In this document: piece after piece, positions 1 through 64,000 of the stretch | Position numbering within the stretch: position 1 is the first letter of the stretch | Layout of the letters: each line of letters begins with the position of its first letter | NCBI RefSeq assembly: GCF_014066305.1 | Contig: NW_023501105.1 | Span: 1-64,000, forward strand | DNA length: 64,000 bases | DNA from: Letharia columbiana | Lineage: Eukaryota; Ascomycota; Lecanoromycetes; Lecanorales; Parmeliaceae | Direction of reading: 5' to 3' | The notes under the pieces: model-generated | The model's input: the letters and a program-made list of their open reading frames with translations, nothing else | Told to the model about the DNA's origin: nothing | Database searches by the model: none | Program-made: the position numbers and the translations under genes

Positions 1-89
1 GCGTGGATGACAGAGTCGGTGCCCAGCCCTTCAAGCCTGATCTGACTGACCCACGCCTGATCTGTGGCGTTGATCGAATCCCTCATCCC

Positions 90-2326
90 TCATCCCTGAG
101 CCGTAGTCTCGCCCGGCCGGCCGAAGGACGTAAGGACCTCGAGATTAGACCTCCCCTCCGAATCTCCACTCTGCGCAAAACTAGCCTGGTACCCTCTCAA
201 CGTCGCCCAAAGCTGGGGCACCTCGTCCTCGTCGGTCAGCCAATCACCAGTCGGACTGGCCAGGTCCAATTTTTCCAGCACAGCCAGAGACGCCCTCACA
301 TAGGTTTCGCTTCCTGCGCCAGGTTTCCTTTGCGAACAAGTGGCGCGTCAAGCAACACCCGCGCGATTCGGTTGATTTCGCTGATGAACGAATTGCCTAG
401 TGCTTCCGTGTTGATTTCGTTGATTGGCCGAGGAGGATGAGAAAGGTCTTGACAATATCCTCACGCTCAGCCGCGAGATCTTGTTCCGTAGTGCTGAAAT
501 GGGTGGACGGGTCGTACTTGTCTAGAATGGGGGCGATCATCCCTGGAGATGATGCTCTATCTGAACTGCCACCACCAGATTTTTTGAGGTTGTAGGCGTC
601 GTAGAGATTCCAGTATTTCTCGACGAGATGCAAGCGTGTGGCTAGCTGGGTAGTATAAATGTTGGCCTTTTGGATCTCATATTGGATTCGTCGACGCTCT
701 TCAGGTCGGTTGAAGTCAATACGTGTGTTATCAAAGCCGTTCGTTGCGTACTGAGCCAGTTCCTGGCCGACGGTGGATTCAGGGTTTGGGGAAGGATACT
801 TTGGCTCTCGCGACCGAGGTGATGGAGCCCGGAAACTGAGGACAAGCTCGCCAGGAAGACCGTCAAGCATGCGCTTGACGGATTGCAGAGATTCCTCCAA
901 GGCTCTCTTTTGCCGCTCCCAGTCTACGACGTTGTCAACACCACGGACTAGCTCCATTGCTGCTAAGTCATTGTAGGTAGATAGAACTCGGATATTGGCG
1001 TTAAAACCGGTTATTACGGGAACGAGGCCTGGAGGCTGGAGATCGAGATGGACATGCTCTGGTGTAATGTAGCCATCATCGACTTCAACGGGTAACGGAG
1101 GATATGGGTGTGATGGCGTTGCTGGTGGCATTAGCAGGTCCCATTGCGAGACGCCAGCCTGCTGGAATAATTTCACCCCCCGCGAATAAAGCCCAAAATG
1201 TTCTTACTCCCAACTCTCGCATCAATTGATCGACACCGACATGATGTGGTCCCTCGAGAGCATGGCCATTCGCTGTCATCCTAGGTGTTGGTAAGGCATG
1301 ACCGTTCGTGTGTGTAGTACTTGTGACATTGACCTTGTGAAGACCGACGGTTGCAGATATAGTCATACATTGCTTGAAGTAGTGGATGGCGGATTGCCGA
1401 TTGAATGTTTGGACACATGTCAACCCCTGCAGGTAGCTAATCACAGCATCATGGACCGACATTTTGCGGTCCAAATATGCAGGACCCAGAGCCTCCATCG
1501 CTACCTTATGGCATCGATCCACCAGATCCATCGGGTTCGAATACAAGGAATCCATCTGTTGCTGGTGTTCCATTGGCACACCTTCGCGGATGTGTTGTCG
1601 AGGTCTTCGAGGGAAGCAAGCCACCAGATAGCCAAGCATCGAAGCGACCAAAGCTACAAAAGTCGGATTGGTCAGGTCTTGGCGCCGGTTAAAGGCATCC
1701 CGAAAGGATGGTTCGTGAGGAAGTGGGACAAGAGGATGTATGAATGTGAAGTAGTCATCGACCAGCCGCTCAAGCATGGAAAGGGGACATATCGTTTCTG
1801 CAGAGAGCACCTGCTGCTGGGAGAAGTAGGCGAGAGTGTGGGCAGCGTGTGTGGGCGAGGACGGTTGCGGTTGAGACATTGCTGGACCTGCGGGCGAGTC
1901 GTATTTTCTCTTGAGACTCTCGGCGTGTTTATTAGGAGGACCTCGGCGCTTGCTTGGTCGTTCAAAGGTACATGGAATTTGGAGACCCTCACAAGCCTTG
2001 CAGGGTTGTTGTTCGTCGCATTTCACCTTTCGCACAGAGCATGAGTCACAAGCCTTACGTAGCCTGGCTTTTGTCTCGCCTGCATGACCTTGAATCTTAC
2101 TCGTATTGTTGTTTGACGGTGTTTGCGCCTGGGTGGGAGGCGCAAGTTGAGGGTCGACGTCAGGAAAGATGGGATTCGACGCGTTCGGAGGAAGATTGGG
2201 CAAGGGCGGGTAGGGGATGTAGTTGTTGGAAAGGGAAGGACCTTGCTGCGGTAGCATAGGTGCACTTGGAGCGGCGCCATATGCAGACATATTGCGCTCA
2301 CTTTTGTGATGAACTGGACCGTCCAT
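90..2326 (-). pseudogene. Zn(II)2Cys6 transcription factor, frameshifted
   Basis: The N-terminal part reads openly from about 2326 (first ATG after an upstream TTG-opened extension to 2383). It carries a Zn2Cys6 binuclear cluster (CDSCSVRKVKCDEQQPC, then KAC and IPC), the basic linker RRGPPNKHAESLKRKYD, and a fungal middle homology region ending RELGVRTFWALFAG. At a run of six C on the plus strand (1176-1181) the frame shifts by one and continues as VKLFQQAGVSQWDLLMPPAT. Two more shifts follow: near 438 (continuing as INEINTEALGNSFISEINRI) and near 304 (continuing as YVRASLAVLEKL, stop at 90). The three pieces join into one family-like C-terminal regulatory region, so this was one gene of about 2.2 kb. 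It would be a nuclear sequence-specific activator; its targets are unknown. A consensus error in homopolymers could explain the first shift, but three shifts in one gene favour decay. The family assignment is firm and the pseudogene call is moderate. Confidence 0.75.
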
Positions 2327-2383
2327 GGCAATCCGGTGTTTCTTCGGATATACCTCGGGGGCGGCGGGATGTAATGTTGTCAA

Positions 2384-2994
2384 GAGTCAAATGCACATGA
2401 GAAATTCAATAAATTTGTGCCGTACCGTTGATATATGTCAAACGAAGTCTGTGACCGATTGGTTGTAGTGGTGTTGGAGCATATGTGCGACAGTGAAGCT
2501 CAACAACATCTCGACACTACGTGACTAGCCCAGCTAGCGTGCCAAGACTGAAGAGTTTTACCGAAGTCCTGGCGATACCTCGGAATTTCTGCGGTCGAGG
2601 GGTCAGGCGGGTGACAGAAATTACAAATTTGATGATGATTTCACAACGAAGAGCCCTAGCAAAGGTTTTGCGTTGTGATTCAAAGATTTCGATAACACTA
2701 ATAATATATCGTTCCGCAAAATCTAATTCATCAAGAGGGTATTCGTTGAGTTATTCCAGCTGACAAGGCGAAGGGATTTCTTGGTGTGTGCAGGTTTTTC
2801 TGTCACCCGCGTGGGGGTGTCTGCGAGTCTACTCGCTCCTTTCTCTCTTCTGGTTAAACATACTGATAATTCGTAGACTTCTAGGCTCAAGCTTTGTAGA
2901 TCTCCAAATTCTCTTGAGGATTAAGTCACTACAAGACCCTCAATTTTCTATCTGCGCCTTTGTCAAACATCCATCATGCCTACAAACCCACACC
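2384..2994. other. intergenic, no gene seen
   Basis: This lies between the 5' end of the transcription factor and the 3' end of the nuclease gene. Only short ORFs without family features are present, and I see no RNA gene or repeat. Confidence 0.4.
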
Positions 2995-3903
2995 TCAAGC
3001 AGCTGCTGCTAAAGCATTCAACCATGCCCCCAGCCTGTACCCACCTTTGCTGATCTGCAGCTCGATGTACGGCACGGCGCCAGTATAATACGTCCCGTCG
3101 AGCTCTATGCCCGACTCGTCGTTTTGAAGCACGTACAGACAGTTCAACCCGTTGGCGTCCTGCGCCCATTCGAGAGCACAGTCAGTAGCCGTCGTAATAT
3201 CCACACAACTAACCCAATCCTCCTTCTGACTCGCATACGTTCCATTATCAATCTGCGCAATCAACGTCGCCGCAAACGAGTCCACAGTCGCTGTGCTGTT
3301 CTCCCCACCAGCAATCTTCTCGACCATCTGTGTGTCCCAGCATGCGTGAAGATTGGTGTCTTCGCCATCCCAGGTGACGGAGATGTCGTTGCCGCCTACT
3401 TCTTCTGCTTCGTCATGTAGAGGCTGCGTGATGTCGCCTAGGAAGTGGATCAGAAATTCCATGGCCTCCATACGGTTCGTGGCTGAGAGACTGGTGTCTT
3501 GGACGCGGGCGGTGTAGTTTGCGATGGCAGAGATGCTGCAGCCCTTTGTGGTGCAGTCGCGAGAGAAATTGACGGAGCAGGAGGTTGGAGGCGAGTCTTC
3601 GGCGTCGATGAAGCTGGCGCGCTTATTGTTAGTGGTTTTCCAGGGGGGAAGTGCCTGGGTGGGGGCTCACTGATAGGGCGCGCTGAACTTTCCTGCCGTA
3701 GTATAGCGGTAATCGTCCGCCCAACTGGCAATCGAAGCCATGGAGACATCGTTCCCTAATATGCCTGCCACGTACGTCTTTGCCGTGGAAGTCAGGTAGT
3801 TGTTGGCTATCGTAGCCACAGTTGCATGGCCGACGACGCCCCATGCATGAGCGCATGGCAGCGCGAAGAGGAGAGAGACCGCGAATGCAGTAGATGGATG
3901 CAT
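2995..3903 (-). CDS. secreted S1/P1-type zinc nuclease
   Basis: Two exons, 3671-3903 and 2995-3613, are joined across a 57-bp GTGAGC...CAG intron (3614-3670) and give 283 residues. Residues 1-20 form a signal peptide ending CAHA, so the mature protein begins with Trp as in S1/P1 nucleases. The zinc ligand set is visible: WGVVGH at the mature N-terminus, SWADD, YHFIDAED (the His codon is split by the intron), HFLGDITQPLHDE and NLHACWDTQM. The family hydrolyses single-stranded DNA and RNA and 3'-nucleotides outside the cell, typically for phosphate and nucleotide scavenging. The length fits the family. The gene is fully open although the neighbouring regulator is frameshifted, which argues against uniformly poor sequence here. 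Confidence 0.93.
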
Positions 3904-4616
3904 AACTGCTGGGTAGATTACCTATGTATCGAGAAGATAGTAAATAAACTCAGTTTGGGCGGAAATAGAGCGAGCAAGCCCCCTTCTTAAGGGGATCTCA
4001 TGCGCAAAATCTCCTGCTAGATTCAGGTACACTACATGATAGTACCTGCATGCCTCATATGGGCAGCCCAAACGTCATTCTTTGTCGATGTAGAACCCTC
4101 TGGCTCAGTCATGTGCCTGGATGAGAGGTAGAGGGTGACCGTAACGAGGATCGTCCTTTGTTCTTTGCCATCCCTCGGTCCACCCCGTGCCCGAGACAAG
4201 ACAAGGTTGAAAAGTGATTGGTCCTCATCAAGACATTGACCGAGGAGGAATTCTTGGCAGGTCCGACGGCAAGTTGATTGCAACGGTCGCACGCAAGGCC
4301 GGTCGAGGTTGTCGTTGGTCGAAGGTTTGGCGCGTAGGTGGCGTTGCTAATTTGGGAACATTTTGCCTCGGAGCGATTGGCTGCAATTGGAAGGAGCTGA
4401 ATCGCCAAGGATCAGGGCCACGTCCTGTCAATTCAGCTCTGAGACACACATCATAGAGACAATGCTGAAATCAATTATTTAAATATTGAATGAGATAATT
4501 ACAAGAAGTCTGTATCTAACGAGTGACAAGGACCGATGTCCAATCTAGGGATCTATGCATTGACTGGGTATTGTGGACTCCTCCAAGACGCCAAAACGCA
4601 TGCCGCTAAAAAGCAA
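3904..4616. other. intergenic, nuclease promoter side
   Basis: This is the region upstream of the minus-strand nuclease and downstream of the Ser/Thr-rich gene. Only unsupported short ORFs occur, and I see no repeat or RNA gene. Confidence 0.4.
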
Positions 4617-6549
4617 TCATGAAGCATTTATGGTAACAGGAGAAGGCTTCTCAGTCGTCGTAACCGTCACTGTGACTGTTACCGTAGCTTGGCCATTTCC
4701 TACCGCAAATTTTTCATTCGCCGGCACTGCCATCGGAGCAGACGTAATGCCGGCACTATCAGCGCTTGATGTCGATGTACTTGTGACACTTGCTTCTGTG
4801 AGTTGGAGACTGTCAGGGCTAGCCTGTGTAGACATTGCAGATGACTGTACGGCAGGTGTTGAAACCCCTGGGTAGGGTTGCGACGTTTGAGAGGTAGGAA
4901 TTGAGACCTGCGCGCTGCTTTCGCTAGGTGAGACTTGGCCGTTCTCGGGCGCGGTGACAACAGCAAACAATGCCTTTGGAATTGAGACAACAGCTGCTGT
5001 AGTGGATGGTGGTGCTGGGGTAGCCTCTGACTTAGGAGAAGTGTTCAAGGAATCGGAGTCCTGGACTGGTTGAGCTGTAGCCGTCACACCAAGTACCGAA
5101 GGATTAGGTGCCTGGGATTGGCTCTGGATGCTCGCCTGGGCTGGGGGAGAGGACGTGACGGGCTGCACAGGGTTCTGCGCGCTCACGCTTTGTGTGGCTT
5201 GACTGAAGTCCCCCTCGGCCTGCAACATTGGGGCCGGCTGCGAAGTAACGGCCAGAGGGACTGCAGTGGAAGACGATAGACCAGCAAGCATACTATAGGC
5301 ATCGCTTGGAACAGCGCATTGCACCACAACCCCGCTCAAACCTGAGGGTTTTGGAAGCGCGTAGCATGATTGGCCTTGAGGGCAGCTCTTTAATACGTAA
5401 GTCTCGTCGGACTGACATTCAGCGATCTCCCCATCAACACAAGCATATGCCTGGCTTGGGTCCCCAGGATTGCAAGGGGTGTCTTCGTTCAATGTCTTGT
5501 AAACATTGTTGAAGCCAGCGGCCATTGCCGTATTTCCGCCCTCAGCGGTAGGGTATTTCGCAGTTCCGGTGGGCGCTGGTGAGCTTTGGTCGAGCGTGAC
5601 TGGTGCGAATTCGTCCGCTGCGTCGCCACCCGGGCCTGATACTTGAACTAGACCTGAAGATATAGGTATAGGCACAACGACTGGAGACGGAGCTTGACTG
5701 GCAGCAGCTGTCGAAGAGGTGGGTATGGATGTTGTAGAAGAAGACTTGACTTGACTAGCAGCAGCTGTCGAAAAGGTAGGTAGGGGGGCTTCAGAAGGAA
5801 ATGGCGCTTGAATCGCAGTAGAAGATGATGATGGCATAGCCGCCACTGTTCGCATGTTGGCTGTGGATTGGACGTCGGAAATAGTCGACGTGCTTGCGCT
5901 AAGTTTGGGTGACGGCGTAGATGAGAACGATAGTGCATCAGTTGAGGACTGCAGGTCATTGGGAGGGTTTCCACCAATGTTGAACAATCTTGACATAGTC
6001 TCCGCAGGCTGCACAGCGGCGGCCTCATGAGTCTCGCTGTTCAACTTTCCACCATCAACAAGTGCTGATGTACTCACAGGAGTTGCTCCACTACCCACGT
6101 CGGAGTGCTCTGACGGACTTGTTGTAGATGAGGTTGACGGGAGAGTCGCTGACGTTGATAGAACTTGGCTTAGCGCATCTACAGTGAGAGCATCTGTAGT
6201 AGGGCTACTGCTGGACGCTACATTAGGTGTCAATGGCGTCGCTATAGATTTTGTTGAGGAAGTGACAACGAAAGCTGAGGTTTCTGGGCTGGCGGCGATC
6301 GAAGGTACTATTGATGAGGAAGATATCGGTATTGGCGTCGAGGTTTGAATGTCGGCAGGAATCGAAGGTATCTCTGTATGATTGAGGAATCGGGCGAAGT
6401 TATGAGGCCTTGGGTTCTGTCAGCGCAAGATTACGAGCACAGCTCGAGCATGTCTGTACTTACTGCACGCGAGCCCCATTGTGTCGGAGAGGTCCAGTCG
6501 CAGCAAAATTAGCACATACTGCCAGCAGTACTATTATTCGGATGTGCAT
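4617..6549 (-). CDS. Ser/Thr/Pro-rich secreted protein with a six-Cys chitin-binding-like module
   Basis: The start at 6549 gives a signal peptide (MHIRIIVLLAVCANFAATG). A short intron lies near 6417-6468. The best-looking donor, GTAAGT at 6463, leaves the wrong phase. A GTGCAG donor at 6468 with the CTGACAG acceptor keeps the frame and gives about 626 residues. The body is low-complexity Ser/Thr/Ala/Pro, expected to be heavily O-glycosylated. One compact six-Cys module is encoded at about 5310-5500 (CNPGDPSQAYACVDGEIAEC, then SCPQGQSC and QCAV). It resembles CBM19-like cell-wall or chitin-binding segments, but I cannot assign the family firmly. The C-terminus ends in alternating Thr-Val with no GPI-type hydrophobic tail. 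It is probably a cell-wall or extracellular protein. It shares the motif SIPxALFxVV with the second Ser/Thr-rich protein at 21938-23367. Confidence 0.7.
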
Positions 6550-6964
6550 AATGGAATCCAAGGAATGTGAGAGCAGATGAGCAGAAGTCTGTTCAACCCA
6601 GAGCTATTAAGATAGGAGTACAAAGGGCTCGCTGTTGTATTAAATGAAAGTGGCAATTCTAGATGTGAGAAACCCAGGAAATGCAGAGCAGACAGAGACG
6701 ACACAAGGAAATCTAGAAATCGCAAGGCAGACCGTAGATGAGACCAGAAAGAAGGCGAAGGTTCCTGCAACATTCACAAGGAATGCGCAACACAAGAGCC
6801 ATATAATGAGAGGCCATGAGATTGCGATACTCTTGAAACACTGAATGCCAGGGTAGACAGCGTGTATGAGAGGATACGAGAGCGTCTCAGCAATGGAAGG
6901 GTTTTAGTCAGCGGTTGCTGTGACGTGGACAAGAATGGCAGGGCTATCTTCATCTCGAAGCAGC
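6550..6964. other. intergenic, promoter side of the Ser/Thr-rich gene
   Basis: No convincing gene. Short ORFs on both strands lack family features. Confidence 0.35.
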
Positions 6965-7438
6965 TTAATTTAGCCAGTCTGAGGTTTCGTATGTTGTTGA
7001 AGGAGGTAGGTCTGCTGACTGGTAGTTGATGTTTTGAAAAAGCTGGGCGGCTGTTGTTTGATGTCGAGGCTGTCCAAGACGCGTTTCATTGATGTGATTG
7101 GCTGTTACTTCTATACCACGAATAGACTTCCTTTGAACGTTTAAACTCGGCACTTTCAGCGGACGCTCCCGTGGGTCTTGGCATTGAGAGCATCGAACAG
7201 CGCCACATATAGCCTCCAGCCACTGAAACTTCAAACTCTGGGGTAGCTTGAGCCGTTGTGCAGGACCGTCATTCGATATTACCAAGGACTTGTATGAGGA
7301 GTACTCGTCATTGGATTCTCGCATCTTGCCAAGAGGTACTCTAAGGGCTGAAGACCTCAAAATTCTGCCATGTAATGAAGTATCTAAAAAATGTCCGGAC
7401 CTCATGCAGACCTGTTTGGCATTTGAAGCGTTGGCCAC
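6965..7438 (-). CDS. hypothetical protein, doubtful
   Basis: This is an open frame of 157 residues without a recognised domain. It contains one CxxC-like pair (CGAVRCSQCQ) and otherwise mixed composition, with no signal peptide or membrane segment. It abuts another short minus-strand frame (7439-7678) in a different reading frame, so it may be the tail of a larger decayed gene. No function can be given. Confidence 0.2.
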   Translation of the reverse strand: MANASNAKQVCMRSGHFLDTSLHGRILRSSALRVPLGKMRESNDEYSSYKSLVISNDGPAQRLKLPQSLKFQWLEAICGAVRCSQCQDPRERPLKVPSLNVQRKSIRGIEVTANHINETRLGQPRHQTTAAQLFQNINYQSADLPPSTTYETSDWLN

Positions 7439-8084
7439 TTAAGAGCGCTGGCCCATAGATGGACCCTCCCCATCATGCTCGAGAAGAATAGCCCTCATGC
7501 CCTCGACGTTCGCTTCCACATCTTCGCCCTCATTCTCTCGGGGAAGAGGTTCGCTTGCTTCACCCGCCACTCGTCCCGTCTGATGGTGCCGGGTGCGTTT
7601 ACAGTCCCGGCAGACAGCATGAGGCCCAAGCAGACTCGGAAGCTTATTGGGAGTCAAGGAGCGATGGAGAATTCGCAAGACAACGATGGTACTGTACGTG
7701 CCCTGTTAGCTTGCTGCCGATCAGAGTAAGATATGCAGTCCTTGATTAACAATTACGCGCACCCGATCTAGGGAAAAGTATTAAAGGTCAAGAGAATCAA
7801 TTTGCCGTTATGGGTCCACGTAGGTGTTCAGATCGCCGAGAATGATTTCGTTCGTGACGAGAAGGAAGCCGATGCCCTTTAAGACTTTATACGCTCGATA
7901 ACCAATGTATTGGACATAATAGCGACCTAGTAGCTTAGAACATGAATTTTGTCAGAGGTGATGCGGCTTCCCAGCCTTCCACGATCTTTTCCACACACCC
8001 GTCCCTTCGTCTTATTGAACCCAAGCCGTAGCTAACTTGACTTCAGACCGCTTCCACCGTATGCATGTTGAAGCTCACAAATCT
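7439..8084. other. intergenic or decayed sequence
   Basis: Lies beyond the 3' end of the NRPS-like pseudogene. Only short unsupported frames are present. Confidence 0.3.
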
Positions 8085-11000
8085 TCACCAGGCGCTTCCG
8101 AGTGCCCTTTCCTTGCCAATAGCAAACCATGCCCCTACCCAGCGCTCAATGCACCCGGGCTGTATTTCTCCAGTAACCCTCATCTTCGAACTTGCCTCCT
8201 CGGTCTTCGGTGTCTCAAACTCCAGGTTTTTGCCTTCCTCAGCAAGCTTCTCATAGAACACCAGCAGCTTAGCCGCTGGGTTAACTTTGAGCATCGCCTC
8301 AATGTCTGCACTGCCGACCGCTTCAGCATCTGCGCGAACTTTCTGGAGCCAAGCTTGGAATGGCACTGTGTTGATCTTATTTGTTCTGGCATTTGAATGA
8401 CTGAGGGTGTTGACAATGGCTGGAAGGAGGGATTCCCAAGCTACAGGATGTGGATTCAACGGATGAAAGACACGTGCTTTGCCGGGTTCCTCAGGTTGTA
8501 GTAGCGTCGGAGCCTCCTGCAGTTCAGCATTGACAGTCAAATCCACAAGCACCTCGGCAAGAAGATCAATAGGAACCGAGTCGATCTTGTCTTGGCTTAC
8601 CCTAGCGAATCAGGCACAGCGCCGACATGAAGCGAGCTAAAAACGAGGCTAGGCAGCCACTTCGACTAGTTCCAGATGCCTTGGCCTTTTACTGGCCCTG
8701 CGATTTGCCCGACCCGCGCGATGCGAGGATCGATGGAGAGTCTCTTGGAGGCATAGTCGAGAAGGAGCTCCGCGAGATACTTACTTTCTCCGTATCCCAT
8801 GGGTGATGGGGCTTTGTTGTCTGAGATGATCTCCTCGCGGATCGAAGGGGTACTGCCGTGGTAGCCAAGGACGGAGCTTATGGAAGAGACGAAGAAGGCA
8901 ACTGGAAAGTGAGCTGCTGAGACAGCGAACTCGGAAAGCCGAGTTATTCCAAGAAGTTGCGGCCCGAACGCAGACAATGGGAGGTTGAGTTTGACGGGCC
9001 ACGCACTGTGGATGACCGCAGTGGCTTGAGTCAACAAAGCCCCGTACGTCTTACGCTCGAGGCCGAAATTCTGTTGCGACATGTCTGCAGTCAAGAAGGT
9101 CACTCGATTTGAGGGATAATCACTCGTGGTCCTGCGGATATTGTTTCGCTGTGATCGAGTAGATGAAGAATCCAACGCTCTATCTAGACGGTAGTCATGC
9201 GATACAGATGAGGAATTGGAGAGCACCTGGAGCAGATATAAACCCAATGCACCTGTTGACCCAGTCAAAATCACGGTATGGTTCTTGTTTCCCGCAATCC
9301 GAGCGGCACTTGACTTAGTTGGTTCTGTCTGCAAGTCGTTCACGAGGTTGTCGATCGAATTTTTGTGCTCCTGAAAGATCGCATCAATCACTTGCTGACG
9401 TGCCTGCTGATAAAAAATCTGTGATTGCCGACTCATGGCCGAGAGCTCTGATATTGCACTGGCGAGCGAAGATACTGTAGGGTTAGTGTACACTGCTGAC
9501 AGCAATCTCCGGATCGGCCAAAACTTGTTTCAGATCACGTGTGATGAGGAGTGCTTGCAGGGAGTGTATGCCTAGCAGGAACAAATTGTCTCCATCTCCG
9601 AATTGAGTCCAACCGGTGCGTTTAGTGATCGTCTCGCGTATGAATGAAGAGGTATTTTCAGGGCCGTGTACATCGATAAGCTGTTTGGCATCTGTTGAAG
9701 GGGGAACAGTGAATTTCTCCGCGTCAGCATATAAAGCTTGTAGCTCTTCTGCGTATAGGCTTAGAGTTGGCCTTCGTTGCACAGCGCCTTTCCCTGCTCT
9801 CAACATAGGCTTGTTGGTATTCACGAAAAGAATGTGTGATTTGTCTATCATAGCATAAGTAGGGCAATCTTTGTTTGCTCCTTGGATCGTTGGCCATATG
9901 CGCTGAAGGGTCTCTGCACGTTCGGCAGCTGAAAGAGCCTTCTCAGCCGCGAGTTCGATGAGGAGGGCAGCTTGCAACCTTTGAGCACCGGCGACTAACG
10001 CTGCGCGAACTTCAAGATGGCTGTTAATGCGTTCTTCCATAGGGGGTGGGATTGGTCTTCTCCCCTTTTAGGAAGATTATAATGTCGTCGGACCTGCCTT
10101 GATGTTTCCAAAGCCCGGGCTTGGATGGATGAGGTGAGAAGAGATCCCCGCTAGGGAATCTCTGGAGGTCAGGGTACAATTTGAAAACAGGTTGCCAGGA
10201 TTCGAACTTTGGATTTCTGACTATGCACAGTTCGTGTAGATCATCCGAATGGTGCTCGAACTCGACTCCAGTATCTGGATGGATAACCGCGTATTTCCAG
10301 TCTTCGCGTGGCCACGCACCCTCTGGTCGAATCGAGGGAGGAGATCCCATCTCTGAAGCCCCGTATATGTCCACTAGCTGCATCCTGCATGCAACAGGAT
10401 GACCAAAAGCTTGAGGTACATCTCCGCCAGCGTAGAGTAGGGTTTCTAGTCTTTCGGCGACGAAAGTCCAACATGGCACTGTCCTTGCCAATTTCTGCTA
10501 TAATAGTTGGAGGAACAACAGCAATGTCCGCCGTTGTGTGTTTGAGTGCGTCCACCATGACCTGTGCCGTCGGGATCGCTGCTGCAAGCGGATAGATTAT
10601 GGTTGTTCCATTGATAATCGCGTTGCATGAGGTTGTGCAGTGATTTGCAGCATGGAAAGGAGGCAGCATGAACAACAGTCTGTTTGCTTGGAAGAGTCTG
10701 TCCTGAGACTTGTATCCAGATGGCGGATCCAGATGTGTCATCTTAATGTATGCCGCCGCAAAGGCATGGGACCAGACGATCGGCTTCGGAAGACCAGTAG
10801 ATCCTGATTTATGGAAGGCAAGGAGAGGTTCATGGCTGGCTTCGTCGAAAATTTTTGTGTAGGGATAATGAGGATGTCTCTTGCTGATCAGTTCATCAAG
10901 GTTTGAAACTCCAGCGAGACGAAGCTTGTGAGCAGCCGTAAGCGCGGAGCGCATCGGTGGCTGCGGATTCGGTGCAAGCAAGACGGTACAGTCAAGAATG

Positions 11001-11420
11001 GTGAACAGCTTGATATGAGCTGGATGGCTATTGCGAAGGTTAAGTAAGGAGCATCTGATACTCAAACCAGGGTTAGCACCCCCTGCTATATCTTTCGCTT
11101 CAAGCTTCAACTAACCTTGTATCCGGCCTTGACAGCTCCTAATATTAGAACATTGTACCTCAGATCATTCGGACCTATGTAGGCCAAGGTGTCAAAACTC
11201 TTTGATCGACCAAGTGTCTTCTCCAACCACCACCATGCAGCACCGTTAACGGCATTGGTCAAGTCTTCATAGGTGATCTTTCTGTACCCTTCCTCATAAC
11301 CAGTGGTCGAAACAGGAAATTTCTGCGTACAAAGCTCGAGGTGTCCGCTCAGCTCTGGAATCGACGATGTTGTTCAAAATTTCTGGGAGCAGTCTCCCCA
11401 CCAATTTCGCGAGTAGTCAT
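8085..11420 (-). pseudogene. NRPS-like carboxylate reductase (A-T-R), multiply frameshifted
   Basis: The reading runs from an ATG at 11420 (MTTREIGGE). Adenylation motifs are present: FHKSGSTGLPKPIVWSH (A3 core) and VDIYGASEMG. The carrier site reads LGIHSLQAL, keeping Ser but with His in the usual Asp position. The thioester-reductase domain has the NAD(P) loop VILTGSTGALGLYLL and the YxxxK site (GYGESKYLAE). The family activates a carboxylic acid and reduces it to an aldehyde or alcohol. The frame is broken near 11396, 11316, 11060, 10461 (extra T before VAERLETLLYAGG), 10035 (C5 instead of C4 before MEERINSHL), 9495 (before VYTNPTVSSL) and 8598. There is an in-frame TAG at 8666-8668. One intron lies near 11050-11110 (GTTAGT). 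The protein text stays recognisable throughout, so the inactivation is recent. It sits beside HR-PKS and FSH-hydrolase remnants. Confidence 0.85.
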
Positions 11421-12309
11421 GATTTTCAGTTGTTTGGTCCGCTGTTCGTCTGTCAATCGCGAAGACGCTGAGTGCGAACTCTAAACTGTCACCGAGCAAG
11501 ATGCAGAGACGTTCGGGGTCGTGCAAGCAAGGTTGGCCAATACCTAGAACAGAGATTCCTACGATTGACTGTGATAGAGGTCCACTCGAAGCATGTGTTG
11601 TCGAGGAGCTGGGTTTGTTCGTGGCTGAATTTGAACTTTCCGATCTTGAGAAAGCGTACCGAATCAAATTCCCATCCTTGCACCAGACATGGAGGAATCA
11701 CATGAGGACGGAGACTGGTTTAGATTTCGGAACCAAACGCGGTAACGTAAAGCGCCATTCGGTATTCGTCGACAAGCGCTCCTAGGCAAGACTACAAGGC
11801 TGATACTCAGCCAATCTAAGGTACTGGCCTATTGCTCAGACACGCAATCAGATGGTGTTCTTGAACCATGTGTGTTGCACTCTATCAGTGTGGGCGGGAT
11901 TCCCAGTAAGACAGAGGAACGCAGAGTCCATAAGAATTGTTGTACTTCAAGAATGCCTCACATCCTGGTTCATACGAGTACATCATGTCTGCGCATGCAA
12001 TCGACCTAGTTTTCAAGTGGCAAACCCTTGGGAACACGCCCACGCTGACCGGACCCTCGGGAGTATACTTTAAGTAGAAGTTATACCAATGAGTGGTCCC
12101 AGTTGCTCCGACGGGCCGGCGGGTCCGTCCATTCCTTCTTGGTTCCCGGAATTGATCCCCACAGATAAGCAAAAGGGCAAGGCGATCCGAGTGTACATAT
12201 ATCTCATGCGAGGGTCCAGCACTACTCGTGCGGCCGAGAAGTCTAAGACCTTGGCAGTCCGGCTTGGATATACCTTTCCCACCAATTCAACTGTTCACTG
12301 AGGGTACAA
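11421..12309. other. intergenic between divergent pseudogenes
   Basis: This is the former promoter side of the NRPS-like gene. No supported gene or repeat. Confidence 0.35.
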
Positions 12310-12329
12310 GAATGGGCATCGGTTGGTGG

Positions 12330-13400
12330 GTACTATACTTCCGTGCCAAGAGCTTAGACCTTTCGGTCTCACTTTGGGTGTTCTGGCAATAGGTTAGTCA
12401 AGTATCCTTACGTATAGATTGCAAAAACTCGCAGACTGACGCATATCTAAATAGCCATGACAAAACTCGGTGGTGTAGGAAGGCATCTCCTGGCGCTCGA
12501 AGCTACAGACCCTAAAGAAGTCGTGAATTGGGCCAAGCTCCTTATGGCTGTCGAATGGATCTATCTCGTGACGGTGACCTTGCCAAAACTCTCCATCTTG
12601 AGCATGTACCTCGGAATATTCACCCAAAATCGTATCGAAGGATTGTATATGTCCTAGCTGTTACTTTGATCAATAAGGCCTCACTATCGCTCGGATGTCA
12701 GCCACTGGCTTTTTTCTGGGATCTCATCATACCTGGCGGTCATTGCATCGACATCAACGCATTTTTCAGGTGGTTCAGTCTACCCAACATCCTCACGGAT
12801 GTAGCGATGCTCGTTCCACCTCAAGCACTCGTATGGACGCTCAAAGTCACAAGACACCAGAAAATAGGACTGACATTGACATTCTTGACTGGTTCTGTCG
12901 GATTGATAACCTCAATATTTTGCTTTGCGACCTTCTTTCGGAACGATGCTATAACTGATAGTACTTTCTCGTCTGTGGAACTCATGTCATGGACCATTAT
13001 CAAACCAGGCATCTACCTTATTGCAGCTTGCTTACCAGCGCTAGGTCCGCTCGCTCAACGCATCTTCAAAGACAGCCTTCTCACCCGTCTCAGCACGACG
13101 TGGATGCCTAAGTACGGTGACAGATTTTACGAGCGCAGCACGGTGAATATCAAGCTCGAGAAACACAGAAGCGTTAGGTCTGAAGTCCATCGCCCTCAGC
13201 AATGCTTTCATCGTCTAACCGATGGCAGGGAGAGCATTGGTAAAAGCAGTGGGGATGAGAGAAGTCTGGTGGACAATTACGGGAGCGCGAGGGACAATGT
13301 CAGTCAATTTGCTCGGAATGACTGCGGTTCCGATCTAAAGGCGCAGCACATTCGTGTTGAGAACGACATTGTGGTCACCACATCTGATTCTCTTGCTTGA
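12330..13400 (+). pseudogene. PTH11-like / fungal rhodopsin-domain membrane protein, broken
   Basis: The readable part starts with GLTLGVLAIA, then a 61-bp GTTAGT...AATAG intron (about 12393-12453), then MTKLGGVGRHLLALEATDPK, a hydrophobic helix (LMAVEWIYLVTVTLPKLSIL) and LGIFTQ. At about 12627-12630 an A-run is one base short, so the frame moves to YRRIVYVLAV. After a shortened helix come GCQPLAFFWD, PGGHCIDINAFFRW, LPNILTDVAMLV, GLTLTFLTGSVGLITSIFCF and KPGIYLIAACLPALGPL, which match the fungal rhodopsin-like domain, followed by a hydrophilic tail. The family comprises seven-helix plasma-membrane proteins of the PTH11 type. The 5' exon is degenerate and one helix has lost residues. With its neighbours it belongs to a stretch of decayed genes. 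Confidence 0.72.
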
Positions 13401-13539
13401 AGACGCCAAGAAATCAAGAGGAAGATTTGATTTCTAGGTCGCTTTGGATGGACTGTCACACACAAGACTACGCCCAAATATCACATGATTTGTACAGCCC
13501 AGGACAAATAGGCAACATCATTACGAGGATCTGGTCTGG

Positions 13540-13880
13540 CAGCAAAGAGTGGCTGACAGCCAATTGGGCTAGCTTTGTGACCTTACAGGCCTACAAACAC
13601 GGTTCTAAGATGGGGAGTGCACAGCTCGCTGAGAACGACACTTGTACTTTTAGCTAACTCGTCGTTTGAGCCCCAGATGTGTGCCGTGGGTACTTGGATT
13701 AGCTCTCCCTCTGTTACCCCTCTTTTCCATATTGCACCTTGTGGCCGCAGGGCCGAAAGGTACCTCACCAGAGAGGAAAATGGCACACTTGAAAGGTGGA
13801 TCAGGGTTGGGTCCTTGCGGGAAATCATCCAGGCGAACATGGTATCAAGAGTTGGTCAACTCCCATTTCCTGTCCATTAA
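13540..13880 (-). pseudogene. FSH1-type serine hydrolase, C-terminal remnant
   Basis: In one minus frame the sequence reads PPFKCAIFLSGEVPFGPAA. After a shift it reads IQVPTAHIWGSNDEL followed by VLSELCTPHLRTVFV, the usual C-terminal half of FSH1/LovG/CtnB-like alpha/beta hydrolases (catalytic Asp in the GSNDEL strand). A stop then interrupts the segment that should hold the catalytic His. The N-terminal half with the nucleophilic Ser is missing because PKS sequence lies there on the opposite strand. Such hydrolases release products from fungal polyketide synthases, which fits the adjacent PKS remnant. Confidence 0.7.
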
Positions 13881-13904
13881 AGTGTCTGCTCAACGCCAAC
13901 TAAG

Positions 13905-14749
13905 ATGCTTTGTTCGCAGATATGTCGTACGAAGACTGGAGAGCAGGTACTGACTCAAAGATGCATTGTTCATGGAACCTTCACATGCTCCTGCCAAAGA
14001 ACATATACCTTTTCATCCTGCTTTCCTCGATATGTGGCATAGCAGGACAGGGAGGACAAGCCGACTACGCAGCCGGAACACATACAAAGACACCCTCGCA
14101 CACTACCGCATCGCACAAAGGGGAAAAGCAGTCTCTATAGATCTCCGCGTCATGGTTTCCGAGGGTTTCCTGAGTGAGAACAAATTCCCTCTACAACGTA
14201 TGCTGGACTCAGGTCCCCACGTTCCACTGAAACAAACCGAACCTTTCGCCCTTCCCGACTATCTTTGCGACCCAGAACTAGACACCCTGACGACGCAAAC
14301 GTGCCAAACCGTGTGGGTATCGAGACCCCTGCGAGCCTGCGCGCAAAAGGGGTTGAAGAGGCGCTTTGGATGCGCACACCTTTACTTCGCCATATGTATC
14401 AGGTCAATAGCGATCAGAAGCTCTCGGTGGGAAACTCCAAAGACTTCATCGATTATAGAGGTCTGTTTGCAAGCGCCGGCTCTCTTTCTAAGGCCGGTTC
14501 CATCGTTCTGCAGGCTCTGATCAAGAGATTGTCACAAAGTCTTTCGACGTCAAAAGAAGGAATCGACACGAACAAGTCACTACACTCATATGGGTGGATT
14601 CGTTGTTAGCGATCGAGCTGAAGACATGGATCGCAGAGGGGTTTGCGGCGGAAATACCTATTTTTGAGATTTTGGGGAGAGCGACGGCCGCAGCAATGGG
14701 GATGACAACTGCAAGGAATAGTCGGTTGATGCAGGGGGTCAGTATATAG
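13905..14749 (+). pseudogene. highly reducing PKS, 3' remnant (KR-ACP)
   Basis: Only the C-terminal end remains. The KR reads DALFADMSYEDWRAG and ILLSSICGIAGQGGQADYAAG (catalytic Ser and Tyr kept). The post-KR linker reads YKDTLAHYRIAQ, VMVSEGFLSENKF and ETPASLRAKGVEEALWM. The ACP reads TNKSLHSYG then VDSLLAIELKTWIAEGF, with a stop at 14747-14749. Single-base deletions break the frame near 14078, near 14313 and at the G-run 14592-14594, immediately before the phosphopantetheine site DSL. Ketosynthase, acyltransferase, dehydratase and enoylreductase coding is absent upstream, so this is a truncated as well as frameshifted copy. The order and wording match fungal HR-PKS. Confidence 0.85.
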
Positions 14750-15542
14750 TTGCCTACTGGGAGCGCAATATCGGCCCAACGGACTTCTTCTTGCACCTAC
14801 ACGTACTGCAAGTTAAATTTGGAATGAGAATGTGGGTTCAATGGCAGGAGGCTGTGCGGCTATTTTTGGTGCGATGATGCGTCACAATGTGTATCGAATG
14901 GATGATCAAATATATTTTCGGTATCAGCAATGTACAAAATACATGTATAGTACATGGTGGTCTTGAAGGACCAGCTGCCTCGGCCTTCTTTTCAAATGGA
15001 CCGGCTAAGGCCAATTCCGACCTCGGTTGCCTCATGTGACTGCCCGCAAAAGGGGGCGGCCGCTCGGCGCTAAGATTAAAGGCAAAAGATCTTCTTCGAC
15101 TGGGCCCCACGCTGCTGCACTTGATCATGGTATTGGCCATTAAATTGCCGAATGCTTCACTCTTGACTAGGTACCGCATATGTGTCTTAGTACTTGAGAT
15201 AAGCGAGACAAAACGATTGGGTATTCTCAAGTCAACTTTGACAGATGAGGCAGCTGCATGATGCTGTCGTTGCCACATTCCAGGAATCAAAATAACCCCA
15301 AGCCACCACGCCTGCACGTGTTGAGAGCTCACTGTGAAAGAGTGGCTCTCTTGTCCGAGCCTGGACCGTTGCGCTTGCGCAGGAGGTGGCATACTGCTCA
15401 TTTTCTCTCTTACGCCGCCTCTACCGAAGAGCCTTAAATGCCTAATTGAATTAAGCAATACCTCCCCTTAAAAGTCCGAAGTATACCTTCATTCTCACGA
15501 CCGCCTTTCTTCTTCAATTTCTCAATATCCTACACATACAGG
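14750..15542. other. intergenic, phospholipase promoter region
   Basis: No supported gene. The last 100 bp before 15543 are pyrimidine-rich on the plus strand, as is common just upstream of highly expressed fungal genes. Confidence 0.4.
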
Positions 15543-17198
15543 ATGCGTCTCTTACCTTCCCTTATTCTCGCCTTTGGCATTTCTTCCTCCGTACAAGCAG
15601 CGCTATCTGGATATGCTCCTGTTCCAGCAACCTGTCCCAGTACCCCCTTGGTTCGCACTGCAACAGGCATCTCCGCCTCTGAGTCATCATACATTTCATC
15701 TCGCGCCCCAGTTGCGTCCGCAGCGCTTGGTGCATGGCTCACAAAGGTGAACTCGGCGTTCTGCACAGCAAATCTGCCAGCAGTAGCCCTCACCACCAGC
15801 GGAGGTGGACTGCGCTCTCTCCTCACGGGTGCCGGCGTTATCCAAGCTTTGGACTCACGGGATAGTAATGCTGGCACAAGTGGTCTCTACCAGGGGCTTA
15901 CCTACCAGGCCGGTCTTTCCGGGGGAGGGTGGCTCCTGTCATCTTTCGCTGGTAACAATTACCCTACCATCTCAAACCTAGAAACTACCCTTTGGACGAC
16001 TGCGTTTGCCGACAGCCTTCTCGTGCCAGAGAACTTGGAGGCTGGAGGTGCTTATGCTCAGACCTCAGCCGACGTTGTTGCCAAGAACGCAGCTGGCTAC
16101 CCGCCTACTATTGTCGATGTGTACGGAAGACTCTTGGCATACCAACTTCTGAAGGGTACCGATGGGGGCGTTGCCATTGAACTGTCGTCCATCACTGGCT
16201 TCTCCAACTTTACCGACCACAATGTGCCATTCCCAATCATCACCAGCTTGAATGTCGAGACAGCCACTGGAGTCTGCACTCCTCCAAACAACACAGTCAT
16301 CTTCGAGTTCTCGCCATACGAGTTTGGAAGCTTCGATTCCGGCATCAACGCTTTTACGCAGACGAAGTATCTCGGAACATCCCTCTCGAATGGTTCTCCC
16401 ACCAATACAACCTGCGAGACCAACTACGACAACCTTGGTACTATACCTTCCTCTTGTCCCACCCCGAACAAATAGCTAACGTTCCCAGGATACATTCTCG
16501 GCACCTCCTCCGACATCTTCAACGAACTCTGCACCACATTCCCCCTTGTCGCCGACGTCCCCGGCATCCTCGCCAACATTTCCGCCATCGTAGCACAGAC
16601 CCACGACCTGACATTTATGGATGAATACGCGACCTACCCCAACCCCTTTTATAAGTACACCCACTCCACCCTCGTGCAGGCCCAACCCGAACTTACCCTC
16701 GTCGACGGCGGCGAATCCCACCAAAACAACCCCCTCTTCCCCCTCCTCGAGCCCGCCCGCAGCGTCGGCGTCATCCTGGTAAACGACAACTCCGCGGACA
16801 CCAGCGGCAATTTCCCGGACGGTAGCGAACTCTACCAAACGTACACGCAAGCGCAACTCGCGGGCCTGACCAAGATGCCCGTCATACCGCCCGCGGCAAC
16901 GTTCCTCGGCGAAGGCTTGAACCAAAAGCCCACGTTCTTCGGATGCAACGACGCGAGCAAGATCACAATTGTGTATCTGCCGAACTACAATTACACCTTC
17001 CCCAGCGGCGAAAGTACGGCGAAGCTGGAGTATTCTCCTTCCGAGACGAGTGGCATGATTGCGAACGGAGGCGAGGTGGCGACGATGGGGGGAAACGCGA
17101 CGTTTCCTACGTGCTTGGCTTGTGCGATTGTGAAGAAGACGGGAGATGCGCTGCCGGCTGCTTGTACGAGCTGCTTCAGTACGTTTTGCTATAATTGA
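15543..17198 (+). CDS. secreted phospholipase B / lysophospholipase
   Basis: Exons 15543-16437 and 16489-17198 flank a 51-bp intron (branch GCTAAC) and give 534 residues. A signal peptide (MRLLPSLILAFGISSSVQA) precedes the catalytic domain of the fungal PLB / cytosolic PLA2 superfamily. The oxyanion/Arg segment is SGGGLRSLLTGAG, the nucleophile is GLSGGGW, and the catalytic Asp is in LVDGGESHQNNPLFPLL. Several N-x-S/T glycosylation sites and paired Cys near the C-terminus (CLACAIVKKTGD..CTSC) fit a secreted glycoprotein. It should deacylate phospholipids and lysophospholipids outside the cell or in the wall. It is slightly shorter than many PLBs and has no evident GPI tail. The gene is intact. 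Confidence 0.93.
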
Positions 17199-17791
17199 TA
17201 ATGTCGCGATCTGTTGTTTCGAGTAGATAATTGAAGAGACATGTCTTGATTTTAGTCCACAACAAAGATCCGTGCTGGTTTTTGTGACTCCATTTGACCA
17301 GATTGCCGTGGCTCGTTCACCTACAAGTGCACTAAATGTGGGCGAGAGAGATGCCAATACGGCTGACTTGCCCGGAGGTTTTGTGCGCGGTCTTGCTCAG
17401 AGTTCCAACGCAGACTGGGAGCAGCGAGCGAGACGTTGATCAAATCCTACGGGTCTAAGGCAAGATGAGGCAAGTTAAGCGAGGTGTGCAACGGTCAGGG
17501 ACTGCTAAGCCCGATGGGGTGTTGCAGATGTGACTAGGGGAAGCTAAGCAGAGAAAGACCCGCCGACTAGAGACAGGTTACAGCGGTCCAGCCGTTAGCG
17601 CACAGGGGGAATAGTACGGCATACCTACCTCATCGGAAGAGGCCACTGGTCATAGGGATTGAAATGGAGGATTCGAATGACCTCCACGATGTCTTTGAAT
17701 TTGCTTTGGGTGTACGACTAACAACGGCTCTTAGGTCCAGGAGACAATCGGCTCTCCGGTCCAGAAAATAGTCCATGAAAAGACGAGATTC
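17199..17791. other. intergenic between convergent genes
   Basis: Contains the 3' ends of the phospholipase gene and of the EI24-type gene. No gene, repeat or RNA seen. Confidence 0.4.
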
Positions 17792-18750
17792 TCAAGGCTC
17801 ATTATCCGCATATCGCTCGCTTCTTTCATCTTCTGGTATTACCTCCAAAGCTCGTCTCTTCCGTTCGAGCTTTGCGACCCACAATGCAGACCCTGCAGCT
17901 GTCGTGAGGAGAAACAGCATACTCAATACAGGCACCAGCTGTAGCAGCAATGCCATAGTCCCGAACCACGTGTACCGCAGCCGTCTCTTCCTGATGAATG
18001 CGTCTTTCTCTTTCTTTGTGAAATCCAGCAACTTGAAGTACCTCCAGTGTTGCAGCGGCCCCGCGCGATACCCAGTCATGATCAGGAACATGGGCGTCCC
18101 CGCCACCGGGATCAAATTGAGAGGTAGGAAGATGATGAATTCGGCGATCTGCCGGAAGGAGAAGGGCGAGTAGATAGCGGACGTCGTGGGTTTGCCGAGC
18201 TGCTTGACAGGGTCTGAGCCATCGGGGTCGAGGACGCGAGAAGACGCGATCAGGTCCGTGTAGCCTTGTTTGATGAGGACGGCGTCGAAGACGTCGACGA
18301 GGGTTTCGTCGACGAAGAAGGCTTCGAAGAGAAGGGACACGATGGCGGCCCCCTCACCCAGAACGAGGAACGTGGCATTCAGCCATGCCAGATGGCCGTG
18401 GAAGACTGCTAGGAGAGCGACCTGGGTCTGGATCAGCACATGTCCCCTCAATCGTGGTGATTGGACGGGTACCTGGGGGAGATATGTCCATAGGAAAAGG
18501 TTGGTGAGAACGAAGAGTGACAGGAGAGCGCTTGGGAGGAGCCGGGCGCGAAGGAGCGGCCACAGGAACGGATGGGCGCAGAAGTAATAGATGCCCTGTA
18601 GCTAGCATGTCAGCAGTGTCAACAGATCGGCTGAGGTTACGTAGTATTTATTCTTGCCTTGAAAGGATAGAGCCACGAGGCGTTAGACACAGCCCTGGCC
18701 GGCGCAGTGATGACACGCAGCGTGGAGCTGCGCTTCGAGGATTCGGTCAT
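17792..18750 (-). CDS. EI24-domain membrane protein (RRT8/LDS-like)
   Basis: Exon 1 (18658-18750) and exon 2 (17792-18595) give 298 residues. The intron has a GC donor (GCAAGA) and a CTACAG acceptor. The joined text SWLYPFK-GIYYFCAHPFLW matches this family across the junction. Several hydrophobic helices are visible (LLPSALLSLFVLTNLFLWTY, NATFLVLGEGAAIVSLLFEA, IAEFIIFLPLNLIPVAGTP, FGTMALLLQLVPVLSMLFL), with a charged C-terminal tail. Yeast relatives (RRT8, LDS1, LDS2) localise to lipid droplets and the outer spore wall. The exact role here is not known. Confidence 0.85.
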
Positions 18751-18894
18751 GGCCGAGCTGAGGTCATGGTTACTGCATCCCGCAAAGACTTTGCAGCGAT
18801 AATGTCTGCGATTCCGGTAAAAAGATATTCACCTTTCGTGAGTAATTAATGATCAACACAGCCTGGTGCCTGGCGCCAGTGCCAAGAGTTCTTA

Positions 18895-18908
18895 TCTTAT
18901 CTATAAAG
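18895..18908 (+). promoter_or_regulatory. TATA-like element
   Basis: A TCTATAAAG sequence lies about 85-90 bp upstream of the ATG at 18993. It may drive the small possible gene there. Confidence 0.3.
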
Positions 18909-18992
18909 CCGCGCAATCTAGCTGAAAGCGTCTACCTTGATCCATCCATCCATCCCCAGGACACTGTTCGACTGCCATTGCGGCCTATCATC

Positions 18993-19312
18993 ATGGATCT
19001 TCCCCTGGAAAAAAGTAGAGCGGAGTCCTACACAAGCCCAGATGAACAAAGAACTTCACCGGCCTACACTAGAGCTCTCAAAGACGCTTCTCCAACCGCT
19101 GTCCAGAACCTGGCTTCGAGCACAAGCTCGCCATATGGCCCGTGGAGCATGTCGTGAATGTTGATTCTGAAGCTTCTGTTGAAGACCAGAGTATGCAAAG
19201 AGAGCCTAGAACTCAAGAATTGTCCAACCCGATGGTCTGGGCGTTTACAGCAGAGCCAACTTCGGCTCCGAGGCAGACCACTCATGGGCCAGACATAGTT
19301 CTTCTTACCTAG
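18993..19312 (+). pseudogene. possible small frameshifted gene
   Basis: An ATG (MDLPLEKSRAESYTSPDEQ) opens a 54-residue frame ending near 19157. In the +1 frame a longer coding-like text overlaps and continues (HKLAIWPVEHVVNVDSEA, then VEDQSMQREPRTQELSNPM) to a stop at about 19310. No domain is recognised. It could be one hydrophilic protein with a frameshift near 19130, or chance. Low certainty. Confidence 0.2.
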
Positions 19313-19644
19313 CAGGAGGAGACTGGATCAGACTCCCGTTGACTATGTTGCAGCACTCCTCATTTGGAAGAAGCCTTGCAGTGACAGATGAGCCGAGGGA
19401 GGTGTCTGAAACCGTTATTGATGAACAGCCAACCAGATTTTGAGAGCCAATTTCAGTCTTTTCATTATCTACAGCACTTGGAAAATGATGGAGAGGGTCT
19501 ATGTACGACCGGTACCGAATAGTTTTAAAGATGCTTGGGTCAATAGAGTCAGTGCGCGAATTTCAATGGCCTTGCTCCTCAAAAGCGTCTCATCCATGCG
19601 AAACTAATATTGTCTCACCACAGTGGTTTGGGCGAATCTCGACT

Positions 19645-20682
19645 TCAGTCCTTGCCAGAGAGTCCAAAGATTGCCTCGAAATCATTTCCGTCTTCAATCG
19701 TCGCCTGGAACTGCCGCTTGTAGGAGTCCGGAGGTGGACGCATCATATTTGACGGCAGTTCGCGGTCCCCATCTTCCCGACTCAGGTCATTCAAGGAATG
19801 ACCCAAGCTCTGTATATCCCACGGTAGCGTCTCGGAAGCTTGCTCTGGTGTCTTAGGGACCAGCCACTCGTCGAACACATCCTGCAATCCTGGCGAGGTC
19901 GTTGTTGGTGACTCTTCAGGCTGCTGTTGCACTCTTCTGGAATCCCACGCATTTGCGATAGTCTCGTAGTCGATCTCCAAGGGAATCGTCTGCAGAGGGG
20001 TTAACAAATCTTCGACAAAGTCCAACGTGCGCCTACTTGTGATTGGATCACCAGGACTCAAATCGGAGATTCCCTCGTCCATCATGGTGTACTCCTCCAG
20101 TGCCGCTCCATCGGATTCCCCAACTGCTTGTTGCTCCTTAGAAAGATCTGCTAGAGCCACTAATCTCTGCGCATTATTCCTCACTTCTGGAGCCGCTACT
20201 TTGAGAGTGATGATCAAAGTGCGCTGTTCTATTGGTTTCTCTTGGACGTCTTTCTCATCACCGCCCGCAACAGAACTTTGTAAATTCCCATCCTGCTCCC
20301 GCGCTGCCTCTCCGTCGTCCAAAATCTCGGGTCCGAACGTCTCTTGGCCTCGCATTGCCGGTACTCCGTTGACGACGTTAGGTTGCAAGGATGTAACACG
20401 CCGAGAGCTCGCATAACCACGATGTCGAGTCTCTGGAGCTGGGTGAGGATTGAAGAACTGCACGTTATCATAGTGCTGGTGCACTGTTGTCGCGTTGCAG
20501 CCTGGGAAGGGACAGTCGATAGGAATTCTGTGATCACGGGAAGACAAGCCCAACGAGCTTGAGCGACGTGTTTCTCGACTTGATAGCTCCTCGCGAGTGC
20601 GGATCGGCTGTGGTCGGGTCATAGGGCTCCTCGAACGAGTGCGGTGCTCCATGCTGACGTTCTTCTTTCTTGATGGGGCCAT
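19645..20682 (-). CDS. hypothetical hydrophilic protein
   Basis: An uninterrupted frame of 345 residues. The N-terminus is Arg/Ser-rich (MAPSRKKNVSMEHRTRSRSP). It is followed by a single CPFPGCNATTVHQH segment that resembles half of a zinc-finger knuckle, and an acidic, probably disordered C-terminal half. There is no signal peptide and no membrane segment. I do not recognise the family. The N-terminal basic stretch could act in nuclear localisation, but that is a guess. Confidence 0.5.
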   Translation of the reverse strand: MAPSRKKNVSMEHRTRSRSPMTRPQPIRTREELSSRETRRSSSLGLSSRDHRIPIDCPFPGCNATTVHQHYDNVQFFNPHPAPETRHRGYASSRRVTSLQPNVVNGVPAMRGQETFGPEILDDGEAAREQDGNLQSSVAGGDEKDVQEKPIEQRTLIITLKVAAPEVRNNAQRLVALADLSKEQQAVGESDGAALEEYTMMDEGISDLSPGDPITSRRTLDFVEDLLTPLQTIPLEIDYETIANAWDSRRVQQQPEESPTTTSPGLQDVFDEWLVPKTPEQASETLPWDIQSLGHSLNDLSREDGDRELPSNMMRPPPDSYKRQFQATIEDGNDFEAIFGLSGKD

Positions 20683-21698
20683 AGCCCTTGTTCCTGAGTG
20701 CTATGCCGAGGATTGAAATGGTTGCAGACTGAGATTGACCTTTGGACAGAACCTTTGGAGTCGAACGGGGAACTGTATGCTCGAAGATCGAGGACGATGA
20801 AAGAAAACCCTTCGATGAGAGGAACCTGCAGACATAGACCCACGGATGTGCCAAAAGTACGATGTGTCGAGCAGAAGCGAGTGTCGAAGCTTCATGTTGC
20901 CCAGCATTGTGTCGGAGCGAGACAATGGCATTGTCCCAGCCTTCGATTTCGGTCACATTGCCAGCTCTTTGTGCGGTCTCATCGGACAAGCCACTGAACG
21001 CTCAAACGACTGATACCATGGACACAGCGGTTCTCTTACTGGTCTCTAAGAAATGGCGATCTGTCATTGTTAATCGCCGGACTCGCAAATGATACTCGGG
21101 CGTGGAGGCGAGATGGGAACAACGCAAACGGAGACATTGTACACGCTTCAGGAGATGAGTGGAGGTTGCGCATCAACCGCTACATCTCTCCCAGAAGAGA
21201 AATCATGAGCTAGAATCTCTGCTGTGAGCTTTGACTAACATCATCCCCTTAGTACAAGCTAATGCTACCAATAGAAAAGGTTGATGTCATCTTCGTACCA
21301 GGAGGCCCAACCTTCTAGTTATTATTCTGTCATGTTTCAGCCTCCTTAGGTGCAGAGTTGCCCAATGAATGCGAACTTCAATGCTGCTATTTCAGTACCC
21401 TTTGACTTTTATGAGCACAGTCCGAAATTAGAGACCTCATGTCAGCTGAGCTTTAAGGTGCTCCTGGGTCTGGGAAGCACTTTAGACCGGGGCACCTTTT
21501 TCGCTCCATCATGGCGGGATGCCTCGGAGCACCAGTAAGACACTACTCGGAACTAACGGCCAGTGATTTACATGGCTGCCACCTACATCAAGGATCAATT
21601 TTGACAAGATGTCTTCTGCTCTTCTTTGTTCAAGTCCTCGCGAAAGTCTTTCACATTTCGATGTCACAGGCTTCATGACCGTTTCTTTGTTTATCTCC
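20683..21698. other. intergenic
   Basis: No supported gene. Short frames on both strands lack family features. Confidence 0.35.
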
Positions 21699-21710
21699 CC
21701 TTATAAAGAA
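21699..21710 (+). promoter_or_regulatory. TATA-like element
   Basis: CTTATAAAGAAAG lies about 235 bp upstream of the ATG of the second Ser/Thr-rich gene and may be its core promoter. Confidence 0.35.
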
Positions 21711-21937
21711 AGCTCCATTGTTTCACATCCTACCACTACGCTGCAATGAAGCAGATAATACAATCGACTTTTTGCCTCCAGACCCATGTCGATTAGTCTT
21801 TGTTTCGGATTCCAGTTGATTTCATAGCATTGCGATCCCAGGCTCAATTCATGACTCGAAAATTTTCTCTACTTCTCCATCAAACCAAATCAAAGAACAG
21901 TACCTACACAAATATTTCACACAACGGAAACAGTGAT

Positions 21938-23367
21938 ATGGAAATCCTTCTCGCCGCTTTGCTTCTGCTTCCCAGCGCGCTCTCCCTACCTGCCTCTTCA
22001 CATACCAACACTAGCGCCACAGCTCCGTGTGTATCACATGTCCCCCAAAATGCCGTCGACGCCGACCTGGTGATCACAATATGGAATCAGACCAACTGTA
22101 AGGGATCAGCTGGCACATCGTACCCATTTGTCTATGACCGAAACTCCTATCAAGATTCGTTTTTCAAATCATATACCTTAAGTCGTACGTATTGTCTCCA
22201 TCTCTCTTCTCCCTCCTCACATTGCTTCTGAGTTCTTGCAACATGCCACGGGAGCGAAAATATAGCTTGTTACACATCGATCTTGAAAAATCTCGTAATT
22301 CGCTCTCTTATATCAAAGACGCAATGCTGACCCAAACCCTTCCAGGTGTTCTGCACTCCAACGAAAGGATCGACTTCAGTAGGCCTCCATCGCAAGGCGA
22401 GACTACCGGAGAATGTCAGCGACAGTGCGGAATCTACAACGGTACCATAACGCTAGCGAACGCAATGGACGTTTCTCGAAATGGCACTTGCTACGAGGCT
22501 CTGAGTGATGTTTCTTGCTTTAGGCTATCTACATTCGCTCTTACGAGCGCCAGTTCAGCGGCTGCAGCTACTGATAATTTTTCAAGCTCCTTCACGACGT
22601 CAACCAAGAAATCGCCCATCTCTAGCACTTCAAAACCCTCTCAGAATACCACAACCCATGGATCGCTTGTCTCTGGCACCGCAACAAGTCCGACGATCAC
22701 ATCGACCAGTAGGGTGTTTGTCACTGGCATTCCCAGAAGCTCTCACAATGGGACAGCTAATGGAATGCTTGTGTCTAGCACTCCAATGAACTCTGGGGCC
22801 ACACCGAGTACTTCAACGTCTCAAGTCAGCACTCCTGAAAGCTCGAGGACCAGTTTGGAGCTTAGCACTCCAGTAAGCTCTAAGACCACATCGAGTACTC
22901 CAATGTCGGAGGCCAGCGCTCCAGCAAGCTCCGGTGCCAGATCAGCCTCTTCCTCGTCGATGCTTAGCATTCCAACAAGCTTCGAGATCACGTCGGCTAC
23001 TCCTGCCTCCAGGCTTAACACTCCAGCAAGCTCTAGGACCGTTTCTCCTACTCCCACCTCCACTTCTATCACTCTAGCAAGCTCGGGTACTAGATCGAGT
23101 ACTTCAACGTCAGATGTTAACACTCCTGCAACATCCAGTACCACGTCGATGTCCATCCCACACGCACTCTTTTCCGTTGTATCAAGCGTTGCCTCTAGTA
23201 CCGCGTCGATCTCGATCCCACCAGCTCTCTTCTCCGTTGTATCAAGGATCACTGGCATCTCAATCGATACCACATCTACCCCAAAAGAACCAGCGAGTTC
23301 TAGTAATACGTCGACACCCGCCCCTTCCTTGACGACTCCTTCTCCGGCACCAACAACAACCTTTTAA
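21938..23367 (+). CDS. Ser/Thr-rich secreted protein with degenerate tandem repeats
   Basis: Exons 21938-22184 and 22346-23367 are separated by a 161-bp intron (GTACGT donor, CTGAC branch at 22327, CAG acceptor) and give 422 residues. The start at 21938 was chosen because it begins a clear signal peptide (MEILLAALLLLPSALSLPA). An N-terminal Cys-containing globular part of about 110 residues (CVSHVP, NQTNCKGSAGTSYPF, GECQRQCGIYNGT, NGTCYEALSDVSCF) precedes a long Ser/Thr/Pro tail of imperfect 12-16-residue repeats (TPxSSxTTSSTPxS-like). Two copies of SIPxALFSVVS lie near the C-terminus. It is likely a surface mannoprotein, adhesin-like or wall protein; no catalytic signature is seen. There is no GPI hydrophobic tail, because the frame ends PSPAPTTTF. 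Confidence 0.75.
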
Positions 23368-24217
23368 AAACCCGGCAGGTATTTCAGGCGGTGGAAGCGG
23401 AACTCCCCTCGAACCGGCCTCGGAGTATCCCTGCCCCATACTCGCATGCCTTATACTACATACTACTCCAGTGTGTGTCAATTTAGTGCCCAGCACCGCA
23501 CCTTCGAGATTTAGCACAGACCAAAGCTCTGAACATAGCGATGCGTCTACAGCTCAAGCAAACGAGAAAGGTCGAAGGCGAGGAGCGGTCGGAAAGGTGA
23601 TGTAGATGAGCTCTGACACTTTGCACTCCTTTCTCGAATGATATTCCGTTTGACTCAATCAATGGTGGAAAGAGAGCTGATTATGGGATTTGGAAAAATT
23701 AGTGAGTATGTGTCTGAAGTGTCTAGGTAATCCTCGAGCAATGGAAGCAATCCAAAACGTACATACAGTATCTGCCCATTTCGCCACAATATCTCTCCAC
23801 ACCTCGTGACTCCCTCAATCTCTTCTGAGCTCAATTGAGCCCATGCCCAATAATCCGCCGAGATGGTTTTGCACCGTCACTCCTGATCCGCGACACAGGA
23901 TAGCCGTGTACGTGATCAGCTACGTATCCGCATTCCCCAAAACGGTGGTCATAACAGAACATGTCGTACACGATATGCTTGGTCAGCCATCCAAAAAAGT
24001 CTCTAACCCTAATATCTTTGGCACAGCCTGTCGGCTCAAGAAAGTGATGGAAAGCCCAACGGCACAGAAATGGGACTCTACGTGAACGAGGTCTCAACGT
24101 CTCCATCGCTACAGTGAAGCAGAATCGAATTCACTTGTGAACCTCTAAGTTATGCCCGTATGATAGGAGAAGCAGATCCTTCAGGATCGAACCGTTCCCG
24201 GCATCGCTCCGCTCGCT
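23368..24217. other. intergenic
   Basis: The 3' flank of the Ser/Thr-rich gene and of the SRR1 gene. No supported gene. Confidence 0.35.
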
Positions 24218-25326
24218 CTAGTCTGTCGCAAATCCATGACTTCGTTGCCTCCTCCAATAAGCCTCCGCCTGCTCATCGTCATAGAGCTCCTCGTCACTCT
24301 TGTTGAAAGCCACCGGGACGAGCTCGCTGTCCGACGCCGGCTTGTAATACATGATTTCGCCCTCCAACCACGTCGCGAGATCTGACGTAGGCATGGGTTT
24401 CAGGATGCGCGTGTTCATGAATGGCAGCAGGGCCTGGCGCACCAGTGGTTCCGCCGCAGGAAGGCTGTTCATCAGCTGTTCTTCAAATGTCGGGCTGAAA
24501 AATCATCGATTAGCTTGGCGTCGAGAGGTGAGGACGCGTATCTTCGTAATCACGGGCTTACCTATAACCACCCAAGAAGATGCTGGGGTTTACGGTGATG
24601 TAAGGGTGATCTCGAAGATCGTTGCCGATGTAGAGTGCAGGGTGGGCGGCGTCGATGGCCGCAATGACCGGGTCTTGCTCGCCGCCCGGAGTGAACAGAA
24701 ACGTGTCGGGAGTCATACAGTCGTCCGACGCAGGGGATTCGATCACCTTGAAACCTCTCCGCTCGAGGAACTCAATGTCGAGGGGGTTGAACGCCGGGTC
24801 CTGCATATACATCTGCTCGATAGGGTGTTTCGATTCTGGAGATGGCAACGCCGGTCAGTCCCTGCTCGACAGACCCCTACGGATGGTACTCACTAAGCAG
24901 TTCGACCCAGCTTTCGAAGGCTACCAACTGGGACAGTGAGTTGGTGCATGGAACATCGAAGTCCTCCAGACAGGGCCGTCCTGCCGCGATGCTGCCAAGG
25001 CATAGGCACATGCACGACTTGATTTGAAAGGTGTTGATTTTGAGTAAGACGTCGGTAAAGAACTCATGCAGCTCTCGGTAGGCCTCCGAGGCTTTCCACG
25101 CTTCTGTGAATCTCTCGTGCTTGGCCAGGAGGGTGTCGATGGTTGTTCCAGGGGCGGGCTCCCACACGGCCGAGGGTCGGCTTGTGTGGAATCGTGCTAA
25201 CGATAGGGGTCGCATACCCTCAGTGATAGAGGTTGATCCGTCAAGACTTGGAGATGGACGTGCTGATGCTGATGGAGACTCAGATCGATCGGCATGGGAG
25301 TCAGGCTGAGACTCCAGGGACGCCAT
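24218..25326 (-). CDS. SRR1-domain protein
   Basis: Three exons (24894-25326, 24562-24835, 24218-24494) with introns of 58 and 67 bp give 327 residues. The ATG at 25326 was chosen over an upstream in-frame one because the homologous text starts soon after. The SRR1-like signature is visible: INTFQIKSCMCLCLGSIAAG, QLVAFESWVELL, MYMQDPAFNPLDIEFLERRG, DTFLFTPGGEQDP and HPALYIGNDL. The N-terminal 60 residues are Ser/Pro-rich and probably disordered. SRR1 proteins are linked to circadian/heme-type regulation in plants and yeast; the fungal role is unclear. The gene is intact and looks like a conserved single-domain gene. Confidence 0.82.
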
Positions 25327-26106
25327 GTTTGTTCTGTGTACTCTGAGTATGGACCAAGCTTGCACGATGAAGTTCTTGTTCTCGGTAAGTGGCTATCTGC
25401 TAAAGACGAATCTTTTAAGTGGGACGTGCCAGGACGCTAGTATGCGGTGTTGAAGACTCAACGCTCTTTTGTGTTGACTGTCTGGAATCTTGAGAACAAC
25501 AACATTGCTATTGGCCCATTTACCTTCTTTCCGATTTCTTGATATTGATTCTTCCCGGCGCATACACCGAGGCAATCCGCGATGTGACCCACGTTCTTCT
25601 CGTGGCCTCACCTCTCCCAATGGCGAACCCGAATGGATTCCAAACTTCCGCAGATGTATCCAGCAGACGGTCTATGCCAACGTCCATCAAGCTGTGAGCG
25701 ATTGAACACTTCTTGACATATTATTCAGGATGAGAGACACTGTGCGCTGCCAATGATCGGTTCTTGTATAAAGGAATCATAGTCTAGCATAGACTATCTT
25801 CTGTCATTGCAAGTCGATACAGCACAAATCAATTGACACAGACCAATCAAAACGGATCGGTAGTAAACACCGCCACTCTTAAACTTCGTGTTTTCCCTCC
25901 GATTTACCTTCGTTCCCTAGCACTCAAGCGTTGTCCTTCAATACAGTTCTCGTGAAGCACATGGTCAAGTCGAAACTTTCAATGCCTGTGCCACACGTTC
26001 ATGCGCTCGACGTCGAATGCCTCACAGATCCAGAAGTCATATGAAAGCTGTGAGCCCGTTAGGTTCTGCAGATGAACTCCTCTCGTAAAGTGCGATGTAT
26101 GATGAC
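25327..26106. other. intergenic
   Basis: No supported gene. It separates the SRR1 gene from the RiPP-type locus. Confidence 0.35.
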
Positions 26107-26937
26107 TCACCTTTTCCTCCGGTCGGTCACCTGCAACATCTTGATTCCAGCACGTCCGTCGTAACGTACACTTTGCATAGCCTGCTCTTCCATCGCTTGC
26201 GTAGATTGAGCGCAGGTGGAGCTGCAGAGACTATCGCTCAGCAACATGACATCTTCAGTGGCGAACGGCGCTCCGCGTTCTCGTGACCGAAATGTGGTAC
26301 AATTCTTGTACTGCGAGCAAAGCCTGAAGGTCTGTTCTGGCCGGACGGACCCATAAGAATATCGCCATTCTTGCGCACAGAGCCGAGCAAAGTATCTACT
26401 GAAGATCGCGACATTCCGTTTCCTTTCCTGCACGGAAAAGACAGCATTGAGCGTCGTTCCATGCCCCGTACTATCGTCGAATGCGGCGTATGTCGTATTC
26501 AGTTGTTCCAGAAGCGGCGAGGACCGCACGTAACGCCCACAGCACGGCGATGTGTGTAAAAGACTTGACGAAAAATGCCATATTCGGCTTCGATGCTGCC
26601 GCCTGGCTTGCAGTTGACGTCTATGAGGATATTTTAGTAGGGGTGCGTGTGGAAGTAGGCCAGAGCTTTGTGTATAAGGCCGCCACGGTCAAGATGTCGG
26701 CTAGGGAGGCCGTTGAGGGTGAGATGAGGCTAGAAGGTTGGGATGCTTGAAATGTGGGGAGCGGGCTTACGCCGACTGTGGGAAGAGCTGGTGGTAGGAA
26801 TTGATTGCGGCGGGCCGGTTGATAGAGCGGAAAAGAGTAGGCGTCAAGATCCGCTACGCTGATGCTTTTCAGCGAGTTGTCGCCCGTTGAAGTGGAAGTT
26901 TCTGTGCTTGCGGTGGTGCCATTGATTGGTGAGGAAG
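26107..26937 (-). pseudogene. S41-family peptidase remnant (ustP/phomP-like)
   Basis: Coding-like text in three minus frames lines up with fungal S41/CPAF-like peptidases. NSLKSISVADLDAYSFPLYQ is followed by LTVAAL, then after a shift HKALAYFHTHPY. A TAA stop lies at 26634-26636. Then come NILIDVNCKPGGSIEAEYG and FRQVF (the conserved 'LIDxxxNxGG' strand). After another shift near 26555 it reads SSPLLEQLNTTYAAFDD, then PFATEDVMLLSDSLCSSTCA with the serine-nucleophile region, and SVRYDGRAGIKMLQV. The N-terminal domain is not found upstream. S41 peptidases are standard members of ustiloxin and phomopsin (dikaritin) clusters, so its position beside a KEX2-repeat precursor and a UstYa gene is telling. 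The family call rests on motif recognition and should be confirmed. Confidence 0.6.
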
Positions 26938-27109
26938 TCCGACAGATTCCTCAATTCGGCCACACTGGCAGATGGCAGCTCTTAAAGACTACTGGTAGGA
27001 TGGCAATGGTCGCTGATTGAATGTCGGACTTTTTGGCTTTACACATCCTGGCAGCTGTAAAGGGGTTGATTATAGCCAAGGAGCCAAGCAAGTGGGTCAC
27101 GGGATTGCA

Positions 27110-27600
27110 AAGGACGTTGTCATTGCTGAAAAGCTGTACCAACGCAGCAAGCAAAAGCTCGTGAAGTCTTTGATCCTAGCTAAAAAGCCATACCAATGGC
27201 GCAAGCAAATAACCCGCAAAGGGGATAATCTTAGCTGAGAAGCCGAGCAAGTGGTGCACAAGGTGCAAAGGATCTTCTCCTAGCTAACAAGCCAATCAAG
27301 TGGTACACAGAGTGCAAAGGATCTTCTCCTAGCTAACAAGCCAATCAAGTGGTACACAGAGTGCAAAGGACATTCTCCTAGCTAACAAGCCAATCAAGTG
27401 GTGCACAGAATGCAAAGGATCTTCTCCTGGCTAACAAGCCATTCAAGTGGTGCACAGAATGCAAAGGGCATTCTCCTAGCTAATAAGCTAATCAAGTGGT
27501 GCATAGAGTGCAAAGGATCTTCTCCTAACTAATAAGCCTACCAAGTGATGCACAGAGTGCAAAGGACGTTGTCCTAGCTAAAAAGCCAAATGAGTGACGA
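27110..27600. repeat. 49-bp minisatellite, about 10 copies
   Basis: The GTGG of each unit recurs exactly every 49 bp at 27251, 27300, 27349, 27398, 27447 and 27496, then as GTGA at 27545 and 27594. Degenerate units precede these from about 27110. Each unit contains AAGCCAATCAAGTGG, TGCAAAGGAT and TCTCCTAGC. The period is not a multiple of three and both strands have stops, so it is non-coding. Confidence 0.92.
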
Positions 27601-28313
27601 ATAACCAATGGCTTTGAAGTCAGGGATTTCATCCTAGCAGTACTGCCAGATATGTAGAAGGATGGTGTGGATGATGGCAAAGAAAGGCTGAATCCAGAGA
27701 GGCAACCGTCATGCGTAAACACGGAGCTGCAATGGAGAGGATTTGTTTTGCTAAACTCGTATCAAGGTCCAGTAGCAATTCCCGTCCACCATCTCAAGAC
27801 AATTTGCAGTAGTGTGGTCGTGAGTCAAGACCGATCCCATTGAGCTTGTTGGGGCTCGGAGATCTGCTTCAGGTTCATGCCAAAGGATTCGGTGTAGGAG
27901 CGAAAGAGAAGCTGATGATATTGTCGTTGTGATCGATTGAATGACAGAGAGGATGAAAGAGGAAAAGAGAGCGTCATCATAGCGGCTAAGCTACAATTGG
28001 TAACGCTCGGAATGTTCCAAGCGCCCGAGGTAGAGTTCCCCTAGAGTTGGCATCGAATATCTGAAGAAGGTGCACTCGGAACCAATGCTGCTTTCGATAT
28101 CTAAGAAGAGAGGAGCTCTGCTACACTGAATGCTCGTTTGGGTCAAATGCCGAGTCTCTCTTACTATGAAATGAAAAGAGAAAGAGGTATTGGTATCACT
28201 TCTACCAACGCATCAAATCATGGAGCCACCGACCCCTCACAGGGATCCTCCCAACTTTACTGCTAGAGCGCTCTGTCCAAATGCCTTGCCTAGCCCTTTT
28301 CAACTCCACCACA
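27601..28313. other. intergenic, 3' side of the precursor gene
   Basis: No supported gene. It lies between the minisatellite and the KEX2-repeat precursor. Confidence 0.35.
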
Positions 28314-28639
28314 CTAGACTTCCTCGGTCTTCCCTCTCCAGGCTTCATCTGCATCGGCGCGTTTCTCAGTCCCCCCTCCCCAGGCTTCATCTGCATCGGC
28401 GCGTTTCTCAGTCCCCCCTCCCCAGGCATTGTCTACATCGGCGCGTTTCTCAGTCCCCCCTTCCCAGGCATTGTCTACATCAGTACGGACAGCCAGAGAG
28501 TTTGCTAGCAAGTATTGGTGAGTGATTCTTGTGTACCATGTTGCTCTAAAACGAGAAACACACCTTTTGGAAGCGGAGGTAGAGCTTGTGCACCAATCGC
28601 GAAGAGCGCCATAAGATAGAGAATCTTTTGTGGTTGCAT
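28314..28639 (-). CDS. KEX2-processed repeat precursor (candidate RiPP precursor, UstA-like)
   Basis: Exon 1 (28564-28639) and exon 2 (28314-28504) flank a 59-bp GTGTGT...TTGCTAG intron and encode 88 residues. The protein starts with a signal peptide (MQPQKILYLMALFAIGAQA) and a short pro-segment (LPPLPKANSLAVR). Four 14-residue repeats follow: TDVDNAWEGGTEKR-like, ADVDNAWGGGTEKR, ADADEAWGGGTEKR and ADADEAWRGKTEEV, then stop. The first three end in Lys-Arg, the KEX2 site; the last has lost it. This is the layout of dikaritin precursors (UstA, PhomA). The core would contain invariant Ala-Trp followed by a Gly-rich stretch. KR followed by acidic-Ala spacers before Trp also recalls alpha-pheromone precursors, but the paired Cys of ascomycete alpha-pheromones are absent. 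An intact UstYa-family gene 1.4 kb away, transcribed divergently, favours the RiPP reading. The pyrimidine-rich leader upstream of the ATG fits an active promoter. Confidence 0.8.
28328..28502. repeat. 42-bp tandem repeat within the precursor gene
   Basis: Four 42-bp units encode the KEX2-flanked 14-residue repeats. Neighbouring units are nearly identical in DNA, so the array has expanded or been homogenised recently. Confidence 0.9.
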
Positions 28640-30043
28640 GTTGATCGACTTTGACCGACGTTGCAAGAAAATCGTCGTAAGGGTTACTTTTGGGTGGTTG
28701 CTGTGATTTGGTTGCTTGGGGGATGAGTGAAAAGCTTGGTTTCGAGACTAGAGAGGGGGAATTGATAAGATATTTAAGCTTGACGAGGGCAGCTTCGAAA
28801 TGCGAGGCGCAGAGGTCACGAAGTTTAGTGCGAACTACGAATTGGACTAGTATCGACTGTGAATGACGGTCAGGCTGCAACACTTACCCGGACATTCGAT
28901 CGTCGCTGCGTTTCAATTGAAGAAGATAAATTTATTATTACAGGTCTCTTTCGAAAGCTGCTGTCAATCGTGGCTACCCGATAAGCTGTACCATTCAATG
29001 TCTCAACAGCTCGCATAAATGAAAGCCGTCGTACTTGCATGAAGAATTGTCGTCTTGCTTCCATGAGAGTCCCGTGCTCGTTCTGGAGAGATCGGCTTGT
29101 TCGGTTGATCGGATGCATGAGCTGCGGTCTAGGTCATCTGATCAGCTACAGGAGCGTTACCAATTTCATCATCTGCTTCGATGAAATCGTGCTCGCTTGT
29201 ATGGGCCGTTTTGGTCATATCATCATCTCTTTGCAGTCTTTGAAATCAAAGCGAGGAAGACATGCAAAACGAGAAGTGGATATGCAGGTCGAAAAGAGAA
29301 GAAGAGTATCTTCCAGACGCCGTTCCACTGGGTGCTTCGTAGGCGTTCAGAGCTTCCTTTCTTGGTAGACAACGCGCTGATCCATCAATACAGATGCTCC
29401 GACCATGTCTCTGCTGTAGATACCCATCTTTCATTGACAGACAAACTCAACGTCACATTGCAATGTTTGAAACTGGCGCAAACCGGACATACAGGACGAA
29501 AACCAGAAGTGGAGTATCTGCCGGTAGACAGTGAGTATAATTGGACGCCGTTGCACTGGGTGCTTCGTATGGAGAACTTTGAAGTTACTGCCTTGAAGCG
29601 AGACCTGCGAGAAGATGAAGAAGGTTCGCGGAACAGGTTGAGATTCTCCAGTCGCACGAAGCAGGGTTTGAATTTTGAATTTGGCGGTTTGCGTCTCACC
29701 TCAACCCTCAATCACGCAATTCTTTGAACAGGACTTGTCCAGTCCTTCGTTATGTTGCATTCTCGAGCATTTCCGACACAAGAAAAGTCTCTCAAACATT
29801 GCAAGAAATACCTGATGCGTAAAGCTCGCTACTTGACGTCATTAATAGCTTCTATAGTCTTGTGTAGCCTTGTATAGCCTGAGACTGCGGAACATCTACT
29901 GATGAATGATATTTTGTTCAAGGCATCTCATTTAGACCACACCGACAGACTCTTGTTATACTGTCAAATAATCATTTCCCGCTGGGCCTCCGTTGATAGG
30001 ACAGCTTTCTAAACCCGCTTCTCCCTGCTGAAAATCTTTGCGG
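28640..30043. other. divergent intergenic region with a duplicated segment
   Basis: Lies between the precursor and the UstYa gene. No gene can be supported. Two similar stretches (29263-29350 and 29487-29578) share GACGCCGTT(C/G)CACTGGGTGC and GAGAAGTGGA/CAGAAGTGGA blocks. Short frames here (for example TPLHWVLR on the plus strand) faintly recall ankyrin text but are not sufficient. Confidence 0.4.
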
Positions 30044-31286
30044 ATGGCTCATTACACAATTTTAGCAGAGGACTCTGAGAGCTCCAGCAAGCAATATGAC
30101 GATCGTGACAGCAGTGTCTCCGACAATGATCGCTTTCTAGAGAAGGACCTACCACTTCGGCCTCAACAGCCTTTCTATCGCAGACATTTCAAATCAACCG
30201 TCTTCCACTCTGTACTCTGTACTTTCAACCTCTTGTTCTGCCTTGCGATCTGGCAATGGCCCAGAAACCACTGTCCTTTCGGAGTGTATGGACCAAGCCT
30301 TGTCTACAGTAAGCTCATTTCTCAAGAGAGGGCCAGTACCTAACGATATCTTGCATAGCACCAGCACTAGACGCGATAGCATACGAGGCACAAACGTGGG
30401 ATCCCACGAACATCTTCTTCAGGAACGGTTCAGCCGACCCGAACCGGCTGCACAAGGAATTTGGGCCACCTTCGCCCGAGTCAGATTTTGCATGGGCAGA
30501 GCTCATCCAATGTGAGAATTGCTGCACCAATCTCTGGATGTGAGCATAGGTACTAATTGAGAAATATCAGACCAAAACATTCGTCTCACAAAAAAGGAGC
30601 TTGGAGAGTATCGCGACAAACCAGGTCTTGTTGAACTTGCCGATGGGTCGGGGTACTATGCTACTTTATCAGTCTATCACTCCCTACACTGTCAGTATAC
30701 AACAGAAGTACAGCGATGTTCGACTGACAGCCCTAGGTGTCAAACGCCTGCATCACCTCATGTACTTCGACCACTACTATCCCAACAAAACCGATCAAGA
30801 GTCGATGTTGATCAAGCATCACGGCCGTAAGTCCAGACTAGTCGTCTTGCAAACACCAAGCTGAGACAAAACAGAGCATTGCCTCAACATTTTACTCCAG
30901 ACTGTCCAGTGCAACGCGGACCTAAGCATTCTCCCAATGCAGTGGGGCGCAACGTATGCTCCGTATTCCCCACCATGCATGACACTTCTAACTCCAATGA
31001 TAGGACACGAGTCCCAATAGGCTTAGACGAAGGCCACCACCAATGCGTCCAATGGGACAAGATAGACAACTGGATGAAGGAGCGTAGTCTGGATGTTTTT
31101 GCCCCTGGCGTAATCGTGCATCCAATACTCGGTAAGTATCATGAATAATCCCTTTGTCATCTTGTCTTGCGTTCGCTCCTATTTACTGTTCTTCTCTCAC
31201 AACCATCAGGCGAAGCATATCCCGATGGCAAAGGAAACGATATCGGAGTCGCGCTCGATAGGCTGCTGAGCGAGCAGGAGGATTAA
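30044..31286 (+). CDS. UstYa-family (DUF3328) oxidative cyclisation protein
   Basis: Seven exons (30044-30308, 30359-30511, 30571-30690, 30737-30826, 30875-30953, 31004-31131, 31210-31286) join in frame to 303 residues. All introns are GT-AG; intron 3 uses GTCAGT and a CTGAC branch. The N-terminal 50 residues are cytosolic and Ser/Asp-rich. One membrane helix spans about residues 52-72 (FHSVLCTFNLLFCLAIWQW). Both family motifs are complete: HxxHC at 176-180 (YHSLHC, split by intron 3) and HxxHC at 208-212 (HHGQHC, split by intron 4). Upstream text ELGEYRDKPGLVELADGSGY is also typical. UstYa/Yb proteins catalyse oxidative cross-linking or halogenation/oxidation of core peptides in the secretory pathway. 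The C-terminal extension after VQWDKIDNWMKERSLD is about 45 residues. No second UstY gene is visible. Confidence 0.88.
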
Positions 31287-31564
31287 CATATGGTGTTTAT
31301 TCGCAAATGATCGCGACCTAAGGCAAGCTTGTCAGAAGCTGCCCTTGTGGCCTCATTGTCTTGTCGCCTACCAACGTTCCTTGATTTGCACACGTTTCCA
31401 TAGGGCGCTTTGCTTCCTCGCAGCTCATCAAGGTACCAACCCGTTCAAGTCTCCATCCCAATAGAGCATGAGCGGCGGCGCGGCCACTCCATCACATGAA
31501 AATTGTACCAGAATCCCCGGCGCCTCCCCACTGGCCCCAAAAGCGACCATTCAATCGGGCGCCG
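31287..31564. other. intergenic
   Basis: A short gap between the UstYa gene and a MITE. No gene seen. Confidence 0.3.
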
Positions 31565-31566
31565 TA

Positions 31567-31857
31567 CAGAGGTCTGCACCGAAAGTCCTGCACCCGCCAA
31601 GACTCTTGCGCTCAGACTTCGGATAACGCCCCACCTAAAGGGTTACCTGGACAATACGTCTGGAGTTCTTCGGAATCGCACCTAGCCCTAGCCAGGTTTC
31701 GGGGCTTACTACCCCTATCAAGGCTAAAAGAAGTACCTTAAATCCCATCATGCGCTGTGAGAAGATATTTTTAGGCTTCCCCTCTACAGGGCCGCTTTCC
31801 GAAAGTAGGGTTAGGGCTGCACTAGTGCGGGTGCAGGACTTTCGGTGCAGACCTCTG
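31567..31857. mobile_element. MITE of Tc1/mariner type
   Basis: A perfect 33-bp inverted repeat (31565-31597 and 31827-31859) includes a TA dinucleotide at each outer end. The termini begin CAGAGGTCTGCACCGAAAG, flanked by TA, as expected for Tc1/mariner target duplication. The 291-bp element has no transposase ORF. Related, more mutated pieces occur at about 60590-60880 and 63660-63920. Confidence 0.8.
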
Positions 31858-31951
31858 TAGTCTGGAAAGAATTGCACAAAAAGGGGAAGTGAGATATGCA
31901 ATCTCGGGTGGCATTAGCAAAAACATCATTTAGCGCAACATACAAACCCAC

Positions 31952-32100
31952 AAAGAACAAGGATGACCAGGTATCGTGTGGGTAGAAGAGGATGTAGATT
32001 CTATGGAGGCAGGATCCCGAGGATTCCCTAAGGATCTAGCCAAGCAAACTATACTATATAAAGCTAGAAAGAATAACCCCGTAGAAAGCACCTTTCAACT
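31952..32100. repeat. left arm of a 149-bp direct repeat bounding the AT-rich block
   Basis: Matches 59990-60138 in the same orientation. The middle ~80 bp (for example GGAGGCAGGATCCCGAGG and CAAGCAAACTATACTATAT) is identical. The differences I found are all transitions in both directions, as RIP would leave. Probably part of the terminal repeat of the gypsy-type elements inside the block. Confidence 0.8.
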
Positions 32101-35100
32101 ACTACGGAATAAACAAAATAGAGCTCTAGCGATTATAAAGCTATATATAAATATAAATAAAAGCTATTTCTATAATAAATAAAGCTATAGTATAGTATAG
32201 CACTTAAAAAAAAATAAAATAAAACTACTATTTCTAAAGCCTTTCGTAAGCGTATATACTTCTAAGAAAATATAAACTCTTAGAAAAGTATAGACTTTCG
32301 AGAAAGTATAGATTTTAAAGTCTTCTATAAGAAGTATTAACCTCTAGAAAAGCTTCTAGCGACGGCGTTAAGTAGTTTACTATTAAGGTATTAAGAAAGT
32401 AATAGAATTTAGAAGATAGTCTATATAAGTAACGAAGTTCTTAAAATAATCTCCGTAAAATATATATCTAATTTTTTAGTTATTAAGTTATATAAGTGTG
32501 AAGAATCTTTTATAGAATTTATTATATTTACTTATTCGAAATAAATCTCTTTAACGAGCTTCTAATTTTTCTATATTCTTCTAATATAATATAATTAGAT
32601 CGCTAATATAATATATAATTTACTTAATTTTCTTATTATATTAAAAAGCTATATTCTTCTTCTACTAATTTAAATATTATCTAATTATATTATAAAGATT
32701 TATTTAATAAATAAGATATTATTATATAATTTAAATATAGCTAGTAAGATTCTTTAACTTCGCGACTTAAGTAGAAATATTATATTTAAAAAGTATACGT
32801 AAGGTAGATATACTAGTAGAAGCTTCTTATAGTAGTCCGAAGAGGATACTAATAGAAGAGATTTTTAAGTATTTAATAACTCGTATATTAATTAAACTTC
32901 TAATCTTTAATAGACGCTGATCTTATTTTAATTTAGTATAAAGGGAATCCTTATAAAGTACTACTTTTAGTAGTTTATTATAGATTTCGATTATTCTTAT
33001 ACTCTTAAAAGTATTAGAAGGGCTATATATAACGATAATATCTTTAAATCTCAAGAATTCTTTTAATTTATTATTAAAGAAATATTAATCGCGATTAAGA
33101 TAATAGATATAAGACTTTCTATATATAGTAAAAAATAACTTAAAATATTAGATAATATTCTTTATATTAATAGAGATAGTAATAAAGAAAATTATAAATT
33201 TACTTATATAGTAGATTTTTATAAATATAAAAGTAGATTCTACTTTAGTAATTTTAAGTAAATTTATAAAATCTATTTTTATAAGCTAGAAAGAATATAT
33301 AATTTTAATAGAATATAAAGATTAAGATCTAATAGTAGGTCTATATTTAGTATACTTAAGATATCTAATAATATATTTCTTAATATCTTATACTTTTTTA
33401 AGATTTAGTAGCTACGTAGTCTTACTAGAATATTAATCTTAATCTAATATTCGCTTTCGTTATAAACTTTCTAAAGTATAGTAAGTACTTTTCCTTTCGG
33501 CATATAAGATAAGTATACGCCTTTTTGAAAGATTTATAGAATATATTATATTACTCTAATATTTAAAAGCTTTTCGAAGTAGCGTAATAGTAGAGATCGA
33601 AGATTCTACGATAAGAAATTTATAGATTTCGCCAAATTAGATACTACTGCGAAAGGCTTTAATCTAAATCTTAACGTTCTTATCGATCTTATTAAAGACT
33701 TTTATAAATAATTTTATAGCTTCTATAGTAGAAATAGCTTTTAGCGAGAAAGAAGAAATATTATATAGCGTGCCCCTATTAATAACTTTAAGTTATTCCG
33801 ATTTAATGAGTACTACTAGAAATAAATCGAATTTACTCTTATTATTCTTCTAGATTTATTTCGAGTTATAATTCTCTAATTTCTATTATACTTATATAAC
33901 TATAATATTCTCTAAGTATTTAATATCGAATAAGATTCTCGATAAGTTATTAATAGCTTTATTTCGAGGTCTAGATATATACTAAATAATAAGATTTAAG
34001 CGATAAAATTTATTAATCTAATACTTATAGATTCCCTTATAAAGATCTAAGTCGAGAAAGTGCGTAAGAGGCTTATAATTAGTGTGTATTATAGTAGACT
34101 AATACGAGTATTTATATAAGTAGTTATACTTTTTATAAAATATAATAATAGCGTAGAGTTCTCGCTTATAAGTAGAATACTTCTTTTAAGTAAAATTAAA
34201 GATAAATGAATTATATAATATAGATATTTTCTTATTCTTTTCTATTATAATAGATTTTTAAGATTATAAAGCTTTTAATAGAATAGCTTCTTATAGTGTA
34301 AGAGTATAATACTACGTAATAGTATATCTAGCTGTAAAATTGGAAGTATTAGTATATATATAAACGATTTAACTTAGATTAATATCGTATATACTTATTT
34401 TTATAATATATTTAATATATAGAGATCTCGAAGAATAGCTATTCTACTTAAGTTTATCGCTATTTTATCTTTCTTATAAATTTAGAAAAGAGATCTCACG
34501 ATTTCTACGAAGTTTTTTACTTATCGACGCGTAATATTAATAGTTTTTAAGAAATCTTAAACTTTCGATTAATTTAAAGAAATAGATTACTTAACTACTT
34601 TAATAATCTATTTTTTAAAAATATAAATATATTTTTTAATAATATAAGTTATATTAAAGGCCTTAATTAATAATATAAATAGTTATAGTTTCTTAAAGAA
34701 TAAGAGTAACTTAGCTTACTTAATTCTAGAAAAGAAATAATACTATAGAAAAGAAAATAAATCCTCGAAGTTATAAAAGCTATTAAAGAAATTATTTATA
34801 TAGAATATAAAAGATAGTGGAATCTTAGAATTCGATGAATATAGTAAAGAAGGTTTTAAAGAAATAGAATTAAATATTTTATAAGCTAGCTTCGTTATAA
34901 TAAAGTCTATAGATTATAATCTCTATTATATTCTTATAGATTATATCTTAATTAATATCTAAAATAATAAAAGTAAAGTAGTATTTATCATTAGAATATA
35001 GAGATATTATAAGATATATATACTTTAAATTAGTTAAGAATAAGTATCTATAATGTAGATTAGATAGATAATCGTAAACTTTTAAACTTAGCTCGAGATA

Positions 35101-37865
35101 AGCTTCTAAAAAAAGCTTTATAATTTATAAATAATTAAAAGTTATTTGAGACTCATTAGTAGATTTTAAATTCTCGACTTTATCTACTATAATAGCTTGT
35201 ATATTTTATAAAAATAGATATTTATTTACGCAGATTTAGTAAGTTTATAGATATTATCTTCGAGACTATTCTAAATAAACTTTTTAAATATTACTTTATA
35301 TAAGAAGGCTAGCGCTTTTAAGATTCTGAGAAAGTAGACTTTATATTAGATATAATACGTATTTAATATATAATAAGATTCTATATAAGATAGATCTCTT
35401 AGATCTTTTTTATTAAGATATTTATATTAGTATAGTAATTATAATATTTATAGTCTCTACTCTACTATAATAATAAGTAAATTAAGAATTAAATCTAATT
35501 CTAGCTTATTAATCTATTTTTCAAATTCTAATAATAAGAAATACTATAAAAGACTTTAACGAATTATTCTTCTAGTAGAAAATACTTATTTAAGAGATAT
35601 CTATAAAAATAATAATACTAGCGTTTTCAAAGTACTAAAGACTTTGATAGACTAATTTAAAAAGCTTATAATAATTACTTACTTTAATAAAGAAAAAGAA
35701 TTAAAGAATTTTAAAGATAATAATAGAGGTATTTAAGAGGCTTAAATTCTTAAAATAAGCTTCTATGAGCTTTAGTAATTTAATATTCTTACTTAAGATA
35801 AACTTAATTTACTAAAAATTCTAACGCTTAATCTCTTTAATATCTAATAAATTATCTTTAGAATTAAAAGAACTATTAGATTCTAAAAAATTAATTTTCT
35901 TAACAAAAGTCTTTAGCTATATTCTTATTTAATAGCTTTCGAAGTTTTTATAGCGGACTTGAAATATATTAACAAATTATAATCTTTGTAGAAAACTATT
36001 TTCGAATCCACGATTCTTCGAACTTTCTTATCTATTAATTTATCTCTTAGAAAAATAATAGAAAGATAAATTGAAATAAAAGTATCTATAGAATAAAACT
36101 ATAGAATTTTAAGAATTAAATTAAACTATTTAGATCTTTCTAATTTTATAATAAATATAACTTTCGAAGCTATAAAGTATCGAATATTTCTCTAGATTTC
36201 TTTTATATTAATTATAAGTTATATTTAATACTCTAATATAATATTATAATAATTCGCTATATATATAAAAAGATCTTTAAATTTAATCTTCGAAAATAGA
36301 TAAAGATATAAACTTAAAAGGTGTACTAGTTTAGAAGATATTATATTTATATCAAAACCTTAATTCGTCTAAGTATAAGATTTCTCGAGGCTAACGTTAA
36401 ATCTATTCAATTTCTTTATAATAATAAAAATATAAAACATCTTATCCACACCCATAAGAGAGCTAAGAAAGCGTATATACTTCTCAGCTTTTATAGTAGA
36501 AGTATTAATATAGAATACGAATATTAACGTAGTAGGGTTTCTTAAAGTCTATTAAGAAGGCTGAGATATAGGTACTTATAAGGTATAGATATAGAAGAAA
36601 ATGCCGATATAGGTTAATAGGCTTATAAATACCCTAAAGGTAGTATAGATATTTATAGAATTTATTAGATAAAAGTAGGCTAAAAGCTAATTAAAGAAGC
36701 TTACGTAGTATCCGCAGTAAGCTTTAAAATTCATTTCTTAGAAACCCGAATATAAAGGCGCTTTAACTTTTTATATATAGTAAGTAATTATACCATAAGA
36801 TCTATTATACTTATATCGACTTTGATACTCTTAAATATATATCGAATCGATATAGAAGAATTATATTCTAATTTATTAAATAGACCTACTAAAGACTGAG
36901 ATTCTACTTTCTTATTAACTCGCTTCTTATCCTTATATTTAGAATACTCTTCTTTCGAAGTAGCCTAGAATAGATATAGCTAATTCTAAAAAGAAGGTCC
37001 TTAATCTATAGCTATCGAAGATTACTACGAATCTACTTAGATAGAAACTTATAACGAGTAGAAAGAAGTATTAAAATTTAGACTAGCATTAAACTACTTT
37101 TACTAATACTAAGATATCTAAAATTATTATAATATAAATTGCTATAATTAAATAGATACTAACTGAGGTCTCTTAGGCTACTTTTCTTATTACCGCTAAA
37201 ACGCCAATACCGACACTAGTGTTAATGCTAATACTTCTTCTACGTAAGCTCGTTTATTAGATTCTAACCCTTTATTAAAAAAAGCTTTAATAATTTTTAT
37301 ATTAGCGAAGCGAGATTAATTTAGCCCCGCTATTTCAAACTATACTAAATTAGAATAAAAAGAAATATATAAATTTATAGAGCTTAAAGGCGTTACTTGA
37401 CCCAATCTAGTATAAGAAGAAGAAGAAGAAACTATGAAAGATTTCGGCGAAGGGGTAGTTCTATAGGGTCTAGAAGATTTATTAAACTTCTTAAATCCAA
37501 CGATAGCAAAGTTTAACTATAGGTTATTATCGAAAATAAGTATTTTTAAATACGACTATTTCTAAGTAGATAGTAAAGTATTCTTATAAAGAGAAGAGAT
37601 ATAACTTTTAATATCACACTTAATATATAGCTAACCGTCTTTCTTATAAGACTAGTAGATAGTATTATTAATATAAGAGTTCTTCGAGATAATTCGATTA
37701 GGTATATCTCTTAAGATAGATTAATAATTACGAAAGCGATTATCAGCTATAAGATTTGAGGGTCCGCTTCTATTAGCGTTTCCTTTATTAGAATTCTAAA
37801 CTAAGATCGAAATCGGAGTAGAAGTCAAAACTTTATATAAAGAACGACGATACTTAGGGTACTAG
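32101..37865 (-). mobile_element. Ty3/gypsy relic 1, RIP-degraded
   Basis: This AT-rich segment has almost no CA/TG dinucleotides. Minus-strand conceptual text with many stops still shows RNase H (KYSTYKRELYAII then NYKPLTHFLDLDL, at about 33950-34260) and gag-like text (KAPLYSGF...CGYYVSFFN) at about 36640-36790. RT should lie between. Gag lies at the high-coordinate end, so the element is on the minus strand. The 36640-37850 stretch recurs at about 57390-58620. It breaks off near 37850-37868 at a palindrome-rich insert. Confidence 0.75.
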
Positions 37866-37867
37866 TC

Positions 37868-38060
37868 GGAAAGGTATGGTATATCCTATGGGATATTCCA
37901 TATCAAGTGATATCATATCGTATCCGGGTATGATATGGGTAGGGTCGGATACCATTCCATTTTTCTGGTATGGGTTCGGGATCTTGGCGGGATATTTCAC
38001 GGTATGGTATATCTGTGATATTATATCATGAAATGATATATATATAAGATATCCCGGTTG
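37868..38060. mobile_element. GGTATGG-rich palindromic insert, MITE/hAT-like
   Basis: A stretch of GGTATGGTATATCC, GATATCATATCG and TACCATTCCATT words with several short inverted copies. It keeps many TG and CA dinucleotides, unlike its surroundings, so it has seen less RIP. The element class is a guess. Confidence 0.4.
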
Positions 38061-41000
38061 GGATTTCTATATTTATAGAATAATCCGACTGAGATATATA
38101 GAATATATTTATTCTTCTTTATTAAGAGAGAGGAAATATAAAGAGTAATCTAATATAGCTATTTATCTTCTTATTAATAGTAATAATTAGAATAATAATT
38201 AGAACTATAAGCGTCTCTATTCTTCTTCTTAAAATTATAATATAAAAGAATATTCTAAATTTTAAATCTTTAAATATTATAAGAATAAAATTCTATAATT
38301 ATCTTTATTTATATATTCGCCTTAACGCGTTAAATAAGCTTAATAAACTTTATATTTATTCTTCTCTTAAACCCTCCGCCACTCTTCTATTCTACTCTAT
38401 CGCGATTCTTTTAAATATTTTAAATTTATCTTTATTTAATTAAACTTATTAACTATTTATAGATAAATTCGCTTCTTAAATTATTTTAGACCTCTTTTTC
38501 GAGATTAAATCTATTATTATTAATTCTCTCTAACTATAAGCTTATTAATTATTTCTCTATATATTATAGAGTATTAATAATATATCTTAATAAATTTATA
38601 AATATTAGATTTATCGAAGTATTTTTTATAAGCTCGTTATCTTCGCTAATATAATTATTACGATTATTAATTAAATTTTTATATAAAGTACTATTAGCTC
38701 TTTTAATCTAATTTAATATATTAAGATTTTCTTTAAGATTAAGTTTAGTTTATTTAAGCTCGTTTTCTTAATACTTTATATAAAGAACTATTATTAGAGC
38801 ACGAAATATCGTTAATAAATAATACTTTTAAGTATTATAATATCTTTTAGTTATTAAGAAATATCGCTTATATGTAATAGCCTTCGCGAGAGAATAAAGA
38901 ATATTACGAGTTATTCGAGTAACTATAATATATTTAAGCTTTAATTTCTTTTATTATTCTAAAATTAAAAGATTTATTAGATTATTAAAAGAAGCTTTAT
39001 AAAGATTAGAGATAAGATTATAACTAAAATAATAATTAGAAAACTTATCGTTTTATTTATATTATTAAAATTAATTATATTTATTCTTATTATCTAAATT
39101 CTTAATCTCGAATTTTATCGCTTAATTAAGCGTATTTTTATTCGATTAATTTATTCGCTTAACTCTTTATAATTAACTACTTATATTAATATTTTAATAA
39201 TTTTAAAATATCCTTCTAAGCACTTTTTAGTAGATCTTCGCCTATAACTTCTTCTTAATATTAACCTTCTAATTCGATTCCTTTAACTTTATATTATTAT
39301 AATTTAAATATAAAAGCGTAACTTATTTATATAGATAGTCTAAATTTAATTAAGTTCGATTATAATAGATAGCTAATTTCTCGTAAACCGCCTTAAAAGC
39401 TTTAAGAAGTTCTTTTTTTTAAGAAATTCTCTTTCTTCTTAATTTTCTAAGTTTTTTATCTATATAATTAAATAGATAATTATAAATATTAAAGATATAG
39501 TAAATTATAGCCTTCTTTTCTCTACTTATTAACTTTATAAATTTATAAAAAGATTTAATAAGCTAAATTAAATATTAAATTTATTAGAAATTAATCGAAA
39601 ATTATTTAGACGCCTAGACTATAATTTTTATTTATAATTATTTTTTATTACTTAATCTTAAATAGATAGTTAATCTATTCTTTAAGAAGTATATAATATT
39701 AATATAAAGAAGTAGAGCGCGGATTAATATCTAATAAGTTAAATCTTAGCGAGTTTTAATATTCTAAAAGAGTTTAAAAAGGCGTCTTTAATGATATTAC
39801 TTCTCTTTAAAAGATTAATATTTATTTAATATTAAAACGTTTTTATTTTAAAGTCGTTTAATTTATAATATAAAAAAGACTTCTTTACGCTAGTCGCTAG
39901 TATTAATATATATAATAATTTTTTAAATCTTAATATAATTAATAATATAATAATTAGAATAATAATAAGAAATATTATATTTTTATTAGAGTTATTAATA
40001 GATTAATTATATTTATTTAAACTTAATTCTTATCTTCTTTATTATCTTAGCTTCTCTAAAATTTCTTATTTATTAAAATAATTTTAATATTATTTAGAAG
40101 TTCTTTTAAAGCTAGTTAAATAATATACGCTATATAAAAAATATATTATAAATAATTTAGAAACTTAAATTCTTTAATATTAAGTGAGTTATTTATTATA
40201 GAAATAGAAAGATAAGTAATTAAATTATTAAAGAGTATATTATTATTACTAATATTATTAGTTATAAATCTAAATATATAAAATTAAATCTTATATTTTA
40301 TAAGAATTAGATTAATAATACTTATAAGTTTCTAGCTAATATATTTATCTTCAATATATTCGAAGTTTATAAAAATCTTATACTATTACTAGTTAATATT
40401 AATAAAAAAGATTAAGATTATTATAAATAATTAATGATTATAAGATAACTAATAATTTAGAGTTAAAGAGACTTTAATATTATTAACTAATAAATTCTTT
40501 AATAATTCTATCTTTAGCTCTATAGCTTTTCTTATTAATTAATTCTTTATAATAAATATCGATTTTAATTATATATTAAAGTCGAGATAGCGTAAGAGTT
40601 ATAATATTTTAAAATTATTAGCGATTATAAATAAAATATTAATATTTATAATTTAGCGATAAAATTATTTTAAGAAATCTTCGCGTATAAGCTTTCGATC
40701 TTCTAATATTATAAGAGAATCTTAATATTATCTTTTCTAGAGTAAATAGTAAATTAGATATTCTATTTATTATTTTATTTATTAATAATCTATATCATCT
40801 AATTTAGAAATATATTTAATTTTTATAATTATCGACTAAATTCGTTTATTATAAACTACTTAAATTAGATTTCTTAATATATCTTTTAAACTTAATATAT
40901 ATTATTATATCGCTTATTTCGTAATTTATAAATAAATAAATTAGAATCTTATCGTAGTAATAATAAATAATATATAGCTCCCCGGAATTGATAAGCGTAT

Positions 41001-43696
41001 ATTCATTAAATTATATTTATTTCTAGAATTTTCTAATTTCTAAATCTTAATAAATAGATTAATAATCGCTATTAGATTTAAACTAATTCTATATAACTTA
41101 TATTATCTTTATTTATTATTATATTTATTATTTTTTATTATTAATATTAAAAAGAAAGTAAGATTTATTATTATCTTTATATCGAAATATATTTATTAAT
41201 ATTTTATATTAAATATTATTAATTAAGAAAGTTAAGTCTACGCTAAATAAAGATTTAATTAATATCTTAAAATTAAGATATTTAAAGAGAAATTAAAAGA
41301 GATATATAAACGAATAAAATATTAGAAATAAAACGAAATTAATATTTAATATATAAATTCTATCTTCTCGCTATAATAGAAATTTATATTATTTTAATAA
41401 CTTATATCGCTTTAATAATATATCGCTATATTATTCTCGATATTTTAAATTAAAGATTAACTCTTTCTAATTAATATTATAATTAGTAGTTATATATTTA
41501 AAAGTATATAATAATATTAATATAGAATTAATATTTAATTTTATTAATTTGAAACTCTAATTAGTCTAGCTATTAACGCTTCTCTACTTAATATAATATA
41601 TACTTTATTTACTTTAATATTAATACTTATTTATTATTATACTATTTTAATTATTAGAATTAGAGATTATATTTTTTTAATTAATATTCTAATTATTAGC
41701 TATATTAATAAGAGCGTATATTAATATCTTAAAATTATTAAATTTATTTTATTAGATATCGATATAGAATTAAAATCTAATTTAAGCGCTTTAATAATTT
41801 AATTAATTAAACTAGTTATTATCTAAATCTTTTATATATAGAAATTAAATCTTTTATTACGCTAAGATTATTTTTAAATATCGATATCTTTTTTATTAAT
41901 ATGACTTTTTTTATTTAAGTAATATTATAATATCTTTTATTTAGACGTTAAAATATTAGAGTATTACATTTTTCGCTTTTAATTAAATAATATCGTTTTT
42001 AAGTCGATATCTTTAGTCTTATAAAAATAATAATTAATTCGTTATAGGCGAAGGTGAAAAAGAAATAATATCTTTTTCTATCTTTATAATAGAAGAAGAG
42101 AAGAAAGTAAGTGAATTAATTATAAGTTATACGCGGTTTAATATCTAAGAATAGTGAATTAATAAAGTTATAATATTAGAATAAAGAGTTTTTCTTATAA
42201 TTGATAAATATAAAATTAAATAGAAATTAATTAGATTAATAAGATTATCTTTAATAGATATATCGCGTATATAAAGAATATCGAAATATATGAAATACGT
42301 ATAAAATATAAAAGAAGACGTATATATATAATTATAGATATTTAAAGTATATTTGAAATATAGAAAAAAGCGTTTATATATAGCTCTACGATATATATTA
42401 ATAAAAAGAAGTTAACCTCTTTTTCTAGTTAGCTTTCTAATTAATATTTAAATTTAATTTATCTTTAAATAGTATTTTATTCTAATAAGATTTTAGTTAT
42501 ATAATATTAGTTAGCTTAATAACGAATATTTAATATTATTCTTTTTTAATTTACTCTCTTCTTTTTTAAAAATTCTTTTTATTATTATAATAATTATATT
42601 ATAATACGCTTATTTATTACGATATTATCTATATTTAAAGAAAATAAAATTATTTTCTCTATACTCTATAGTTAAATTAGATTAATAATATTATTTCTAT
42701 AAAGTAAATATACGCTTAATAACGCTATATCTCTTAATACGATAATTAATTATAATATTAATTATAATTCGTTAATATATAATATTATTACTTATTAAAG
42801 CTATTAACTCGATAATCGCGAAAACTTAAAAAATTCTTAATAATTTATTAATTATTAATCTAAGTTTATTTAAATTATCGAAGTAAAGTAAAAATAAGAC
42901 TTCGCGAAGGCGAAGATTAGGAGATTATACGCGAAGTTTGAAAAGTATAACTATAAATAAGAAAAATACGTAGTTATATTAATTATATATATTTAAATTA
43001 AATAGTAAATTAATTATACGTATTAATTATATTATTATTAATTAGACTTTAAAGCTTATATATTAAAGGAAATCCGCGGATTATAAAAATTAACGAATTT
43101 AATTATTTTTTAAATTGTATTTACTTAAGTAGTAAAGGAGATCTTAATTTATATAGCTCTAAAATCGATTGATTCGCTTCGAATTTAATTCTTTATATTA
43201 TATATACTTTAAGAAATTATAAAGATAAAATTAGCGAGCGATTTTAATAATATAATTTACTCTCTAATAATTATAAATAAAGAAAATTATTAACTAATAT
43301 CTAGCGGTTTAATTATATATATTTTATATAAAAAGAATTATTTTATAATTAAAAGATATATAGCTTTTTAGATAATTACGATAAGATATAAGTTTATAAG
43401 TAATAATATAGTATTATTAAAGTCTAGACGTAGTTTTTATAAAAAGAAAATATATAATAAATAAAAGGAAAACTATTCTAAGTTAAAGATAAGATATTCT
43501 AATTATTATTCTATTTATTATATTTAATTAATAATATTTAGCTATTATACTTAATCTAGTAACTTTATATATTTTATATTTATAGAATAAAACTTTTTAA
43601 ATCGATTTAAATATAGATATACGCTTATAAAAATACTACTACTTTAATAAAAGAGGCTTTTCATCTTAAAATCTATATTAAATTGAAGGTTATATC

Positions 43697-43972
43697 CCTA
43701 TATCCGATAGTTTTAATTCTTATAGTTATTATTAGTATCGCGATTAAATTTATATAGTAATAGTATATCTTTTTTATTAGCGAGTATCTCTACGTTCGAT
43801 AGCTTTAGTTTTTATAGTTATTATTAATATCGCGATCAAATTTATATAATAATAGTACGCCTTTCTTATTAGCGGGTATCCCTATATTTAATAGCTTTAG
43901 TTCTTATAATTATTATTAATATCGCGATTAAATTCGTATAGTAATAGTACGTCTTTTTTATTAGCGAGTATA
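43697..43972. repeat. about 92-bp tandem repeat, three copies
   Basis: Three consecutive units share GATAG(T/C)TTTA, TTATTATTA, ATCGCGAT and TTATTAGCG(A/G)GTAT. Copies differ mostly by transitions. Confidence 0.75.
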
Positions 43973-44469
43973 TTAATAATCGTAAATAGCTGAAATATGA
44001 TAAAAAATAGTAGATAATCTTTAGTAATATTCGGTCTTAAATCTATAGCTTCTTTATCTTATCTAGAAGTAAAGATATTTATATTTAGAATTTAAAGTAA
44101 GTAAATTCTAATATATAGTTAATAAATATTTAGATATAAATTTTTTAATACTTCTCGCTAAGCGTTTAACGCTTAAAAGAAGAATATTAATCTTTAATTA
44201 CGCTTATATAAATCTTTTAAAAAAAACTATATATTAATAGAAAGTCTTAGCTTATATTAATTATAATTATAAAGATAATTATAATTATAATTTTAAATAT
44301 AATTAGATATATAAGTTATAAGACTTATTATTAGCTAGTAAATAAAAGATTAGATTCTATTAATTATTCTATTTAGTATCTTATTTATTATAAGAATATA
44401 GAGTTATCTTTTAAAAGCGAAACTTTAAAGACGATAGTTAAATAATATAATATATATATAATATAAAAT

Positions 44470-47400
44470 CTTACGAACTACGCGCTAAAAGGGAAGCTTC
44501 GAAATTATAAAATTAATTAAAATTTAATAGTAATAAATCTCGCGTAAAGCTTAAGTTATAGCTCGTATTAGTAATATATAATAAGAATAATAATAGTTAA
44601 AAAAATATACTATCTAGTTTTTATTAATATTTTAATATTATTAAAATAGAGATAATATTTATTAAAGCGGCGGTGATATCTATTAAAGTGGCGGCGGTAT
44701 TTATTAAAGTAATAATAATATCTAATAAACGCTTTATTATAACGCTTTTAAATAGATTATTATCTCGCGTAATTTAAAATAATATTAGCTTTTTCGAAGA
44801 GCTATTAATAATAAATTAAATATATATAAGTTAAGCTCTTTACGCGATTTATCTACGTATTAATTTAAAGTTATTAAAAGATAAAAAATAAATATATAAC
44901 TTAATATCTACGTTATACTTTAGATATTATTATAATAATATTAAATTATTTAAATAAAAATTTAATATATAAAGAAGATAGTCTTATAAGAAGAAGGGTT
45001 AATATAAAAAAGAAAGTCTTAGAGAAGAGGAAAAGCTTATATATCTATCGCGTATATTAAATATTTAGATTACTTTATATCGTTTAGCTTAATTTAAGTA
45101 TTAATAAATAATACGCTTTCTCTTTAATTTTAAAGATTTAAGTTTAAGTAAATTATATTTATTAAGCGTTATTATCTAATATAATCTTATCTACTTTTAT
45201 AATATTTATAATTATTATTATAGCTCGTATAGATTAAAAGATAAGATATTTAAAAGAGCGAGTTAATAAATAATTATTCTTATCTAATTTAATTAAAATA
45301 AAACTATTATAACTTATTAAAATTTTCGCGTATTTTATTTTTATTTTCTTTTCTTTATATAAATAATTATTCTTTTAATTTAAATTCTATAATTAAAATA
45401 ATATATAATATATACTCTTTATTTCTAACTTCGATACTTACTAGAATTAATATATTTTTTAATAAAATAAATATTAATTAAAATTAAGTATAGTTTAATA
45501 TTTATAGATATTTATATAAGCCCTTTAATTTCTTTATATATATCTATTAATTTATCTTTTTATAGCGATTAAAGTAGAAGATATTAAGTCTAATAATTTA
45601 TTATAATAAATATTAAATATTAATAATAATAATGATATTAAAAAGTCTTAATATAGATTAGTTAAATAGCGATTATATTTTTAATTAAAATAAAAAGCGA
45701 AGAATAAGTTTAATAAAAATAAAAATATTAAGAGATCGCGATAGCGAATAAATATATTTATATTTAAGAAGAAATTAATTAAGAAAGTAAAGAAAGTCGA
45801 TATCTTAGTTATTAATTATACTATAATTTATAATAAGCGTAAAATTAGATATATTAATATATCGTAATTAAAATAGAAGTAAGCTTTTAAGAAAATTAGA
45901 TAAAATATAATAGATAAGTAATAAATAATTTCTAATTCTAATTATTATTCTAGTAGACTTATATTTTAATAATATTATATAAAAAAAATACGCGAGCGTA
46001 ATTTAAAGAAAGTCTAGAGTTTCGCTTTTTATATAAATTATTATATATATAAATAAAGATAAAAGCTCGAATTAGAAGAAAATAAATAATATCGAAGCTA
46101 AATAAGATATAAGTATTAAAAATAATTTTATTATACGCGCTAATAATTAAGTAAACTTTATCTTTTAAGCTACTCGAAAGCGCGATATAGAATTTAATAA
46201 TAAGCTCTATTATAGTTTAAATATAAAAGTATTAACGCGTTAATTAATAAGTATTAAGCTATTATAGAAATCTTAAAATATTAAATATAATTATATTTAA
46301 AAGATAAAATTATAAATCTTTATTAATATATAATTAATTTAATATATAGTAATAAAAAGTTTATTATAAAAGCTACGCTATCTAAGTTAATACTTTAATC
46401 TTAATTATTACTCTTACTATTATATAAGTAATACGAAGTTATCTTTTATTTAAGTATATCTAATTCTTAATTTTAATTATTATTATAAATATCGTTAATT
46501 TATTCTAGAATTATTAAATCTACTTTTATATACTTTTTATATCTTATCTTTTTTTTAATTAGATAGCGATTAAACTCTAAATTAAAATAAATACTTAGAA
46601 GAGAAAAGTTTATAAGTACTTAATTATATAATTTTATTTCTCTTACGCTTTTTATAATTACTAAGATAATTAATAATATATAATTATATCTTATAATTAT
46701 ATTTATAATAATTAATTAATTTAATAGCTAAATTATATAAAGATAAATATATTTTTATTTTTAATTTAAACGACTTAGCTAAGATAATTATAAGATTTAA
46801 ATTCTTTTTCTATAATATAACTCGCTTTTTATATATTATATAAAGATAAATATCTATTTAAATAGAAATTATTAGAGCTAATTATAAAGCGTAATAATAA
46901 AAGATTTACTCTTAAACTAACGAATTAGAAAGACTTTTATTATCTTATATAATATTTTAAAAGTAAATCTTTAAATATAATAGCGCTTTAATAAATTTTA
47001 ATTAAGTATAATCTAACGAATTAAACGCTAAAAGAGAAGCTTCGAGATTATAAGATTAATTAATTTTTAATAGCGATAAATCTCGCGTAAAGTTTAAACT
47101 ATAGCTCGCGTTAGTTATATATAATAAGTATAATAATAATTAGAAGAATATACTATTTAGTTTTTATTAACGTCTTAATATTATTAAAGTAAAGACGATA
47201 TCTATTAAAGTAAAGATAATATTTATTAAAGCGTAATAGCGATAGCGATTAAAGCGATAATAATATTTAATAAAGACTTTATTTTAACGCTATATTTAGC
47301 ACTCTAGAATAGTATTAGCTTTTTTTAAAGAGCTATTAATAATAGATTAAGTGTATATAAATTAAGCTCTTCGCGTGATTTATCTATATATTAGCTTAAA

Positions 47401-49105
47401 GTTATTAAAAGATAAAAAATAAATATATAACTTAATAACTAAGTTATACTTTTAATATTATTATAATAATATTAAATTATTTAAATAGAAGTCTAATATA
47501 TAAAGAAGATAGTTTAATAATAAGAAGAGTTAATTAAAAAAGAAAGTCTTAGAGAGAAAGAAGAAGGGAAGAAAAGCTTAGATATCTATCGCGTATATTA
47601 AATTTTTAGATTACTTTAAATTATCTAGCTTAAATTAAATATTAATAAAATACTTTCTCTTTAATTTTAAAGATTTAAGCTTAAGCGAATTATACTTATT
47701 AAGCGCTATTATCTAATATAATCTTAGCTACTTTTATAATAATTATAATTATTATTATAATTTATATAGATTAAAAGATAAAAGATTTAAAAGAGCGAGC
47801 TAGTAAGTAATTATTTTTATCTAATTTAACTAATATTAAACTATTATAACTTATTAAAATTTTCGTATATTTTATTCTTACTTTCTTATCTTTAAGTCTT
47901 ATTATCTTTATAGAAATAATTATTCTTTAAATTAAACTCTATAATAATATATTTAAAATAGCGCGTAATATATATTCTCTTTATTTCTAATATCGATATT
48001 TACTAGAATTAACGCACTTTTTAATAAAACGAGCTTTAATTAAAATTAAGAATAGCTTAATATTTATAGATATTCATATAAGCCCTTTAATTCTTTTATA
48101 TATATCTACTAATTTATCTTTTTATAATAATTAAAGTAGAAGAGATTAAGTTTAATAATTTATTATAATAAATATTAAATATTAATAATAATAGCGATAT
48201 TAAAGAGTTTCGATATAAGTTAATTAGACGGCGATTAAATTCTTAACTAAAATAAAAAGCGAAGAATAAACTTAGTTAAAATAAAAATATTAAGAGATCG
48301 CGATAGCGAATAAATATATTTATATTTAAGAAGAAACTAATTAAGAAAGTAAAGAAAGTCGATATCTTAGCTATTAATTACGCTATAATTATTAAAAAGT
48401 ATAAAATTAAATATATTAATATATCGTTATTATAATAGAAGTAAGCTTTTAAGTAAATTAGATAAGATATAATAGATAAGCGATAAGTAATTTCTAGTTC
48501 TAATTATTATTTTAGTAGACTTATATTTTAATAGTATTATATAAGAAAAATACGCGAGCGTAATTACGAAGAAGTTTAAAGTTTCGCTTATCGCGCGAAT
48601 TATTATATATATAAATAAAGATAAAAGCTTAAATTAAAAGAAAATAAATAATATCGAAGCTAAATAAGATATAAGTATTAAAAATAATTTTATTATACGC
48701 GCTAATAATTAAGTAGATTCTTATTTTTTAAGCTACTTAAGAGCGTAATATAGAACTTAATAATAAGCGCTATTATAGTTTAGATATAATAATATTAACG
48801 CGCTAATTAATAAGTATCGAGCTATTATAGAAATCTTAAAATATTAAATATAATTATATCTAAAAGATAAAATTATAAATCTTTATTTATATATAATTAA
48901 TCTAGCGTATAGTAATAAAAAGCTTACTATAAAAATTACGCTATCTAAGTCGATATTTTAATCTTAATTATTATTATCGCTATTATATAAGTAGTATAAA
49001 GCTATCTCTTATTTAAGTATATCTAATTCTTAATTCTAATTATTATTATAGATATCGCTAATTCATTCTAGAATTATTAAATATACTTTTATATACTTTC
49101 TATAT
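44470..49105. repeat. direct duplication of about 2.1 kb
   Basis: Copy A is at about 44470-46560 and copy B at about 47005-49105 (offset 2.54-2.57 kb). Shared landmarks include AAATCTCGCGTAAAG, TAAGAGATCGCGATAGCG and AAAAGATAAAATTATAAATC. They are separated by about 430 bp. Differences are mainly transitions. Confidence 0.75.
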
Positions 49106-51484
49106 TTAATCTTTTTTTTATATATCGCGAGAAGATAGCTTAAAGAAATATAGCTTATTATATTAAGCTACGATACTTTTAAGAGAATATTAAGAAATAT
49201 ATTAACTTTTCTAAATTAACGATTTAATAAAAAGACTATAATTATAATATATATAATTTTATATTAGATAGCGATATCGAAAATACATAATAGGCGTATA
49301 AAATTATCGTCGACGGCTTTAATTATAAAGTGCTCGGCGGATTTCGCGTAACTAATATTAGAGAAAGATAAGCTTTTCTTATTACTAGTAAATATAGCTC
49401 GCTTTCTTTTATATATATAGAGTAATAAAATATAATCGTATTTAATTTTATATCTTATTAATTTAGCGTAATTATTAACTAGAATAATAATTAGAATAGC
49501 TACTTCTAAATATAGAAATTCTTAATCGAGATATTTTATATATATATTATATTATAATATAATTTCATAGATATATTATATCGTAGTATATATTTAAGAT
49601 CTTTATATTATATTAGATATAAAATAATATAAATCTTAATAACTTATATTATATTAGAGTATAATATAATAGATTAATATTCTATTTTATTTATTTTTCG
49701 CTATATAAATTCGATGAAGGCTTAAACTACTATCTTTACTTTTAGAGAGTCTAAGGAAATAAATTTTTTCTTCTTATTAAGTCTATTTATAATTACTATA
49801 ATATATTAATAAAAGCGCTTATATCTAAGATAAATAGATAGTAATATAATAAAATTAATAGAAATATCTTATTAATATTATTCGGAAATAAAAAGAGATT
49901 TAAGTAAACCTTACTTACTCTCTCTATAAATCTTAGATCTTTTATAGATATAATAGCTCTTAATATAGCGGATAACGAAATCCGTTATTCTTAGCCAATA
50001 GTAAAGTCTACTTACTCTATTATAGATTAATAATCTACTAGTATAATCTTTAGATAAAGAGTCGTAAATACTTCTAATGATTTTAGTTCGTAATTCGAGA
50101 ATATTTAATATATATAGTCTATTATTAACGTATAATAACTCGTTATAAAGATAATAATTATCTAATTTTAGCTTAAGATTATTCTTAATTATTTTAAGTA
50201 ATAGCTTTCTCTATTTAGATATTTTTAAATAAATAATTCTCTAAGCGATATCGTTATAATTATAAGCGTTTCTTATCTAATATAATAACTTAGAAGTATT
50301 AATAGTAGAGACTTCTCTTAATTCTTCTAAGAATTTCTTTTAAGAAGTCTCTATCGAAGCCTTTAATAGTAATTCTTTATTAGACTCCTTACTATTAATA
50401 TCGTTTTATTCGTTAAGTTTATATAATATTATAACTAGAGAGATAATATTTTCTCTTATATCGTCTAATAGTATAGTAGTAAGATATATAATATTCTTAA
50501 TATCTTCGTTAAGATTATTATCTTTAAAAATTATATAATATTAATAACGAGTATAATCGTCGTCTTCGTTTTTAGATAGATCTTCTACTTATCAAGTAAG
50601 ACTATTAGATTTAATACTTTATTTCCTTAAATAATAGATAATACGAAAATTAAATTTAAAGAAAAACTTCGCTTATCTTATTTAACGGGAGTTAAGTTAT
50701 TTAAAGAATATAAAGTATTATAAGTTCTTATAATCTAAAATAACTTTAATAGAGTCCTCGATAAGGGTATCAGCTAGTTTAGAATATTATTTCTCGAAGG
50801 CCCGTATTATAGCTATAAGTTTCTTATTATAAATATCGTAGTTATACTCTATAAGAGATATCTTTTTAAAGAGAAATACTATAAATCTAAATACTTTATC
50901 TTTATCTTCTTATAATAAAATAATAATAACTATAAAATTAAACGCGTTTATTTCTAATTAAGTCTTTTTATTTAAGTTGAAGTAAGTAAATATAGAGATA
51001 GTAGTAAAAGCTTTCTTAAGTATTTCGAAAGCGAGTTATTTAGAGTATTCTTAAGTCTATAAATAAATAAAGTCTTTCTTTTATTAAGTATAAATAAAAT
51101 TCGTTAGAGATATAATAATTTTAGAATACCTCGTAATAAACTTTCGATAGAAATTAGCGAATTCTAGAAATATTTATATATCTTTAATATATCTAAATTT
51201 CTTTTATTAAGTGATAGCCTTAATTTTCTTTATATTTATTTCTACTCCTTTCGTGATAATAATTAATCCTAGATATTTAATTTTAATAATATAAAAATCG
51301 TATTTATTAATATTAAGATAGAGGTTAGCTTATCGAAGTTTTTTTAATATCTTTTCTACGTGCTAAATATACTCGTCTTTAATATTATTATAGATAAGAA
51401 TATCGTCTAGATAAATAATATAGAATATATTTAGATATTCGCGTAAGGTGTCGTTAATAAATATCTGAAAAGTGGTAGGGGTAT

Positions 51485-51650
51485 TGTTACGAGCGTACCC
51501 TTGACACACCACTCAGCCCTATGGCTAGCGGGCCTTGGCGGAGGCATCCCCTACCATATCATGCCTCCTTCCCACCTACATAGTTCGGTAGCCTTATTAT
51601 CCTTGATCTACCTCACCCATACTGGTATCGCACCTATGCTGGTCCTGACA
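51485..51650. repeat. LTR, copy 1
   Basis: A TG...CA-bounded repeat, nearly identical to 52575-52740. Confidence 0.88.
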
Positions 51651-52574
51651 TTATAATAAGGCTCCTTCGTATACCCGGCGAAGAGAAATGCAATCGGACA
51701 CTCACTCCATTCGAATTAGCGGACGAATTCAAAGAAATGCGCTGGCAGGGGCTTTGGCAAGAAACCAAGTTGAGCCATCGTATCCCTGGGTAAGCCCACC
51801 AGACGGGTAACTCGATTTCATAGCGAATCGGACTCGGCAAACAGTGGTCGAGAGATAAATAAGGCATTGGACCATTCGTACGGCTAGCGAATCGAAAGAA
51901 ATAACCAACACCCCCACACTCACAGTGAGCCTGCTACAATGGCAGCAAACGATTCGACCTCTTCACTGAGCATGTCGACAACACACATAGTGAGCCTGCT
52001 ACAATGGCGACGGGAACAGACCCGGCAACACGATTACGATCCGACCTCTTCACTGAGCATGTCGACAACACACATAGTGAGCCTGCTACCAAATGGCATT
52101 CACCACATTCAAATTCTTATCACCTACCTTCCTACCAAACCCTACGAATCGACAAGGAGATGGAACGGAGGATGGATTCTTGATGGCAAGAGCATGGGAG
52201 ACACAGGGCAAATCTACAGTGAAGCTCCCAGGCCAGGCTGCCAAAAGGTGTTAGAGGTGAATACATGCGTTGGATTTTCTTCAATTCTATCGAAGGACTA
52301 TGGCAAGAAGACTAAGCAAGGAGAAGAACTCGGAGAATCTTGCTGGCACGCAGGCAAGATGTGGCCAATATCTTCAGGATCTCTGAAGGACATGGCAGGC
52401 ATGGATGGCACAGTCAAGACCAGCATGCGATCCGGCAATACCGCTACACCTCGGCAAATCTTCTCCAGTCAAGGCCTGCAGGGACTATGGATGTTTGGAG
52501 ACACAGGGCAAGCAATGGGCGTGCATCTCCGGTCTACCAGCCATGGGGGCCATGGCTATTGAGAGGGGGGGTAG

Positions 52575-52740
52575 TGTTACGAGCGTACCCTTGACACACC
52601 ACTCAGCCCTATGGCTAGCGGGCCTTGGCGGAGGCATCCCCTACCATATCATGCCTTCTTCCCACATACATAGTTCGGTAGCCTTATTATCCTTGATCTA
52701 CCTCACCCATACTGGTATCGCACCTATGCTGGTCCTGACA
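52575..52740. repeat. LTR, copy 2
   Basis: Differs from copy 1 at only a few positions. Preceded by the polypurine tract. Confidence 0.88.
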
Positions 52741-52744
52741 TTAT

Positions 52745-52907
52745 ACGAGCGTACCCCTTGAGACACCACTCAGCCCTATGGCTAGCGGGCCTTGGCGGAG
52801 GCATCCCCTACCATATCATGCCTCCTTCCCACATACATAGTTCGGTAGCCTTATTATCCTAGTTCTACCTCACCCATACTAGTATCGCACCTATGCTGGT
52901 CCTGACA
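52745..52907. repeat. LTR, copy 3, lacking its first four bases
   Basis: Starts at ACGAGCGTACC directly after TTAT and ends CTGACA next to the right-hand GGTAT. Tandem LTRs of this kind can arise by recombination between elements. Confidence 0.8.
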
Positions 52908-53769
52908 GGTATTATATAATCTGAAAGGTATTATTATATATTCGAATAGACTATATCGAGTAAGAAACGCGATCTTTTCTTCGTAATCCTTTTTCACTCT
53001 AATTTCATTAAAAGCGGCTATAATATCGAATTTGCTATATATCTTCGCCGCGTATAGTTTAGCGAGAGTCTTCTTAATTAATAGAGGGGTATTTCGATTA
53101 GGGATAGTAAGTGCGTTAAGGGCTCTATAGTTTACGTATAGTTTAAGTTCTCTATCGAGTTTCTTTATAATTAGAATAAGTGCTATATAGAAAGAAGTGC
53201 TTAATCTAATATAGCCTTTTCCTAGTATCTTATCGATATATTCTTTAATAATTAATATCTAGTCTCTAAAGAGTCTATAAGCTCTTTTCGATAATAAAGT
53301 GATTTCTTTCTTAAGATATATTTCGTAGTTAATAGAGCGATAAGAAGAAAGTTTATTAACTTTAATAAGATTTTAAACGTCTAGCTATTCGTAATATACT
53401 ATAAAAACTTATTTCTATAACTATTTCATGATCGGAGGTTTCTTTCTTAGCTTATAAAAGAATTTCTCGTAATCTTCTATCGTAATAACGGCGACGTTAG
53501 TAATAAACTTCGCTTTCTTATCGATAAAGTTAAAAAGTTATTCGAAGTCTTAAAACTATATAATAATAACTTAATTCTCTAATTTCTTAGCTATCTTAAT
53601 AAAGATATAAGCGGAGATCTCTACTATATTTTTTTTTTAAATATAGTCTTTACTATATAATTTAAGTTCTTTTTTAAAAACTTATTATTACTTTAAATAG
53701 TAACGAGTTTACTATGTAATAAATAGTTGAATATATAGTAATCTAAATTAAATAAAAAAATTTTAAATC

Positions 53770-54140
53770 TAAAAAAAAAAAAAAATATTTTTTTTTTTAA
53801 ATTTATTATTTTTAAAAAAAAATTAATTTTTTTAATAAAAAAAATAAAAAAAAAAAATTTTTTTTTTAAAATTTTTAAAAAAAAAATTTTAAAAAATAAA
53901 TTTAAAATTAAAAAAAAAAAAAAATATTTTTTTAATAATATAAAAAATATAAAAAAATAAAAAAATAAATAATTAAAAAAATTTATTTTATTAAAAAAAA
54001 AAAATTTTTAAAAAAAAATAAAAAAAAAAAAAAATAAAAAAAAAATAATAAATAAAAAAATAAATTAATAAAAAAAATATTTTTATAAAAATTTTAATTT
54101 ATATATTATTTAAAAAAAAAAAAAAAAAAAAAATAAAATA
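53770..54140. other. pure A/T low-complexity sequence
   Basis: About 370 bp contain no G or C at all, with long A and T runs. Either an extreme end-state of RIP or slippage, or a poor-consensus stretch at a difficult assembly point. Confidence 0.7.
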
Positions 54141-54146
54141 TTATAA

Positions 54147-56051
54147 GGTTTCAACCGGCATTCCTTCTCCAGACTTGCGCTAGGCTCCATTCGGGCTAGC
54201 TCCTTGGCGGCTTGGCACTCTGATGACTTCGGCACACATGTTACTTAGCAACCTTCATAGTTAATATTCCATTCATATGACACCACTAATATCATTATTC
54301 GATACACGGTTCATTCCCTGACATAATATTAACTATCCAACATAGCCGTGAGCTAAGCTATTGTTGCCTGCCTGCTCCTGCCTGCCTACCTGCCCTGCCC
54401 TGCGGAGATCTCTCGAATATCGACTACTCAATCGCCTTGTTGTGGAGGAGATATCCGGACGATTCCCTACCTGCCTGCCTGCCTGCCTGCCCTACCCTGC
54501 GGGGATCTCTCGAATATCGACTACTCAATCGCCTTGTTGTGGAGGAGATATCCGGACGATTCCCTACCTGCCTGCCTGCCTGCCTGCCTGCCCTACCTCT
54601 GCGGGGATCTCTCGAATATCGACTACTCAATCGCCTTGTTGTGGAGGAGATATTCGGACGATTCCCTACCTGCCTGCCTACCCTGCCTCTGCGGGGAGAT
54701 ATTTCGACTATCTCTCGCTTGCCTTACCTGTTACCTGCCTGCATCAGTGGAGAGATTCCCTGCCTGCCTGCCTGCCTGCCCTGCCCTGCGGAGATCTCTC
54801 GAATATCGACTACTCAATCGCCTTGTTGTGGAGGAGATATCCGGACGATTCCCTACCTGCCTGCCTGCCTGCCTGCCTGCCCTGCCCTGCGGGGATCTCT
54901 CGAATATCGACTACTCAATCGCCTTGTTGTGGAGGAGATATTCGGACGATTCCTGCCTGCCTACCCTGCCTCTACGGGGAGATATTTCAACTATCTCTCG
55001 CTTACCTTACCTATTACCTGCCTGCATCAGTGGAGAGATCTCCACCTAATCCGTTATAGACTCAAATCAAGAAGAAACCCGTCCTGAATCGTCATTGACG
55101 ATTCAACATTACCAGGCCCAGATTCGTGGCCTCAACACTACTATTCAGAATCTCAACAGACCCGACAACACGATTACGATTCGACCTCTTCACTAAACAT
55201 ATCGACAACACACACAGAAGGCCGATGTTTCAAATGCCTTGGCTATGGCCACCGGCCTAATCAGACTGAGGCATGCATGGCCTCAAAGGCATTATCATTT
55301 AAAGAGGCAAAGGCCATTGTGGCCAAGGAAAAGGCTGTGGAGAAGGCTGTGGAGAAGCAATGACGGCATAGGCCTTGCCTGCAGCAGCAGCAATGGATTT
55401 CTCCTCCTTCCCCTGACCAGCAACAACCGTTCCGCCTAGCCGCATGCGGCTAGCGCATTCAAATCAGTTTCGATTCGGCAAATCATCGGACTTTGCGTTT
55501 TTGAACGAATTGGCCTCATTCGATTTCGATTTTTTTTCGCTTTTTTCGGCAATGCGCCAAAACCACGAATCCACCACACCACCTCTCAGCACCCCACACC
55601 ATTACTTCAAGCACCTTCCCGGGCTATTGCCCCACATTGATACCCCTGTTGCCTGCGTCCGCAGGCCTGCTACATGAGATTTGGCTCAATGCCACGGTCG
55701 GACACTGAGAGTGTCTGCGAGAAAAAGTTCAAAGTTATTATTTCAGGGGGTAGCAAATATGCTTCAGGCCATAAAGGCCAGTGCACCATGGATCATGACG
55801 ATCGTCTCGCTGTTGCCACCTCGCCGTCGCCATGATTTGGACCATAGGGACATGGCCATTTGAGGGGGGGGGTAATGTCATGGTTTCAACCGGCATTCCT
55901 TCTCCAGACTTGCGCTAGGCTCCATTCGGGCTAGCTCCTTGGCGGCTTGGCACTCTGATGACTTCGGCACACATGTTACTTAGCAACCTTCATAGTTAAT
56001 ATTCCATTCATATGACACCACTAATATCATTATTCGATACACGGTTCATTC
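54147..56051. mobile_element. second non-autonomous LTR retroelement
   Basis: Direct terminal repeats of about 175 bp lie at 54147-54323 and 55876-56051 (GGTTTCAACCGGCATTCC through ATACACGGTTCATTC). The right copy starts TGTCATGG after a purine tract (GAGGGGGGGGGTAA). The left copy ends CTGACA. Each lacks a few bases at its outer end. The interior holds a CCTG-rich satellite and a zinc-knuckle-like segment (CFKCLGYGHRPNQ, 55227-55290). Its interior shares about 55 bp (55159-55214) with the other LTR element (52023-52079). Confidence 0.8.
54380..55045. repeat. CCTG-rich higher-order satellite
   Basis: About 100-bp monomers share GATCTCTCGAATATCGACTA and begin at 54407, 54504, 54606, 54793 and 54894. 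A second monomer type (GAGATATTTC, ATCAGTGGAGAG) sits at about 54695 and 54978, giving an AAAB-AAB order. Monomers are joined by variable (CCTG)n runs. Long overlapping frames across it are repeat by-products. Confidence 0.85.
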
Positions 56052-59000
56052 GGGGTTTAAAACAAGTTTAATAGAGAAGATCGTAGCGCTTTATCTAAAT
56101 TTCGCTTTAAGGTATTAACGCTAGCTATCTCACTTAGTTCGATTATTAATACTATAGAAATTTAAGACGTCGAGATATCGTTTATTTAATTCTATATTCT
56201 CTACGCGATTTATAATAGGAGTATAGCGTAAGTTTCGATAGATGCTATTAATGAGAACACTCGGCTAACGAGATATAAGTGTGATCTCTATATCTTTTTT
56301 ATCGAAGTTTTCTAAATTAGCTAATATATGAGGTTATTACTTCTTTAGCTATTACTCTTTACGTCTTAAGTCTTACTTAAATTTCTTATTTTCTTTAATA
56401 AGTTCCGTAGTATTAATACGATATCTATTATATAAACCTCGAAGTCTATTATTAATTTCTCGCTTATAGAATAATTAGTTATTATTATTACTTAGCTAGA
56501 TAATAATTATTAATATCTTCGTCTTAGTATAAGCGATATTCTAGTTAAATTATTTATTTTATTATTAAAATATCTTAATATTACGGCTAGTAGTTCGAAA
56601 ACTCTTTATTAAAATCTTTAATCTATTATATTAAATATTAAAAGTATTAATAACGCTTTCTATAAAATTCTATAAATTAGCGATAAATATAAAGATTATA
56701 ATAAACTCTTCTTCGATAATATTTATAAGTTATACTTTAATATAATCTAAACTAAGTTCGATAATATATCTTCTAAAAATAGAACGCTTTCTCTTACGTT
56801 ATACGAATAATATAGTAATATTTAAAATCTCTTTATCGAAGTTCTCGAGTTTTTCTAAACGATAACGTATTTATAACTTATTTATAACGATTTAACTTTA
56901 TATATTATCTAGATTTAGAGTTAACGAGTTTACTAATATTAAACTAGTAAGAGTACGAAGAAGATTTAGTCTAGGGTCTATTTCTTTTAATATATTAAAG
57001 ATATTTATTTTCTTTAGATTCTTATTTAATCTAATTAGATTAGCCTTTATATAAATAAAAGACTTTCTTTTAAATAATCTTTCGAGTAGTAAGCTTCTTC
57101 AGCTATAGCTATTAACTTCTTAATAATATACTTTCTTCTTAGCTATATATTTAGTATAACTAATAAATAAATCGCTATCGCTTTAGAAGAAAGATAGATA
57201 ATATTATATTAGAGACTTAATAATATATATAATAACTCTATATTATAGTATAAAGAGAATACTATTTATATAGAATTATTATAAGTATAAGCTTTATAGT
57301 AAGATAGAAAGGTTGAAAGGCCTTAGTACGCTAAGCTTAATTAGGCTATAATATAAGTAAGTAAGATCGTAAGGTTATTAAAATCGTAACATATAGATAT
57401 TTATGAAATTTATTAAATAAATATAGATTAAAAGCTAATTAAAGGTACTTATATAGTATTCGTAGTAGGCTTCAAAATTTATTTCTTAGAAACTCGAGTA
57501 TAAAGGCGCTTTAACTTCTTATATATAGTAGATAACTATATTATAAGATTTATTATACTTATATTAACTTTAATATTTTTAAATATATATCGAATCGATA
57601 TAAGAGAATTATATTTAAATCTATTAAATAGATTTACTAAAGACTGAGATTCTATTTTCTTATTAACTTACTTTTTATTCTTATATTTAAAACGCTCTTC
57701 TTTTAAAGTAGTTTAAAATAGATATAACTAATTTTAAAAAGAAGATTCTTAATCTATAGCTATTAAAGACTATTATAAATCTATTTAAATAGAAACTTAT
57801 AGCGAATAGAAAAAAGTATTAAGATTTAGATTAATATTAAACTACTTTTATTAATATTAAGATATCTAAAATTACTATAATATAAATTATTATAATTAAA
57901 TAGATATTAATTAAAGTCTCTTAGATTACTTTTCTTATTACTATTAAGATATTAATATCGATATTAATACTAATATTAATATTAATACTTCTTCTATATA
58001 AGCTTATTTATTAAATTCTAATTCTTTATCGAGAAAAGCTTTAACGATTTTTATATTAGCGAAACGAGATTAATTTAATTCTATTACTTCGAATTATACT
58101 AAATTAGAATAAAATAAAATATAAGAATCTATAGAATTTAAAGGTGTTACTTAATTCGATCTAATAGAAGAAGAAGAAGAAGAAGTTATAGAAGATTTTT
58201 ATAAAGAGATAATCTCGTAAAGTCTAAAAGATCTATTAAACTTTTTAAACTTAACGGAAGTAAAGTTTAACTATAAATTATTCTCGAAAATAAGTATTTT
58301 TAAATATAACTATTCTTAAATAAATAGTAAAGTATTCTTATAATAAGAAGAGATATAATCTTTAATATTATACTTAATATATAGCTAATTATCTTTTCTA
58401 TTAGTAAATTATATTATTAATATAAGAGTTTTTCGAAGTATTATAGTCGAGTATATCTTTTAAAATAGATTAATAGTTATAAAAGCGATTATTAGCTATA
58501 AAATTCGAAAATCCGCTTCTATTAGCGTTTCCTTTATTAGAATTCTAAGTTAAAATTAGAGTCGAAGTTAAAGTAAAAGCTAAAACTTTATATAAAGAAT
58601 AATAATACTCTAGAAGTTAGAATTATATAAAATATTAAGATTCTATAAAAGTCTCTAATAGCTACTTCGATAAATTTATATAAAGAAATTAAGATTAATA
58701 GTATAAGAGTCTTAAGGCTTTAGAAGCTTAATAAAAAATAAGTAAGAAAGTTATCTACTACTTCGATAATCTTTATTTTATAAGAGACTTATAGAATTAT
58801 AGTTAATTAAATCTTAATTCTTTATTTAAAAGCTTTTAGATTTCGATATTAATACGTTATACTTTCTTTATAAGATTATAAATTATATATAAAAATCTAT
58901 TAGAAGATATTATATCTCTTATTACTTTCTTTTAAATCTTTTAATTATTTAATTCTCTAATAAAGATATAAAGAATAATATTAAGTATAATAAATTTAAG

Positions 59001-59989
59001 AAGATTAAAGATAGTATTAGATGTAATAGTAGATTTATTCTTAATTTTAACTCTTTATATTAAATTAATAATACGCTTAAAGTAGAAAGTAAGAGATTCT
59101 TTAAGATATTAATATAGATCTATAATCTCGATATTAATTAGAATCGCGCTTACTTTTATAGCTTTTAAGAGAAATTTCTTATAGAATATAGTCTAGAACT
59201 ATTAGATTATTTATTAGAAATTAATATACTCTACTTTAATAAGAAGTCGAATAACTTCTAAATAATTTTCTAATTACTTAAAAATATCGTTAATAAGAAG
59301 TATATTAAGATATCTTAGATATTTAACTAAGGAAAAACAACTTTCTTTATCTTAATAATTCTTTATATTAAAGTTAAACTTTCGAAGTTACTTTAATATT
59401 AATCTATTAATAATTTTAAAAAAGTTATTATATATAATAAACGTAGAGTAAGATATAATTACTTTTATAGTATTACTAGAATATATAAAAGCTTTAGACT
59501 AATCTAAAGAAGATATAATTTAATAAGATTCTAATAATAAGACTATAGAATTTATAGAACTATTATTAAGAGAAATTCTTAAGAAGTTTAAGATGTTAAG
59601 ATAATAGTGATAAGTTAATTCTTCGAGGAGATTTCTAATATTCGCTAGAATAATAATATTATAACTTACTTATTTTTATAGTAATAAGAGAGTTCTAATA
59701 AGTAATAATAATAGTTTAAGAATCGAGTTAGATGATAGTAACTTCTTAAAATACTTATTAAAGACTTTTTAAGTCTTAAGAAGTAATTTAATAGATAAAA
59801 GAGGCTTTCTAAATTAAATAACTTAAGAAAGTATTTTTATAGTAAGGTTTTTAGTAAGGGATTTAGCGGAAAAATAAATAATGATAAATTATAGTTGAAT
59901 AGGTTAAATAAAGATTCTAAAGATATATAAGAATAATAATAAAGAAGATTTTACTTTAGGGCTATAAAAAGATCCGGGCTAGAACCTCT

Positions 59990-60138
59990 AAAGAATAAGG
60001 ATAACTAGGTATCGTATGGGTAGAAGAGGATATAGATTCTATGGAGGCAGGATCCCGAGGATTCCCTAAGGATCTAGCCAAGCAAACTATACTATATAAA
60101 GCTAGAAAGAACGACCCCGCAGGAAGCACCTTCCGACT
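59990..60138. repeat. right arm of the 149-bp direct repeat bounding the AT-rich block
   Basis: Partner of 31952-32100. Composition returns to normal immediately after it. Confidence 0.8.
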
Positions 60139-60590
60139 CCCACTGCGCCAAGTCCACCCCTGCACTCACAAGCTGCGACCCATTCAGGCTCTCCTCGGAA
60201 TGCAGACTCGGACTCTCTCTTCCACAGCCGCTTGCCTTTTTATCCTCATGACTTGAAGATGGTCTAATGTAGACGAGCACCAAGCATGTCGAAATGTGGT
60301 GTTCCCAGCCACTCTCCGCTAGGACCTGTGCGCATGTCGGCTATATCACTCTATTTCTATGGGGTCAAAGACATCCCCCAGAAGATTTTAGAGATAGAAT
60401 CAATCATCCTTCTACATCACCGTGTTCACATATCATCCTTTTTGACAAAACATAGCTCGAAACAGATTGTTGACGCATGGCTAATTGACATCAGTGAACT
60501 CAGTCGGAACTTCTCATGGCCACTGAGCTATGAAGGATATATAAGAAAATTATATAAAGGTACGGCTAAAACTTAACCGCGCATGCCAAG
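60139..60590. other. normal-composition flank, no gene supported
   Basis: A 96-codon frame at 60286-60576 lacks family features and runs into repeat-like sequence. Confidence 0.3.
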
Positions 60591-60880
60591 ACGCCAAGAT
60601 TTAGTAACCCTAGCCCTACTTTCGGAAGCCACTGTAGCGGGGACCCTAGAACTATCTCCCGGGAGCGCATTGGAATCTAGGAATCACCATTGGGCATGAC
60701 AGAGGCAATGACCCGAGTCTACAACTGAGCTCAATTCAGGCGGAATCACGAAGCAGATCTCAGTGCATTGCCCAGGCAAATCTTCAGGCGGGGTATCATC
60801 CGAGATTTTGGCGCTAATTAGTTGTTATCGGCGTCTTGGCGGATGCAGGACTTTCGATGGCAGACCTCGGTTAAACAAAT
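60590..60880. mobile_element. degenerate MITE copy
   Basis: One arm (GGATGCAGGACTTTCGATGG, about 60838-60876) is the diverged reverse complement of the MITE terminus at 31565-31603. ACCCTAGCCCTACTTTCGGA near 60606 matches MITE interior sequence. Confidence 0.55.
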
Positions 60881-60928
60881 CAACGCAAGGTTTCCAGCTA
60901 CATTAGGTATGATGCATCAGAGGCCCAA

Positions 60929-61201
60929 ATGCATGCGGCAACTTTGCTACCACTCGTATTCAACAGTGACACATGCGGAGGAAGCATGGGTTTTGACCCC
61001 AACACGAGCATAATTGTCATGCAGGGTTTCCCTTACGAAGAATTTGCTTACGAGGCTGCCAATCAGGGGGGGGAACGGATGTGGTTTGAAGCTATTCACA
61101 AGAACGGTGAGTGACACATGCGGGGGAAGCATGGGGTTTTACGCCAACATGAGTATATCGTGCAGGGTTTCTCTTGCGAAGGAATTGCTTACGGAGTAGC
61201 C
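60929..61201 (+). pseudogene. duplicated coding-like fragment, unknown
   Basis: A first copy reads DTCGGSMGFDPNTSIIVMQG, then FPYEEFAYEAANQGGERMW. A second copy 146 bp downstream (61109-61201) reads DTCGGSMGFYANMSI before decaying. The text looks coding but I do not recognise a family. It may be a transposon-carried fragment. Confidence 0.35.
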
Positions 61202-61610
61202 CGTAATTATTCTTCATAGGTTGGATAGACACGTGTATAGATAATCAATCAATCAATATAACTTTATCAATTTGAGCCCGATTATTAGAAAAACTTAAAA
61301 TTCTAATAATTATATTTTATCTTCTTTTATTATTTTTTTCTAGTTTTTAATTATATTGTTGTACAATAATAAATTATAAGAATTAGATTTTGAAGATTGC
61401 AAATCCTAGTGAATACGAGTATCGTATCTTGCAGCAGTCTAGAACGGTTCCCGTCCCTCGACATGCAGCCTGATGCACGCTAAAGTATTCCCAGCTGATG
61501 GTGCACAACGAGTAAAGATTTGCTAAGCAAGTCTCGGGTTTTCTTTTTTCCTTCTCTCCCTTCTTCCTCTCCATCTCAGTAGTGCATAATTATACATATT
61601 CCATCGCAAA
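61202..61610. other. intergenic, permease promoter region
   Basis: Includes a 120-bp AT-rich patch (about 61260-61390). A CT-rich stretch (about 61540-61575) lies just before the permease ATG. Confidence 0.4.
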
Positions 61611-63395
61611 ATGACTCTTCCATCGCCGTCAACGTCGCCGTCGTCGCCCACGGGTGGCATCGAGCTCAAAAATGCGACTCAAGTGCTTGAGCAAGAACAG
61701 CCGCCGGAAGCTGTGGATGCGTACCAGAACCCCTGGCACACGATCTTCGACCGCGGCGATATGCGGCGACTGGGGAAGAAGCAAGAGTATAGAAGAGTCT
61801 TCGGCCCTCTCGCTACTTTCGGCTTTATCTCGATGTATCTCTGTACCTGGGAGTACATCCTCGTCTCCGTTTCCGGCGGACTGATCAATGGAGGGTTTGG
61901 AGGACTTGTATGGGAATACATCTTCACCGCTTTCGCTTTCGGCTCAGTCGTGATTACGATGGCGGAAATGACATCCATGGCTCCAACGTCGGGCGGACAG
62001 TATCATTGGATATCCGAATTCAGCCCGCCTCGCTATCAGAAATATCTCAGCTACGCAGCTGGCTGGACATCTGCGCTCGGATGGCTCACGGGAAATGCGA
62101 GTGGCTACTTCATCATGTCAACTCTCGTTGAAGCGCTCGTCGAGGTATACGATCCCTCGTGGAGTTTCACGAATTGGCAGTCAACGTTGGTGATGATATT
62201 CTTCCTCATAACGACGATCTATTTCAATACCTGGGGAGCGAGGCTGTTGCCTGCGATTGAGGTTGTGTCTCTGGTGTTCCATCTGGCTGGATTTGTTATT
62301 ACGATCGTACCTCTCTGGGTTTTGGCGCCGAAGAACTCGGCTAGCGATGTTTTCGGACCAGTTGTCAATGGAGGTGGTTGGAGTAGTGCTGGCACTTCGT
62401 TTTTGGTGGGGACGATAACAATCCTTTTCTCGAACTTGGGACCGGACGCCGCTGTTCATATTGGTAAGTTGAGAAAAGCCGGTATGATAGCAATAGCTAA
62501 GACTTGTCTAGCCGAAGAAGTAAAAGATGCCGCTGTCGTTATTCCGTGGGCTATGGTCGTGAGCTATTTCCTCAATGCAGGTAGATTCTGCCTCTGCTAG
62601 TCAAAATGAGCCTATGCTGACTATATGCAGCCCTCGGATTCGCAATGATGATCACAATGCTATTCACCGTTGGCAGCCTCGAAGATGCGATAAATGCATC
62701 CTCACCCTTCCAGAATTCATTTGCGAATACTGGATCCACGGGCGTCAACGTTGCGCTCACAGTCATTCTGGCCCTTCTCATCGGGGCTGCAAACATCACA
62801 TCCCTTGCAACCACTTCCAGGGAAGTCTGGGCATTTGCAAGAGACGGAGGCACCCCAGGCCACCGTTGGATCTCAAAAGTAAGTCTGTCCTATTTTGCCT
62901 TTCCACTGTTTGCTAATCCGTCTTCTTTCATAGGTCCACCATCACCAAAACGTTCCCTTCAACGCCGTCCTCATCACCTCCTTCCTCTCCTTCATCCTCT
63001 GCTTAATCCAACTCGGCAGCACAGTAGCCTTCAACATCATAATCTCGCTCAATCTAATCGCTTTTCTCGGCACCTACCTGATCTCCATCGGCTGTCTCCT
63101 TCTCAAACGCTTCCGACACGAACCTTTACCACCCGCGCGCTTCAGTCTCGGTCGCTGGGGTCTGCCGGTCAATTTGTTCGCGTTCTTTTACTCGCTGCTT
63201 ACCTTCGTGTTTAGCTGTTTCCCAGTCAGCGTGCCGGTCGACGCGAGTACTGCAAATTGGGGGCCTGCTATCTGGGGCGGCGTGCTGGGTATTGCATTGG
63301 TGTCGTACCTGGTGCAGGGGAGGAGGGATTACAAGGGTCCGGTTGTCTTTGTAGCAGGGGTCAGAAAGGAAGGGATGGGGTTGCAAACGGCGTAA
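61611..63395 (+). CDS. APC-family amino acid / GABA / choline-type permease
   Basis: Four exons (61611-62463, 62512-62580, 62631-62878, 62934-63395) with introns of 48, 50 and 55 bp give 543 residues. A hydrophilic N-terminus precedes about 12 membrane helices. Fungal APC/ACT-type motifs are visible: ATFGFISMYLCTWEYILVSV, then GGLVWEY, EMTSMAPTSGGQYHWISEFS, WLTGNASGYF, GPDAAVHI-AEEVKDAAVVIP (helix 6-7 loop, split by intron 1) and TTSREVWAFARDGGTPGHRW. Related yeast carriers (UGA4, HNM1) import GABA and choline; the substrate here cannot be fixed by sequence alone. It is a plasma-membrane proton symporter by family. All frames are intact. Confidence 0.92.
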
Positions 63396-63659
63396 GATGC
63401 AGTACGAGCTGGAGGCCGCCTGTGGATACATTGGCGGTAGGAGATACGGCGACCGGTCTCCCCCAATGCTGCACAAGCTGGGAGTCGACTAAGGGTTTCT
63501 TGGCAGTATCAGATACCGAAAGCAGGTCAACAGGAAATCAGTTGAGAACGTTCTATTTGCTTTGGCGCTATGGGCCTAGCGGTTCGTGTCGTGCCTACGG
63601 CAACCCATACTAACAGCGGGTCAACCCCGCGAATTCCGTTTTCTGAAACTCGCAACGCC
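63396..63659. other. 3' flank of the permease gene
   Basis: No gene supported. Confidence 0.3.
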
Positions 63660-63920
63660 ATATTTCATAGCCACCTCTCAATTCATATACCAAAATTGAT
63701 ACGATAGCTCTATAGAGTATAAAGATTTATATCAAAAATCCTAAACGCTAAGACTCTTACGTTAAGATCTTAAATAATTTCTATCTAAAGCGTTACCTAG
63801 ACAATACGCTTAGAAGAACTTTCCTATTACGCCTTAGAAAGATATCTCTAAAAGAGGTTTCAAACGATAGGGTTTAAGGGCTAGGGTTTTCGATAAGTGG
63901 TTTGAGGTTGACCCCCGTGT
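63660..63920. mobile_element. RIP-mutated fragment of the MITE-associated repeat
   Basis: GCGTTACCTAGACAATACGC corresponds to GGGTTACCTGGACAATACG at about 31640, with G-to-A type changes. GGGCTAGGGTTTTCGA also matches the MITE interior. AT content rises locally. Confidence 0.5.
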
Positions 63921-64000
63921 TAGTAATTGTGGGTTGCCGAGATCCGATATCGGCGAACCTTTCTTCGCTCCAAATCCTGAGCATGATTGAGTCACTCCAC

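Follow-up and report, generated by a model that had tools for sequence, protein, structure and literature searches.

A short segment of the Letharia columbiana genome places a small repeat-bearing precursor gene, a UstYa-family gene and a fragment resembling an S41 peptidase side by side, within a stretch of 64,000 nucleotides that was analysed as a whole (the window; contig NW_023501105.1, here C70). This arrangement raises the question of whether the three belong to one dikaritin-type RiPP pathway, and which peptide such a pathway would yield from cores that contain Trp and no Tyr.

Genes of the locus

The features are listed below in window coordinates.

26131..26289, minus strand: clear piece of the S41-peptidase remnant, around an SDSLCSSTC motif, matching the genome's S41 gene
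26559..26630, minus strand: weak collinear piece of the remnant in a different frame, matching the same S41 gene
28314..28504, minus strand: precursor exon 2 and stop codon, with four 14-residue units at 28484-28317
28332-28469: 42-bp tandem repeat within exon 2 (TRF)
28505..28563, minus strand: predicted precursor intron, 59 nt, GT-AG, its junction matching the predicted proteins P0001 and P0002
28564..28639, minus strand: precursor exon 1, encoding the signal-like leader MQPQKILYLMALFAIGAQA and the first part of the propeptide
28640..30043: 1,404-bp intergenic stretch separating precursor and UstYa, which are divergently transcribed
29197-29727: weak ankyrin-like fragment within the intergenic stretch
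30044..31286, plus strand: UstYa-family gene, 7 exons, 303 aa, PF11807
30309-30358, 30512-30570, 30691-30736, 30827-30874, 30954-31003 and 31132-31209, plus strand: UstYa introns

The precursor gene (28639-28314, minus strand) has a predicted product of 88 aa, whose signal peptide was called by eye. The preliminary description had named a secreted 88-residue precursor with four repeats and Lys-Arg sites; the precursor and its four units stand, but with three Lys-Arg sites rather than four, as the last unit ends in TEEV in place of Lys-Arg. The first unit is preceded by Val-Arg. All four units contain Trp and lack both Tyr and Phe; the expected repeat peptides include ADVDNAWGGGTE and ADADEAWGGGTE. 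Between pairs of units, amino-acid-changing codon differences (2-7) outnumber silent ones (0-2), so no purifying selection is evident among them. The KEX2-repeat criterion was satisfied in none of 80 dinucleotide-shuffled 10-kb loci, and the array therefore exceeds chance.

All seven exons of the UstYa gene are open, and its protein is 100% identical to HO173_011308 of Letharia columbiana. A Pfam search for DUF3328/UstYa, which the preliminary description had proposed, gave a strong hit in its favour (PF11807, E 1.1e-48, 166.5 bits, profile positions 8-220 of 220), and the intact gene with both HxxHC motifs that it had reported is borne out (HSLHC, 176-180; HGQHC, 208-212). The H and C of the motifs are invariant in a nine-row alignment that excludes the truncated hit P0009, and the second motif is at least 90% conserved when P0009 is included (11 rows). 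No solved structure matched the protein by sequence at E up to 1, and a structure prediction from nine sequences was set aside (mean pLDDT 42.4).

The S41 remnant had been drawn across 26107-26937. Its piece at 26131-26289 is clear, as the best local match to the genome's S41 gene (47% over 36 aa) was equalled by none of 1000 residue shuffles; the piece at 26559-26630 is weak (equalled by 45 of 1000 shuffles), and about 26640-26937 found no supporting S41 match. In the profile search proposed for the remnant, no Pfam model hit any of seven pieces at E up to 10, nor did a solved structure match the S41 piece by sequence at E up to 10; with Pfam silent, the case for a remnant depends on similarity to the S41 gene of the same genome. 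That gene is the only one of its kind in the genome, and when it was used as the query against 22 stretches, 16 of them UstYa neighbourhoods, the sole match was in the window, beside the precursor.

Further downstream, a MITE starts 279 bases past the UstYa stop, the sequence is an AT-rich block from 32 kb on, and a CCTG tandem array that is not precursor-like lies at 54.7 kb. Of the window's 58 frames with at least 100 aa, 30 were run against Pfam, so additional intron-split cluster genes may have escaped detection. Contig C70 holds one UstYa gene.

Relatives and similar neighbourhoods

Relatives of the precursor were found in Letharia lupina and in four further sequences. The leader is common to P0001, P0002 (Letharia lupina), P0004 and P0015, and the exon junction recurs in P0001 and P0002, both of them gene predictions; leader, splice and Lys-Arg sites are all kept in L. 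lupina. In P0004 and P0015 the same leader and flank surround a different, Tyr-rich core, an arrangement that fits a modified core held between recognition parts. Contig C21 carries a decayed relic of the precursor, and no UstYa match was found on that contig.

The KEX2-repeat scan covered 16 other UstYa neighbourhoods, six other loci (L016, L017, L035-L038) and the window as eight 8-kb chunks. Repeat frames were flagged in five of the 16 neighbourhoods (three clean; two degenerate, at C32 and C47), in none of the six loci, in the chunk with the locus and in one of the seven other chunks, that with the CCTG array. Overall, 6/17 UstYa neighbourhoods were flagged versus 1/13 other stretches, a contrast that is not strong alone given the small control set. 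L016, with the decayed C21 relative, was not flagged, which indicates that the scan misses decayed cases. The repeat frame is divergent from UstYa in three of the five flagged neighbourhoods, and the one on C4 adjoins acetyltransferase matches. The locus is therefore not singular in its genome. No S41 match turned up in the 10 kb covered at each of the five. The usual RiPP mining rule requires a peptidase (PMC12048977), which suggests that loci of this type are overlooked when mining depends on one.

Comparison with known fungal systems

Ustiloxin and phomopsin clusters combine a secreted KEX2-repeat precursor with a UstYa-family enzyme, as the Letharia locus does, and they include S41 peptidases, of which only a remnant is left here. 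They have two or five UstYa genes and a Tyr core, in contrast to one UstYa gene and a Trp core in Letharia. Also unlike them, contig C70 has no match to tyrosinase (PF00264) or Methyltransf_2 (PF00891), two components of an older five-gene definition of dikaritins that has since been relaxed. Of the remaining dikaritin traits, the UstYa/DUF3328 protein with two HxxHC motifs is present, as is the leader with repeated cores and KEX2 sites near UstYa; the S41 peptidase gene, broken here, is not required in all members. A Tyr (or Phe) core for cross-linking is absent from the four units, while the relatives P0004 and P0015 have Tyr. The asperipin-2a locus of Aspergillus flavus is reported likewise to pair a single UstYa-type gene with a KEX2-repeat precursor and to have no peptidase gene; its cores contain Tyr and form two Tyr linkages, whereas each Letharia unit has a single Trp.

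A survey of lichen RiPPs (Pasinato and Singh, 2025; PMC12048977) described two conserved clans, Clan R1 and Clan R2. Like the locus, they come from Lecanoromycetes and have a UstY-type gene with two HxxHC motifs, but both were reported without the repeated cores seen here. Membership of Clan R1, which has two UstY genes, was rejected on the single UstYa gene and on the lack of tyrosinase and O-methyltransferase on C70; membership of Clan R2, in which GNAT acetyltransferase copies flank one UstY gene, was rejected as C70 has no match to PF00583. In gene content, R1 resembles contig C62 and R2 contig C4 of the same genome. In a wider survey, Ascomycota commonly carry KEX2-repeat precursors next to DUF3328 genes, and DUF3328 is the commonest immediate neighbour of KEP genes (Umemura, 2020; PMC7329392). 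The Letharia pair is of this kind, and the abundant type P-3 likewise has Trp; lichens and Lecanoromycetes are not mentioned in the main text. Tyr is enriched in KEPs beside DUF3328 genes (65.6% vs 38.2% otherwise), but Trp is not (20.5% vs 24.5%). The preliminary description had called the locus perhaps previously undescribed, which is fair for the locus itself but less so for its kind, given DUF3328 neighbours at 1758 of 7878 KEP genes and the five similar neighbourhoods. No publication on the locus was found in the open-licence literature, a scope outside which most subscription journals fall.

Interpretation and alternatives

The KEX2-repeat precursor, the UstYa gene and the former S41 peptidase support the dikaritin-type reading well. 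We infer that this is probably a dikaritin-type RiPP locus that lost its S41 peptidase and now has two dedicated genes, with KEX2 freeing Trp peptides and UstYa oxidising them; the product would be an oxidised Trp peptide. The precursor would enter the secretory pathway, where the general Golgi protease KEX2 would cleave after Lys-Arg, releasing acidic peptides roughly 12 residues long, each containing a single Trp. UstYa could then oxidise the core at or near Trp by cross-linking, hydroxylation or desaturation, and trimming, once perhaps performed by the local S41 peptidase, may now be dispensable or fall to other peptidases. In favour of this reading are also the conservation of the precursor in L. 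lupina, the changed cores of P0004 and P0015 within a shared leader and flank, the five flagged neighbourhoods and the reported clusters that lack a peptidase gene. Counting against it are the lack of Trp enrichment in KEPs beside DUF3328 genes, the excess of amino-acid-changing differences between units and the small control set.

Usual alpha-type pheromones contain Cys; the precursor has none, and an alpha-pheromone identity was dropped on this criterion. The same lack weighs against a broader alternative, in which the precursor is a source of linear, unmodified secreted peptides of a signalling type and the adjoining UstYa serves another role. This we consider unlikely, as remnant, UstYa and precursor lie together though S41 is nearly absent from the genome, and the same pairing recurs in the five other neighbourhoods. 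The linear-peptide alternative does draw on the C21 relic, which has no UstYa match on its own contig, and on the 6120 of 7878 KEP genes without a DUF3328 neighbour, among which Trp is equally frequent (PMC7329392).

It is similarly improbable that the pathway stopped with the loss of the peptidase, leaving precursor and UstYa intact only through the recency of decay. The eroded S41, the nearby MITE and AT-rich block, the decayed C21 relative and the degenerate repeats of C32 and C47 would all suit such a relic. However, the UstYa gene has all seven exons open and retains its conserved motifs, L. lupina preserves the frame, splice and sites of the precursor, and peptidase-free working clusters such as asperipin-2a are reported. 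A chance repeat frame near an unrelated UstYa gene is far less probable still: the scan does flag non-precursor arrays such as CCTG, as well as antisense frames of the repeat arrays in the window and in L024, but precursor homologues, present in L. lupina as well as other sequences, already disfavour chance, and no shuffled locus was flagged.

Within the dikaritin-type reading, a more specific and tentative proposal is that lichen fungi possess a UstYa-linked precursor family with constant leader and flanks, whose core alternates between one Trp and a Tyr-x-x-x-Tyr type, and that one UstYa acts on Trp here without a dedicated peptidase to give a Trp-oxidised or Trp-cross-linked peptide. If so, the Trp chemistry of the Letharia UstYa would lie outside the Tyr/Phe cross-links of characterised dikaritins. 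A Trp-only core would test the reach of UstYa chemistry past Tyr and Phe. The Letharia genome offers this locus with its repeat precursor, along with five further candidates, of which three are clean and two degenerate, and the precursor supplies named, testable peptides to seek in lichen thalli.

Precursor and UstYa genes

The locus lies on one of the 161 contigs (C70) of the 52.2-Mb genome of the wolf-lichen fungus Letharia columbiana. Its precursor gene is modelled as follows:

28639-28564, minus strand: precursor exon 1 (splice model)
between exons 28639-28564 and 28504-28314, minus strand: precursor intron, 59 nt, GT-AG
28504-28314, minus strand: precursor exon 2 (splice model)

The 88-residue product comprises a signal-like stretch ending in AQA (judged by eye), a short propeptide and four 14-residue units (TDVDNAWEGGTEKR, ADVDNAWGGGTEKR, ADADEAWGGGTEKR and ADADEAWRGKTEEV). 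The preliminary description had announced four repeats and Lys-Arg sites; the units do number four, and the Lys-Arg sites three. Because codon differences between units change the amino acid more often (2 to 7 per pair) than they are silent (0 to 2), the units show no sign of purifying selection among themselves.

Searches with the precursor returned four proteins from the single sequence (E up to 1) and five from a profile (E up to 10). Three units are present in both P0001 (97% identity over 83% of the query) and the Letharia lupina protein HO133_005815 (P0002; 84% over 78%), and the exon junction is common to the precursor and these two gene predictions, which are not RNA evidence; P0003 is an unspliced reading of the P0001 gene. 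In P0004 and P0015 the leader and a TEKR flank are retained, with AAYQGTYQG-type cores instead. A decayed relative with Trp units, an internal stop and no start codon was found on contig C21 (stretch L016, G000:C21:483000-492999, locus 4822-5168, plus strand), and the PF11807 search gave no UstYa match anywhere on that contig.

The UstYa gene is split into seven exons by GT-AG introns that are 46-78 nt long, and its 303-residue protein is 100% identical to HO173_011308 of L. columbiana. Its earlier assignment to the UstYa (DUF3328) family was borne out by PF11807 (E 1.1e-48, profile positions 8-220 of 220), and the two HxxHC motifs claimed for it are present as HSLHC and HGQHC, with H and C invariant in a nine-row alignment. 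A protein search (E up to 0.001) returned 10 proteins; the nearest named relatives outside Letharia come from Icmadophila ericetorum (48% over 92%) and two Aspergillus species, A. tanneri at 60% over 59% and A. bertholletiae at 45% over 84%. Between the two genes lies a weak ankyrin-like fragment, below Pfam cut-offs (29197-29727, plus strand), in which a 26-bp piece occurs twice, at 29316 and at 29544.

The S41 peptidase remnant

The whole genome yielded one PF03572 and one PF23658 match, both within a single long frame on contig C130. Against the genome, the 193-residue window frame 26110-26688 matched only itself and the C130 frame (41% over 49 residues, E 0.0027). The C130 protein was searched (E up to 5) against the window, L016, four control regions and 16 UstYa neighbourhoods, 22 stretches in all, and gave one match, at window 26289-26131; the best local match covers 36 residues at 47%, and none of 1000 shuffles was as good. 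A second piece in a different frame (26559-26630) is collinear, with a spacing of about 114 versus 135 residues, but weak: 45 of 1000 shuffles scored as well. The S41 gene in the window is broken, and the remnant first described on the minus strand at 26107-26937 is thereby narrowed to these two pieces, with no support beyond about 26640. A 49-bp minisatellite of 7.3 copies (27232-27589) separates it from the precursor gene.

Repeat frames at other UstYa loci

PF11807 has at least 35 exon-level matches in the genome, forming 17 neighbourhoods by our own grouping, the window included. The other 16 (10 kb each) were scanned for adjacent segments, bounded by Lys/Arg-Arg sites, that resemble one another, and five were flagged, against none of six other loci, none of 80 shuffled loci and one of seven other window chunks, a CCTG array.

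Repeat frames flagged by the KEX2-repeat scan
C17, near 63.5 kb: QDSDAVYDHDHGERLDSDAIYDHA type; convergent with UstYa; weak leader-to-repeat splice model
C32, near 545.6 kb: SDPAKDYIYPFKTYPEEE; divergent; frame broken
C33, near 531.7 kb: ENPDGDLYEYKA; divergent; weak splice model
C47, near 109.4 kb: QDADAAYGVYE; divergent; repeats degenerate
C4, near 1130.9 kb: ADDEPGAPSIWSVE; same strand; good splice model

Orientations are from coordinates, and the divergent arrangement is that of the window. The C4 stretch (L029, G000:C4:1128000-1137999) holds a KEX2-repeat array with Trp, of ADDEPGAPSIWSVEKR type (2815-2972, minus strand). The C33 stretch (L024, G000:C33:524000-533999) holds a long array of PDGDLYEYK units, divergent from UstYa (7613-7969, plus strand), and stretch L019 another, of DAVYDHDHGE units (3515-3840).

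From 111 lichen genomes, Pasinato and Singh (2025, PMC12048977) reported two Parmeliaceae clans with UstY genes, described as lacking repeated cores; Letharia is nowhere named in their main text. Like Clan R1, C62 has tyrosinase matches and one Methyltransf_2 match around two UstYa places; the scan found no repeat frame there. C4 has one UstYa with acetyltransferase matches at distances of about 3, 13 and 24 kb, a gene content that resembles Clan R2, and its repeat frame sits between an acetyltransferase match and UstYa; C65 has such a match 7.6 kb from its UstYa. Judged by gene content only, C4 may represent Clan R2; if so, Clan R2 would have a repeat precursor in Letharia. The window locus differs from both clans as reported, since the search of C70 gave no tyrosinase, Methyltransf_2 or acetyltransferase match.

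Predicted chemistry and genomic setting

Gene content, open frames, relatives and the eroded S41 gene are established by the analysis. By analogy with the dikaritin pathways described, the precursor would enter the secretory pathway and be cut by KEX2 after Lys-Arg, and UstYa would oxidise the peptide. Cross-links of characterised dikaritins are described at Tyr, or at Phe in victorin. Among the figures given by Umemura (2020, PMC7329392), DUF3328 genes lie near 1758 of 7878 KEX2-processed repeat protein genes; Tyr occurs in 65.6% of DUF3328-neighbour repeats versus 38.2% elsewhere, and Trp in 20.5% versus 24.5%. Because Tyr rises beside DUF3328 and Trp does not, it is Tyr that accompanies the family, and these frequencies speak against Trp as a usual UstYa target. 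Should the single UstYa here act on its neighbouring core, which has Trp only, the known Tyr/Phe cross-link chemistry would be extended.

The window locus is a genuine further case of an already known type. Its interest lies in the lichen setting, a precursor family with switching cores and companions in one genome, which make the chemistry directly testable.

A MITE-like element (31565-31859) with perfect 33-bp terminal inverted repeats begins 279 bases past the UstYa stop; at least 41 genome matches cover most of its length, the window copy included, and the others are 85-98% identical. Further along, 32000-51000 is an AT-rich block (13-30% G+C), RIP-like in look, and high A+T content returns at 53-54 kb and again at 56-60 kb. 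In addition, the window carries an NRPS-like reductase gene (8666-11110, minus strand), whose frames match AMP-binding, AMP-binding_C_3, NAD_binding_4 (male sterility) and, weakly, PP-binding.
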